Source: Bolinopsis microptera (Eukaryota; Ctenophora; Tentaculata; Lobata; Bolinopsidae). Taken from it: DNA of 64,000 nucleotides. A program made the translations under genes and the position numbers. The notes under the pieces are model-generated. The model made no database searches. It was not told the origin of the DNA and saw only the letters and a program-made list of their open reading frames with translations. The DNA lies in assembly GCF_026151205.1 (NCBI RefSeq), contig NC_087079.1, positions 1,054,001 through 1,118,000 of the forward strand, read 5' to 3'. Below, piece after piece: positions 1 through 64,000 of the stretch; positions within the stretch are counted from its first letter, which is position 1, and each line of letters begins with the position of its first letter.

Positions 1-39
<39 letters not shown>

Positions 40-924
40 ATATTATGATATGTTCTGATTATCATAAAATTAGAATTTAACGAGTGCACAGCATGTTCCT
101 AATCGAAACTTACTATTTTAGAAGTCACGCAGAAAACATTTCCGTTTGCACTTTTCTTATTCTATGTTGATTACAGATAAAATTATAACTAAGCGTTAGA
201 GTTGAGTCCTGCCCTGGGAACAACCACTGAATGAATTGAATCATTGTACCAATCCTCATATCATCAAGTTCAAAAGAAACATGCAAACTGATAGCTTCTG
301 CTAACTGCTTCCTGGTGGTTAGATTCGGTGTTTCATTAGTTTTATTTGTTAGACCTCTAGTGGAAAATACTTTAGGTTTAGTAATTCAATGAATAATATT
401 TAATGATTTTACAGTCAGGGACCAGGGTAGTTTGGCACATAAAACGCATAAAACATTGTGTACAAATTAATTCCATCTATTAAAATATCGTAAAAAGACA
501 GCCTTTGTTTTGGCCGATAATATCGGAAATCAGCAGTTCACAAAACAAGTCAGAAAATTAGCAATGTTGAAGCCACAATTCACACTGTTTACATTCCTTG
601 ATTTCCTAGTGTTCTGCATCTCTCTAGGAAGCGAAAATTTTTATCGCTAATTTAAGGGTGATGTAATTAGACCCACGCTGCAAAACATAGCACAATGTTT
701 CTGTTTCACGCCCTATTACTATTTTAGCCAAAGTTGCAAAATTTGCGGTGTGCACTTTTAAACACTGCTAAACACTGCAACTGGTCAGTGGGCAGCCACA
801 CTCCTGCTGCTTAGCTATTTTGATCACCAGAAAATAAACTTTCTCTTTCACTTTCCAGGTCCTCTCAAGAAGGGGTAGATAATGAACTCTGTTCCCACGA
901 GGGAATGTTAAAGATGGTTCCTTA
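1..924. other. 5' flank of the first gene, noncoding
   Basis: A (TA)n run occupies about 1-36. The rest is AT-rich DNA in which I see no convincing exon. An in-frame TGA at 883-885 lies upstream of the ATG at 925, which supports that ATG as the first coding Met of the gene that follows. The promoter and 5' UTR should lie here, but I can point to no specific element. Confidence 0.5.
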
Positions 925-3900
925 ATGGACACAGGAGAGGAGTCGAACTCCAAGTTTCTAGATAGAGCTATGTTAGATACAGTAACCGAAGGGGCCACGG
1001 AGGGAATCACCGACATTGTGAGTTTACACTATAACTTTAAAATAATGGCCCAGTTGTGGTTAAGTTTTAATCGCGTTTTATGCAATTTCGATATTTAACA
1101 AGCATAATTAGATCGGATTATGCTGAACTATTTTATTATTTGTGACGGTGATAAATCATTAATTGTCCTTCAATCTTTTAATACAGTACTATGCATGTGA
1201 ATTTCGTTAGATAAAACGTCTATTCTTTTGTCTTTGGTAGATTTGAGGATTCCCCAACTACAGTTGTTACCATGTTACCATGGTAACTGATGTGTTGTTA
1301 GGATTCCTTTACTTTTCTAGGTAGATAAAGTTCAGTGGGATGTTAAGGAGAAACTAACCAGGTCGAAATCTAAAAAGAAGCTAAAAGGTAAGCCATAGCT
1401 CTCTTCAGGGGTGTTTCTCTTGTTTTATCCATTAAAGTCGACTACGTGGAAACTCTGTAGCCTCCTCGAAATGTCTATACTTGAAAGGATCCCAGCCATG
1501 TCTTTACTTGAAATGAGCCCAGCTATACTATACTTGAAAGGAACCCAGCTATACTATTTGATAGTTCCCCCTCCCCAGGAACTCCCAGATCCGCAGTTTC
1601 CCCCAAGTCCTCCTCGGGAGGATTGTCCTGTCGTCCCCACACAGTCTCCCAGGTCCCCAGCAACTCACTCCGGAGACAGAGATCTAGAGTTGCTAGTGCC
1701 CCTCAACAGCGACCCACTTCCGCCGGACTTAAAGAGGTTTGATAATATACGGAGGGTCTTATCTGGTTATCTCGGGGCTGTTTTTTTACATATTTCCCTG
1801 TAATAAACTGATTAGCTAATCGTTATAGTAGTAGTAGTAATCGTTATAGTAGTAGTAGTAATCGTTATAGTAGTGGTAGTAATCGTTATAGTAGTGGTAG
1901 TAATCGTTATCGAGCGGCCTTTCCTCGGAAAATGCAGCCGATAGCCTCAAAACGTAATCTTAATAATTATTATCTATATTGAAGTTATTATTTATTATTA
2001 TCGCTCGTCTTTATCGGTGGATTTTACACGGGGGTACCTTCATCATGCACTCAAAATTGTATACGGCTGGTTCAAACCAATTTCAACTCTACTAGAGTCA
2101 CCTTTATCATTCTCGATGAATTAACACCTCACAGGGAACAACCGTTGCCATGGTAACCGAGCGATTGACTCTCAGCAAATCACTTTTATCTCGGGTAAAT
2201 ATTTTATTGAATATTTATAACTCAGTGTTCACTGTAGCATCATCTGCTTTTACCGCCTTTTCAATGTTTGTCTCGCTGTATTTATTTTCCAGGTATAATA
2301 GTATAATATATAGTAGTATATATAGTAGTATATATAGTAGTATATATTAGTAGTATTACTTTGCTTTCCGTCCAAATTGCTGCTTCTCTGAGGTAACGTC
2401 TATCTGTCTAACTATTTTGTTTGTCACATTGTGCCTGGCATCCCAGACAAACAACAACAATAAGAACCAAAACCACACACCAGACTCAGTGCTCACATTC
2501 CTGCACGTCTAGTATTACGTACAAACACGTGATATCCTTACAAGGTCATGTTACTGTGGTGAAACTTCCTAATATGGGGGTCACGTGGTTTCTGCTTTAT
2601 ACAACGTATGATCACTATTCTAACTAGACAAGCTTCAGTGGCTTTGCCAGACAGGAGCCATGCTACTAAAAACATGTGCTTTTTATCTTTTTCAATTACA
2701 ATTGTCACTTTTGACTTTTCTACGGCCTGTTTCTTTTATACATTTTGTATAAGTTACTTATAGCTACTGTAGCTGTAATGTTTGATATTTGAAATTGGGC
2801 ACAGAGCCAAAAACGACTTTGGCCTCTTTAAATTGACGAGCTTATTCTTTTGGAGACAACCTCCGTATCAGCTGGTTACCCAGACCGTGAGACACAGTTA
2901 CCCATACTACACACTACACACTACACACTACACACTATCTACACAGTGTGTAGTACACAGCATGGCTGTTTGTAGTAGTTATACAGATTCCGGCCTCTGC
3001 TTTAATTTATTCAATACTAATCATCTGGTAATGAATAGGAATAAGTGGCGCGCACTTTCTATCTCTCAGGTGACTTGTTAGCTTTACTAGCGGGATTTAT
3101 TTAAAGTAACAATGATTTTATATTATTTTATGCTTTCTTAATGTAACAGGATAGAAATTGTATCACTATTATGATTATATTAGAGTAGAATAAGTCACTA
3201 ACCTGGTAACCACCCCTGGTAACCACCCCTGGTAACCACCCCTGGTAACCGCCCCTGGTAACCACCCCTGGTAACCACCCCTGGTAACCATCCCTGGTAA
3301 CCACCCCCCCCCCCTGTAAACCACCCCTGGTAACCACCCCTGATAACCACCCCTGGTAACCACCCCTGGTAACCCCCCTTGTAAACCACCCCTGGTAACC
3401 ACCCCTGATAACCACCCCTGGTAACCACCCCTGATAACCACCCTTGGTAACCACCCCTGGTAACCACCCCTGGTAACCACCCCTGGTAACCGCCCTGGTA
3501 ACCGCCCCTGATAACCACCCCTGGTAACCACCCCTGGTAACCCCCCTCCCTGTAAACCACCCCTGGTAACCACCCCTGATAACCACCCCTGGTAACCACC
3601 CCTGATAACCACCCTTGGTAACCACCCCTGGTAACCACCCCTGGTAACCACCCCTGGTAACCGCCCTGGTAACCGCCCCTGGTAACCACCCCTGGTAACC
3701 ACCCCTGGTAACCACCCCTGGTAACCACCCCTGGTAACCATCCCTGGTAACCACCCCTGGTAACCACCCCTGGTAACCACCCCTTTTGCAGCGGATGGAG
3801 AAGAGAGTGCACGTGACTAAGAGAGTTCAGAGCGCCCCGGAAGTGAGAGCTCTGACTCCACCCACTTTACACAGAACTAAACAGGGCTGCCCCCTTACTT

Positions 3901-6900
3901 TTAGTGACCTTCTCAGAGCCGAGGAGGTTAGAACTTTTGGGACTCTTTTTTTTTCTTTTTTTAACTTGATTTCACTTTGTACAACATTTGCTTGTTTATT
4001 CTAAAGGACAGCGGGTGGTACCCCTATATGCGTTCTCCGAGTTCAGTTGATCATTAGGTGCTCTGTCCGCTCATTAACAACCCCATCCAGCACTCTTTAA
4101 CCAGCCCCCTCTCTCTCTCCAACACTCTTTAACCAGCCCCCTCTCTCTCTCCAACACTCTTTAACCACCACCCCCTCTCTCTCTAGCACTCTTTAACCAC
4201 CCCCCTCTCTCCAACACTCTTTAACCACCCCTCTGTCTCTCTCTCCAGCACTCTTTAACCACCCCCTCTCTCTCTCTCTAGCACTCTTTAACCACTCCCT
4301 CTCTCTCTCCAACACTCTTTAACCACCCCCTCTCTCTCTAGCACTCTTTAACCACCCCCTCTCTCTCTCTCTAGCACTCTTTAACCACTCCCTCTCTCTC
4401 TCCAACACTCTTTAACCACCACCCCCTCTCTCTAGCACTCTTTAACCACCCCTCTCTCTCTCTAACACTCTTTAACCCCCCCCCCCTCTCTCTCTCCAAC
4501 ACTCTTTAACCACCCCTCTCTCTCCAGCACTCTTTAACCACCCCCTTCTCTCCAACACTCTCAACTTCCCCTCGCAGAAAGGCGGTTTCGAGTCTAAGTG
4601 GGTTCTGCAGTGGGTTCTCTCTCCAACACTCTTTAACCACCCCCTCTATCTCTCTCCAGCACTCTTTAACCACTCCCTCTCTCTCTCTCCAACACTCTTT
4701 AACCACCCCCTCTCTCTCTCCAACACTCTTTAACCACCCCCTCTCTCTCTCTCTCTAGCACTCTTTAACCACCCCTCTCTCTCTCCAACACTCTTTAACC
4801 ACCACCCCCTCTCTCTCCAACACTCTTTAACCACCCCTCTCTCTCTCTCTCCAACACTCTTTAACCACCCCCTCTCTCTCTCCAACACTCTTTAACCACC
4901 ACCCCCTCTCTCTCTCTCTAGCACTCTTTAACCACCCCCTCTCTCTCTCCAACACTCTTTAACCACCACCCCCTCTCTCTCCAACACTCTTTAACCACCA
5001 CCCCCTCTCTCTCTCTCTAGCACTCTTTAACCACCCCTCTCTCTCTCTAGCACTCTTTAACCACCCCCTCTCTCTCCAACACTCTTTAACCACCACCCCC
5101 TCTCTCTCTCCAACACTCTTTAACCACCACCCCCTCTCTCTCTAGCACTCTTTAACCACCCCTCTCTCTCTCTCTCTCTCTCCAACACTCTTTAAGGGGG
5201 GGGGCCAATGGATATTTTTTTGTGAAACTTGATTTCGAGATAGTAGTTGACCAACAAACAAAGACCAGTGACCGAACTTTTGAGGGGGTCCCGGACCCCA
5301 ACCGCCAAACGGTGCGCGCAGGGCAGCCACGCCCATATTTGGTCCAAATTAGGCCCAATTTAGCCAAATACCCTGAACATGCCAAAAACCAAGGTTTATG
5401 GTGCTCTACTTGTAGCTAGTGGTCTCCTGAACTCGTATATGAAATTTCATCAAGATTGGACGAAAAATGACTGAGTTATGAGCCAAAAACCATATGCCCA
5501 TATTTGGGCATACGCACCAAATTTGGTAGATTTCGGCCCATAAATTGGCCAAATATCAATATTTTTGAATGAAACTTACTTTATATGAAAGGTAAGCCTA
5601 AACTACATATTATCTGTAAGTTATAGCTTTATATCTGTTTAAATGTGGATACTAAGGCGAAAAAACCACAAAAAATGAACTAAATTGCCCATATCTCGGT
5701 TCGCGATATTTGCGGAATTGATCTCATTAAAATTGTAACAACTCAATCAGTTTTCAAAATTTTTGCATGAAATTTTCGGAATCGACTCGAAATTGCATTT
5801 CCACCTTATTTTAAATACGGATTTTTGATTTAGGCCTCCAAAAAAATTTGGCGGCCAAATTCCAAAATTATCTCACAAAAATTCAGAATTTGGCCGCCAA
5901 ATTTTTTTGGAGGCCTTAATCAAAAATCCGTATTTAAAATAAGGTGGAAATGCGATTTCGAGTCGATTCCGAAAATTTCATGCAAAAATTTTGAAAACTG
6001 ATTGAGTTGTTACAATTTTAATGAGATCAATTCCGCAAATATCGCGAACCGAGATATGGGCAATTTAGTTCATTTTTTGTGGTTTTTTCGCCTTAGTATC
6101 CACATTTAAACAGATATAAAGCTACAACTTACAGATAATATGTAGTTTAGGCTTACCTTTCATATAAAGTAAGTTTCATTCAAAAATATTGATATTTGAC
6201 CAATTTATGGGACGAAATCTACCAAATTTGGTGCGTATGCCCAAATATGGGCATATGGTTTTTGGCTCATAACTCAGTCATTTTTTGTCCAATCTTGATG
6301 AAATTTCATATACGAGTTCAGGAGACCACTAGCTACAAGTAGAGCACCATAAACCTTGGTTTTGGGCATGTTCAGGGTGTTTGGCTAAATTGGGCCTAAT
6401 TTGGACCAAATATGGGCGTGGCTGCCATGCGCGCACCGTTTGGCGGTTGGGGTCCGGGACCCCCTCAAAAGTTCGGTCACTGGTCTTAGTTTGTTGGTCA
6501 ATCGCTATCTCGAAATCAAGTTTCACAAAAAAATACCCATTGGCCCCCCCCCTTAACCACCACCCCCTCTCTCTAGCACTCTTTAACCACCCCCTCTCTC
6601 TCTCCAACACTCTTTAACCACCCCCCTCTCTCTAGCACTCTTTAACCACCCCCTCTCTCTCTCTCTCTCCAACACTCTTTAACCACCCCCTCTCTCTCTA
6701 GCACTCTTTAACCACCCCTCTCTCTCTCTCTCTCTCCAACACTCTTTAACCACCCCCCTCTCTCTAGCACTCTTTAACCACCCCTCTCTCTCTCTCCAAC
6801 ACTCTTTAACCACCCCCTCTCTCTCTAGCACTCTTTAACCACCCCTCTCTCTCTCTCTCCAACACTCTTTAACCACCCCCTCTCTCTAGCACTCTTTAAC

Positions 6901-9900
6901 CACCCCTATCTCTCTCCAACACTCTTTAACCACCACCCCCTCTCTCTCTAGCACTCTTTAACCACCCCCTATCTCTCTCCAACACTCTTTAACCACCACC
7001 CCCTCTCTCTCTAGCACTCTTTAACCACCACCCCCTCTCTCTAGCACTCTTTAACCATCCCATCTCTCTCTCCAGCACTCTTTAACCACCCCTCTCTCTC
7101 TCCAACACTCTTTAACCACCACCCCCTCTCTCTCCAACACTCTTTAACCACCCCTCTCTCTCTCTCCAACACTCTTTAACCACCCCCTCTCTCTCTCCAA
7201 CACTCTTTAACCACCACCCCCTCTCTCTCTCTCTAGCACTCTTTAACCACCCCCTCTCTCTCTCCAACACTCTTTAACCACCACCCCCTCTCTCTCCAAC
7301 ACTCTTTAACCACCACCCCCTCTCTCTCTCTCTAGCACTCTTTAACCACCCCCTCTCTCTCTCCAACACTCTTTAACCACCACCCCCTCTCTCTCTAGCA
7401 CTCTTTAACCACCCCTCTCTCTCTCTCTCCAACACTCTTTAACCCCCCCCCCCCCTCCCCCCCCCCCTCTCTCTCTCCAACACTCTTTAGCCACCCCCTC
7501 TCTCTCTCTCTCTCCAGCACTCTTTAACCACCCCCTTCTCTCCAACACTCTCAACTTCCCCTCGCAGAAAGGCGGTTTCGAGTCTAAGTGGGTTCTGCAG
7601 TGTATTGAGTCGGACCTGTTTAACAAGACCTATAAACCCAAGAAGAGGATAACTTCAGCCCCTCCTAGATTTCACCACCCGCCCGGCAGTCTTAGACCAG
7701 CGTGAGTTAGTCTTAGTGATATAGTTCTTCAATCTGAATAGCTTGTAGTCTTAGACCAGCGTGAGTTAGTCTTAGTAATATAGTTCTTCAATCTGAATAG
7801 CTTGTTAATTTGAATGTAAACTATTTCTAGATATTCGTTAGTTCAAGAGTTCATTAAAAGACAGAAATAAGTGATTTTAGAAGAAGGTACGAGGGATGCT
7901 TTTTATCACACTGTACTTGGTATAATGTCCTCTCACTACTAGACTAGTGACTACTGACTACTGACTACTGACCTGCAGGTATATGGACAAGCCCCCCAAC
8001 CCTGCAGTGGAACCAGCGTATGACGAGGAATGGCACGACAAAATAGTGGAACAACACGAGACACGCAGGTACGTGTTGTTACCATGTGTAACTATAACAG
8101 TTGTTATCATGTGTTGTTACCATGGTAACTGATGTGTTGTTATCATGTGTTGTTATCATGGTAACTGATGTGTTGTTATCATGTGTTGTTACCATGGTAA
8201 CTACTACAGTTGTTATCATGTGTTGTTATCATGTGTTGTTATCTTGTGTAACTACTACAGTTGTTACCATGGTAACTACTACAGTTGTTACCATGGTAAC
8301 TACTACAGTTGTTATCATGGTAACTACAACAGTTGTTACCATGTGTTGTTACCATGGTAACTACAACAGTTGTTATCATGTGTTGTTACCATGGTAACTA
8401 CAACAGTTGTTATCATGTGTTGTTACCATGTGTAACTACTACAGTTGTTATCATGTGTTGTTACCATGGTAACTATAACAGTTGTTACCATGGTAACTGA
8501 TGTGTTGTTTGTTGGACGTTATTCTCATTAAAACATTGTTTACACCGTCTAGTCTTAACCTAAAATTAGACATAACCCATCAATACTGAGAAATAATACA
8601 AAACATTACTTTCAATTCAATAGTATGTATACAATTCAAGTAATTTATCGTTATGATAAATTGTGGTTCAAGATTTGAAGAGCTCAGTAATCATTGATAT
8701 ATATAAAGATTGCTTTAATCAAAACACTCTACAAATACCGTTAAATACGTTGTAATCATTGCAATATATATATATTACTTTAATCAAAACACTCTACAAA
8801 TACCGTTAAATACGTTGTTACGGAAGAATACCGACACTCACTGTCTACTGTCTACTGACTGTAGGGGAATGTAACAACTGAATGTAACAATATTTGATTG
8901 GTGATTGAAATATGAGTGTAGACAAGTTTTGCTAAGTTTTAGGGAATCCAGATGATATTTTGATGAGGTTCGTCATCCAGCACTTTGTCAAGCTCCAGCG
9001 TTTTACTTGTAGATCCTGAACTTTGTCAAACTCCAGCGTTTTACTTCTAGATCCTGAACTTTGCTCAGAGTTATCTGAAATGTGTGTAGCAGCCTATTTA
9101 AGGATGTTTTAATGTTATAATTGGTAGTTGGTGGTTTTTAGAACCACCACATCCGTCAGATCGGCCGCAACTAAAGTACTGGTGTTTTGAAGATTATGTA
9201 GTCATGTTACCATGGTTACCAGTTACATTGGAACTTTTTACATTTCACTAAAAGGAGCAGTTCCTTTTTGTCGTTTCTGCGTGACTTTCAGAAATATGTT
9301 GCAGATGTGATAAACGAGTAGATCCGAGTCCAGTTGTTAAACTTGTTAAAACGCTGTTGTGTCGACTAATTTATACCTTGTATAAATTGAATTCATTTGT
9401 TGTGCGTATTTGAGATTTCTTACCGTTTTCATCTCGTTTTCACACCCCTTGGTGTTAGTTATCCTGTTAAATAGATGGTTTAGCTGAATATTAACACTAT
9501 CCCTCTAAAACCTTGATCACCAGCTGAAGTAACATTGTTTAAATATTCCGATACCTTGATCACCAGCTGAAGTAACATTGTTTAAATATTCCGATACCTT
9601 GATCACCAGCTGAAGTAACATTGTTTAAATATTCCGATACCTTGATCACCAGCTGAATTAACATTGTTTAAATATTTCGATAGTGTTTCTTCGGCTATCT
9701 GTTAACTTTAATCCAACTATCTGTAGCTATAACTTCTATATACACTTTAAAGCCAGTTTAGATGAAAATACGTTATCCCTAGAATTGTTTGTCCCTACCT
9801 CATATAGGTTGCACAGCAAAAGGTGTCACCAATATTAAACCCACTCCCTTTTTAGCATCGACAGTTACTAGATTTAGCCTCACAGTCATTCCATAGCAGC

Positions 9901-12900
9901 GCAGTGATTATTCTAAGATCTATTATCAAGTTTATGTTAACTGTTTACTGTTTACGGTTGGAACCGTTATGTTAACTGTTTAGTGTTTACTAAGGTAACC
10001 TAGGTAACTAAGGTTGGATGCGCTTTTAGTTGTTTTAAGTACACTTCCTGCCTCATGGAACCTGACACAAAGTCTTAACTACGAAGATATTGTAGTGTTG
10101 TGGCGTGTTGTTAATGTGTGACTTGTGTGTAGTTTGGTATCTCGTATCTCAAGTCTCCTTATCAGGTCTTTGTCGTTGATAATGCAGGCAGTCCCCTCCC
10201 AGAGGATTATTTCTTGATGGTCTTTTTGTATCCCAAACTTAGCATCTAAGGATAAGAATTGGGGGAATTCTATCAAAAGGAAGTAGTTAATGGTAGAATA
10301 ATGATCAGCAAATAGGCTAGTAGCACTATCTTACTATTAAGCTATTACAATTAGAGGTAACTGGGCCATTTGCTTTAAAAACTCTTTTCATTTTCACACA
10401 CCTAGTATAAGATTTTATATATCTAACGCTATCTTTTAAAATTCTAATTCGCCAGCTGAAGCAATATTGTTCAATAGTTTTTGTTGTTTTTATTTTTATT
10501 TTGTTGTAAAACTTAGAGCATTAGTCCCCTTTAACAACTCCTATCTCTTTACCTGTGCCGGATAGTTTTTATAACTTTCGACAGCCTTAAACGATAATTT
10601 TAACAATCATCAGCTATAGAGTTTTATCAAAAGGATGGCGATTAAGTTGATATTGACTAAGGATCAGATATCATTGTATTTAAGCGGTGCTCAATGAGCG
10701 AGACTAATCACACCTGGCCCCTGGACCTCTACAACAAGTTGATACCGTGGTGTCAGTACAACCTGGACCTCTACAACATTATCAAGTTATTACTGTTGAT
10801 CCTTTGCCGCTCAGGAGGAACACACGGACGTTAAAAAGTCGTCCAAGACCCATCTGCCGCTTTACTTTTTGATTATCACTGATGTTTGCCTTACGAGAAA
10901 AGGCAGGTTTCAATAAATAATGGCAACTTATTATAACATATTAATAATATTTCTCTCAATGGTTAAGCTTTCAGACAATGTCATTGAACCAATCCCTCTA
11001 AACATTTAACATATTATTTACTTTCTAGATTACAGCTCTTGTTTAAGCTACATTGAACGTATTATTTACTTTCTAAATTACAGCTCTTGTTTAAGCTACA
11101 TTTTTGTCTCTAAATAATATCTCTTTAAGAAGATATCGGACATGTTTAGAGTACCAGACATAGAAGAGAACTTCGTCCCTAACCCCTACAAGCTGAGTCT
11201 GAGTATTAGCAAGTGGGTTACAATACCAGCTGGTGCCCTCCTCTTTATCAGCAGCACTCTCACTGTCTACCTCATTATCAAGCACTTCAGACCCCTCCTG
11301 AAGCTCTATCTCTCTGTTCTAATGTACCTGTTCTCCCAATTACTACTCCTAACTGTTGTCATGTCCTTCTTCATCCTGGAACTAGTCTCACCCACAGATA
11401 CACATGTTACCATGGTAACAGATACACATGATAGATGTCGAATAAAGCAGGGTCTGCAAACATTCGCTCTGCTTCTGCCGGGTTACTGTGTCCTGATCAT
11501 CACCCTGGTGAGAAGCCTGTTTGTAACTTTCCCTCTCTCTTACTCTCACTTCATCAAGAAGAGGTACCAGCTGGCAGGGCTGGGAGTCTCTGTGCTGGTT
11601 TGTGGACTAGTATCAGCTGCACCTAGTCTAGGGCTCTGTAGTGTCACCGTCACTAAGGAGATTGTTGGTGGGGAGGGAAATACAGATGAGATTACAATTT
11701 GTGGTTTTGAGGACAAATCAGAGATGGCCTGCAAAGCTTTCTTTGGTATTCTTTTAGCTTTGGGTTTTATTTTGCCTGTTCTGTCTGTGATCATACTTTA
11801 CTTCTACATTATCCGAGTAGTCATCAGGGCAAGGAAATCACACAGCATCTTGACCAAATCTGCCTCATCATCTAGTGAACATTTCAAATCAAAAGAAAGT
11901 ATGGAGCAAAGGTCGGTACCCTGGTCGATAATAGCGATCCTAGTTGTTTGTCTCACCACCACGCTACCCTGGGCTGGGATGATCGTCTACACTGTGGAGA
12001 TAACTGAAATGCTTGCGAATGGAGGACAGTTTTCCTATGTATTTGATGTTTTCTACTCAGTGCTACAGATCCTGATTGGATGCTCTCCCTTGGTATATCT
12101 TCTAACTACTAACTCTATGAGGGGGGAACTTCTCAGAATGTTTCAAGGTTCTTGCTCCAGACGGAATAACTCTTGAGCCTACGTGAGACTACGTGAGCCT
12201 ACCTGAGACTACGCGAGCCTACTAGTATAATGATTAAGCAGAACTTTTATCTTTTAGTTTTGAAGTGTAGATACTACTATGGGTGACGTGAGACCAAACT
12301 GATGCCATTTTATGCCATTTTAAACCATAGCCTCACCCCCATCCAGCGGATGCTATTAAAGTATTACCAATTACTGCATGTTACCATGGTTACTATTTAC
12401 AATAATTACCAATTATTGCAATCGATGTTTGTGGGATAGTGAGACATCTGGACTGGTGATCTACGTGTCGTCTTAGCCTTAGACTTTCTGTCGTACATTC
12501 TTAATCATATCGAGGAAGATAATGTAAAACTTTACTATTAAGACATTTAATTTAGATAGTTTTAACTAATCATTAGCGCATTAGTACAATTGAAAATGAA
12601 CTCTTTGAAAAGAAGAAATCAGAATTCAGATTCGCGGTATAAAATTGAACATAGTTCACAATCTTATTATGTACAACTGATAGATTCGTTATTCGAAAGA
12701 TTAAACGAATCAGGATGTGATTCTGTAAGTAATAAATATTGCTGAGGAGTAAACTATAGATACAATCATAATATTTTAAGGTAGAATTAATCAATCGATT
12801 ACAATTAAATTTAAATACAAATGTTACATATTCACGAACTATGAAGTCAGAGCTGTAATATATGAGTAGCAAGTATCATGCAATAAACACTTCACAGATT

Positions 12901-15900
12901 TTCTGTCTCAGCTAATACTTGATCTGAAAGTTCCTGATCCTCTAGGACTCTTAAAGGTTCCATCTGTATGACATCCAGATCATTGTTCCCGCTCTGTATG
13001 TCTTCAGTCATCGTCGAAATGAATCTTGTAATCGAAGATACGACTGCGGAGGTACTGAGCCTGATAAGTCTTTTTACTTCCCCTAACTTTCTGCCTAGGA
13101 ACTCTGTTAACGTTTTTTCGTATATCAGCGGGTTGATAACAGAGTTAAGTGGAAGAACTATCATCGCATACGTAACATACCATTTAGTTGCATCAAAAAC
13201 GCCAAGATTATGCATACCGCTTATAACAATAAATGGTACCCAGCAAAGGAAATCAGTCGCAACAATAAGAGTAATTTTATTCTGTACAGATCTATTGTCC
13301 CTCACTCTTTCTGGGGCATGATGCTGTCCTGATCTCCGTGAAGAAATCCTGGTTTGTATATTGATAACTATGTAGCAAAAAGTGATGATGATGAAGCAAA
13401 CTAAGTTCACACCAAGCATAAGCCAAACTACTGGATCTCCTTTATGATCAGTTATGTCCGCTCTACTTTCAATCGATTGTCTAATTCTCCTTGCATCGTC
13501 ACTCCGAACAAAGTACTTGAATAAGCAGACACCGTCGTTACCATAGAAATGAACTGGACGTCTACTCAAAAGTCCATGTTCCTGAGTGAACATACCGTCC
13601 ACCTTATCACCGATTTGTTTCCAGGTTGAATCCATAGTTATGTTAGTGGTATTATAGTGAGCTTGAAGAACATTAACATGTTTCTCTTTGTTGGGGAAGC
13701 CTATGAACACTTTGTAGATGGGGTCATAGTACATTCCCTGTACAAAATATTCCTCTAATGAAGGTATCAATGGCGTAACAGCTATAGCTATCGAAGCAGT
13801 GATAATTCCGGTGACTAGGGAAGCGAGTTTGATAGTAGTACTTCTGTTTGCAGGGCCTGGAATACTCATTTTCTTAAAAGTAAGCTTATACATTCTGATG
13901 ATACTTAAAGCTGTCATTGCGAAAAGGGACACTTGTGATCCAACTGTGCAGATGACCCCTAATATGGAGCATGCTGTTCCGGTGTACCATTCGGCTTGAT
14001 TTCTGCAAAACCCGTTCCCATATACAAAACTATCATAGGAAGACAGAAGAACTAAATATAGTCCGATAACAAGATCCCCTGATCCGATTAGACTGATCAA
14101 GGCTTTGTTAGCTAAAATGCGTTCATTCCCACTATGCTTTATAGTTTTTAGTCCAATGAATACGGTGTACGAGTTAAATATCAATGCTAGCACCCCCATA
14201 ATCCAGGATGATACCTGCAGTGTCAAGTTTTCAAGTATCCTTTTCCCACAAATGTCATTGCATTCATCTGAGAGGTCAAAGCAATCGTATATGCCGTCAC
14301 ATCTCTGCGATAAGGAAATAAACTGATGTTTAGTTGAGTTCAAAGTGTCTTCACAAATCATGTGATTTTCACAGTTCAACTCGTCACTCATGTCCCCACA
14401 ATCATCTATGAGATCACATACTTGCGTGTATTCCACACATCTACTGTTATTGCATTGAAAATAGTCTTGGTGATATCGGCCTTTCGTTGACTTCTCAACA
14501 AACGTTAGAAAAGAGTTGTTAGCAAGTGTATGTACTCGATCAGGATATTGGCCAGGACATGAATTATACAACAATGTCCTTTTTTTATTTAGAGGACAAA
14601 GGGCATCTAGACATAGATCCATGCAACTGAGAAACATGTAATATTCACCAAACAAATAGCTGCAATTAACCTTAGAGGTCGGAACGATTAACTCTGACTT
14701 TTTTACTCCGAATACATCGGTAATCCAGGGTCGTATGAATTCTTTCACTTCACAGTTAGAGTCATCGCATAAATCTCGCCTTGATCCTTGATAAAGAGCG
14801 GTCTTATTGATCGTTGGGAAATCTCTAGCGATCCTACAAACCTCATTCTCTGCACTGTCACCACACGTCTCCAATCCGTCACAGAGTTGTTCGAATTGAA
14901 CGTATGGTTTATCACCTTTCTGACACAGATAGACGTTTCTGCAAATTACGTTGTATTTAAAACGATAAGTTTTGTCATTGTGATTGCCACAGAAACTAAA
15001 GCCCTCAACCTGTTCATCCATTCCATCCATACAATCCACCACATTGTCCATTATCCAAGAAACTGGTATTCCGAACTTTGTATTGAAGTTAAACCTACGA
15101 ACACATTGAAATTCCTTCGTCATGTATTCACACATGTCATCAAGTTCATCACTTCCATCAGGACAATCCCACATTCCGTCACACATCCTGTGTTTGTGTA
15201 CTCTACAACCAGTGGAAGTAGACGGTGATCTACAGTTGGTTTGAAGGTCATCGTCACATATCTTAACTGGTAAACTAGTCTTCTCATCATATTCATAACA
15301 CAACATGTACTTAGAAACACTCGAGTTATACCCATTAATATGACAATACCCCCCTACCCGCTCACTATCAGAACAGTTAGTCTGATCTAGATAGTTCAGA
15401 CAGTATGGATAGATTGAATCATAGTAACTCTTTATATATAAACTCTTTATATCAAATACTGAGCACCTAGTATAGTCCAATATAGGTACTGTTCTAATCT
15501 CGTTACGCACTTTTCTGTAGTAGTGTGTACACGTGTGTGGGGTAGTTTCAGTAACATTACAGTCCTGTTCATCCTCTCCTTCAGTACAGTCATTGTCCCC
15601 GTCACATATCCAGTATACAGGAACATACCTGTCTTTCCCATCATATCTACAGTTAATTCCGTATGCATACCCGTTACAATCACTTTCATCTTTACATGAA
15701 GGAACGACACATTTACCATTACATAGCGTTGTTGTTGGGTGGTACTCGGACTCCGGCTTTTCACATTCGTTATTTTCGAAACAAGCCTCCACACAGCACA
15801 TCCGTGTTTGTTATTTGTGCATTGAACCCACATGCCTGATACACGTGGGGATCGTTCTCACAAACTGCAGTAACGCTCTCGAAATGGCCACACCTTGTCT

Positions 15901-18900
15901 TGTAAAAGTACACATCAGAATGGGCACACTTGAAGTAGTGTTGTTTCCTCTTTTCATCAAAACACACATTTTTGAGGAAGCCCCTTACTATCGTAACTGT
16001 ACAATTTTTTCTTGATTTTCTCAATTCATCCACAACCCTGTAGTCAACACTGTGCGGAGAAGAACAGTGTTCAGTTTTGTCACCACACTGTCCATCCTTT
16101 TTGGCACTACAACACGGGTTCTCGCTATCATGGTTACACTCACCAGGACTGTTATTAGGGAGGCGATTACCACTACCACATCTACCGTCATACCTCCACT
16201 TTATCTTACCTCCTGATTCTCTCCAGTCCCTATATATAACACTGTAGTCAACACAGTCACCACAAGAACAGTGTCTAGCCGTGTTACCACACACACCACC
16301 CCGCCTGTTACTACAACACGGGTTCTCGCCGTCAGGGTCACACTCAGCAGGACTGCCATCAGGGAGGGTAGAATTTGTACCACATCTCCCGTTAGACAAC
16401 CATTTTATCTCGAATTCACCTGATAGTTATTAATGTTAACATCAATTCATGTATAATTCCGCTGTCCTATATTTAAATAAGGCAGTAAAATTGTACTCTA
16501 TTAGAAGCACTTGTATGTTTAAAATTGTGCGCAGTTAAATTTGTTAAATATTTTTACGCCTTAGCTGTTTTCTTACAAATGATGACATATAAGGTACAGT
16601 ACATTTTATTTAAACAATTTCAAATTTCTTACCTTGACAGAAAATGCCCTGAACTAAGACGATCAGTAGTGCGATCGAAAGTTTGACCCCCATTCTCGTT
16701 CCACTTGATTGCTTGAGTCGAGATCTTTAGAATTTGGCTAATTGAATCCTTGAATTAAGTGCAACATGAACATTTTATAAGCAATTTCCAAAAACAAAAT
16801 GGGTTTGTGAACGTTTTTTTTAAAGCAGAAGAAAAATTGTCAGGTACACAAATCGAAGCCAGAAACAGTTGATAATCGATCACTCAACAACCTGGTCATT
16901 ATGAATAGTGAACGTCGAATAATTTAGATGAGGGGCTGATATTTGTATTAAGTAGTGCTAACAATCGTTTTTAACCCCAATTGTTAAGCCCGATTGTTAA
17001 GTGAACAAGCAAATAGAAATTACAAGCGAAATATATCATACGGCCTATTTACAGTAAAAGTTTACTATTATTTTATATGTTGAAAGTACAATAATCACAA
17101 AAGTTCGTTAATAAATTTACTGCGGAACTGAGATGATTGATGTTTAAAAACTGACTTAGCGCACCTCATTTAAGTTCGTCAACTCTAAACTGTAAAGAAA
17201 TACCCGTCCTGGTATGTACTAGTCCTGATCTCAACCTGGGTAAATATAGCGACTATAGGTATTGTGAGCACCAAATATGTCACGTGAACATCTAAACAGT
17301 TTGTAATTGGTCTATTTATTTCTAAGCACGAAACCAAACACCAAAATCAGCTCCTGAGTAGGCCTCAGGAAGAATAAATGGCTGATGATTTTTTCCCTTC
17401 AAATTTACACATGAATAGAAACAATTGTCCGCGCCAAAATATACCTTCAGCTGGTTGTGGTTTTTGAGTGTGGTTGATGATTAATTATGACTTGTTTGAA
17501 GTATGAACGACACATAATCTATGAGGTGATCATTTTTGAATGGCAATGATGATTGTTCGAAAAATGTTGTATAAGGTTATGCCTGTAATCGTCTGAATGA
17601 CCGGATTGTTACGCAAACAGTGCCCAACAAACAGAAATTACTAGCGAAATCATTTTTAGTGGGCCTATTTAACAGTTTATAGTTTTTTAAATCTATATTA
17701 AAGGTCGTTTATGAACTCTCGTTCATGACTCCGTGGAATTGAAATGATTAATGACTAATAATGACTTCAGCTAAATTTGTTATCTCAAAATAAATACGTG
17801 TCCTCGTGTGGGGGGGGGGCGGGGGGCAATGGCATAAAATGGAGAATTACTCAAGGGTTTTTTTTATTTTCTTTATAGAAAAAGTCTTCATTTTATGCCA
17901 TTTAAAAACTTAAATACTTAAAAAACCCAATTTGTTACAAAATTTTGACCTTAAAAGACGAAATAATTTGAATACAATACATCTAGATAGAATCTAAATA
18001 TAATTTCGGACACCAAAAAGACAATTTTTGCCCCTTTATCGTATTTCGACCTTCAATAATTTTCCAGCTCGAACACAAGGGTCCCCCTTGTATGAATATT
18101 GTAAAAATTGTCAAATAATTTGTTTTTCAAATATCGTAATTTTAGTACTAAAAATTTTGCCTTTCCAAGCTGAAAATAATCCTGTACAAATATTTCCGAG
18201 ATTTATAAGTTTTCATGTTTTCTATAATCCCGATTTCGAAGTCCCCACATCACCATCGATATACGTCTACCCATTATGTCAGGAGGTTCAGTACTTTGTG
18301 AAACTCCTGAAGCTCCTAGTCCCCTCATAATGTGGCTTATATATATAGTCAGAATAGCTTTTACTACATGCCACTATTAAAAGTAGCCTTGCTGCTTGAA
18401 TCATAGTAACGAAATGTTATAAAGTATAATGGCAATGCACAATTAGCAGTTGAACAAAAAGATGATTCAGAATCCAACAACAATAGTTGCTTTATCTTTT
18501 GTAGGCCACGAACAAAGAAGTTAGATTCAAAGGCTTTGGCCTTTTCAATTGATACGAATAGTGGCGACAAGTAGGTACTGACTTTCATGAGCTAACAAAT
18601 AAATTGACTAATAACACGATTTTGAAAGGCGAAGCACCTTAGCTATGACTTATGAATGTTGACTTTAGTTTTTGGTAGATCTCAATTTACAATTCAATTT
18701 TTAAAAGCAGTCCCCCAATTTGAGAATTCTTACAAATTCTCTTCTCAAAGAGTTTGTTGTTAGAATATATACCAAGGGAGAACATCCTATCAGGATTTGT
18801 AGCACTGAGTAGAAAACATCAAATATATATGACAGTTTCTCTCCTTCCGCAAGCATTTCAGTTATCTCCACAGTGTAGACGATCATCCCAGCCCAGGGTA

Positions 18901-21900
18901 GCGTGGTGGAAAGACAAACAACTAGGATTGCTATTATCGACCAAGGAATAGTTCTTTGCTCTGCCATTGCCTTTGTTTCTTTGATTGAAGTTGTTGAGGA
19001 TTCGGTCAGGCTACGATGGGTTTCTTTAGCTTTAGCTACCAATCTACAGATGTAGATGTACAGCGTCATAACACTGATGTTTGGAAGAAGAAGCCCCACC
19101 ACGAGAACAACGCTGTAGAAAACTTTGCATTCCAACTTGTTCCTATCATCGTAGCTACAGTATTCCATCTCTTCGCTTTGACCATTGACTAATGTTGTCT
19201 GTACAACTGCCGTTACAGAGCCCAAAACTGGGAGCCGCTGCTATAAGCCCACAGATCAGGAGAGCTCCTCCGAATGTAGCTAGCTGGTATCTTTTCTTTA
19301 TGTAGTAGAAATGAGAGAGAGGGAAGGTTATGAAGATACTCCTTACCCCTGTAATGATCAGAATACTGTATCCAGGCAGTAGAAGAGCGAATGTTTGAAG
19401 ACCTTGCTTTATCTGACATCTAGATTCTGTTTCTTCAGGGTCCAATAGTTCAGTTATCCAAGAAACTGAGAGAACCATCAGAAGAAGTAGCTGTGACATT
19501 ATGTAGAACAACACAGAGAGATAAATGTTCAGCAGTGGTCTAAAGCGTTTGAAGATGATGTAGAAAGCCAAAGCACTGAAGATAACCAAAGCAATGTAGC
19601 TGGGGAAGGAGAAGCCCATACTAAGAGGGAGGTTGTGTTTAAAAGGGTTCGGAACGGGAGGTCCGGGTGGAATTACCGGTGCAGTTAGCCACTTCATCTC
19701 TGTAGGATCTGGCGGTATCGGAGGAGATGGTGTCGGTATCGGAGGAGATGGGTGGGGTGGTGTCGGTATCGGTGGTGGTGGAGGCTCCATTCTGAGAAAT
19801 GTTTAGGGTTCATATAGGACTATAGTGTCATCTCCATGGTATGGTTAAAATGTGACTGTAACATTCAATTGGATCAAATCAAGGAAAAAGGTCAAGATAG
19901 AATTGTTATCAAAATTATCTTCTTTTCACAGTATTAGTACACTTTAGCACGAACCAGCCAAACACGGGCTTATTGAATAAAATTTAGGAGAAAATAGGCC
20001 AGATATTTCAATTCTAATAAACGTATGTGACATGTAAATTGAAAAAATGGAACACAATATGTTTACATAAATTTCAAATTCAATTCAAAATGTGTATAGA
20101 AGTTTCCATTGTGTAAGCGCTAAGATATTGCTACTGATATACATAAAATAGCCACAATACTCTAATCTACTTTCCGCAAAAACTTTGTGCCGGTTCCACG
20201 AGACAATGTGTAAGTTTAAAAAGACGACATAGTACCTCGTTTAGAATCCGATATTGCATGAACATTTACCGTTTGCATACTGGCAATATTACACATGGCA
20301 CTAAAAACGTAAAGGCTTCTGTCTGTTTTGGCCCAAAGTTTCAAAGAAAAACATCAGGGATGAACAAAATAATTGTTAATTAGTTATGATTTGAATATAT
20401 CACACATAATGCCTATATAGTGTATATTGTATACTGTATACACTACATTGTACATTGTACATTGTACATTATACACTATACACTGTACACTATTATACAC
20501 TGTACATTATATACTATACACTGTACACTATACACTATACATGTACATTATACACTATACACTGTAAACTATTACACACTGTACATTATATACTATACAC
20601 TGTACACTATACACTATACACTGCACATTATGCACTATACACTGTATACACTATACACAATACAGGTATATGATATAATGATTGATCTGATTGTGAATAG
20701 ATCGGACTGCTTTGCCTGAGAATTTGTTCTGTATAAAGAAGGAACCTTCACCCCTGAAAGCATAGGGGGATTGTTTACTATCCGACCAAGCACCAGAGAC
20801 GTTATGAGGTTTGAAATGTGACAACACAGATTGCTGGAAGGTGAAACATTGATAGAGCAAGTTAATGTGAGCTTGAAAATACAACCCATCATCACGCCGT
20901 CGAATTAAACAAGATATGCTATACATAAATCTAATTATAATTGACATTAAAAGAGACAATATCTACGAACAAATACCAATATTCAGTAATATCAGCTCTC
21001 TAAAAAATCACTTGAACTACGAAAAAAACACACGTAACTAGTGAAGCGAGCTGCGGTCTTGAGATCTCATTAAAGAACTGAAATGATCCGAGTTTTTGTG
21101 CTTGTGGGTCTCCCTTATTAATTTATCTATTGAGAATAGGCTGTGTGTGTCAGAAAATAGACATGTCTTCTCGTTTCATTTTGTTTCTTTTGAGAAATTG
21201 TCCGATGTTGAGCCAGTCTTTTCATTTGGGAATTCAGAGGTTAGGCTGAGATACCTTTCGCATCGGATAATCTACATCAGTTTTTGGTATGCCTCAATTT
21301 ACGAAATCAGTTCGTTTAACAAGTCCCCTTTTTAAAGGGTCTGTAGTAGTAAATCCAAAATTGCGTACATTAATGTTTTTAACTCTACGAGATCTGAAAA
21401 CAGTCGACTCATCTAGCTAACGAAAATTAACACATGTTATTTGAAAGCTTCCGAAAGAGAAAAAAAATTTGTTTTACTAAAACATGTCCAAAAACTATTC
21501 CAGCTAGTTTCTTTTCTATTAGTCTATCGTCTGCAGCAATCTTTCGCAGACTTTAACATTTTAACAAGCTCTTTCAACATAGAGTTAGTGGTTAGAAGAT
21601 ATACCAAGGGAGAACATCCAATCAGGATTTGTAGCACTGAGTAGAAAACATCAAATATATATGACAGTTTCTCTCCTTCTGCATGCATTTCAGTTATCTC
21701 CACAGTGTATACGATCATCCCAGCCCAGGGTAGCGTGGTGGAAAGACAAACAGCTAGGATTGCTACTATCGACCAAGGAATAGTTCTTTGCTCTGTCATT
21801 GCCTTTGTTTCTTTGATTGAAGTTGTTGAGGATTCGGTAAGGCTACGATGGGTTTCTTTAGCTTTAGCTGCCAATCTACAGATGTAGATGTAAAGCGTAA

Positions 21901-24900
21901 TAACACTGATGTTCGGAAGAAGAAGCCCCACCACGAGAACAACGCTGTAGAAAACTTTGCATTCCAACTTGTTCCTATCATCGTAGCTACAGTATTCCAT
22001 CTCTTCTCTTTGACCATTGACTAATGTTGTCTGTACAACTGCGTTACAGAGCCCGAAACTGGGAGCCGCTGCTATAAGCCCACAGATCAGGAGAGCTCCT
22101 CCGAATGTAGCTAGCTGGTATCTTTTCTTTAAGTAGTAGAAATGAGAGAGAGGGAAGGTTATGAAGATACTCCTCACCCCTGTGATGATCAGAATACTGT
22201 ATCCAGGCAGAAGAAGAGCGAATGTTTGGAGACCTTGCTTTATTTGACATCTGGATTCTGTTTCTTCAGGGTCCAATTGTTCAGTTATCCAAGAAACTGA
22301 GAGGACCATCAGAAGAAGTAGCTGTGACATTATGTAGAACAACACAGAGAGATAAATGTTCAGCAGTGGTCTAAAGCGTTTGAAGATTATGTAGAAAACC
22401 AAAGCACTGAAGATAACTAAAGCAATGTAGCTGGGGAAGGAGAAGCCCATACTAAGAGGAGGTTGTGTTTAAAAGGGTTTGGAACGGGAGGTCCCAGACC
22501 TTGTCTAGTTGTCCGGTGAGGTGGGGTTGGATACTGCGATGTTGCCCATGTTGGTGGAGGTGGCCAGGTGGGTGGGGTTAGAATGAGGTTACAATAGTTT
22601 CAAGTTCTGGTGGTGTTGGAAGTGTTGTATTAGCCATGATTCTGCAAAAGATATCATTGATTAGTTTTAGAAGCATACAAATATATAACATTATATGAAA
22701 CTAGCAGTTACCACCTGGATATGCTAATTGCACTACTTATAACAGAAAAGCTATGGGACGTCCGGTTATTCTTTTTCTCACGCATTCATCAGCATAGATC
22801 AGACTGGTATTCTCGTATTGCATTGGGTATCTTTCACTTGTTCCATCAACACCCAAATAACAGAACGAAATATTCTGGCTAACAATTCACGCCCATTTAC
22901 AATCGTCATATTATAATATTCATCTTTCTCCCTTGCTGTCAAATAAGGGACGTAGGCGGTACCGCGACAATTGACCCCCCCCCCCCCCCCGACAACTGAC
23001 CCCCCGATAATTGACCCCCTATGTAATTACACTGGGGTCAATTGTCGCGAAATCTAGGGCTTAGTACGACAATTGACCCCCCGACAATTGACCACCTATG
23101 TAATTACACTAGGGTAAATAGTCGCGAAATCTAGGGCTTAGTACAGCAATTGGTTAGGGTTAGGGTTAGGGTCGGGGGGTCAATAGTGGGGGGTCAATTT
23201 TCGCCCACTCCACTTTCTCCCTTGCTGTCAAATAAGGGACGCTTAATTAATACCAGTCACGAGACAACTTCTCATTCTGGTATGTATAAAACTATGGATC
23301 TTCGTTGTCCAGCAGATTATGAATAAAGTCTCATTACAATTAGTCCGAAGGTGAGAAATCAACTAGAAATGTACTAGCAATCATAATACTGATGACAAAG
23401 GAACCTTTCACTCTTTTAATTTGTCGGAACATCTGCTACCAATTATTTACAGCTGTAGTCTCCACAAGTGAGAATCAATTTCTAATTCTTAAAATTCTAT
23501 TAGAAGCCTTGAAAGAATGCTTTTGTTTACAGCTGTAGTCTGTATAGAATGCTTTTGTTTCGTGGTATTAAACAAAAAGCTCGCATATTTATCAGTAAAG
23601 TATTTGTAGACATCAGTCTTCTCGCTTCCGCTCATGATTTAGTCTATTATTAAACACCTCCCTGGTTGAGGACAGAGATTTAGAGAAGCAAAGTTTCGTT
23701 GAAGAAATAGCAGTGCACTACACGTGCCATTAGTTCTAAAATCATACTACTAGTTATATTAGTAGCATTATTACTATTACTACCACTAGTATTAGTAGCA
23801 TTATTACTATTACTACTCACTATTCTAAATAAGCTGTTTATACACACCTGACTGATTGGACCGGTGGGCTGCATAAGCTACATTCACTGTGTAGTGACCC
23901 CCCCCCCCCTCCCTACACTGCATAAGCTGTCCTTCACTCGTGGAGTTACAATGTGAAATGTAACCCCCCCCCCCCCCCACCTGGCCTTAACAACTTCCTG
24001 ATTGTTCTGTAACCCCAGCTGATATTTCAGGCGTGTAGCGGAACAGCGTCATTTCGAGGCGGCTGAGAGGCGGCGACTACTAAACTCACAACAGCTCAAG
24101 AAAGCGGCTGTTATACGTGATAAGTGCTACAGAAGCAAGAAGACTAAAACAAACGGTACTGATGATTATATTATCAATGTTCACCTATTATGAGAGGTTT
24201 TACTAACATTTTATTTTCCTTCTCAGTTGATTCACTTAATTATTAAGTTGGAATTTGCTCGAGCGATTAAGTACAGTAACTATTTGTCTAATGTCCTTGT
24301 TCAATTGAAACTGGTAGCGTAGAGTTAAACAGTAGTTAACTCACGAACATTATATATACCAAAACTGGCAGTTGTCCGGCCGAACTGCCCTAGCACTTAC
24401 AAGCGATTACATCACTTTAATCTAATCTAATCTAAATAATCAGGGGGAGGGTAGTTAAGTCACAAATGTTGCATCTCTTTGTTGCTTGCGTCAATCCTCA
24501 TGGCAACCTGCTATCGTCATGGCAACTTTCTATTGTTATTCATGTCACGCCCGACCTCGCTACAATGGGAACAACGATTATTCTGTCTTGTAGATATTAA
24601 TATGGAAATTAATCTGAATTTGCCGAGTTTAATGCAAATACAAATTATAGGCTTTGTCCTCTACTCGGACTTTAATTTAGGATAATGAGGATACTTGGGT
24701 AAGGTTTTGATTATTCAATTTATACTAACATACAAGCCAATAATTTACTAAAATGATCTTATGAAATCGTGACAACAGATAAGTGAGGTAAGTAATATCG
24801 TAAAGATGGCTAATACTCCACTGTCCACCAGCTGAATCAAAACATATCCCGTGCTTATAATAAAGCAGGGGTCAAATATTAATCTAACTTTTCAGTGTAG

Positions 24901-25209
24901 TATTTCTAACTGTCAAACTAACCCCCAGGTTACGGTAACTTTACAGACCGGAGAACTCCCTCCCCTCCTCCCGGTCCCCTCCCCACCGCTATCTCCCTCC
25001 ACAGCTCCCTCAACTACAGAGTAAAGTCAGCTATGAGCTTCACCGCACCTGGCGCCCCTCCTTCTCCTGTCCTCTCCAGGTCCCAGTCTAGTAGTGCCAC
25101 GCACATCACAGAGACTCCCTCTCCAGTATTAGCTAAAGCTGCTGTGTTAAGGAATGCTAGCGAACTCTTCCTGTGTTACAGTGCTGCTGCTACAGCTAGT
25201 GTGGGCTAG
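925..25209 (+). CDS. Uncharacterised basic Ser/Pro-rich protein, 8 exons, hosting nested receptor genes
   Basis: Eight exons join in phase: 925-1017, 1321-1387, 1579-1736, 3792-3926, 7568-7701, 7979-8068, 24031-24155 and 24929-25209 (stop TAG 25207-25209), giving 360 residues. Each intron begins GT and ends AG. I do not recognise the family. Visible features are an acidic N-terminus beginning MDTGEESNSK, a lysine/arginine-rich block (KLTRSKSKKKLK), SAP-type motifs (RVASAPQQRPTSAG, RVQSAPEV, KRITSAPPRF), a basic helical stretch in exons 6-7 (EEWHDKIVEQHE followed by an Arg/Lys-rich segment), and a Pro/Ser-rich tail. There is no signal peptide or membrane span. SAP-rich basic proteins are frequent among ciliary and cytoskeletal proteins, but that is only a weak hint. 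The 16-kb sixth intron contains four receptor genes on both strands. The strongest evidence that this is one gene is phase agreement across all seven junctions. Confidence 0.72.
1737..3199. other. Intron 3 sequence with short tandem repeats
   Basis: Noncoding. A TAGTAGTAGTAATCGTTA-type repeat (four units) lies at about 1810-1906, a TATAGTAG repeat at about 2288-2350, and an ACACTAC repeat at about 2909-2945. A TACAACGTATGATCAC segment near 2600 resembles part of the hairpin module found at 27.1 and 31.1 kb. Immediately upstream, intron 2 contains three imprecise copies of a TACTTGAAAGGA.CCCAGC unit (about 1477-1560) running into the exon 3 acceptor. Confidence 0.5.
3200..3785. repeat. 13-bp minisatellite CCACCCCTGGTAA abutting the exon 4 acceptor
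   Basis: Roughly 45 units of CCACCCCTGGTAA, with variants such as CCTGATAA, CCCTTGTAAA and CGCCCCTGGTAA. The last unit grades directly into the polypyrimidine tract and acceptor (CCACCCCTTTTGCAG) of the exon starting at 3792. The array is open in several frames of the minus strand only because its unit carries no stop there; it is not a gene. Confidence 0.95.
4078..5192. repeat. CT-rich minisatellite, left block
   Basis: Irregular units of about 27-40 bp built from ACACTCTTTAACCACC plus a variable (CT)n tract, with ends alternating between CTCCAACA and CTAGCACT. The same array resumes at 6556 after an inserted palindromic element. It ends near 7545, just before the exon starting at 7568. Confidence 0.95.
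4561..4616 (+). repeat. Extra copy of the exon 5 acceptor and first 33 exon bases inside the array
   Basis: The sequence from CTCAACTTCCCCTCGCAG through the first 33 bases of exon 5 (AAAGGCGGTTTCGAGTCTAA onward to CTGCAG) is repeated here almost base for base. The functional copy is at about 7550-7600. After CTGCAG this copy returns to array sequence (TGGGTTCTCTCTCC) rather than continuing the exon, and no donor follows at once. It is a captured splice-site fragment carried by the minisatellite. Confidence 0.9.
5189..6557. mobile_element. Fold-back (palindromic) element inserted at TTAA, nonautonomous
   Basis: Two arms of about 665 bp (about 5193-5862 and 5886-6553) are near-perfect reverse complements around a loop of some 23 bp. 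The outer ends are a G run followed by CCAATGG on the left, mirrored as CCATTGG and a C run on the right. TTAA flanks both ends. The target was the array motif CTCTTTAACCACC, and one TTAA is now found on each side, as expected for a 4-bp target-site duplication. TTAA duplications are typical of piggyBac-type transposases. No coding frame is visible, so mobilisation would need an enzyme in trans. High arm identity suggests recent insertion or arm correction. Confidence 0.85.
6556..7545. repeat. CT-rich minisatellite, right block
   Basis: Continuation of the ACACTCTTTAACCACC/(CT)n array after the palindromic insertion. It ends in a C-rich tract around 7440-7470 and then in CTCTCAACTTCCCCTCGCAG, the acceptor of the exon at 7568. 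Confidence 0.95.
7688..7806 (+). repeat. 56-bp direct duplication of the exon 5 donor
   Basis: Exon 5 ends CTTAGACCAGC|GTGAGT. The last ~14 exon bases plus about 40 intron bases (TTAGTCTTAGT.ATATAGTT onward) occur twice in tandem, so two identical potential 5' splice sites lie 56 bp apart. Only the first keeps the reading frame into exon 6 without extra sequence. Confidence 0.9.
8072..8515. repeat. Array of GTTACCATGGTAAC palindromes at the start of intron 6
   Basis: About twenty units alternate between GTTACCATGGTAAC, GTTATCATGTGTTGTTACC and CTACTACAGTTGTTA. The array begins within a few bases of the exon 6 donor (CACGCAG|GTACGT). The core is a 14-bp perfect palindrome that is also found singly elsewhere in the window. 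The minus/plus open frame across it is a by-product of the repeat. Confidence 0.93.
8516..11141. other. Intron 6 sequence and upstream region of the first receptor gene
   Basis: No coding exon seen. Local tandem duplications are present: about 8692-8822 (two ~65-bp copies containing TTTAATCAAAACACTCTACA), 8978-9062 (two copies around CTCCAGCGTTTTACTT), 9508-9690 (four ~44-bp copies around CCTTGATCACCAGCTGAA) and 11015-11102 (two copies around ATTACAGCTCTTGTTTAAGC). The last pair lies just upstream of the receptor start at 11142 and may be part of its 5' UTR or promoter. Confidence 0.5.
11142..12176 (+). CDS. Divergent rhodopsin-like 7TM receptor (344 aa), intronless
   Basis: A single open frame predicts seven hydrophobic segments at roughly residues 25-47, 52-80, 105-127, 142-167, 193-218, 258-283 and 295-318, with a basic C-terminus. 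A Cys before TM3 (DRCRIKQG) and Cys residues in loop 2 could form the usual disulphide. The canonical motifs are altered: the DRY position reads LVRSL, the TM6 CWxP position reads TTTLPWA, and the TM7 NPxxY reads SPLVY. Two close relatives lie at 18701-19790 and 21524-22450 on the other strand, sharing VPNP(F/Y)K before TM1 and RCxIKQGLQTFALLLPGY at TM3. An 8-residue in-frame insertion (VTMVTDTH) in loop 1 is absent from both. Plasma-membrane role and ligand are unknown. It lies within intron 6 of the 925-25209 gene, on the same strand. Confidence 0.85.
   Translation: MFRVPDIEENFVPNPYKLSLSISKWVTIPAGALLFISSTLTVYLIIKHFRPLLKLYLSVLMYLFSQLLLLTVVMSFFILELVSPTDTHVTMVTDTHDRCRIKQGLQTFALLLPGYCVLIITLVRSLFVTFPLSYSHFIKKRYQLAGLGVSVLVCGLVSAAPSLGLCSVTVTKEIVGGEGNTDEITICGFEDKSEMACKAFFGILLALGFILPVLSVIILYFYIIRVVIRARKSHSILTKSASSSSEHFKSKESMEQRSVPWSIIAILVVCLTTTLPWAGMIVYTVEITEMLANGGQFSYVFDVFYSVLQILIGCSPLVYLLTTNSMRGELLRMFQGSCSRRNNS
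11394..11429. repeat. 24-bp in-frame insertion: palindrome with flanking direct repeat
   Basis: Inside the receptor frame, AGATACACAT occurs on both sides of the palindrome GTTACCATGGTAAC (palindrome at 11406-11419). Removing 24 bp restores the length seen in the two paralogues (ELVSPTDTHDRC against ELLDPEETESRC). The layout looks like a short palindrome inserted with a ~10-bp duplication, though replication slippage could also give it. Confidence 0.8.
12177..12891. other. Spacer between convergent receptor genes
   Basis: This lies between the stops of the + strand receptor and the - strand LDLa receptor. It holds a small CTACGTGAG/CCTACCTGAGA repeat at 12178-12222, an imperfect palindrome (GTTACCATGGTTAC) near 12380, and AT-rich sequence that probably contains both 3' UTRs. 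An ATTAAA at about 12354 could serve polyadenylation of the + gene. No exon seen. Confidence 0.5.
12892..16693 (-). CDS. Chitin-binding-like / LDLa / 7TM receptor (GRL101/relaxin-receptor-like), with a frameshift
   Basis: Exon 1 (16693-16633) encodes a signal peptide (MGVKLSIALLIVLVQGIFC) and ends at GTAAGA. Exon 2 starts at 16419 after an AG, in matching phase, and runs to the stop at 12892. Extracellular order: two hevein-like modules (GRCGTNSTLPDGSPAECDP and GRCGSGNRLPNNSPGECNH, each with PCCS), a Cys-rich segment ending YQACGFNAQITNTDVLCGG, then about six LDLa repeats (for example CDGMWDCPDGSDE, CDLIDDCGDMSDE). The C-terminal ~400 residues are a 7TM domain with LGR-like ERILANKALISLIGSGDLVIG and NPLIY in TM7; DRY is replaced by IIRMY. 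The two long frames (16399-15770 and 15801-12892) overlap at 15770-15801 and need a one-base shift to join, so this is either a damaged allele, a very recent pseudogene or an assembly error. LDLa/7TM receptors of this kind couple to G proteins; the ligand is unknown. Confidence 0.85.
16694..18700. other. Intergenic (within host intron), with an old diverged duplication
   Basis: No gene supported. Segments at about 16976-17215 and 17598-17803 align as diverged direct copies (shared landmarks: CAGAAATTAC.AGCGAAAT, GGCCTATTTA, GGAA.TGA.ATGATT, AATAC...TCCT). A G-rich tract lies at 17809-17828. The 100-aa open frame at 18028-18330 has no recognisable features and I do not call it. Confidence 0.45.
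18701..19790 (-). pseudogene. 7TM receptor paralogue with a 1-bp frameshift
   Basis: Two overlapping minus-strand frames (19790-19155 and 19225-18701) together make one receptor. The first begins MEPPPPPIPTPP, a proline-rich N-terminus, followed by VPNPFKHNLPLS and TM1-TM4; the second carries TM5-TM7 and ends with a stop at 18701. Compared with the paralogue at 21524-22450, the sequence at about 19210 has one extra base (CCG instead of CG on the + strand), which puts the end of TM4/loop 2 out of frame after GLCN. Otherwise the two are almost the same base for base, so the lesion is recent or an assembly error. The motif changes match the + strand receptor: VRSIF for DRY, TTTLPWA in TM6, SPLVY in TM7. 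Confidence 0.8.
19791..21523. other. Spacer between the paired receptor paralogues
   Basis: AT-rich noncoding DNA with one marked repeat at 20415-20672. Short frames on both strands have no recognisable content. Upstream control sequence for the 18701-19790 copy and the 3' UTR of the 21524-22450 copy should lie here. Confidence 0.45.
20415..20672. repeat. TACAC/TGTAC-type simple repeat
   Basis: Imperfect tandem units such as ACTATACACTGTACATTAT repeat for ~250 bp; the units are rich in TGTACA and TATA palindromes. Frames that look open on both strands are by-products of the repeat. Confidence 0.93.
21524..22450 (-). CDS. Divergent rhodopsin-like 7TM receptor (308 aa)
   Basis: An intact minus-strand frame starts at the Met in MGFSFPSYIAL and contains all seven membrane segments, with RCQIKQGLQTFALLLPGY at TM3, VRSIF in place of DRY, TTTLPWAGMIVYTV in TM6 and SPLVYLLTT in TM7. 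It is nearly identical to 18701-19790, so the pair is a recent tandem duplication. The relatives carry VPNP(F/Y)K upstream of TM1. Here the same peptide is encoded upstream (about 22463-22495), but one base is missing near 22461 relative to the other copy, so it is out of frame with the 7TM. An ATG at 22637-22639 soon meets a stop. The real N-terminus is therefore uncertain: the gene may use the internal Met, or its 5' end is broken. Confidence 0.8.
   Translation of the reverse strand: MGFSFPSYIALVIFSALVFYIIFKRFRPLLNIYLSVLFYIMSQLLLLMVLSVSWITEQLDPEETESRCQIKQGLQTFALLLPGYSILIITGVRSIFITFPLSHFYYLKKRYQLATFGGALLICGLIAAAPSFGLCNAVVQTTLVNGQREEMEYCSYDDRNKLECKVFYSVVLVVGLLLPNISVITLYIYICRLAAKAKETHRSLTESSTTSIKETKAMTEQRTIPWSIVAILAVCLSTTLPWAGMIVYTVEITEMHAEGEKLSYIFDVFYSVLQILIGCSPLVYLLTTNSMLKELVKMLKSAKDCCRR
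22451..24030. other. Rest of host intron 6
   Basis: Contains the broken Pro-rich N-terminal region of the adjacent receptor (22451-22639), a GACAATTGACCCC repeat with a telomere-like core (22970-23213), an ATTAGTAGCATTATTACTA repeat at about 23755-23822, and two C runs at about 23899-23910 and 23966-23979. The exon 7 acceptor (GATATTTCAG) ends at 24030. No other exon seen. Confidence 0.5.
22968..23213. repeat. GACAATTGACCCC repeat with short TTAGGG core
   Basis: Units of GACAATTGACCCCCC and the longer spacer CTATGTAATTACACTGGGGT / GAAATCTAGGGCTTAGTAC repeat about twice. The block ends in three GGTTAGGG-type units followed by inverted copies (GGGGGGTCAATAG). It begins at GGTACCGCGACAATTG. The element at 34545-35165 is the same family in the opposite orientation. 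Confidence 0.85.
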
Positions 25210-25372
25210 GTTACCATAGTTACCATAGTTACCATAGTTACACTAGGCATTGCACAGCTATATAGTGTGGGCTATGCATTGTACAGCTAGCGTGGGCTAG
25301 ACATTGCACAGCTATATAGTTACCATAGTTACACTAGGCACTGCACAGCTAGTGTAGGCTAGGCATTGCTAT
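25190..25372 (+). repeat. Tandem copies of the gene's terminal coding bases and stop
   Basis: The coding end ACAGCTAGTGTGGGCTAG (stop at 25207-25209) recurs downstream as ACAGCTAGCGTGGGCTAG and ACAGCTAGTGTAGGCTAG, mixed with GTTACCATAGTTACC units and GCATTGCACAGCTA. These lie in the 3' UTR. CCNK shows the same kind of stop-codon duplication at 48.4 kb. Confidence 0.85.
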
Positions 25373-25976
25373 TATTCACTTTCTCTTTACACATGTTGTT
25401 TTTTGCAGTCGGGCGTGAGGTTTCCGTATCAATGATGTCTTCAACTGATCAGAAGTTTTCTTAATTAATACGTATAACAGTCTACCAACAATTTGATCTT
25501 TGAAAATATGGGAATTGTTGCATAATGCACTTAAGCATTTTTGTTTTGGATTGTTTGGAATAAACTATGGATAATATGTGATCAAAATATTTGAAATTTA
25601 TCGATAAATGGGTTATGAATATTGAATATAATGTTTCTCTTAGGTTTTTTGTTAATTGTTAATTGTTACCTTAAAGCTAGATAGAGGTAATAACACTACA
25701 CGAATCTACCAGGTATCACCTTCAAGTTAGATATAGGTAATAGCACTACACGAATCCACCAGTTGTCACTTTCAAGTTAGATAAAGAGGTATTTTGTCTG
25801 GTAAATATCTCCGTTAATGGCTCACCTATCTTTCCTAGCATGCTTCATCGATTATTACCCCTTCGACCTTAAATTTGTTTAATAATACCAACTCTGATAA
25901 TATTTTGAATAGCCATTAATTGTCGAATTGGGGATGTGCTTCTACAGAGATACTTACTTGGATACTTTGATGAGGT
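25373..25976. other. 3' flank of the first gene
   Basis: AT-rich, no exon seen. AATAAA at 25559-25564 is a candidate polyadenylation signal. A ~63-bp direct duplication around AGATAGAGGTAATAACACTA / AGATATAGGTAATAGCACTA lies at about 25675-25790. Confidence 0.45.
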
Positions 25977-26600
25977 TTAGCCAAAATAGTCAGGGACGTC
26001 GTGCTGGATGTTCCAGTCTAATAATGAGTTAGGGCATAATGTCGTGTAACTCGGACTTGGACATTTATCCGGAACTTTGTAAAGATACTGTCCTATAGCT
26101 GCTTCGAATGCGTTAAATCCGTTACAGTGTAATTTATGGTCTCGGGCAGAAGATTTCAAAGTTAGGTAGGTTTTACAGAGAAAGAGTTCTCATAGAGGGT
26201 CTGGACAGCTGATGGACAGCTTTTTGGGGGTTGAGGAACCTCTGCTCTCAATCCAAACCTGTCAGACGAGTGGAATGTCATTTTGTCATCAGCCTTTTTC
26301 TGGAGGATTTTCCATGTATTACTACCTCTCGCCTTCTTTGGAGTGATGGCTGATCGAGATATAATTATCTCTCCCAGTAGTCCATTTCTTGATAGCCAGA
26401 TATTCTGCGTGTAAAAGGTCTTTGAATGGCTTCCAGAGTCTGGATATCTTGAACTTTGTGGGGATTCACAGGGGGAACAGTTTATGCTGGTTTCGATTGA
26501 CCATTTACTAACTCTGTCGAGGTATCCTTGGTTACCATAGTTACTTGGAGGAGAGCCAGATCTCTTTCATATTCGATTGGTCTGGAAACTTTGTCGTCTG
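25977..26600 (-). pseudogene. Decayed LINE, C-terminal part of reverse transcriptase ORF
   Basis: Read on the minus strand, pieces in shifting frames spell a familiar LINE C-terminus: LEAIQRPFTRRISG followed by DYWER, then SLQRRRER (YWERL..LxLxSLQRRRERY), then DKMTFHSSDRFGLRAE, and finally a 60-codon open frame containing AIGQYLYKVPDKCPSPSY and NSLLDW. Several stops and frameshifts break it, so it is inactive. A VTMVT-encoding GTAACTATGGTAACC copy interrupts it near 26530. I can place it among non-LTR retrotransposons but not in a clade. Confidence 0.7.
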
Positions 26601-27579
26601 AAAAATTATTGACTTTGATTGTTGGATAGTGTTTACTATTAGTCCCAGGAACAGAAGGGACTGTTTTTCATTAACAAGGACTGTTTGGATCCTATTTTCA
26701 GAGATGAAGTATAATTAAATAGTTTAATTACTACTATTATGCATCATCTTGTGATAATATTACATAAAACCAGGGTTTCAGTTAAGAATAAGATTATAAG
26801 ATAAAAATGGCAAAGTTTGCATTTACTATAATTGCAGTTCTCTATGATAATTTGTAAGCAAAAATTTCGATCAATAAAACTTGTATTGACTTTCTATTTA
26901 ATAACAAACCACTGGTAGCAGGGGGATTGTCAGTGAAATGCCGTCTCATTTCTTTATATGTGGGCGATCGCTGAATTTCCCGATCCATGATAACATTTAA
27001 ACGTCTAATATCATATTATTGATCATGAGAGTCATTTCTTATTTCTGTGATTTTTATCTTTGCAACCCTATCCTATGTTGTATCACGTGGTGACCCCCAC
27101 TGTCGCTTCACTATAGTCTTCGACGATACAGGGGGAGCCGCACACTTCGTGCGCGGCGGGTCATACAACGTATGACAAATCCTATGGCTATGCAAGCTGA
27201 CACGGATCTGTGAATGATAATTCATGATTAATTGAACAAAAAATGCGGCCACATATGTTTTGTGGATGCCTGCTTAAATTCTGATCCGTGATGCAATGGC
27301 GTATAATATTTGCCTGTTCATGAGCATGAAGATAACTGATAAGGCGGAGTGACAGGCTAGGATGACCACCACCCATTAAATCATTTTATTTATATTTTAT
27401 GCAACCCTATGCTCATTGTTTATGCAAGCTGCACAGATCAGATGTAAAAATGTCATTCTTTGCGTGAGGTTGGTGTGGAACCATATTTTCTTGATCAAAC
27501 CAACGCTACACTGCATGGCAACATAATACATAATAGTAATACGTGACTACCGCACAAAGTTTGCGCGCGAATAGAAGTA
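26601..27579. other. Intergenic, upstream of LINE
   Basis: AT-rich; no gene seen. Contains the hairpin-rich module at 27085-27180. Sequence from about 27185 to 27579 may belong to the LINE or to the same repeat as the module, but I cannot define its ends. Confidence 0.4.
27085..27180 (+). repeat. Hairpin-rich dispersed module, copy 1
   Basis: The module starts ATCACGTGGTGACCCCCACT and ends GTCATACAACGTATGACA. It holds a perfect 7-bp inverted repeat (GTCATAC AAC GTATGAC), a GC-rich hairpin (CCGCACACTTCGTGCGCGG), and an outer stem between the CCCCCACTGT side and ACAGGGGG. Copy 2 is at 31079-31175. Strong local pairing conserved between copies suggests a structured RNA or element terminus. Confidence 0.7.
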
Positions 27580-29185
27580 TACACTTACAACTCGTCAATT
27601 AAGTCGACTTCTGATATGAGTATACTTCCCCTGAAAAAAGTGAGCAATATACTTGCACCAGTGCTTAGCTGCCTAGTCTCTGCGTCTCTACATCAGGGGA
27701 AGTTTCCGCATAAATTGAAAATCGCGAAAGTAGTTCCACTTCACAAAGGTGGGTCACGTGCTGAAGTTTCAAACTATCGACCTATCTCACTACTCTCATG
27801 TTTCTCAAAAATCTTTGAAAAAATTATGCAAGCGCGACTATTAGATCACTTAAAGACAGAGAAAATCCTATTTGACTCTCAATACGGATTTCGGGCTGGG
27901 CACAGCTGCAAACATGCTTTACTAGAAGCCCAAAACCATATTCACAGGGCACTAGAAAAAAAGCAGGTCACAGCACTGCTTCTATTGGACTACAGCAAGG
28001 CCTTTGACATGGTTGACAGCAGTATTCTTCTGAGAAAACTTGAGCACTATGGAGTTCGGGGGTTGGCTTTATCTTGGTTTCACTCATATCTAACCGATAG
28101 AGAGCAATACGTGAGCGTCAACAACTGCAAGTCCTCTCACCTCAAACTTAACTACGGAGTACCACAGGGCTCCATTCTCGGACCAATTCTGTTCATAATC
28201 TACATCAACGACCTTCCTCAGATTAGTAATTTAGCTAAACATATTTATTTCGCTGACGACGCAAACCTAATAATAAGTACAGATACATTTGAACAACTTA
28301 ATGCATTGGTGAATGAGATTCTGACTTTGATAATTGATTGGGCTACTAATAACGGGCTTAAATTAAATGCTAGCAAAACTAAATATATGATCCTTACAAA
28401 TAAGAAAACTAAGGATATAGAAATCTACATGGGAGGTGAGCGACTAAAGCAAAGTTATCACGAAAAGTTTCTTGGCGTGATTATTGATACTAAGCTAAAT
28501 TGGGCCCACCACATTAGACATTTAGCCACTAAAGTATCTAGAAATGCGGGTATTCTCTACAAACTCAAAGGCTCAGTACCTAACAAAGCACTCAAGTTGA
28601 TATACAACAGCTTTGTTCAGTCTCACTTGTACTACTGCTGCACAGTTTGGGGAACAAGATCGCTAAACTCCGTTAAAAGAGTCTTCTCGGAGCAGAAAAA
28701 GGGCATTCGCGCTGCAGATAACCAATACCACCGCTATTTTTATGACAAAGATCTGAATAGCACACCTTCACACACAAAGGAAATTTTCAATAAACTAGAA
28801 GTATTAGCTTTACCGAACGTGATAGCTAAATGTATATTATGCTTAATGCACAAAGTTTATTCTAACACTAACTGCACCACCAAATATTATAAGAATGTTC
28901 ACTGTTTCAAACTTAAACGCACCTAGAAGAGAACCTGAGTTCTTTGCAGTACCATTTAACCGTTTATGTAATTCAGACAAGAGCATTTCTTACATTGGGC
29001 CTAAGTTATATAACCAAACAGTCAACATAATTAACAAGGACATAAAATATGTCACCACTTGCCTACAAGACAAATTCCTAAATTCATTCAAGTCTACAGT
29101 CAACAAGCATGTGCTTACTGCACAAGCACATAAACCGGATGACAAGGACTGGGACAACTCAAATTTCGTACTTTTGGAAATTTAA
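27580..29185 (+). mobile_element. Non-LTR retrotransposon (jockey/CR1-like), 5'-truncated, frameshifted reverse transcriptase
   Basis: The main frame (27616-28926, open slightly further upstream) encodes a reverse transcriptase: NYRPISLLSCFSKIFEK (RT1/2), QYGFRAGHSCKHAL, LLLLDYSKAFDMVD (RT3, first catalytic Asp), GVPQGSILGPILFIIYINDLP (RT4), YFADDANL (RT5, catalytic FADD), then the thumb region NGLKLNASKTKYM and LGVIIDTKLNW. One frameshift near 28915 moves the C-terminus (SISYIGPKLYNQ) into the frame ending at 29185. The apurinic endonuclease and ORF1 parts are missing, so the copy is 5'-truncated and dead on its own. No poly(A) tail or target duplication could be placed. Confidence 0.88.
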
Positions 29186-29707
29186 ATAATTTGGTACAAC
29201 ATACGTTGATCATAATAACGAGCAACAAAACTTTAACCTCATAACAAAATATGACTATCTTCGAGCATTTTTTTACAATGCTATCGACACCGCGCAATTT
29301 CACTGTCATTTACAACTTTTAAAAGATAAAAATATCACCGCGCATTCTTCAGACCCTGTGTCGCTGTTCTAAATTTATGTCAAGAGATAAGAGTTATTTA
29401 AAATTCTTAATAGTACTATTTAAATTTGCTAATAGCATAATCATATTTTATACATTATTAATACTTTATACATTGTGTGCATATATTTATATTTGATTGT
29501 AATTAAAGATTTTAAGGCGTTAGTGCCGAGTAATGCCTTCGGGTAGTGCTCCTCAATCAATCACTTACAGCGTGTGTCATATCAAGCAATTGCTGTTTTC
29601 ACGTGCTACTGCACTATATTAGTTTAAAATTTGTTACAATTTTCTAACTTTTGGTTTATTTCACCCGCGATCCTCCGGACTTCCGAATTTTGAGAAACCA
29701 GCGTTCA
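29186..29707. other. Intergenic, 3' of LINE
   Basis: AT-rich; probably includes the LINE 3' UTR. No coding sequence seen. Confidence 0.4.
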
Positions 29708-30705
29708 AAAATGGCTCTTACTAATTCGCTCGCCCAAAAATTTCACGTGACTTTGGTTTTTATGGTTTTGCATCCGTACAAAACGGTTTTACATAAATCC
29801 TAACCATAACCCTCACCACAACCCTAACCCTAAACAATCGAATTCGTATTTTACCAGCCTGTCACGTGACCAAAACGGTTTTTTGCCCATAACTCTCCAG
29901 GGAAGCATTTTAACCCTATACTACGTCATGGGGTGTGATTCAGAATCAGCGTCCAAAAATACACCGATTTAGATCACTTTCATGCCCAAAGGGCCTTTTC
30001 ACAAGAATTTTCTTAAAATTTGGGCGAGCAATTAAGTAGGAGCGTTCAAAAATGCATCGATTCAAGTTGGTTTCAATTTTCAGATCCTTTTTAGAAAAAT
30101 CTCAAAATTGGAATGTAAATTGATTTTATAGCAGACTCTCGTATAGTAGTTGTAATTGTTAATTCTAAAATTTGCATATTTGAGCAAAAACCGTATAATT
30201 ATTTCACATAGCCATTGGCCATGAGTCTACACTTCAGCGCACATAGCCATGTGTCTTCGCGTACTGCGTGACGCGCTTGTTTCACAAGTAAAATAGTGTC
30301 GCGCGCTACTGCAGCATGCAAGCGAAAGGGCTTTGGTTAGAGCAATCGATTTAATTATCAAAACCTACCAATAGTATGTTAAAGTGATTCAAATCAATGT
30401 ATTTTTGGACGCTGATTCCGAATCACCTTTCACGACGTAGGTTAAAAATGCTTACCTGTGACCTGGAGAGTTATGGGCGAAAAACCATTTTAGTCGCGTG
30501 GCAGGCTATAGCAGCTAGTAAAACACGAATTCGATTGTTTAATTAGGGCTCGGGTTAGTATAGGCAATAGGGTTACGGATTGTGTTAAGGGTTGGGATTA
30601 GTATAGGGTTTATGTAAAACCTTTTTGTTTGTCTGCAAAACCATAAAACCAAAGTGCAAAGTCACGTAATAATTTTTGAGCTAGCAAATTAGTAAATAAT
30701 CCCAT
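29708..30705. repeat. Second fold-back repeat, diverged arms
   Basis: A left arm at about 29708-29990 and a right arm at about 30378-30705 are imperfect reverse complements. Paired landmarks are TTCACGTGACTTTGGTTTTT with AAAACCAAAG..AGTCACGTAA, and TCAGAATCAGCGTCCAAAAA with TTTTTGGACGCTGATTCCGA. The ~390-bp loop contains a GCGCGC-rich stretch. Telomere-like CCCTAACCCTAA and GGGTTAG motifs sit inside the arms. The arms are more diverged than those of the 5.2-kb element, so this is an older insertion. Termini and target duplication are not clear. Confidence 0.7.
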
Positions 30706-31078
30706 TGCCCATAAAACTAAATTTTAGTGCTAGATGGTAACATCCAACATACAATTATGAATTATAAATATACTTGATCTGCAGAGTGCAAAATAAATAA
30801 GTATGGTATCACATATCAGCTAGCGCGCTGGTATATAATTAATAATAGTAGTACACGCTGTTAAAGTCGGCCTGACCACACCACCACTCTCATTACCACA
30901 GTTGGTGAAAGAACCCAATCGCCGGGCTTTTATTTTTAGCATATCCAACCATCAAACATTATGTTACAGCTAAAAGCAGCGTATTTTGCCCCATTTTCAT
31001 CACTATATCAACTCCGATATATATATATATAGATATCCACCAAATTTTTCGGACAGTTGTAAAAGCTAGTACATAGTA

Positions 31079-31175
31079 TTACGTCGTGACCCCCATCGTC
31101 GTATCACTACCCCTGTAGAGTTTCTACGATACAGTGGGAGCCGCGCACTCGTGCGCGGCGGGTCATACAACGTAT
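31079..31175 (+). repeat. Hairpin-rich dispersed module, copy 2
   Basis: Same module as 27085-27180: GTGACCCCCATCGTCGTATC, an outer stem closing with TACGATACAGTGGGAGCCGC, the hairpin CCGCGCACTCGTGCGCGG and the terminal inverted repeat GTCATACAACGTATGAC. The GTCATACAACGTATGAC end is identical in both copies, while stem bases differ yet still pair. Confidence 0.7.
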
Positions 31176-31334
31176 GACAAGTTTGATTGACGGTGTCAAC
31201 CTATCGAGATCGTTGCTCTGCGAAGCAAGAATGCTAGTTTGCGCGGCGCGTCGAAGCGGCGAAGTCCTCCAAATTACAAGTGAAAGCCCTATTGGAAGGT
31301 CTTCACCAAGGTTATGTGTTATGGATATCTTCGG

Positions 31335-31760
31335 GGTTATAGTTAGGGTTAGGGTTGGGATTAGGGTTTATGTAAATTGTAAAACCGTTTTGTACGGCTG
31401 CAAAACCATAAAAACCAAAGTCACGTGAAATTTTTGGGCGAGCGAATTAGTAAAAGCCCCAATTTTCAGAATGATCTCATTCAAGAAACCAAAGATATGA
31501 CAAAATAATACGACATAAATCAACGAATTTCATCAAATTACGCTGTTTCACTTTTATGCCTATTTTGCTCCAAAAGCCGCGCACAATCAAATGAAACTCA
31601 CTAATTTTTCTAAAAAGGTATACAACATTTGTTGCTCTAACCAGAGCCCTCTCGCTTGCAGTAGCGCGCGACCGCCGAAGGCGCGTCACGCAGTACGTGT
31701 ATACACATGGCTATGTGAACAAAATTTGGTACTGTGAAAATTCTCACAGTCTCTAGAAAA
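31335..31760. repeat. Partial copy of the 29.7-kb fold-back repeat
   Basis: TTAGGGTTAGGGTTGGGATT, then AAAACCGTTTTGTACGGCTG, AAAACCATAAAAACCAAAGT and CACGTGAAATTTTTGGGCGA match the arm of the 29708-30705 element. Downstream, CTCTCGCTTGCAGTAGCGCG and GCGTCACGCAGTACGTG match its loop in inverted order (about 30230-30350). Confidence 0.7.
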
Positions 31761-31809
31761 CAATGGTAAACAAATTTTGAAAATCCGAGCAAGTTTATTT
31801 TATCGTGCA

Positions 31810-31962
31810 CCCCTTAGTATGAGCCCAACCAATGACCAAGCTCATTCTCAAGGAAGACCAATATCCAGTATGAAGCCCGTCTTGATGTTGCAGCTGTCGG
31901 AGTGTATGCACCCTTTGAAAGAAAGTACTTTGACATCAGGGTCACACATCCTGACTGCGACA
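31810..31962 (+). pseudogene. Short fragment of a mobile-element-type protein
   Basis: A ~43-codon open stretch between stops reads SRKTNIQYEARLDVAAVGVY followed by FERKYFDIRVTHPDC. The pattern EARLD....G......FFDVRV.NP is one I associate with a protein widespread in invertebrate repeat families, so this is probably a degraded piece of a mobile element. Flanking sequence adds nothing and the assignment is tentative. Confidence 0.35.
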
Positions 31963-33586
31963 ATTGATTCACGATGTCAATTCTTCCCAGCTTGGCGAGG
32001 CCCAGTGGTGCATCTCGCCGATTTACGAGAAGAATTATTTGACGCGCGGCGCGGCCCAGTATATACTAGTAGTGAATCGCGCTACAACTGTGACACAAAA
32101 AATAAATTTAAACCACTAAATAAGATCTAGATAGAGATCACGAGAAAGAAAATAGTAGAGGCTCTTACGGGCATTGTCTGCTCGATACGCTAGGGACCCC
32201 AGATACACCTTACTAGACGTATTTTTGACCGTAGAATCGATTGAAAGTGGTTTTAAAATGATTGGACTGATTGTTCTGGGGTAAAATTGCAAAAAACCGA
32301 TTTTTGGGCCAAAAATAGGCCAAAAAACCATGTTTTTTGATATTTTGAGCAAGTTAATTTTGTTGGTATGTCGGCAAAACTTGCATGAAGATAGCTAAAA
32401 GACAGCCGCACAAGATTGTGTAAAAATAAAACAAATCCCTCTATTTGTTCCAAAAAAGTGGTAAAAATTTTGACTTTTTTGCGCGCAATTTATTTTTGGT
32501 ACTTATATGCTATATTTTGAAAATTTTTAAACTTATATCTTGTAATAACAATTAATTAAAGTATATTTAATATAATTTTGACCAAAAAATTCATGTTTAA
32601 TGGAACCAAAATTTTAGGTGCGCCGCGCATATTTTCGAAAATTTACACCGTGATATGAAAATCGAGCGCTAAACCAAATAATGTCATATTTTCACAATAA
32701 TATTTAGGTTGTTTTTTAGTGTTATCGTCGCATTTCGAAGCTCCTTTTCACCCTATTTGGTTATCTTTTTAATGTGTAATTTGATTACTAACTATGTTTT
32801 CACGTATTCTCATTGGGTGGAGTACCCATTCGTACTATTTCCTATCGTTTTTAGCATATGCTTTATCCTCTAAATTCGGTTCTATTTGTGACATACCTCT
32901 TATCTTCTACATAGTTTATCGTGGTTTGTTGATACTGAATTGGTTTAATTGATACTATACGATTACTCTGTTAGAAATGTATAGTAAGATGTGACGGAAT
33001 AAGAGAAACTAAAATATTTAAATGGGTTGTGGCCATTTCAAAATATTCGATGAGGTTATATTTTTTAAATTGAAGGTCTTTCACCAAATATGACTTGAAT
33101 AGTTTTTCGACAAAGTTTTTAGAAGAGCTTTAATGATTTCAAAGAATTAGCAAATTGATTGTACATCTTAGAAGCTACTACAGAGAGGCTACCTACACCA
33201 AACATAAATCCGACATATCTTGCAGATAAGTTGGAGCCAATCCTAGTATGGATTTGTGAGATTTTGTAGTGAGATTTTGAATTCAATCCTCTTCTCTATA
33301 TCCATTATCCAACCAGTAAAGATTGATCAGTTCATCCTCAAGATGTTAATGTTTATATTGCCTATCAACAGCTTTGGCTACGGCATTTTGTAGTAACTGG
33401 ACCTGATAGGATACAAGGATACAAGGATACAAGGATACATTTATCCTGAAATAAACATTGACATCATCGGCAAGTAATGGCCTCAAAAATTATGGTCCCT
33501 TCAAGATCAAAATCAACAATAATGTTTAAATTTATAAGATAAGTAGGAATAATAATTTTAGCCAGTCTCGCCTCTAGTTATACTCT
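31963..33586. other. Intergenic
   Basis: No gene seen. AT-rich, with poly-A/T tracts and a short AAGGATACAAGGATAC tandem at about 33411-33440. Frames on either strand show no recognisable domain. Confidence 0.45.
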
Positions 33587-34335
33587 CTACAAGCTGACTA
33601 TCTTATTGTTCCTAATACTATGAAACTTGTCAGGCTCTGTAGTTCGTTTCAGTCTCAGTTCTTCTACAAGCTTTTTATAAGCTTTTCGTTCCGTGGCAGT
33701 CCTATCAGGGCAGATGTAAACTGAGCTGTTCCCCTCCTTTGAGCGTAGTGTACTGGTGTTTCTGATCACTGGTGTTGCATGGTCAGAACTGCTCAATGTG
33801 AACTTTACTGGTCTGGATACATTTTCTTTCGGAGCTCCAATACAGCAGCAGTCCCTGACTAAAGGCTTCTCACTAATTTCATTCAGAACCTCCTCAACAT
33901 TACTCAGCAGTTGCTCGTTCTCTGATTCTGATAGACCATAAATGATTACGTTCTTGCTTCACTCAATCTGGTTTTCTACTTTTTTAACTGCAGCGTGGAT
34001 CTTCTTCGGGGCGAAAGCAGCATTGATGCTTTTTCTAACGACTGAAGAGTAGCTTTTCATCTCCGTTTGCACGGTATTCTGCATTGATTTGAGCTGTTTG
34101 TTGCTTTTTTCAATAGCCTTATTCTGAAGATCGATGATAATACTCTGATCTGAAATCTTCTCACTTTTCAACTTGTCAATTTCTTCTGCAAGAGGTATCG
34201 CCTTCCTTAGCCAGCTCCAGGTGATACTGAACTGGTCCAATATACAACAAACAGTTTCCAAGCATTCGCATGGTTTCTCTTTCGTTACTGATCTCTTGTT
34301 CATCAAATTGCAAGATTGAATTTCCTCGTACATTT
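33587..34335 (-). pseudogene. LINE ORF1-type protein with an in-frame stop
   Basis: On the minus strand one frame runs from about 34333 to 33587 with a single TGA (33959-33961) where an arginine is likely (ENQIE, stop, SKNVIIYGLSESE). The N-terminal half is a predicted coiled coil (AEEIDKLKSEKISDQSIIID, NKAIEKSNKQLK). The C-terminal half has the RRM-like core of LINE ORF1 proteins: SKNVIIYGLSESE, then RPVKFTL, then VYICPDRTATERKAYKKLVE. ORF1 proteins bind RNA and chaperone retrotransposition. No matching ORF2 lies directly downstream on this strand, so this is an isolated remnant. Confidence 0.7.
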
Positions 34336-34544
34336 TCTTGTTGATTTCACTACAAATCTCGTCTAAAACACTCCCTGGCTTTTAATAGTAGGCACAAACA
34401 TTACTAATGTTTTATGAGCGATTTCCACACCATCTCATTGAGCAATACTATATTACTATTAGACCGAAAGACTTTAATTTGAGTTTTAGAATTATTTATA
34501 TTAGTTTTAGAATCATGTACATTAGCTGCAGATAGTATTTAAAC

Positions 34545-35165
34545 GGGTGGGCAACAATTGACCCCCCGACAATTGACCCCCCGACAATTTTCCCCCGACA
34601 ATTGACCCCCCAACAATTATCCCCCCGACAATTGACCCCCGACAATTAGCCCCCCTAACCCTAACCCTGACCCTGACCCTGACCCTGACCCTGACCCTGA
34701 CCCTGACCCTGACCCTGACCCTGACCCTGACCCTGACCCTGACCCTGACCCTGACCCTGACCCTGACCCTGACCCTGACCCTGACCCTGACCCTGACCCT
34801 GACCCTGACCCTGACCCTGACCCTGACCCTGACCCTGACCCTGACCCTGACCCTGACCCTGACCCTGACCCGATCAATTGATCCCTGTGTAATTACATGG
34901 GGGGTCAATTGTCAGGGGGTCACTTGTCGGGGGGTCAATTTTCGGGCGGTCAATTGTTGGGGGGTCAATTGTCGGGCGGTCAATTGTCGTACTAAGCCCT
35001 AGATTTCGTGAAAATTGACCCCAGTGTAATTACATAGGGGGTCAATTGTCGGGGGTCAATTGTCGTACTAAACCCTAGATTTCGAGACAATTGACCCCAG
35101 TTTAACTACATAGGGGGTCAATTGTCGGGAAGTCAATTGTCAGGGGGTCAATTGTCGCGGTACCT
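34545..35165. repeat. GACAATTGACCCC repeat with (CCCTGA)n core
   Basis: Left flank: repeated ACAATTGACCCCCC units (34550-34645). Core: CCCTAACCCTAACCCTGA followed by about 34 perfect CCCTGA hexamers (about 34655-34871). Right flank: inverted GGGGGGTCAATTGTC units with the spacers TGTAATTACATAGGGGG and TACTAAGCCCTAGATTTCG, ending GTCAATTGTCGCGGTACCTA. It is the same family as 22968-23213 in the other orientation. The frames of repeated RVRV or GSGS are by-products of the hexamer. Confidence 0.92.
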
Positions 35166-38100
35166 ATTTAAACATCCAGTTCTTTGTCCTCAAGAAACAA
35201 TTTCTCGGTTGGTTGACGAAGGTTTTGACTTAATCTGAAGAACAGAAATATGTTCATATTTTCATCAGCTGCTATGAAGATATCATGAACACTATCTTAA
35301 TAACAAGTGAAATATGATCTCTTTTGTAAGCATATTGTCCAGGACAATTGAGGTCATCATTACATGCTCATTGCTCCTGTAGCCTTCTCTTTTAATTAGT
35401 TTTACCAAGGTTTGACACTGGTCTGTAGTTTTTCAAGACATCTGGAAAATGATCTTCATCGATTGGGGATAACTGGTGTGATGTAAAAAAATAATTGTGG
35501 CTTATGATACCAGGGAAATGTAGGTGTCAGCTAAACCCTCGATTTTATGTTTAAATACATTGTATTTATCATAAATATCATATCATATATATATACAGTT
35601 ACACTGTGTAGTGTTATCCTTTATTAAATAATTGTGGACACTGGCTGATAATCAGTGAAGGCAGAATCGTGGATTATACCTGATAACTACTGGTGGTGTT
35701 ATGGCTATTAGAGGGTTGTTAGAGGACTGGGCTATTACCGTAACAGCTGGCTACTAGCCTGGTGTTAGAGGGTTGTTAAGATTTTTGGGAGCACAGATAC
35801 ATATACGTAGTAATATATCTTGTTTGGATGTTTGAACTTTTCGATTTGTATCTCGAAAGTTATGTTTAACTTCCCCACGCAGTGTTTTAAATGTATGATA
35901 TTGTAAGATGTATAATGTCATTATTTTATAGCTCCTCAAAGGATATTGTTCTTATCCACGTAGGAATCAAGTGCTCATTTTGATTGAGGTGGCAATTTGA
36001 AGTTGCAGCCCAAGATTTTATTGATTTTAATGTGGTCTATTCTTGATAAAAATATATTGCGCTACTCTTCGTTTAAACTACTTTAGCTTTAAACTGTTTA
36101 GGAGATGATTTGAAGCGGTGCTACAATCTACAGTGGTCGGTGGACAAGTGTGATGGACACCAGAGCCAGATGCTTTAGTTCACACTATGACTGTGACTGA
36201 TGTACCTCTGCAACAAACTGACTGTCTTACTTGTAACCTGGTTAGTTAATATTAGTTATTCTTAATTGTGTACCTTCAAGCTTTCCTCCACAATTACAAC
36301 CAACTTAGAAGCAATGATTTATTGTCAGTATTTTTTATTATTGAACAGACTGAGCCTTGTGCTCGTATTACCTTAGGGCCAATAAATTTGGTTGACAATA
36401 AATTTGGTTACCATAATTTTGAAAATTTTTAGTCTACAACAATTTTAGTCACATTTTTCGACTTTTTTAAACCATTTTCCATTCCATTTATTTGATTTTT
36501 CCATTATTCACAATTAAGAATGATTTCACAAACGTCGTAAGCATTACTTTAAAGTACAGGGGATCTTCGATATTAAGCAGGTTTGGTGGGATTAAATTCT
36601 AAAATCAAGGTCTTATAACTTGATAACACGTTGCCATGGCCCCATAGCAACCACAATCAGTGCCCTAGCAACCGAGGCAAATTTGGTTGATTTACCTAAC
36701 TAATCCTTGGTACTGTTTCACAATTTTAACTTCAATCATCGTCAATTCACTAGCTCACTGTTCATGCAGGTCTCTCCAAAGTAAATTCCAAGGAAAAAGT
36801 TATGGTTTGGTGTGCCATCAGCCATATAGGACCATGGAATAAATTGCCCATATTTCTTCGAGAAAAATATAACTCAAAATTAGCCATTAAACCTTAGAAC
36901 TACCAATAACTTTTCACAAAATCAAGTTTAGACAAGTCATTTGTCTAAACTGCAGTTTACTTTTGTAGTAGCTGATCCTAGTCGGCAATCCTAGCTCTAG
37001 TGGATAAAGAGTTATTCAAAAGTACATCCTTGCAATATTTTTGAACACCCTGTAGTCTGTACGCTCCGAAATCTGATTTAATACTTCAACTCTGATATCA
37101 TCTAGTGCAATGCGATATGCTAATATTTGATTGTAGGAGACTCTCACTTCGTCCCCAAAAATGAAATATGATGGACCCACTCACAAGAGCGAAAAAAGAT
37201 ACACATTACTGTAATGTTTATAAAACACTTTTATGTGCTCGTGCAATGTGTTTATTTTCAAAAACTGTAACATCGCTCAATCAAAGCCTTATCAGCACAA
37301 CACGCACAATCACATAATATATCATCAACTTGATCTCAGCGCATCATAATAACAACCACTCGCAAGGACTGTTACCGCTCACTTCAGACACACACACCCA
37401 CTACACAACTTACCACACACAGTCTGCACAGAGCTCACTGAGCTTTTCCGCAGTATTTTAAAAGTACGTACTTGTACGATACTTTGAAAAGTACGTATGA
37501 TACATACTTCTCATCTTAGGAGCTCAGCAATCAATTCTAAACGGCTAGCTGATTTTGATAAAATAACATCGTGATCCGGCGTGATCAATTATTTTAATTG
37601 AAGTACAACGGCTGCACCCCTGACTTTTTAACTAAAGATAAGAGACGTATATATTAGGACATTTGTAATCTGATAAAATTTAAAGTTTTGGTGTGTGAAT
37701 TAAAGCTTGGTGTGAGAATTAGTGTGGAAATAAAAGAGATATTTATTTTATTACCTATATCATATATCTTAATTAAGTGACAGGATTATTATTTTAACTA
37801 CAGATTATATTATTTCAGTTAGTATCGACATGAATGTTACGATTGCAGTTTTATTTATTTTTATATTATATTGTATTCAATAAACCGGTTTCAAAGCCCT
37901 TTAGTGTGGCCCTCGGGTCTTTAAAACATAATAGGTGAGGTCACGTGGTACCGACATGCTTCAGAGGACAGAAAGAGACTCAGAATTTTAACCACAAGTC
38001 TAGATTCTTTTCATAAATATAGACTTGTGGTTACAATTCTGAGTGTTTCATACTATTATATCACAGAATTATCCTGCTGTTGAAATATTGACAGAAAGGA

Positions 38101-39865
38101 AAGGTGTTTAGAAGTCGAATTGCTACAACTTCAGAATTCAGATTGCATAACAATTGTATAACTTCAGATTGGAGGACGGTCTAGGGAAGGATATAGGAAT
38201 TAAGCTTACTTCACAGCTATACTCTACAAAAGTACCTTCAGCGAATAAGACGTCAACATCCATCTTGTTTATATAAATGATTGTGGACATTACTTTTGTA
38301 TTCTTTGTAATTCAATTCTCTGACGTTGTATTCTCTTAATACATTGCGTTTGCTAGAATTCTTGTGTGTAAGCTTTAGAACTCTAGATGTCAAACACAGA
38401 TTTACGGCCAAGTGTCAACCCGGGGTTTGAAGCACGTTATACCAGTTTCAACTTTTATCAGACTGATCCATCGATTCAGCTATGACATTTTTAGTTCTGA
38501 TTAAACAAATGGTTTTTATTACATTGTTAATTACATTAAAATACAGTTTGATGTTTAAAACGGGGCATATGAAAGTTTTTTATCTTGTAAAACCTCGCCT
38601 AATCGACGAAGTTACAGTCAGATCGAAAATTAGAAATAGCTTATTTTTAAAAGCAGCTGAAAGATTCGTTGGAATTTATTACACTGACCATGACATAAGA
38701 TCCAAATTCCAAACTGGGTGTTAGGGAAATGCAGCGGACTAAATGTTATTTTACATCTTCCCCGTCACTGATCACTGTCACATTTAAAGCTGCAAATGGT
38801 GTATTTGTTATGCCAACTAACACCAGAACAAACAGAGAACTTGTTAAAGTTCAAATTTAGCCCCGTAAAACTCAATGTATGTTATGTAACGGCTAATGTA
38901 ATGTTCTTACAGGATCGTTGACATATTACGTAATCACGTCCTGAACAACGTTTAATTTGACCCCCCCCCCCTCTCGGTGATTCCGTATTATGTGAACGAC
39001 CGCTAATATGCTTACATCGAGGTAGTGCTTACTGATTTATAGCAACATTTATCATAGCAGCTTGTTTTTAAATCACTGTTTCTTATGATACAAGTTCCGT
39101 TACCATTCGTATCACACATAGTAATAAATGACGTATAGTAGTATTACTCGTCGGGAAAAACCCTGGTTCTTTTTGTAGTAATTGTGCGGAACGCGCTTGC
39201 GCCGAATCAAAAATATGTGTGAAAGTTTTTCTTGCGCGCATTTACTGTGACATAATGTGTCACGTGATAATCTGAAACTTTGAATAGTCATAACACCAAG
39301 AGATAGGCAACAGAGGTAAATCTGGCTCCGTAATATCGTCAAGTAGGTATCTAGGAGTTTTGTGAATATTTTGAAATCAAATTCGAGTGGGTATTTTGTG
39401 ATTTAGCGAGGTGCGCGGAAAAAAGCAAATAACCGTCAGCACATGGCCATACAGCCTCCATAGTGGCATCTGAGATCGGCTATCGATGCGGCACTACTTA
39501 CTAGTCCATAAAACAATCATCCCAGGAGCCTAGGGGCTCCAGCAGAAGAGTGCCTTATTTGCCCGTAAGAGCCTCTACTAAAAGAAAGATTTGTATGAAG
39601 AGAGTACATCGAACTGCCTGTTATGTTCGATAATGAGGAAATCAGAAAGAATGTTTAAAACTAGTGATGATGTTTATGTCATTATTCTTAATCTAATCTA
39701 ATCTAAGGAGGCCTAGGAATCATCAATCCCGTCAGGATAGCATCTCGTGAATATGCATGCTCAGTAGCACTCACTAATAATAATAATATATAATATAATA
39801 TTAAGATCTTGTAAGTTTAATCAACCAACAAGACCAGAATATCACCAAGCTGGATATTGGCAATA
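35166..39865. other. Long intergenic region without a recognisable gene
   Basis: AT-rich and apparently noncoding. Notable points: a short duplicated GTTAGAGG.TTGTTAGAG..TGG at about 35706-35780; a perfect-looking small inverted repeat at 37978-38047; a C run at 38961-38971; and a GCGC-rich patch around 39180-39260. The 80-codon frame at 38482-38724 lacks any motif I recognise. Confidence 0.4.
37978..38047. repeat. Small inverted repeat (hairpin)
   Basis: GACTCAGAATTTTAACCACA plus AGTCT pairs with AGACTTGTGGTTACAATTCT plus GAGT across a ~19-bp loop, with only a couple of mismatches over ~25 bp. It could be a small fold-back element or a structured transcript; nothing around it decides. Confidence 0.7.
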
Positions 39866-40830
39866 TGAAAGAAAAGAAAGAAGAACTGATGAAACAAAAA
39901 GAAGAGTTTCTATCCCAAAGGTTTAAGATGCTTTATAATGGGTCATATCTTCTTTTTAAGAACCACTTAAACCAAGCAAGAGAAAAGGGAGCATCAAGAA
40001 GGGAACATCTTTTCAGAGAGCTTGTTCAAGAGCTTGATTTTTGCTTTGGAGTTTGTGTACATGAACTCCATGCAACCAAAGAATCTTCCTTTTATTTGAT
40101 GTCTAGTTCCTATATTTGATGTCTAGTTTCCAAAGTTTGTTCAAGAGTGCCTCCTAGCAAACTGTATCAAACGCGTTGGCGTAGTCTACAAAACAGGAGA
40201 ACAATCTGCCTTTGTTAGCTTTTACATATTTTCTATGCAAGTCGACAATGTCCTTATATGATATGCCGTTTGCGCGTTTTTGCAAAACCCCAGATGATTG
40301 GGGTGTCAGGGTTTGTCTCAGCACATAATTTTATTAGTCTCTGGAGGAGAATACTTGCAAACATTTTTCCCACGTTGCTAGCTACTGCGATTGCACTTTA
40401 GTTGTTGGGATCGTAGATGTTGCCATTTTTTGTGCAGAGGCCTCTCAACGGATGTTTATAAACTCTGTGTGATAAACATTGGTTGAAGATATGTAGTATA
40501 GCGCACGCCGCACTGCATATTTTTCCCAGAGAGTTTAAGAAATTCGTTTGGGATTAAGTCTTCTGACACTGCCTTCCTTTTCTTGAGCGTTCGAGAACAA
40601 GCCAACAGTTCTTCGTAGCTGATGTCTTGGTCAAGGATTTCTGTGAGTGTTTGCTGGGTGGCATCTCTGGCCATTTCATCTTGTAGCTGTTTTATTTTCT
40701 TTGCGATGATGGATGGTTTACTATACAGCTCTTTGAAGAATTTGCTGAAGTTAAGCATATCAAAGACGTCCAGTTTGCTTCCATTTGTCTTCATTTCTTT
40801 AAGCCTCTTGAAACGGGCCCAGTTTATATT
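39866..40830 (-). pseudogene. Decayed LINE reverse transcriptase fragment
   Basis: Minus-strand pieces in order: a 112-codon frame (40794-40456) with ISYEELLACSRTLKKRKAVS and EDLIPNEFLKLSG, which is the segment before RT1; then, in broken frames at about 40290-40150, LQKRANGISYKDIVDLH and KGRLFSCFVDYANAFDTV (RT3, catalytic Asp in FVDY); then, at about 40080-40020, a NSKAKIKLLNKL-like stretch. Frameshifts and stops show it is inactive. It may be the same family as the fragment at 50695-51070, which carries a more C-terminal part. Confidence 0.7.
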
Positions 40831-41860
40831 TTAGCCTCGTTCAATGTCACTACAAATGTTCTCTATAAATGCAGATTTTTAAAGTTTTATGAGTTTCCGA
40901 TATATGTGATGATGTTTGTGTCATTATCATTTGATTTGATTTGATGTGATATAAAACATAACACATCTGAATCACAAAATACTGTGATGAGTTATGGCTG
41001 ATAAAGCCACTTAGCACATTCAAAAGCAGTGGTGCTATGTTTCATGATGGTGCCTCTGCATACCTAGCACCCCCTCCCCTTTTCGTGCCCCTTTACCTCC
41101 GAAGAAGGTAAAATTAAATTAAATAGGTGATTTTAGAAGATTGGTGGATAAAATTGTTAAAAATTTTAAAAACAGCTTCCCCTTGTGGCGCCTCCTCCCC
41201 TACTTAAACTAGAAAAGCATAATGGACAAATTAGGTGATTTAGAGGATATGCATGTAAAATCTCTAAAAAAGGGCGTTTCTATAGCAAAACGTGCCATTT
41301 TGCTAGAACTTTAGTTAAGTTTTTCAAAATTGTCCCACATTTAAGCGACGATTTGGCACCCCCCCCTGCACAGTGGGGTAAGTGGGCCCTTAGTTTTTGT
41401 TGCATTGTATAATATGATGAGAGGAGGGAGGGAGGGAGGCGAGAGAGAGGGAATCTTGAATGGCCAGATCAAGAATCAATAGTTCCCACAGTCAGACAAC
41501 GAATGAGTTTAAAAATTCAAACAAAATTTTTATAACATCATTGGTAAAACATTTTCGGACATCTTCAGTACCTAATAAAGATTTAAGGGTTAATACTCCA
41601 ATTATATCAGAAAATTATAAATCTTGAATGGCCTGTAAGCAGTGGACACTTGCTTCCCGGTTCGAAGTTTATTTGCATTTAATTAAGGGTTTGGACAATG
41701 GAAACGAGCGTGATAATAAAGGGTAAACAAAATTAAACTATGAAACAACACAATGAATAATTCGACAACCTCTACTTCAAATCCTAATTAACCAGACTCG
41801 TATCGCCCATAAACGCTCAGCGATCTAGTGCTGCAACATAAAACACGGATAGCACGGTCA
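40831..41860. other. Intergenic
   Basis: No gene seen. A purine-rich GGAGGGAGGGAGG.GAGAGAG tract lies at about 41421-41450, and TTTGATTTGATTTGATGTGAT at about 40929-40950. Confidence 0.4.
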
Positions 41861-41862
41861 AC

Positions 41863-42430
41863 TCGCCTTGACCGTGCCTAATCTAGGTGCCCTGAAACAA
41901 CCACTGTCGATTCTAAACCTCTAACGACACGTTCCATCCGTGCTCACCAGGCCCCAACCCTAACTGGTCCTGGTCCCTTACACTAGTCTGGTATCAACCA
42001 TGAGTCATGACCCTCTATCGAATAGGGTGAGAATGCAAACAAGGGGTATAATAAAGGTGCCCAAGGTACTTAACTGAACAATGAATAATCGAATATTTGC
42101 TCAACCAACGCTTAGTCACTTAGACTCATATTGCCTCAAATACTATGCAACTTGACCGTGCCTAATCTAGGTGCCCTGAAACAACCACTGTCGATTCTAA
42201 ACCTCTAACGACACGTTCCATCCGTGCTCACCAGGCCCCAACCCTAACTGGTCCTGGTCCCTTACACTAGTCTGGTATCAACCATGACCCTCTATCGAAT
42301 AGGGTGAGAATGCAAACAAGGAGTATAATAAAGGTGCCCAAGGTACTTAACTGAACAATGAATAATCGAATATTTGCTCAACCAACGCTTAGTCACTTAG
42401 ACTCATATTGCCTCAAATGCTATGCAACAA
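41863..42430. repeat. Tandem duplication of a ~283-bp unit
   Basis: Two copies, starting at CTTGACCGTGCCTAATCTAG near 41867 and again near 42149, are almost identical through GTTCCATCCGTGCTCACCAG, ACTAGTCTGGTATCAACCAT and TAGACTCATATTGCCTCAAA. The first copy has a few extra bases (ATGAGTC) in the middle. No coding frame. Confidence 0.9.
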
Positions 42431-42489
42431 ATTCCTAATTGCTCCGATTCATACTGCCTCAAATATTACGCAACCTACTTCCTGCCGTT

Positions 42490-43032
42490 AATCCTGCCCT
42501 TAACTTAGCTTTACCTATCTGAGTCAACCATTGCTGACTATTCCTCCCGGGCTCTTACTCTTATTCTAGCCTTATCTATCTAAGTCAACCAGTGCTGACT
42601 ATTCCTCCCGGGCTCTTATTCTTATTTTAGCTTTACCTATCTGAGTCAACCATTGCTGACTATTCCTCCCGGGCTCTTATTCTTAGTCTAGCTTTATCTA
42701 TCTAAGTCAACCAGCGCTGACTATTTCTCCCGGGCTCCTAATCTTATTCTAGCTTTACCTATCTGAGTCAACCATTGCTGACTATTCCTCCCGGGCTCTT
42801 ATTCTTAGTCTAGCTTTATCTATCTAAGTCAACCAGCGCTGACTATTTCTCCCGGGCTCCTACTCTTAGTCTAGCTTTACCTATCTGAGTCAACCATTGC
42901 TGACTATTCCTCCCGGGCTCTTATTCTTAGTCTAGCTTTATCTATCTAAGTCAACCAGCGCTGACTATTTCTCCCGGGCTCCTACTCTTAGTCTAGCTTT
43001 ACCTATCTGAGTCAACCATTGCTGACTCTCGC
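42490..43032. repeat. 62-bp minisatellite with dimeric higher-order order
   Basis: Nine copies of a ~62-bp unit built on TATCTGAGTCAACCATTGCT, GACTATTCCTCCCGGGCTC and TTATTCTTAGTCTAGCTTTA. Two variants alternate (CTGAGTCAACCATTGC / CTAAGTCAACCAGCGC), giving a ~124-bp dimer, as in some satellites. It follows the 283-bp duplication and is C-rich on this strand. Confidence 0.92.
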
Positions 43033-43713
43033 TCTGCCAGAGCCCAGTGTTGTCAAGACATCCCCTGGTGTCGGACCAACCATTGTTGACCCCGGCCACA
43101 ACCAAGCCTGATAATAGTAACTACGTAATGCTCCACTATTCTACGGCCGCCAATCTTATACTTACCACTATAACCATCTACCTAACTGAACGCCCTAACC
43201 TTAACAGGTTCTAGCTACAGAACCTGCCCGGTATCAAAATGACCCCCCTCTCGATCGGGTAAACTGGCACTCCTCTATCTCAAAAGGCTAATCGTATTTT
43301 CCTCTCGCCCCTGATAGTCTAAACAATCTACCATTTCCCGGGAATTGCAAACTGTCCTGTCGAAAGCCACAACATTGTAACACTAGTATTCTGTAAACAC
43401 TCCATAACTCAACCTCGTACTGACCCAAACATATGTTAAACTGACCTCTCTGCACTTAAACTGCAATAACTGTCGTATACTAATATATGCCCAAAATACT
43501 ACCGTCACATACTGGACACCACGACCGCCTTATTATAATCATTACACTATCTACATATTACACAATATTACCCTAAATTCATCTCAATTAATCACTGCTT
43601 ACAGGCCTACATGCTTGTTCTTGCACCTTATATTGATTTCAGGATTTAATTAATGGATGCCAAAAATGATTTTGTCTATGACAGATACCCCTGTATTAAT
43701 TTTGAACTAAATC
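43033..43713. other. Upstream region of RPAIN
   Basis: C/A-rich DNA similar in style to the preceding repeats up to about 43600, then AT-rich. TTGATTTCAG ending near 43642 could be an acceptor for a 5' UTR intron or a trans-spliced leader; this is inference. An in-frame TAA sits two codons before the ATG at 43714. Confidence 0.4.
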
Positions 43714-44376
43714 ATGCAAGCTTCACCTCAGGCAACAACAGTCATGTCTATGTCAAATGAATGCTCACCCAAAAGAAGCAGCTTGCGAGCATCTCTGTAC
43801 AAAGGTCGAAGTCCAAATTGGAAAAGCTCTCTAAAAGATAAGTGCAGATTGGAAATGAAGGTGAGAAGGCAATCAGTGCTGAATCGAATGCGATCTATGG
43901 ATATTAACGATGAATCTTTGATAAATGACATTCTGCACTCACAGTTTATCTCTTTGTCAAGAGAGTTAGGTTTTGTTGATGAGGATATCCTTGAGAGGTC
44001 TGATGAAATCCACACTTTGATGGAGGAAATTAAACAAGAACTGCTAATTGAACAAGCCTCTAATGATATGGCCATGGGTGAAGCTCTCTTTGATGAGATG
44101 GTTAATACCCAGTTTGAAGAGTGTATAATTTGCCCTATTTGCCAGAGAAACAATCTCTTCAAGTTGAACCATAAAATCGTCTGTAACTGTGGAATAGAAC
44201 TGTATGGGCAAAGCAACTTAATTTTGAGTCAGATTGGAGAATCACTAAGGGTAGCTGCTGATCTTCATTCAAATTCTTGTAACCAAATTCCACTCTTCTC
44301 TATTGAAGCTGATGAACATTTATCAGTCTTGTCCATGCAGTGTAATTTCTGTAAATTTGTGTACAGGATACCATAG
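43714..44376 (+). CDS. RPAIN: RPA-interacting protein (220 aa), single exon
   Basis: The product binds replication protein A and helps carry it into the nucleus; that role is known from vertebrate RPAIN. The sequence supports the family along its whole length: a basic N-terminus with SLYKGRSPNWKSSLKDKC (RPAIN N-terminal signature SLYK..SPPWKE..R..C), a central acidic helical region (IHTLMEEIKQELLIEQ), and a C-terminal zinc-binding part with CPIC (residues 140-143), CNCG (157-160), Cys189 and CNFC (210-213). Length is close to the 219 residues of human RPAIN. TAA two codons upstream fixes the start. AATAAA at 44599 is a likely poly(A) signal. It lacks introns, unlike the other conserved genes here; without a poly(A) remnant I cannot tell whether it is a retrocopy. 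It is followed head-to-tail by cyclin K. Confidence 0.93.
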   Translation: MQASPQATTVMSMSNECSPKRSSLRASLYKGRSPNWKSSLKDKCRLEMKVRRQSVLNRMRSMDINDESLINDILHSQFISLSRELGFVDEDILERSDEIHTLMEEIKQELLIEQASNDMAMGEALFDEMVNTQFEECIICPICQRNNLFKLNHKIVCNCGIELYGQSNLILSQIGESLRVAADLHSNSCNQIPLFSIEADEHLSVLSMQCNFCKFVYRIP

Positions 44377-44904
44377 ACATGCCTATGATCTATGATGTAC
44401 GATCTATAGTCTCTATTTGAATACAATTTGACTGAACTGTAATTTCATATGTGTCCATCAACCTCAACTTTTGCTTTAGCCAAATAGTTGACAGACTGAT
44501 TGCCTTGAAATGATTTTGATCGGAAGTTAATCATTTGGAGCTCTGCATTGTATGAATTGTTTTTATTAAAGTTGTGAGTTTTGTTATACATTTAATTGAA
44601 TAAAAATTTATAAGTTTATAATTTGAAGTAAAACTTTCAAAATATTGCGTGTATCATTTACTCTCATTTGATTCGCCTTCATGTAAATTACGCTTCATAG
44701 ATAATTGGTTTTTAAGTTGATGTATGCAGTGTGTTTCAATAGATTTTCGAATTTAGTGCAAAAACAGGTTAACTTTTTAACTTAGTAACTTCTATTCTGA
44801 AACATCCTAGCTCCAACCCCCAAAGATCAGTCTTTATAAATATATGTATAATTTCTTTATAACAGTTTTATTATTATATATATAATATGTAAAATATTCT
44901 TAAG
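44377..44904. other. Spacer between RPAIN and CCNK
   Basis: AT-rich; contains the RPAIN 3' UTR (AATAAA at about 44599) and presumably the CCNK promoter. A TTATTATATATATAATATG stretch at 44870-44889 lies just before the CCNK ATG. Confidence 0.45.
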
Positions 44905-47900
44905 ATGTTGAACAAATGGATGTTCGATAAAAAGAAGCTGCGACAAACACCAAGTCAGAGTGATGGGGTTGATTATTTGACTGAGATACTTTATCGAAAA
45001 GAAGGTCGGTTAATTTTATATGTTAAGATTTAGAACTACCAGGCAGATGTGTGCTGCACTATAGCCAGGTTTTGAAGTAGCCTTTTATTGACAACTTAGT
45101 GCTTATTCTTATTCTTAAGCATTGCAGTGAAAAATGTTGATAACTTTGCGAACTGCAATAGCGTAGAGTGCAGTTGGGTTTCAAGTTTTGTCGAGATGGC
45201 CATGTGGCCATAATCCTATTATTATTATTATTATTATTATTATAACTTAATTTGTAAGTCTGTTTTTATCATAAAAACAGAAAGGTTCATTTCTTTCACT
45301 ACGGTATAGTAATATTTCATATTTGATATTTTCAGGTGCAAAATTTATCCAAGCAGCAGTAAAAGAACTTCGGCTTACTCATGATACCATGGCAACTGGT
45401 TGTGTATTCTTTCACAGATTCTTTATGTTCCACTCCTTTGAAAAATTCAACAGGTATGTGTGTTGAGTGATGATACGATGCAATCTTAAAAGTTTTAAGT
45501 CGCGAATCAGACAATTGTTTTGTCTGGAAACTGTTTTATTCATTGCCTAATAGATTTCAATAATATGATTTAAAACAGGTGGGTGATGGCTGCATCCTGC
45601 TTGTTTCTAGCTGGCAAAGTGGAAGAAACGCCCAAACTTAGCAAGGATATTGTACGGACAGCTAAGCATCTGTTGAGTAAGGAGCAGTTCACAGCATTTG
45701 CATTGAATCCAGTCGATGAAATGCTTCTTTACGAAAAGATTCTTCTCCAGGTGAACTTCTTTACTTTTTTCTGCTTTTTTGTTTGAAGTATATCTTTACA
45801 ACCTTGAAGTGATATTGAAAACTATCTTGTGCTTAGCTTCCAATTTAATACTCCTCACATTTTATTTTTAACAGCGAATTTAAAATAATCACACATTTTA
45901 TTTCAGACAGTGAAGTTTGACTTCAATATAATTCACCCATACAAGTTTATATTGAAGTATGCGAAGCAGTTCAGGGGAGAAAAAAATCGCAAAAGTGACG
46001 TGGTTCAGGCAAGATTTATATTTTGAAAGTACAATCTTGCAAAGTAAAACTGATGATTAGTTATCACTGCAATTATAACGCTAATTTACGTTTGAAAGCC
46101 GATAATTGAAAATAAGTCATCTGTTTTAAGTTCCATTCGGATTTCAGCTTCATGTTATATAATAAAGCAGTTACCACTTCTTAGGCCTACTGCAATTAAC
46201 AAACATTAGCTATATTATATGTCACCTAATTAGTTCCCCAACGTTTTAAGGTGCTCATGCTATATAATAAGTCATAAGTGTTAATAACAATTAATCACTT
46301 CTGAAATGCCAACACAACATTATATTTTGTATAATTAGTACTAGAACTAGAACATTATTCTGATGAAATTATAAATACCTCTGTTCTTTAAGTGTTACTA
46401 TCAAGTCCATAACACTTCTTTTCAGATGGCATGGAACTACTGTAACGAATCTTTCTGCACGCCTGTGTCCCTGCATTACACGCCTGATGTTATTGCGGGT
46501 TAGTTGAACTAGTGTCTTGGTTAAACTTACTTTATCAAGAGCTTTCTGAGATGGTCAAAACTTATTATTTTATAATAAGTTATAAATAGTATTTTAAATA
46601 TACTCCTGAAACTGTTTTCATGACTCCTGAAACTGTTTTCATGACTCCTGAAACTGTTGTCATGACTCCTGAAACTGTTGTTATGACTCCTGAAACTGTT
46701 GTCATGACTCCTGAAACTGTTGTCATGACTCCTGAAACTGTTGTTATGACTCCTGAAACTGTTGTCATGACTCCTGAAACTGTTGTTATGACTCCTGAAA
46801 CTGTTGTCATGACTCCTGAAACTGTTGTCATGACTCCTGAAACTGTTGTTATGACTCCTGAAACTGTTGTCATGACTCCTGAAGCTGTTGTCATGACTCC
46901 TGAAACTGTTTTCATGACTCCTGAAACTGTTGTCATGACTCCTGAAACTGTTGTCATGACTCCTGAAACTGTTGTTATGACTCCTGAAACTGTTGTCATG
47001 ACTCCTGAAACTGTTGTCATGACTCCTGAAACTGTTGTCATGACTCCTGAAACTGTTGTCATGACTCCTGAAACTGTTGTTATGACTCCTGAAACTGTTG
47101 TCATGACTCCTGAAACTGTTGTCATGACTCCTGAAACTGTTGTCATGACTCCTGAAACTGTTGTTATAACTCCTGAAACTGTTGTCATGACTCCTGAAAC
47201 TGTTGTCATGACTCCTGAAACTGTTGTTATGACTCCTGAAACTATTGTTATGACTGCTGAAACTATTGTTATGACTCCTGAAACTGTTGTCATGACTCCT
47301 GAAACTGTTGTCATGACTCCTGAAACTGTTGTCATGACTTCTGAAACTGTGACCCTCAGGAGCGTTGCTCACACTGTCTGCTAAGCGGTGTAAGTTCAGC
47401 ATTAGTCTCTCTAAAGACGTAGAGAAGGATGATCTGTACGAACAGATTGACGCCCCTTGGTGGGGCTATCTCATTGAGGTAAAGACGAACCAGTCTAAAT
47501 CAAATGTTGGTCCTTCTTATGTTTATTTTGATGCAATGAAACACAATCTTACTATATATAAAGCGAGACGATATATATATGTGTATATATCCGTGCCATT
47601 TTACTGACACCACGGCATCAACTTTAACGCGACTTTCCGCAAAAACCGTAAAACATATACAACTGAAACTTTTTTGACTGGGTCAAATGCTTTAATGGCC
47701 TTCAAATCAGCATGAAAAAATAAAAAATTGGCCAAGGAATAATAATTTTAGTGCCCAAAATTTGGACTCTCAAGTGGTGTCAAAAACGCGAATTAAATAG
47801 GTAATAATTATTTTAGTCTCTCGAGTCTTGACACCACTTTAGGGTTAGACGGGTTCCTGCTAGTTAGATATAATGTCTATTATATATAATTTAATATATT

Positions 47901-48436
47901 GTAGAAAAGTAGAAAAGACATACAAATTGTTTTGCTCATCTTTTTATAGTAAACAAAATTGTATTTAAAAATTGAATTAATATATTTTTCATCAATTATT
48001 GGAAACTAATTTCATGTTATTATATTTTCAGAGTTCCACCTCGGTAGACGACATAGAGGAGATTCAGAACATAATGCAGCGTCTCAGTGAAGAGAAAGCA
48101 GATCTTTACGAGGACGAGGTGGACGTTACAGCCTGCGACTCACCTGGTAACGAGGACAACGAACTGTCAGACGTTGACATAGAGGATGTAGCGCCGCCTC
48201 CCCCACCCCGCGATAACAAGCGACACATTCCTGGACTTGAGCCAAGTCAGCATGCGTCAAAACGCGCGGCGCTAAGAGACAGTGCTCCGAGTAATGGGAG
48301 TAAAGCAGACAGTATTCCCATGTTAGGAGAATCACACCCCCCTCCTCCTCCTGCACCCCCTTCAAGAAGGAGGGAGTCGGGGAGACACAGCAGGGACAAC
48401 CCCGGCATATATGATCCTAGCAGGGGTTTCTTATAG
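44905..48436 (+). CDS. CCNK: Cyclin K (362 aa), 7 exons
   Basis: Exons 44905-45004, 45336-45453, 45579-45750, 45907-46008, 46426-46498, 47360-47478 and 48032-48436 join in phase. Cyclin K activates CDK12/CDK13, which phosphorylate the RNA polymerase II C-terminal domain in the nucleus. Family marks: W.FDKKKLRQTPSQSDG at the start, FFHRFFMFHSFEKFNRWVMA and SCLFLAGKVEETPK (residues 79-92) in the first cyclin box, LLYEKILLQTVKFDF, HPYKFILKYAKQFRG, and PWWGYLIE closing the second box. The C-terminal tail has acidic and proline-rich parts (PPPPP near residue 283) and is shorter than the human tail. Intron 4 appears to start with GC (CAG|GCAAGA at 46009). Intron 5 carries a 21-bp minisatellite reaching the next acceptor. 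The last coding bases and stop are repeated twice downstream. Confidence 0.95.
46600..47352. repeat. 21-bp minisatellite in CCNK intron 5, touching the acceptor
   Basis: About 35 units of a 21-bp sequence (ACTCCTGAAACTGTTGTCAT plus G) with few variants. Because 21 is a multiple of three, frames stay open on both strands (repeats MTPETVV and SFRSHDN). The final unit reads CTTCTGAAACTGTGACCCTC followed by the AG acceptor of exon 6 at 47360, so the array and the 3' splice region are continuous. Confidence 0.95.
47479..48031. other. CCNK intron 6
   Basis: AT-rich, no exon. Starts GTAAAG and ends TATATTTTCAG. An imperfect inverted repeat pairs GACACCACGGCATC..TTT with the region around TTGACACCACTTTAGGG; ACTCTCAAGTGGTGTCAAAA lies between. 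This is weak. Confidence 0.5.
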
Positions 48437-48592
48437 CTCCAACTTTTCAGTCTACTTTTAAACAACCCCGGCATATATGATCCTAGCAGGGGTTTCTTAT
48501 AGTTCCAACTAAAAGTCTACTTTTAAACAACCCCGGCATATATGATCCTAGCAGGGGTTTCTTATAGTTCCAACTAAAAGTCTACTTTTAAA
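48397..48592 (+). repeat. Triplication of the CCNK coding end and stop codon
   Basis: A ~64-bp unit (ACAACCCCGGCATATATGAT, CCTAGCAGGGGTTTCTTATA, G, then TCCAACT..AAGTCTACTTTTAA) occurs three times. The first copy supplies the last codons of CCNK (DNPGIYDPSRGFL) and its TAG; the other two lie in the 3' UTR and repeat the same potential peptide end. Confidence 0.95.
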
Positions 48593-49199
48593 CGTGCCCA
48601 GAATTAGGTACCCTTGTTAGAGTTGAAATGCTCAGATCCCAGGCAGGGACTATAATATCATCTAGACTATATTCTAGTCTATCCAATATATAGTATCTAT
48701 ACTATCTAGACTATCAGCTATAATACTAATTTACTATCTGGATTATCTAGTCGGTAATGACTAATGTTATCAGATATAATGATGTTCATTGTTCAGGGTT
48801 ATAAGAACTGATAATAATAATTCACGCATCTTTAAATTCTTCAAGGGGTAAATATTTAATACAGAATAATGTTAGTTAATAACCTTACTCGCTGTGAGGT
48901 GTCTCTACTTAGAGATCAGGTGAATGAAAATAACTCTCATTACAACTATTACTGTTTGTTAATTAATTTTAATTTATAACCAACAATGTTTTACTGTTTA
49001 ATGAAGGTCGCTTTGGTCGGTAATAATATAATTGTATAATATCATGGTTCGTTACCAAGGGGATTATTACTCATAATAAATGTATTATTCTCAACCTAGA
49101 TTGGAAATGATGGCAATATATCTGGCAATATATCTCGTTATAATGTGATGACGTCACTGTGATATAATCTCCCGTTCCTATGGTTACTAGCTCACTTAC
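48593..49199. other. Spacer between CCNK and the FES/FER gene
   Basis: AT-rich with TATCTAGACTATC-type short repeats at about 48658-48752. TGATGACGTCACTG at 49146-49159 contains the CRE octamer TGACGTCA, about 40-50 bp before the FES/FER ATG, and is a plausible promoter element. No exon seen. Confidence 0.5.
49149..49156. promoter_or_regulatory. CRE-like palindrome TGACGTCA
   Basis: A perfect TGACGTCA, the consensus for CREB/ATF-type bZIP factors, sits about 45 bp upstream of the predicted FES/FER start codon. Position suggests promoter function; one octamer alone is weak evidence. Confidence 0.4.
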
Positions 49200-52100
49200 A
49201 TGAGATTAAGTGATAACGTACAATCTTTCCAATGCTGGGATGAACTCGTTGAAGAATGTCAAGGTACAAATTTAAAGATTTAGATGCTATTAATAAAATC
49301 AACTTCTCGTTGATTTAGCCATTTTACGAAACGAAAATGGGTAAAATAACGCCTGTAAAACTGAGAATAATGTCCGTAGAAAGAACACGTGACACAGTTT
49401 TCCTCTGTTAGGTGAACTTAAGTTTGTGGACGAGGTGAAGAGTTACTTCACACAGCGTAAGAAGCTAGAAGAGGACTATGCTGAGAGCATCAGACGTCTT
49501 GACTCCCAGTTTATTAAGCAATGTAATAACCTGACTACTACTTACGGGACTAAAACATGGTTAAAACTACTGGACCAGAGCTCCAGAGCTGCAGACTGTA
49601 TGAGCAAGGGGGTGGAGACCTTCGAGACGGTAATTAGTTGCTTAATCAATTAATTAGTTAATGAGTTACCTTCGAGACGGTACGATTATTTGCTTAATCA
49701 ATTAATTAGTTAATGAGTTACCTTTGAGGCGGTACAATTAGTTGTTTAATCAATTAATTAAATAATGAGTTACCTTTGAGACGGTACGATTATTTGCTTA
49801 AACAATTAATTAGTTAATGAGTTACCTTTGAGGCGGTACAATTAGTTGTTTAATCAATTAATTATTTAATGAGTTACCTTTAAAACGGTACGATTAGTTG
49901 TTTAATCAATTAATTAGTTAATGAGTTACATTCGAGACGGTACAATTAGTCGTTTAATCAATTAATTAGTTAATGAGTTACCTTTGAGACGGTACAATTA
50001 GTTGCTTAATCAATTAATTAGTTAATGAGTTACATTCGAGACGGTAATTAATTGCTTAATCAATTAATTAGTTAATGAGTTACCTTTGAGGCGGTACAAT
50101 TACTTGTTTAATCAATTAATTATTTAATGAGTTACCTTTAAAACGGTACGATTAGTTGTTTAATCAATTAATTAGTTAATGAGTTACCTTTAAAACGGTA
50201 CGATTAGTTGTTTAATCAATTAATTAGTTAATGAGTTACCTTTAAAACGGTACGATTAGTTGTTTAATCAATTAGTTAGATAATGAGTTACCTTTGAGAC
50301 GGTACAATTAGTTGCTTAAACAATTGATTATTTAATGAGTTACCTTTGAGGCGGTACAATTAGTTGTTTAATCAATTAAATATTTAATGAGTTACCTTTG
50401 AGACGGTACAATTAGTTGCTTAATCAATTAATTAGTTAATGAGTTACCTTTGAGACGGTACAATTAATTGCCTAATCAATTAATTAGTTAATGCGTTACT
50501 TTTTAGACGGTACGACTCAATTAGTTCGTTAATCAATTAATTAGTTAATGAGTTACTTAATTTATTTACGAGTATCGTGCCGTTTAAATTTTCATAGTCA
50601 ATATTTTTTCATCATTTATCGTCATTTATGTAATAAAAGGTTATTATTATTATAAAACAGGATCTTACCGACAAAAATGATTCTTAAAAATACCTTAATG
50701 CGGTAAACTGTACCTTTGAAACAGATTCTCCCAACATCTGTTGCATGCAGCTATATCTCCAATTTCGTTCAATTCTTTGCACCTTTCATACAATGCTTTG
50801 TTGCTTATCATACCTTTAGGCCATTTGATGTTTAAAATGGACCTGAGGTGTCTACGATGAAGTGTGTCCATTTTCTCCATGGTTGCTTTCTTAATAGGAC
50901 TCCAACTATTTGAGTTATAAATCAATACAGATACAACTTGAGCATCATATAACCTCAGCTTTCTTTCAAGGGAAATTTCAAGGGAAATTTTCTTACCGGA
51001 CAACCATACTTTTTCGAAGTTCTTAAAAGCAATCTCAGCTAGGATTCTCCTTCTTTGAATGTCCTTCTCAGACTATTAAAACATGTTTTTTAAAGCTCCT
51101 GCTACTGTAAACTTTAACTTGATTTAACAACCCCCTCCCGGCCCCCCCCCCTCCTCCAACTATTGCAATATGTTTTCAGGAGATTTTACCTGGAATAAGT
51201 GCGGTATCAGAAAAGAAGAAGAAAGCGATAATAGATCTGGTAACAACTAAAAACAGACTAGAATCTCACATGTCATTGGTCGGGAAGGATATCACAAAGT
51301 TACAGAACTCTATTGAAGATTTCGCTAAAGCAACAGAGGCTAACAAGATTAAATACGAGGAGGGGACGAGAGAAAGGTCAAATATTGATTATAAGGAGAA
51401 ATACAAAACAAGGTCAGTGTTATCGATTAAAATACAATTACTGCTGTAAAAACTAAATAGACATTTGTTGTTCACAGAAGTTATTAATTGATTAAGTTTA
51501 CTAATTAATAATTGATGGCAGTCATGTACTAATTATTACAGTGAGATTAATTATCTCCGGGTAACAAGTTCTAGAGTAGATTTATACGTATGCCCCCCCC
51601 CCCCTCCTCACCGCTCCCTCCTCCAGCCCCCCTCCCAGAACTCCAGAAATCAGTCATTAATATTACAGTGAAACCTCTATATTAATGTATTGACTTTAAT
51701 ATTGGGTACAGGAGTTATGCAGCACATAAATTACAAAACTCTTCTGATAGGTTCGTATCGAACGCAGCGAAACTTCAAGAGTACAACAACGACTATAACA
51801 TCCTTCTAAACGTAGTGTCAATGCATGAGGTGTCGTATATCGAGCACATCCTCCCTGCCTGGATAGACTACCATCAACATCTCCTCACTAACCAGGTCCT
51901 TAACCGTTAGTCTATTAATTAATTAGTCTATTAATTAATTAGTTTATTAATTAATTAGTCTATTAATTAATTAGTACATTAATTAATTAGTCTATTAATT
52001 AATTAGTCTATTAATTAATTAGTCTATTAATTAATTAGTCTATTAATTAATTAGTCTAATAATTAATTAGTCTAATAATTAATTAGTCTAATAATTAATT

Positions 52101-55100
52101 AGTCTAGTAATTAATTAGTCTAGTAATTAATTAGTTTATAATTAATTTGGACTTTATAGAGAAGTGTCGACTGTTGCAATCCTATCAGACATCTAAGGAT
52201 GACCTGATTAAAGCAGTCCAGCCCCAAGTTCGTTCTGGTAGAGTTTGGAGGCCTGAGACAGAACTGGAAGAGGCCAGAAGAGATTTGGTCTGTGAATCGG
52301 TGCGGGGGATGGTGCAACCTCAAAAAAGAGTTGGCATCGGTTTTGGTGACTGGAAAAAACCTTGGGAGAGGATGGAGAGCGGGAAAGAGAGAGGGAGGTT
52401 ATGCTGAGAGTGAAGGAGAACATTGAAAGAGAGAGGGAGGTGCAAGTAGGTTCTCTGGAGATGCAGAGCAGGTGGGGTGAGTGGAGAGAGCTCGTAATGA
52501 AGACGGATTTGAGCTGGCATACACTTTTTAAGTATGGTGACTCACTTATTGGGTTCATGCTAAGTGCTGTGTACGGCACCCTCTTAACCCCCTCTATGGT
52601 TTCCAAGTGGAGTGAAGATGAGGATGGGAAGTGCAAGTTATGTGAGGAGAGGATGGGCACAGGGGTCGACCGAGGGCAGGATTTTCGACCGAGGCCGAGG
52701 CCGAGGAAAATACAGTTAGTTAAGACCGAGGCCGAGGACAACCGAGGTTTCTTTTTTTTGACCGAGGCCGAGGCCGAGGCCGAGGAGTGCAAATTTTGAC
52801 CGAGGCCGAGGCCGAGGCCGAGGAATTTTGGCAGAAAAATTGTTGGAAAAAAGGGCATTGTTTATTAGGAAAAGCGCACTGTACCTGGATAGTACCTCAC
52901 AGTCTGAAGAAGACGATGAATTCGAAGAAAATAGTGAGAAGATAAGGAGGGAAGCTAACAGATACTTAAAAGACTCTCGAGTTGATTTATCATTTCAACC
53001 ATTAGTTTTCTGGAAAGCTAATAAGCAGAGCTATCCGAACCTTGCTGAGTGTTCAAGGAAATATATATCTGCGCCGGCGAGCTCAGCAGCACCAGAGAGA
53101 TTGTTTTCTACAGCAGGGCACATCCTGAAGTTAAATCGCCTCAGCCTTAAGCCAACAAACTTTGAGGGGTGCTTGTTTCTCAAAAAGAACATCGGAACAT
53201 TTGGGGACGACTTCGGCCCCTGTCCAAATGAATTTGAAGCCCCAAATAAAGAGGACTGTCCCCCTTCTGAGCTGTGCACAGAAGATTATTCTGATTCAGA
53301 GTGCTCAGATATTGTCATTTCATCAGACGATGAATCTTAGACTATGATATTTTTAGTTTTGTGTCCTGGTCAATTGGTCGTTTTATTTTCAATTTTACAA
53401 ATTCGTTTACATAAACCTCTGTAAGTCTGTAGAAAAATTCCCAAAATTTCAAGAAAAATCCTCGGTCAAATCCTCGGTAAAATCGTCAAATTTCGCCGAG
53501 GCCGAGGAATTTCGAATCTATTTTTGACCGAGGCCGAGGCGAACCGAGGAATTGTCCTCCTGACCGAGGCCGAGGCCGAGGCCGAGGAAAAATCGCCATT
53601 CCTCGGTAAAACCGAGGCCGAGGCCGAGGACTCGGTCGACCCTTGGATGGGCACCATTCAGCACATTTTGGCTGGGTGTAAGGTGGCCCTTAGTCAAGGA
53701 AGGTATAGATGGCGGCACGACAAGGTTCTGAAGCAGATCTCTGAACAGGTTGTCTTCCATTGTGATCGCCGAGTGAACACTTATAAGAACAAGGCCGGCG
53801 ATGGAAGGCAGTTCATTGATTTTGTTCCTGCTGGGAAAAGAAAAGCAGGTACAGACGACCGGAAGGAGAGTCGTGGTTTTAGGATCCTGAGTGGGTATCG
53901 GGATTGGATAGTGCTGTCAGACCTTGAGGGGCAGCTTAAGTTTCCCAGTGAGATTGTGGAAACACGGCTGAGGCCGGACCTTGTGATATTCTCAAGGTCG
54001 GCAAAGACAGTTATTTGGTGGGAGCTAACAGTACCATCTGAAGAGCGGATCGCTGAATCGCACGAGTACAAGCTCGACCGATACAGCGGTCTGCAGGCTG
54101 AGATTCAGGCAAAAGGTTGGTGCTGTTATAATGCCGCAGTCGAAGTTGGAGCTAGGGGAGTGGTTGCGCAGAGTTTGGAGAGAGCTGCGAGGAGGATTGG
54201 TTTTAGGGGAAGAGAGCTGAAGAAGCTGGTACGGGACAGCGGGAAAGAGGCAGCCCACTGTTCCAGATGGATTTATTTGTTATCGAGAAAGAGGGAGTGG
54301 GAGTTCAGGAAGGTTGGAGCTTGAAAGTTCACTATAACATCTAGAGGTACCATAAACGTTATCTCGTCGCCAATTGCGAGCTCTAACGGGTCTCCTCAAG
54401 TGACTCTCGGATCAGATGGTGGTTCAAGGGTGGACTGCTGGGGCGCCTGACAGGAAACCGTATTGCGATTAAAGCCCCGAAACGGTGTCAGGTTGGTAAC
54501 TGATGATTCTGATCCATGCTCCTGTGAGTTTGCTGTTGTATCTCAACTCGCTAAACTGAGGCATCTCCGCATCTTGGGTGAATATGCGTACATCTTCATA
54601 CTAAACCCAGGTGTGGCATGTGTCAGTGAATACGGGCGAGCGGATGCAATAGCGAAGGTGGTGTGGCAAGGCCTAAAAGACACAGTCAGATAGTTGTCAG
54701 CTCGCTGACTGTAAGGGAGAAGGTATATCCGTATTTCGCTGCTACTGATGCAGTCCTTGATCTGGCAATCAAGGCTTCTCTGTTTTTCGTCTAACTATGT
54801 ACCGTTGGGCTTGTGGAACCCTTAGGGGGGACATACATAGGTTAGAATGGTTTTGCGCACCAAGAGGAGTGAGGGAATGAGGGTTGAAGAGAGAGAGCTA
54901 GAGAGTTGTTAGGGTGGTTAGGATCAGTAGGTGGAGTGTTTGGTTGGAGCGTTCTGTTTTTGCTGTATAGCATTTTAGTCACTCCGCAGTTTATTAACTG
55001 TGTCTCAACTCTGAACCTCCGAATAAGTGCCTACAGGTTTACTGAAGGCACAAGGTTTGCTTCCTTTATCATATTTTATAGATAGACAAGGTTATTGGGA

Positions 55101-58100
55101 TATTAACAATATCAAATCCGAAGATTGATTGGGGACCAGCTTTGCTTACTGGCCAATGTTTACTTTAGATATTATATATTATTATAGATACAAAATTGAT
55201 GTAAAAAAGTTGCACAAAATACTCAGTAACTCCTAACCTCTATATGACTGATAAATGATAAATGTGACCGCCCCTCAGATTGCTGATATCAAGTCATTGC
55301 TGAGGTTTAGTTTCGAGATACTTCTCCATCATGACGAGGGTTACACGCTGGCTATGTCCAACATCTACTCTTACATCAGCAAGATTAATTTCGACTCTGA
55401 GTACACCGACTTCACCTTGTCCCACGACCGGTGCAACACCTTGAAACCATGTAAGTAACTATGGTAACTATGGTAACTATAGTAACTATGAGTACACCGA
55501 CTTCACCTTGTCCCACGACCGGTGTAACACCTTGAAACCCTGTAAGTAACTATGGTAACTATGGTAACTATAGTAACTATAGTAACTCTGAGTACACCGA
55601 CTTCACCTTGTCCCACGACCGGTGTAACACCTTGAAACCCTGTAAGTAACTATAGTAACTATAGTAACTATAGTAACTATAGTAACTCTGAGTACACCGA
55701 CTTCACCTTGTCCCACGACCGGTGTAACACCTTGAAACCCTGTAAGTAACTATAGTAACTATAGTAACTATAGTAACTATAGTAACTCTGAGTACACCGA
55801 CTTCACCTTGTCCCACGACCGCTGCAACACCTTGAAACCCTGTAAGTAACTATGGTAACTATGGTAACTATAGTAACTCTGAGTACACCGACTTCACCTT
55901 GTCCCACGACCGGTGCAACACCTTGAAACCCTGTAAGTAACTATAGTAACTATGGTAACTATAGTAACTCTGAGTACACCGACTTCACCCTGTCCCACGA
56001 CCGCTGCAACACCTTGAAAGTTGAAACCCTGTAAGTAACTATAGTAACTATAGTAACTCTGAGTACACCGACTTCACCTTGTCCCACGACCGGTGTAACA
56101 CCTTGAAACCCTGTAAGTAACTATAGTAACTATAGTAACTATAGTAACTATAGTAACTCTGAGTACACCGACTTCACCTTGTCCCACGACCGCTGCAACA
56201 CCTTGAAACCCTGTAAGTAACTATGGTAACTATAGTAACTATAGTAACTCTGAGTACACCGACTTCACCTTGTCCCACGACCGGTGCAACACCTTGAAAC
56301 CCTGTAAGTAACTATAGTAACTATGGTAACTATAGTAACTATAGTAACTCTGTGTACACCGACTTCACCTTGTCCCACGACCGGTGCAACACCTTGAAAC
56401 CATGTAAGTAACTATGGTAACTATGGTAACTATAGTAACTCTGAGTACACCGACTTCACCTTGTCCCACGACCGGTGCAACACCTTGAAACCCTGTAAGT
56501 AACTATGGTAACTATGGTAACTATAGTAACTATAGTAACTATAGTAACTCTGAGTACACCGACTTCACCTTGTCCCACGACCGGTGCAACACCTTGAAAC
56601 CCTGTAAGTAACTATAGTAACTATGGTAACTATAGTAACTATAGTAACTCTGAGTACACCGACTTCACCTTGTCCCACGACCGGTGCAACACCTTGAAAC
56701 CCTGTAAGTAACTATAGTAACTATGGTAACTATAGTAACTATAGTAACTCTGAGTACACCGACTTCACCTTGTCCCACGACCGGTGCAACACCTTGAAAC
56801 CCTGTAAGGAACTATGGTAACTATGGTAACTATAGTAACTCTGAGTACACCGACTTCACCCTGCCCCACGACCGGTGTAACACCATGAAACCCTGTAAGT
56901 AACTATGGTAACTATGGTAACTATGGTAACTATAGTAACTCTGAGTACACCGACTTCACCTTGTCCCACGACCGGTGTAACACCTTGAAACCCTGTAAGT
57001 AACTATGGTAACTATGGTAACTATAGTAACTCTGAGAACACCGACTTCACCTTGTCCCACGACCGGTGTAACACCTTGAAACCCTGTAAGTAACTATAGT
57101 AACTATAGTAACTATAGTAACTCTGAGTACACCGACTTCACCTTGTACCACGACCGGTGTAACACCACGAAACCCTGTAAGTAACTATGGTAACTATGGT
57201 AACTATGGTAACTATGGTAACTATAGTAACTCTGAGTACACCGACTTCACCTTGTCCCACGACCGGTGTAACACCTTGAAACCCTGTAAGTAACTATGGT
57301 AACTATGGTAACTATAGTAACTCTGAGAACACCGACTTCACCTTGTCCCACGACCGGTGTAACACCTTGAAACCCTGTAAGTAACTATAGTAACTATAGT
57401 AACTATAGTAACTATGGTAACTCTGAGTACACCGACTTCACCTTGTCCCACGACCGCTGCAACACCTTGAAACCCTGTAAGTAACTATGGTAACTATGGT
57501 AACTATAGTAACTATAGTAACTCTGAGTACACCGACTTCACCTTGTCCCACGACCACTGCAACACCTTGAAACCCTGTAAGTAACTATGGTAACTATGGT
57601 AACTATAGTAACTATTTACTATAGTAACTCTGAGTACACCGACTTCACCATGTCCCACGACCGCTGCAACACCTTGAAACCCTGTAAGTAACTATGGTAA
57701 CTATAGTAACTATGGTAACTCTGAGTACATCGACTTCACCTTGTCCCACGACCGCTGCAACACCTTGAAACCCTGTAATTAATTAGTTAATTACGTGCTT
57801 TAAGTATCAATTAATAACGGTATGAAATGTTTGCTGTTGGATCCCGAAAAACGATTTTAAATAACTTATATCAAGAAATTATCAATATTTATCATATTAT
57901 TTTATGTCGAGTCAGTACATTACGTATTTGAAGGTGGATATGCAAGTTATTACTCCTTTTAGGTAACGAGGAGTAGTAACTATAGTAACTATTACTCCTG
58001 TCAGGTAACGAGGAGTACAACACGTCTCTCCAGAAGTACACCTCTCTAAACCTGCCCATAAAGCAGCTAATAGTTAACGAGCTGACTGACTACACACTGC

Positions 58101-61100
58101 GTGCTAAACTAGATGCTCACAAGACAGACCTGAAGTATATAGACGAGAAGCTGGAGGCGAAGTCTCAGAAACTGGAACAGTATGAGACTGAGGGTGGGGA
58201 GAAGACTGACGAGTCTAAGGTTATTTTTAGGTTTTATTATTTTATAGTTTATTTATTTTATGATATTATACTGGTAATAAATATACTCTTATAAACACCT
58301 CCGGGGGCGGTCCGGGACATTTAATTGTAAATGGGAATGCCTCCCAGAGATCCTAAAAAATATAATTTTATTTAAATATCATTAATTATAAATGACTGAA
58401 TTTTAAAATTTTGTTTCGAATTTGAATTCAAATCTATTATCTAATAAAATAACAATATTTGTTTGTTTAGAAACTGAACATCAAGTTATCTATTATATAC
58501 TAATAAAATAACAATATTTGTTTGTTTAGAAACTGAACATCAAGGCTCACTTGCATGAGTTAGGCGCACAGAGATGCCGGTACCAGATGACAGTGAACTT
58601 TATATCAGATAGTGTAGAGCAGTGGAAGGGGAAACCGTTAGAGCCGTTCTACAAACTACTCCCTTGTACTTTAGACCCTATCAGAGGGAACACACTGTCT
58701 AACATCAGTCAGAGTATGATGTTACCGCAGTGTTTGGGAGCTGTCTCTCCTGCTACTCAGAGGTAAGCTCCCCCCAGTGCACCCCACCCCCCTCCTCCTG
58801 CAATATATTCTAGATGTTGAATATATTCTAGAAGTTGAGTATATTCTAGATTCAGTTAAATAGAGTATGACGAAATGTTATAACTGTAATTATGGAATAA
58901 TATTAATTATTCGTATAATAATATTATTTTCCCAGACGGCCAAATGCAACTCTAACTAAGATCAAGAATCTTCTGACACTGGGACGACAGACTTCGTTCG
59001 ATAACACTAAAGACCTCAACCTTGGTAACTAAACTTTAATAACCTCCATTTCCCTGCATACATCTCATCTATCAATTATTAATACTTGCCCTGACCACGC
59101 TTTCTTTTGGTAACCGTCTGCTTCCACATTTTAAAATTATTCCAGAATTGACTAATAAGCAAATTTAATTGCAGAAAGTTTATTAATCCAAACGTACTTT
59201 ACCCACCGATCCTGTTGTTTGTTTGACCAAATATACGACAGGCCGGGTATGTACTAAACCAGTGTGGTGTGTTAGAGTGGTGTTCTAACTAGTGGCGTGT
59301 TAGTTACCTAGTTACCTAGTTACCTAGTTACCTAGTTACCTAGTTACCTAGTTACCTAGTTACCTAGTTACCTAGTTACCTAGTTACCTAGTTACCTAGT
59401 TACCTAGTTACCTAGTTACCTAGTTACCTAGTTACCTAGTTACCTAGTTACCTAGTTACCTAGTTACCTAGTTACCTAGTTACCTAGTTACCTAGTTACC
59501 TAGTTACCTAGTTACCTAGTTACCTAGTTACCTAGTTACCTAGTTACCTAGTTACCTAGTTACCTAGTTACCTAGTTACCTAGTTACCTAGTTACCTAGT
59601 TACCTAGTTACCTAGTTACCTAGTTACCTAGTTACCTAGTTACCTAGTTACCTAGTTACCTAGTTACCTAGTTACCTAGTTACCTAGTTACCTAGTTACC
59701 TAGTTACCTAGTTACCTAGTTACCTAGTTACCTAGTTACCTAGTTACCTAGTTACCTAGTTACCTAGTTACCTAGTTACCTAGTTACCTAGTTACCTAGT
59801 TACCTAGTTACCTAGTTACCTAGTTACCTAGTTACCTAGTTACCTAGTTACCTAGTTACCTAGTTAGAGTGGTGTTCTAACTAGTGGCGTGTTAGTTACC
59901 TAGTTACCTAGTTACCTAGTTACCTAGTTACCTAGTTACCTAGTTACCTAGTTACCTAGTTACCTAGTTACCTAGTTACCTAGTTACCTAGTTACCTAGT
60001 TACCTAGTTACCTAGTTACCTAGTTACCTAGTTACCTAGTTACCTAGTTACCTAGTTACCTAGTTAACACTGTAACCTCTAGTTACCTAGTTACCTAGTT
60101 ACCTAGTTACTTAGTTACCTAGTTACCTAGTTACCTAGTTACCTAGTTACCTAGTTACCTAGTTACCTAGTTACCTAGTTAGAGTGGTCTTCTCTGTACT
60201 ATAGTAGTGACTAGTGGTGTGTTAGTTACCTATTTACCTAGTTACCTAGTTACCTAGTTACCTAGTTACCTAGTTACCTAGTTAGAGTGGTATTCTCTGT
60301 ACTATAGTAGTGACTAGTGGTGTGTTAGTTACCTAGTTACCTAGTTACCTAGTTACCTAGTTACCTAGTTACCTAGTTACCTAGTTACCTAGTTACCTAG
60401 TTACCTAGTTACCTAGTTACCTAGTTACCTAGTTACCTAGTTACCTAGTTACCTAGTTACCTAGTTACCTAGTTACCTAGTTACCTAGTTACCTAGTTAC
60501 CTAGTTACCTAGTTACCTAGTTACCTAGTTACCTAGTTACCTAGTTAGAGTGGTGTTCTAACTAGTGGCGTGTTAGTTACCTAGTTACCTAGTTACCTAG
60601 TTACCTAGTTACCTAGTTACCTAGTTACCTAGTTACCTAGTTACCTAGTTACCTAGTTACCTAGTTACCTAGTTACCTAGTTACCTAGTTACCTAGTTAC
60701 CTAGTTACCTAGTTACCTAGTTACCTAGTTAACACTGTAACCTCTAGTTACCTAGTTACCTAGTTACCTAGTTACTTAGTTACCTAGTTACCTAGTTACC
60801 TAGTTACCTAGTTACCTAGTTACCTAGTTACCTAGTTACCTAGTTAGAGTGGTCTTCTCTGTACTATAGTAGTGACTAGTGGTGTGTTAGTTACCTATTT
60901 ACCTAGTTACCTAGTTACCTAGTTACCTAGTTACCTAGTTACCTAGTTAGAGTGGTCTTCTCTGTACTATAGTAGTGACTAGTGGTGTGTTAGTTACCTA
61001 GTTACCTAGTTACCTAGTTACCTAGTTACCTAGTTACCTAGTTACCTAGTTACCTAGTTAGAGTGGTCTTCTCTGTACTAGAGTAGTGACTAGTGACTAG

Positions 61101-62192
61101 TGACTAGTGGTGTGTGTCTAATGTTGACTTCTAGCTCTCTAACTCTATGAGTTAACCCTGATAGGGTGTCTGGTTTTATTTGTCTTATTTGTCTCTTGAC
61201 CCCCCACCGCTTTACTGTCTCTTGAAAGGTTGAGAAGTTGTGTATTATAACATTATACCTCTTATTATCACCTACATTTGTTTCATGTGTGTGTGTATTG
61301 CTTGCGGAGTTGTGTCTCTACTGAAGTGAGGCACTGTTTCAAATATGATTTAGTTGTAAAAAAGTAAAAGTAAAAAGTAAAAAGCCCCACAACCTCGTTC
61401 TGACTTATTACTGTGAAGAGAAGAATCATGAATAAAAATATTGATGAAAATATTATATATTATATAGTTTACTCACAAACTACGCAACTAAACCCCCTAA
61501 GCTAAGTTAAGCCACTAAGCTAAGTAAACCCGCTAAGCTAAATAAACCCACTAAGCTAAGTAAACCCGCAGGAACACCAGTAGCGATGAAGTGGGAGGAA
61601 GATGAAGATAAGGACTATGTAATAATGACGAAGGAGGATGAGGCTTCCAACAGTTCGGGTAACAGTAACGAGGAGGAGGAGGCTGAGTGCCCTAAAGTAC
61701 TTCTAGAGACCGACTCTAATGTGAGTAAGGATTATTGTTCACATTTAAACTGGAAACATAAACCAACCAAAATAACTTATTGAAGTATTATCCCCGAAAT
61801 GAAACTACTTCTTCTATCTCTCGAGAAAGTAACAACACGATCACTGCACTAGTACAGTGATATGCTGCACTAGTAGTACTGCACTAGTACAGTGATATGG
61901 GACCCCGCTTTACTACCAGTCCCTCTTCAGGACTCGCTGGAGAACCAGCCGTGGTTCCACAACGACATAACCCGGCAAGAAACAGCAGAGCTGCTCCAGA
62001 GTAAAGGACAGTTTCTGATCAGGAAGACTATAGACTCTAAACGTCGCACTGCGGTTCTTGTGCTGAGTGTGAACGCTGGGAGTGTCGGGATCAAACACTT
62101 TATAATGCAGATCAATGATAAGGGACAGTTTAGATTAGAGGGAACCTGGTTCAATTCCATCCAACAGCTTCTTAACTATCATATTGATACTG
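49200..62192 (+). CDS. FES/FER-type non-receptor tyrosine kinase, N-terminal 606 codons (partial)
   Basis: Ten exons join in phase: 49200-49263, 49412-49629, 51180-51412, 51712-51895, 55279-55450, 58005-58219, 58530-58762, 58936-59024, 61572-61720 and 61931-62192; the gene continues past the window. Order: F-BAR membrane-binding domain (from about residue 5; KSYFTQRKKLEEDYAESIRR is its typical start), coiled coil (residues ~290-400; TDLKYIDEKLEAKSQKLEQY), acidic linker (EEDEDKD, NEEEEAEC), then an SH2 domain from about residue 520 (PWFHNDITRQETAELL; FLIRK with the phosphotyrosine-binding Arg near 550; HFIMQ; FRLEGTWFNSI). F-BAR plus SH2 in this order and spacing is diagnostic of FES/FER; the kinase domain should follow. 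Such kinases act at membranes downstream of receptors and cadherins. The SH2 reads FLIRK rather than FLVRE. Every second intron is filled with arrays that include the exon edge. Confidence 0.92.
49618..50565 (+). repeat. ~52-bp array containing the exon 2 donor
   Basis: About 18 units. Each contains ACCTTCGAGACG|GTA or a near variant (TTTGAGACGGTAC, TTTAAAACGGTAC), that is the last 12 bases of exon 2 plus the 5' splice site. This is followed by GATTAGTTG.TTAATCAATT and AATTAGTTAATGAGTT. The first unit is the genuine exon-intron border at 49629/49630. Confidence 0.95.
50695..51070 (-). pseudogene. LINE reverse transcriptase C-terminal fragment
   Basis: A minus-strand open frame (51003-50695, extendable to about 51070) reads DIQRRRILAEIAFKNFEKVW, GKKISLEISLERKLRLYDA, SVLIYNSNSW and MDTLHRRHLRSILNIKWP, the region after the RT domain in many LINEs (LYDA..VSVLLYN..SW...LHRR.LR..L.IKWP). 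It ends abruptly at a stop, with no other parts nearby. It lies in FES/FER intron 2 in antisense. Confidence 0.75.
51900..52140. repeat. 14-bp AT-rich array next to the exon 4 donor
   Basis: About sixteen units of TTAATTAATTAGTC(T)A start within ten bases of the donor (ACCAG|GTCCTTAACC). The array contains many TTAATTAA palindromes. The retroelement fragment starts right after it. Confidence 0.93.
52141..54720 (+). mobile_element. LINE fragment with CCHC and restriction-enzyme-like endonuclease, split by hAT
   Basis: The left part (52141-52651; two frames, shift near 52390) includes WRELVMKTDLSWHTLFKYGD and ends CKLCEERM. The right part (53654-54324) resumes GTIQHILAGCKVALSQGRYR and WRHDKVL, then RPDLVIFSRSAKTVIWWELT and HEYKLDRY. 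Ignoring the insertion, the pieces form a C-x2-C...H-x4-C knuckle, an RHD motif, and a PD...E...K nuclease core. That order matches the C-terminus of non-LTR elements of the R2 superclade, which cut target DNA with this nuclease. The RT domain is missing (5' truncation). Sequence after 54324 is probably 3' UTR; the end near 54720 is approximate. It sits in FES/FER intron 4. Confidence 0.75.
52660..53645 (+). mobile_element. hAT-family DNA transposon derivative (986 bp) with 8-bp target duplication
   Basis: Terminal inverted repeats are CAGGGGTCGACCGAG on the left and CTCGGTCGACCCTTG on the right (one mismatch in the TIR). The 8-bp duplication GATGGGCA flanks the element exactly (52652-52659 and 53646-53653). 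An open frame (52828-53340) encodes the transposase C-terminal dimerisation domain: LVFWKANKQSYPNLAE, SSAAPERLFSTAG, and NRLSLKPTNFEGCLFLKKN. The N-terminal BED finger and the catalytic DDE part are missing, so this is an internally deleted, nonautonomous copy. Subterminal GACCGAGGCCGAGGCCGAGG repeats in both orientations are probably transposase binding sites. It is inserted into the LINE fragment, so it is the younger insertion. Confidence 0.93.
54721..55278. other. Rest of FES/FER intron 4
   Basis: Noncoding; GGGTTGAAGAGAGAGAGCTA and other purine tracts near 54890, AT-rich towards the acceptor ACCGCCCCTCAG at 55278. No exon seen. Confidence 0.5.
55385..57776 (+). repeat. ~90-100-bp array containing 57 nt of exon 5 plus its donor, ~25 copies
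   Basis: Each unit includes GAGTACACCGACTTCACCTT, GTCCCACGACCGGTGCAACA and CCTTGAAACCCTGTAAGTAA, i.e. the last 57 nt (19 codons) of exon 5 and the GTAAGT donor. A variable number of AACTATGGT/AACTATAGT decamers follows. The first copy is the real exon edge (donor at 55451). Copies are nearly identical in the exon part and vary in the decamer count. In the exon frame each copy stops at once after the donor (TGT AAG TAA), so only the first donor gives the full-length protein. Confidence 0.96.
57777..58004. other. End of FES/FER intron 5 with a duplicated acceptor
   Basis: ATTACTCCTTTTAGGTAACG followed by AGGAGTA at 57950-57975 is repeated as ATTACTCCTGTCAGGTAACG followed by AGGAGTA at 57990-58016. 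The second supplies the exon 6 acceptor; the first would give a frame with an early stop (AGTAGTAA). Confidence 0.85.
58220..58529. other. FES/FER intron 6 with a duplicated acceptor
   Basis: The intron starts with a weak donor (AAG|GTTATT). TATTATCTAATAAAATAACA, ATATTTGTTTGTTTAG and AAACTGAACATCAAG appear first at about 58434-58482 and again at 58491-58544, so the acceptor and first 15 bases of exon 7 are present twice. The second is followed by the real exon. Confidence 0.85.
59279..61095. repeat. (GTTACCTA)n array with ~670-bp higher-order repeat
   Basis: Long perfect runs of the octamer GTTACCTA are broken by spacer cassettes: AGAGTGGTGTTCTAACTAGT (59278, 59865, 60547), AACACTGTAACCTCTAGTTA (60065, 60730) and AGAGTGGTCTTCTCTGTACT (60182, 60845, 60951, 61060 and a variant at 60286). 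The cassette order repeats with a period of about 670-680 bp, showing segmental duplication within the array. It fills FES/FER intron 8. Confidence 0.96.
61485..61571. repeat. 21-bp repeat reaching the exon 9 acceptor
   Basis: Four copies of ACTAAGCTAAGTAAACCCGC with minor changes. The last runs directly into the acceptor (AAACCCGCAG) of the exon at 61572. Confidence 0.9.
61721..61930. other. FES/FER intron 9 with a short inverted/direct repeat
   Basis: CACTGCACTAGTACAGTGAT and GCACTAGTAGTACTGCACTA give two copies of a GCACTAGTACAGTGATATG unit at about 61845-61900, a palindromic motif close to the exon 10 acceptor (CCCTCTTCAG at 61930). Confidence 0.6.
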
Positions 62193-64000
62193 GTAAGTCA
62201 GCAACTTCTTAACTATCATATTGATACTGGTAAGTCAGCAACTTCTTAACTATCATATTGATACTGGTAAGTCAGCAACTTCTTAACTACCATATTGATA
62301 CTGGTAAGTCAGCAACTTCTTAACTATCATATTGATACTGGTAAGTCAGCAACTTCTTAACTATCATATTGATACTGGTAAGTCAGCAACTTCTTAACTA
62401 CCATATTGATACTGGTAAGTCAACAGCTGCTTAACTACCATATTGATACTGGTAAGTCAGCAACGTCTTAACTACCATATTGATACTGGTAAGTCAGCAA
62501 CTTCTTAACTACCATATTGATACTGGTAAGTCTGCAACTTCTTAACTATCATATTGATACTGGTAAGTCAACAACTTCTTAACTACCATATTGATACTGG
62601 TAAGTCAGCAACGTCTTAACTACCATATTGATACTGGTAAGTCAGCAACGTCTTAACTACCATATTGATACTGGTAAGTCAGCAACTTCTTAACTATCAT
62701 ATTGATACTGGTAAGTCAACAACTTCTTAACTATCATATTGATACTGGTAAGTCAGCAACTTCTTAACTACCATATTGATACTGGTAAGTCAGCAACTTC
62801 TTAACTACCATATTGATACTGGTAAGTCAGCAACTTCTTAACTACCATATTGATACTGGTAAGTCAGCAACTTCTTAACTACCATATTGATACTGGTAAG
62901 TCAGCAACTTCTTAACTACCATATTGATACTGGTAAGTCAGCAACGTCTTAACTACCATATTGATACTGGTAAGTCAGCAACTTCTTAACTATCATATTG
63001 ATACTGGTAAGTCTGCAACTTCTTAACTATCATATTGATACTGGTAAGTCTGCAACTTCTTAACTATCATATTGATACTGGTAAGTCAGCAACTTCTTAA
63101 CTATCATATTGATACTGGTAAGTCTGCAACTTCTTAACTACCATATTGATACTGGTAAGTCTGCAACTTCTTAACTATCATATTGATACTGGTATGTCAG
63201 CAACATCTTAACTATCATATTGATACTGGTAAGTCAGCAGCTTCTTAACTATCATATTGATACTGGTAAGTCAGCAACTTCTTAACTATCATATTGATAC
63301 TGGTAAGTCAGCAACTTCTTAACTACCATATTGATACTGGTAAGTCAGCAGCTTCTTAACTATCATATTGATACTGGTAAGTCAGCAGCTTCTTAACTAT
63401 CATATTGATACTGGTAAGTCTGCAACATCTTAACTATCATATTGATACTGGTAAGTCAGCAACTTCTTAACTATCATATTGATACTGGTAAGTCTGCAAC
63501 TTCTTAACTACCATATTGATACTGGTAAGTCTGCAACATCTTAACTATCATATTGATACTGGTAAGTCAGCAACTTCTTAACTACCATATTGATACTGGT
63601 AAGTCAGCAACTTGTTAACTACCATATTGATACTGGTAAGTCAGCAACATCTTAACTATCATATTGATACTGGTAAGTCTGCAACTTCTTAACTACCATA
63701 TTGATACTGGTAAGTCAGCAACTTCTTAACTATCATATTGATACTGGTAAGTCAGCAACTTCTCAACTACCATATTGATACTGGTAAGTCAGCAACTTGT
63801 TAACTATCATATTGATACTGGTAAGTCAGCAACTTCTCAACTACCATATTGATACTGGTAAGTCAGCAACTTGTTAACTATCATATTGATACTGGTAAGT
63901 CAGCAACTTCTTAACTATCATATTGATACTGGTAAGTCAGCAACTTCTTAACTATCATATTGATACTGGTAAGTCAGCAACTTCTTAACTATCATATTGA
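62163..64000 (+). repeat. 37-bp array containing 27 nt of exon 10 plus its donor, ~49 copies, runs off the window
   Basis: Unit: AACTTCTTAACTATCATATT, GATACTG|GTAAGT, CAGC. The first 27 bases are the end of exon 10 and the rest is the start of the intron. The first copy is the genuine border at 62192/62193. Copies vary mainly at CTATC/CTACC, CAGC/CTGC and CTTCTT/CGTCTT. The array continues to the last base shown, so its full length is unknown. Confidence 0.97.

Follow-up and report, generated by a model that had tools for sequence, protein, structure and literature searches.

Tandem repeats over splice borders

Tandem repeats that lie over exon-intron boundaries, at donors or at acceptors, are known from lancelets as mirage minisatellites and have been described in Adh3, the globin genes BflGb6 and BflGb9, TnC and PGBD5; in the accounts cited here, many copies keep their splice signals (PMC3087553, PMC3902484). 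These repeats were checked on RNA and are reported not to disturb splicing, and BflGb6 haplotypes are described with 6 and 3 repeat units (PMC3087553, PMC3902484). Splice sites within repeats are also found in human tandem repeats such as those of polyubiquitin UBC, whose introns are described as having dual-specific AGGT splice sites (PMC10809524). Tandem duplication of AGGT proto-splice sites as a route to new introns is attributed to Rogers (as cited in PMC3087553).

The window, i.e. the whole stretch of 64,000 nucleotides of Bolinopsis microptera DNA that was analysed, contains an array of this kind, A1, at the donor of an exon in what appears to be a FES/FER-like kinase gene. Proteins of the genome also point to a ctenophore: for two glutamate receptors, out of three loci retrieved, the S1 ligand-binding segments had just four distinct PDB sequences as matches at 1e-20 or better, three of them from ML032222a, a Mnemiopsis gene, and the fourth being 4zdm from Pleurobrachia. 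With a longer query that took in the membrane part, vertebrate receptors came first and ML032222a, a chain without that part, was 38th among the 60 matches listed.

Array A1 and its exon

The features around A1 are as follows (a slash in a sequence marks the splice junction):

55277-55278, plus strand: acceptor AG of the A1 exon (CAG before 55279)
55279..55450, plus strand: exon whose last 52-57 nt seed A1, in the open frame 55255-55455
55399..57782, plus strand: array A1, copies of exon end, donor and AACTATRGT; 25 units, the first copy being the exon itself
55451, plus strand: presumed authentic donor GTAAGT of the A1 exon
57950..58017, plus strand: doubled 3' splice site and exon start, two copies with a short AGTAACTAT-type stretch between them
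58005..58219, plus strand: next exon after A1, the frame continuing as NTLKPC/NEEYNTSLQKY
58443..58544, plus strand: doubled acceptor and exon start, two copies 59 bases apart
58530..58762, plus strand: exon whose open frame continues in phase from that of the preceding exon (58005..58219)

An array of some 25 copies across an exon-intron border had been proposed in the initial annotation, and 25 copies were indeed found at 55399-57782, each with the exon end. The units stand head-to-tail. Each consists of the last 52-57 nt of the exon, the 5' splice site that follows and a spacer of repeated AACTATRGT, a 9-mer and not the decamer first read there. Exon bases (52 nt), splice site GTAAGT and intron spacer are thus held together in a unit that recurs 25 times, as in a mirage. 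Ten units measure 91 bp and ten 100 bp, the others 89, 107, 109 and 109 bp plus the truncated last one; 20 of the 25 are distinct, and the repeat finder (TRF) scored the array 3316. The donors are near-identical, as had been claimed, although a perfect GTAAGT in every unit was too strong: it is present in 23 of 25, one copy reading GTAAGG and the truncated last copy GTAATT. The spacer comprises 88 windows of 9 bases, namely AACTATAGT (50), AACTATGGT (35) and three others.

The recent spread suggested earlier fits solely as local tandem amplification. When the 264.65-Mb genome was searched with a 32-base piece of the exon part (up to 3 mismatches), all 25 matches fell within A1 on one strand, and the reversed control gave none. 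The idea of a widely shared satellite in the spacer was rejected: in the 264 kb searched, a single run of at least two AACTATRGT was found outside A1, 27 bases long, on the other strand at 25213.

The frame 55255-55455 passes through the first copy of A1, and joining 55450 to 58005 gives a phase-1 junction that keeps the reading frame. The edge of the A1 exon is supported because 55279-55450 runs in phase into 58005-58219. Both doubled acceptors downstream have a decoy followed by the presumed authentic site, with AG at 57961-57962 and 58003-58004 in the first and at 58469-58470 and 58528-58529 in the second.

Other features of the window

The remainder of the window holds several repeats and open frames:

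11118-12176 and 21524-22468: further 7tm_1 frames
12892-15810, minus strand: open frame of 972 aa that carries LDL-receptor class A and 7tm_1 domains
27547-28926, plus strand: reverse transcriptase frame (RVT_1, 1e-38)
34653-34871: 6-bp CCCTGA array, 36.5 copies, 99% matches, with arrays of a related CAATTGACCCCCC-type unit on both flanks in opposite orientation
46602-47350: 21-bp array, about 36 copies, several frames open on both strands (MTPETVV / SFRSHDN)
48396-48593: 65-bp array of 3 copies, overlapping the end of the open frame 47981-48436, which may be another border array
49618-50556: 52-bp array of 18 copies
52762-53340, plus strand: hAT transposase C-terminal region (1.2e-18)
59301..61060, no strand given: 8-bp TAGTTACC array, about 216 copies, interrupted, in a later intron of the FES/FER-like gene and not border-spanning; the unit is the complement of the GGTAACTA type

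Identity of the gene

The SH2 end of the gene lies near the end of the window:

61877..62192, plus strand: SH2 exon with a provisional 5' limit; the joined protein matches Pfam SH2 at 7.5e-13
62193, plus strand: presumed authentic donor GTAAGT of the SH2 exon

Joining the exons between 61.9 and 81.8 kb by way of the outermost splice sites yields a single unbroken SH2-linker-kinase with Pfam matches to SH2 (7.5e-13) and PK_Tyr_Ser-Thr (1.9e-78). The FES/FER-like assignment made at first reading is upheld by this protein: its best PDB match is Fes/Fps (9e-84), aligned over residues 3-337 of 341. For the kinase part alone, Fes comes third in the PDB, after a construct of two EGFR kinases and a reconstructed Src-Abl ancestor. 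The A1 exon and the other N-terminal exons had no Pfam match over the cut-off and no significant PDB match, so their membership in the FES/FER-like gene rests on order, strand and frame, which suggest that the A1 exon belongs to it. That the outermost copy is the authentic exon edge, as in a mirage, is supported at the protein level for the SH2-kinase exons and for the neighbouring gene GCAT; for A1's own exon, frame continuity alone is the evidence.

Further arrays in the FES/FER-like gene and GCAT

The repeat finder was run on 264 kb around the window and complemented by direct reading; coordinates are those of the window, positions above 64000 lying beyond it. Besides A1, the FES/FER-like gene has five donor-side arrays, the largest of 197 copies, as well as a single array on the acceptor side:

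62168..69434, plus strand: donor array A2, 37-bp unit of 25 nt of exon, GTAAGT and 6 nt
69801-69957: 19-bp donor array, about 8 copies, GGCAAAG/GTCAGT
72155-73489: 39-bp donor array, 34 units, KKFKHKNVVKLLG, 32 donors intact
73556-74555: 43-bp acceptor array, 23 units (21 intact), the unit combining a TACTAAC box, CTCAG and the exon start
74605-77135: 51-bp donor array, 50 units
81782-82677: 45-bp donor array, 20 units

A2 extends over 7.3 kb, with 196 full units and one partial unit, 36 of them distinct. The 39-bp and 43-bp arrays share one intron, where 32 intact donors face 21 intact acceptors and only the outermost donor-acceptor pair joins the kinase correctly. An exon edge is spanned by seven of the 13 arrays counted in introns of the FES/FER-like gene (six donor, one acceptor), a count of arrays of at least 79 bp that leaves aside shorter ones, including a 21-bp repeat before the exon at 77303. 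This repeat (77228-77300) and the array at 77705-77963 are of the same 21-bp CAGGTTAATTATGTGTATAAT type, with CAG/GT in most units, and precede the acceptors of two neighbouring kinase exons; the second reaches up to the acceptor of the exon at 77964 and no further, including no exon bases.

The adjoining GCAT has three acceptor arrays, of 37 copies of 38 bp, 2.8 copies of 57 bp and 71 copies of 27 bp, the last including only about 5 exon bases. The GCAT pieces match glycine C-acetyltransferase, the top model being TIGR01822 or PRK06939 for each of the five searched; one array marks the place where two of the pieces adjoin (model position 215/215).

Variation between the copies

The initial annotation held the exon part of A1 to be far better conserved than the spacer and took this as a sign of recent spread or of constraint on the splice-site part. 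Neither the comparison nor the constraint was borne out. The exon part has a π of 0.040 per site with 12 of 52 sites variable. The spacer has a mean π of 0.088 over all 88 windows, which falls to 0.034 when the A/G site is set aside and the remaining eight are counted; with the 85 regular windows the values are 0.054 and 0. Variation in the spacer is chiefly that of one A/G site and of copy number, and with that site excepted its conservation equals that of the exon part. Distinct changes in the exon part (9 nonsynonymous, 4 synonymous, with 121:32 possible) gave no sign of coding constraint. In the donor hexamers of five pooled donor arrays, a test that omits the 19-bp array, last units and A1 spacer, 6 of 64 distinct variants were found versus 8.3 expected from site numbers (P 0.26). 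These results gave no support to constraint on the exon or donor part, and none was detectable in the decoy donors; the hexamer variants being somewhat fewer than expected, a weak constraint on donors may exist. Acceptor sites are no less variable than other unit sites, with 2 variants in 6 acceptor sites and 10 in the 37 others in the 43-bp array, and 5 in 7 versus 4 in 31 in the 38-bp array, where the figure is inflated by the last unit entering the exon.

The first unit, which holds the authentic donor, is identical to the array consensus both in A2 (197 copies) and in the 39-bp array (34 copies). This implies that position, not local sequence, must mark the authentic donor. In A1 the authentic unit departs from the consensus at one base (CCAT instead of CCCT before GTAAGT), which it shares with one other unit.

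Origin of the arrays and choice of splice sites

The reading that we consider likely is that the arrays are mirage minisatellites, formed by slippage at the border and amplification and tolerated through exon definition, with copies that are probably neutral. A short direct repeat across the exon-intron border would have led to polymerase slippage or strand misalignment, duplicating the exon end and donor or, at acceptors, the intron end and exon start, and unequal exchange would then have amplified the duplicated unit. Two arrays were read by eye for such seeds. On either side of the 39-bp array stands AAGAAGTTC, first in the exon and again at +3 of the intron; copies of ATGCCGTACTA flank the 43-bp acceptor array. 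Such flanks are expected if the initial duplication arose by slippage on short direct repeats.

In donor arrays the copies follow downstream of the first donor, and in acceptor arrays they lie upstream of the last acceptor, so that the protein-preserving sites are the outermost ones. This arrangement suggests a choice by pairing across the exon and not across the shortest intron. Splice sites are probably paired in this way, the first donor being nearest to the acceptor of its own exon and the last acceptor nearest to the donor of its own exon, and the decoys would leave as intron. Selection would tolerate the arrays because the decoys go out with the intron.

Without their arrays the introns are short, at about 223 bp for A1, 266 bp for A2, 66 bp for the 39/43-bp pair and 166 bp for the 51-bp array; a tolerated duplication of 40-100 bp would therefore often cross an edge by geometry alone. 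Under a rough geometric null, with intron lengths measured by hand and arrays below 79 bp left out, 3.3 of the 13 arrays are expected to span an edge versus the 7 seen (P 0.004). Geometry explains about half of the edge-spanning, and tolerance alone may not explain where the arrays are placed.

It is a tentative extension, to which we give slightly less than even weight, that border slippage operates actively and widely in this ctenophore to lengthen introns and that a strict outermost-pair rule holds among hundreds of identical decoys. With the same reserve, such a rule would cover introns of only about 70-270 bp without arrays. If the reading is true, the intron with the 39-bp and 43-bp arrays is a ready natural experiment on the old question of how the spliceosome chooses among equal-looking sites. 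The authentic donor of A2, like that of the 39-bp array, shares its entire unit with decoys; sequence strength is naturally controlled there, position being the sole difference. Iso-Seq and RNA-seq data for B. microptera are mentioned in PMC10232365. The arrays also suggest how introns grow.

Occurrence elsewhere in the genome

GGTAAGT occurred 6114 times as a triple spaced by gaps of 20-50 bases, as compared with 66, 1292 and 681 for the permuted motifs TGAATGG, GGATAGT and TGATAGG; these are overlapping hits, the number of arrays being much lower, and a few long arrays abound in GGATAGT itself. About ten array places were listed from the triples and two were inspected (near C1:37 kb the array start was not reached). 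At C1:428.5 kb, an array with a 54-bp unit containing AAAG/GTAAGT starts where a frame with a weak likeness to Sushi ends (Pfam Sushi 0.0025, under the cut-off). Some of the listed places have one unit in common and one 54-bp family is an open frame on the other strand, which indicates that not all are border arrays.

Exons chosen by homology gave a different picture. Sixty matches (37 tyrosine-kinase, 23 TCP-1) were taken from hit lists before their sequence was seen, picked as likely parts of multi-exon genes and not at random, in 24 loci of which three were inspected letter by letter and the others by repeat finder alone. No border-spanning array of at least three copies was found at any of the 60, whose match ends are not all exon ends, and an array lay within 25 nt of 3 of the 120 match ends, all three on the acceptor side. 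Under one filter, repeats covered 6.4% of the sampled loci versus 19.8% of the 264 kb without N. That every exon has such an array is ruled out by the 60 sampled matches, and together with the lower repeat coverage they mark the FES/FER-GCAT region as a hot spot, not the rule. One of the TCP-1 loci (L050, C13) has at 3249-5076 a 30-bp array of 61 copies, the unit containing CTAACC and a pyrimidine-rich tract, which stops about 20 nt short of the exon acceptor and does not include it.

Alternative explanations

Other accounts can be given of the repeated donors. They may form a functional decoy array, in which repeated U1 sites would recruit U1 snRNP and be kept by selection; such decoys might raise transcription, block premature polyadenylation or tune intron removal. 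High donor integrity is consistent with this (23/25 in A1, 195/197 in A2, 47/50, 19/20 and 32/34 in the 51-, 45- and 39-bp arrays), as is the excess of GGTAAGT triples over the three permuted motifs. An array that crosses a donor would, however, repeat GGTAAGT even without selection, the hexamers show no significant excess of conservation over the rest of the unit (P 0.26), acceptor arrays occur too and the 60 sampled exon matches have none. The proposal is improbable, and the analysis gave no evidence of a function.

It is marginally less probable again that splicing enters the arrays stochastically, as in human polyubiquitin, and yields mRNAs with variable numbers of a repeat peptide. Two arrays keep the frame without stops, as this would require, over 34 units (39-bp) and 20 units (45-bp), but use of a decoy gives a stop or a frameshift in four of the six donor arrays (A1, A2, 19-bp and 51-bp), and inserts would land inside or beside the kinase fold. 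Moreover, the A1 site, CCAT/GTAAGT, has no AGGT core and cannot act as a dual site.

An assembly artefact or a wrong copy number is the least probable account and looks unlikely, long near-identical arrays such as the 7.3 kb of 37-bp units being hard to assemble but the units differing (A1 with 20 distinct units out of 25, A2 with 36) and nine more border-spanning arrays lying at different edges of two genes.

Comparison with known systems

In a limited search of open papers, ctenophore genome papers included, no report of border-spanning arrays in ctenophores was found, and the phrase 'mirage minisatellite' had no match in the open-literature search. As far as that search reaches, the novelty lies in the phylum, in the scale and in donor arrays that face acceptor arrays.

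Intron gain as ascribed to Rogers resembles the present arrays in that tandem duplication involves splice signals; it creates new introns, whereas the ctenophore arrays lengthen existing ones. The human dual-specific repeats, as described, are alike in carrying splice sites in tandem repeats and in that repeat expansion is a source of intron sequence (PMC10809524). In them a single site works in both roles, as donor and as acceptor, and introns measure multiples of the unit length (PMC10809524), while A1 donors have no AG before GT and A1 units vary in length. The AGGT of a dual-specific repeat intron is absent from A1, which reads CCAT/GTAAGT or CCCT/GTAAGT.

By its features the object appears to be of the same kind as the lancelet mirages as they are described: tandem arrays cross splice borders, donor and acceptor kinds occur and splice signals are kept. 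The differences are those of phylum, a ctenophore and not a chordate, and of evidence, the arrays being known here from DNA and lancelet splicing from RNA. Copy number also differs, with up to 197 copies compared with the 6 and 3 units of the BflGb6 haplotypes. Unlike the lancelet mirages in the accounts cited, the ctenophore arrays are many in one gene, and donor and acceptor arrays face each other in one intron. They would thereby extend the lancelet phenomenon to another deep animal branch.
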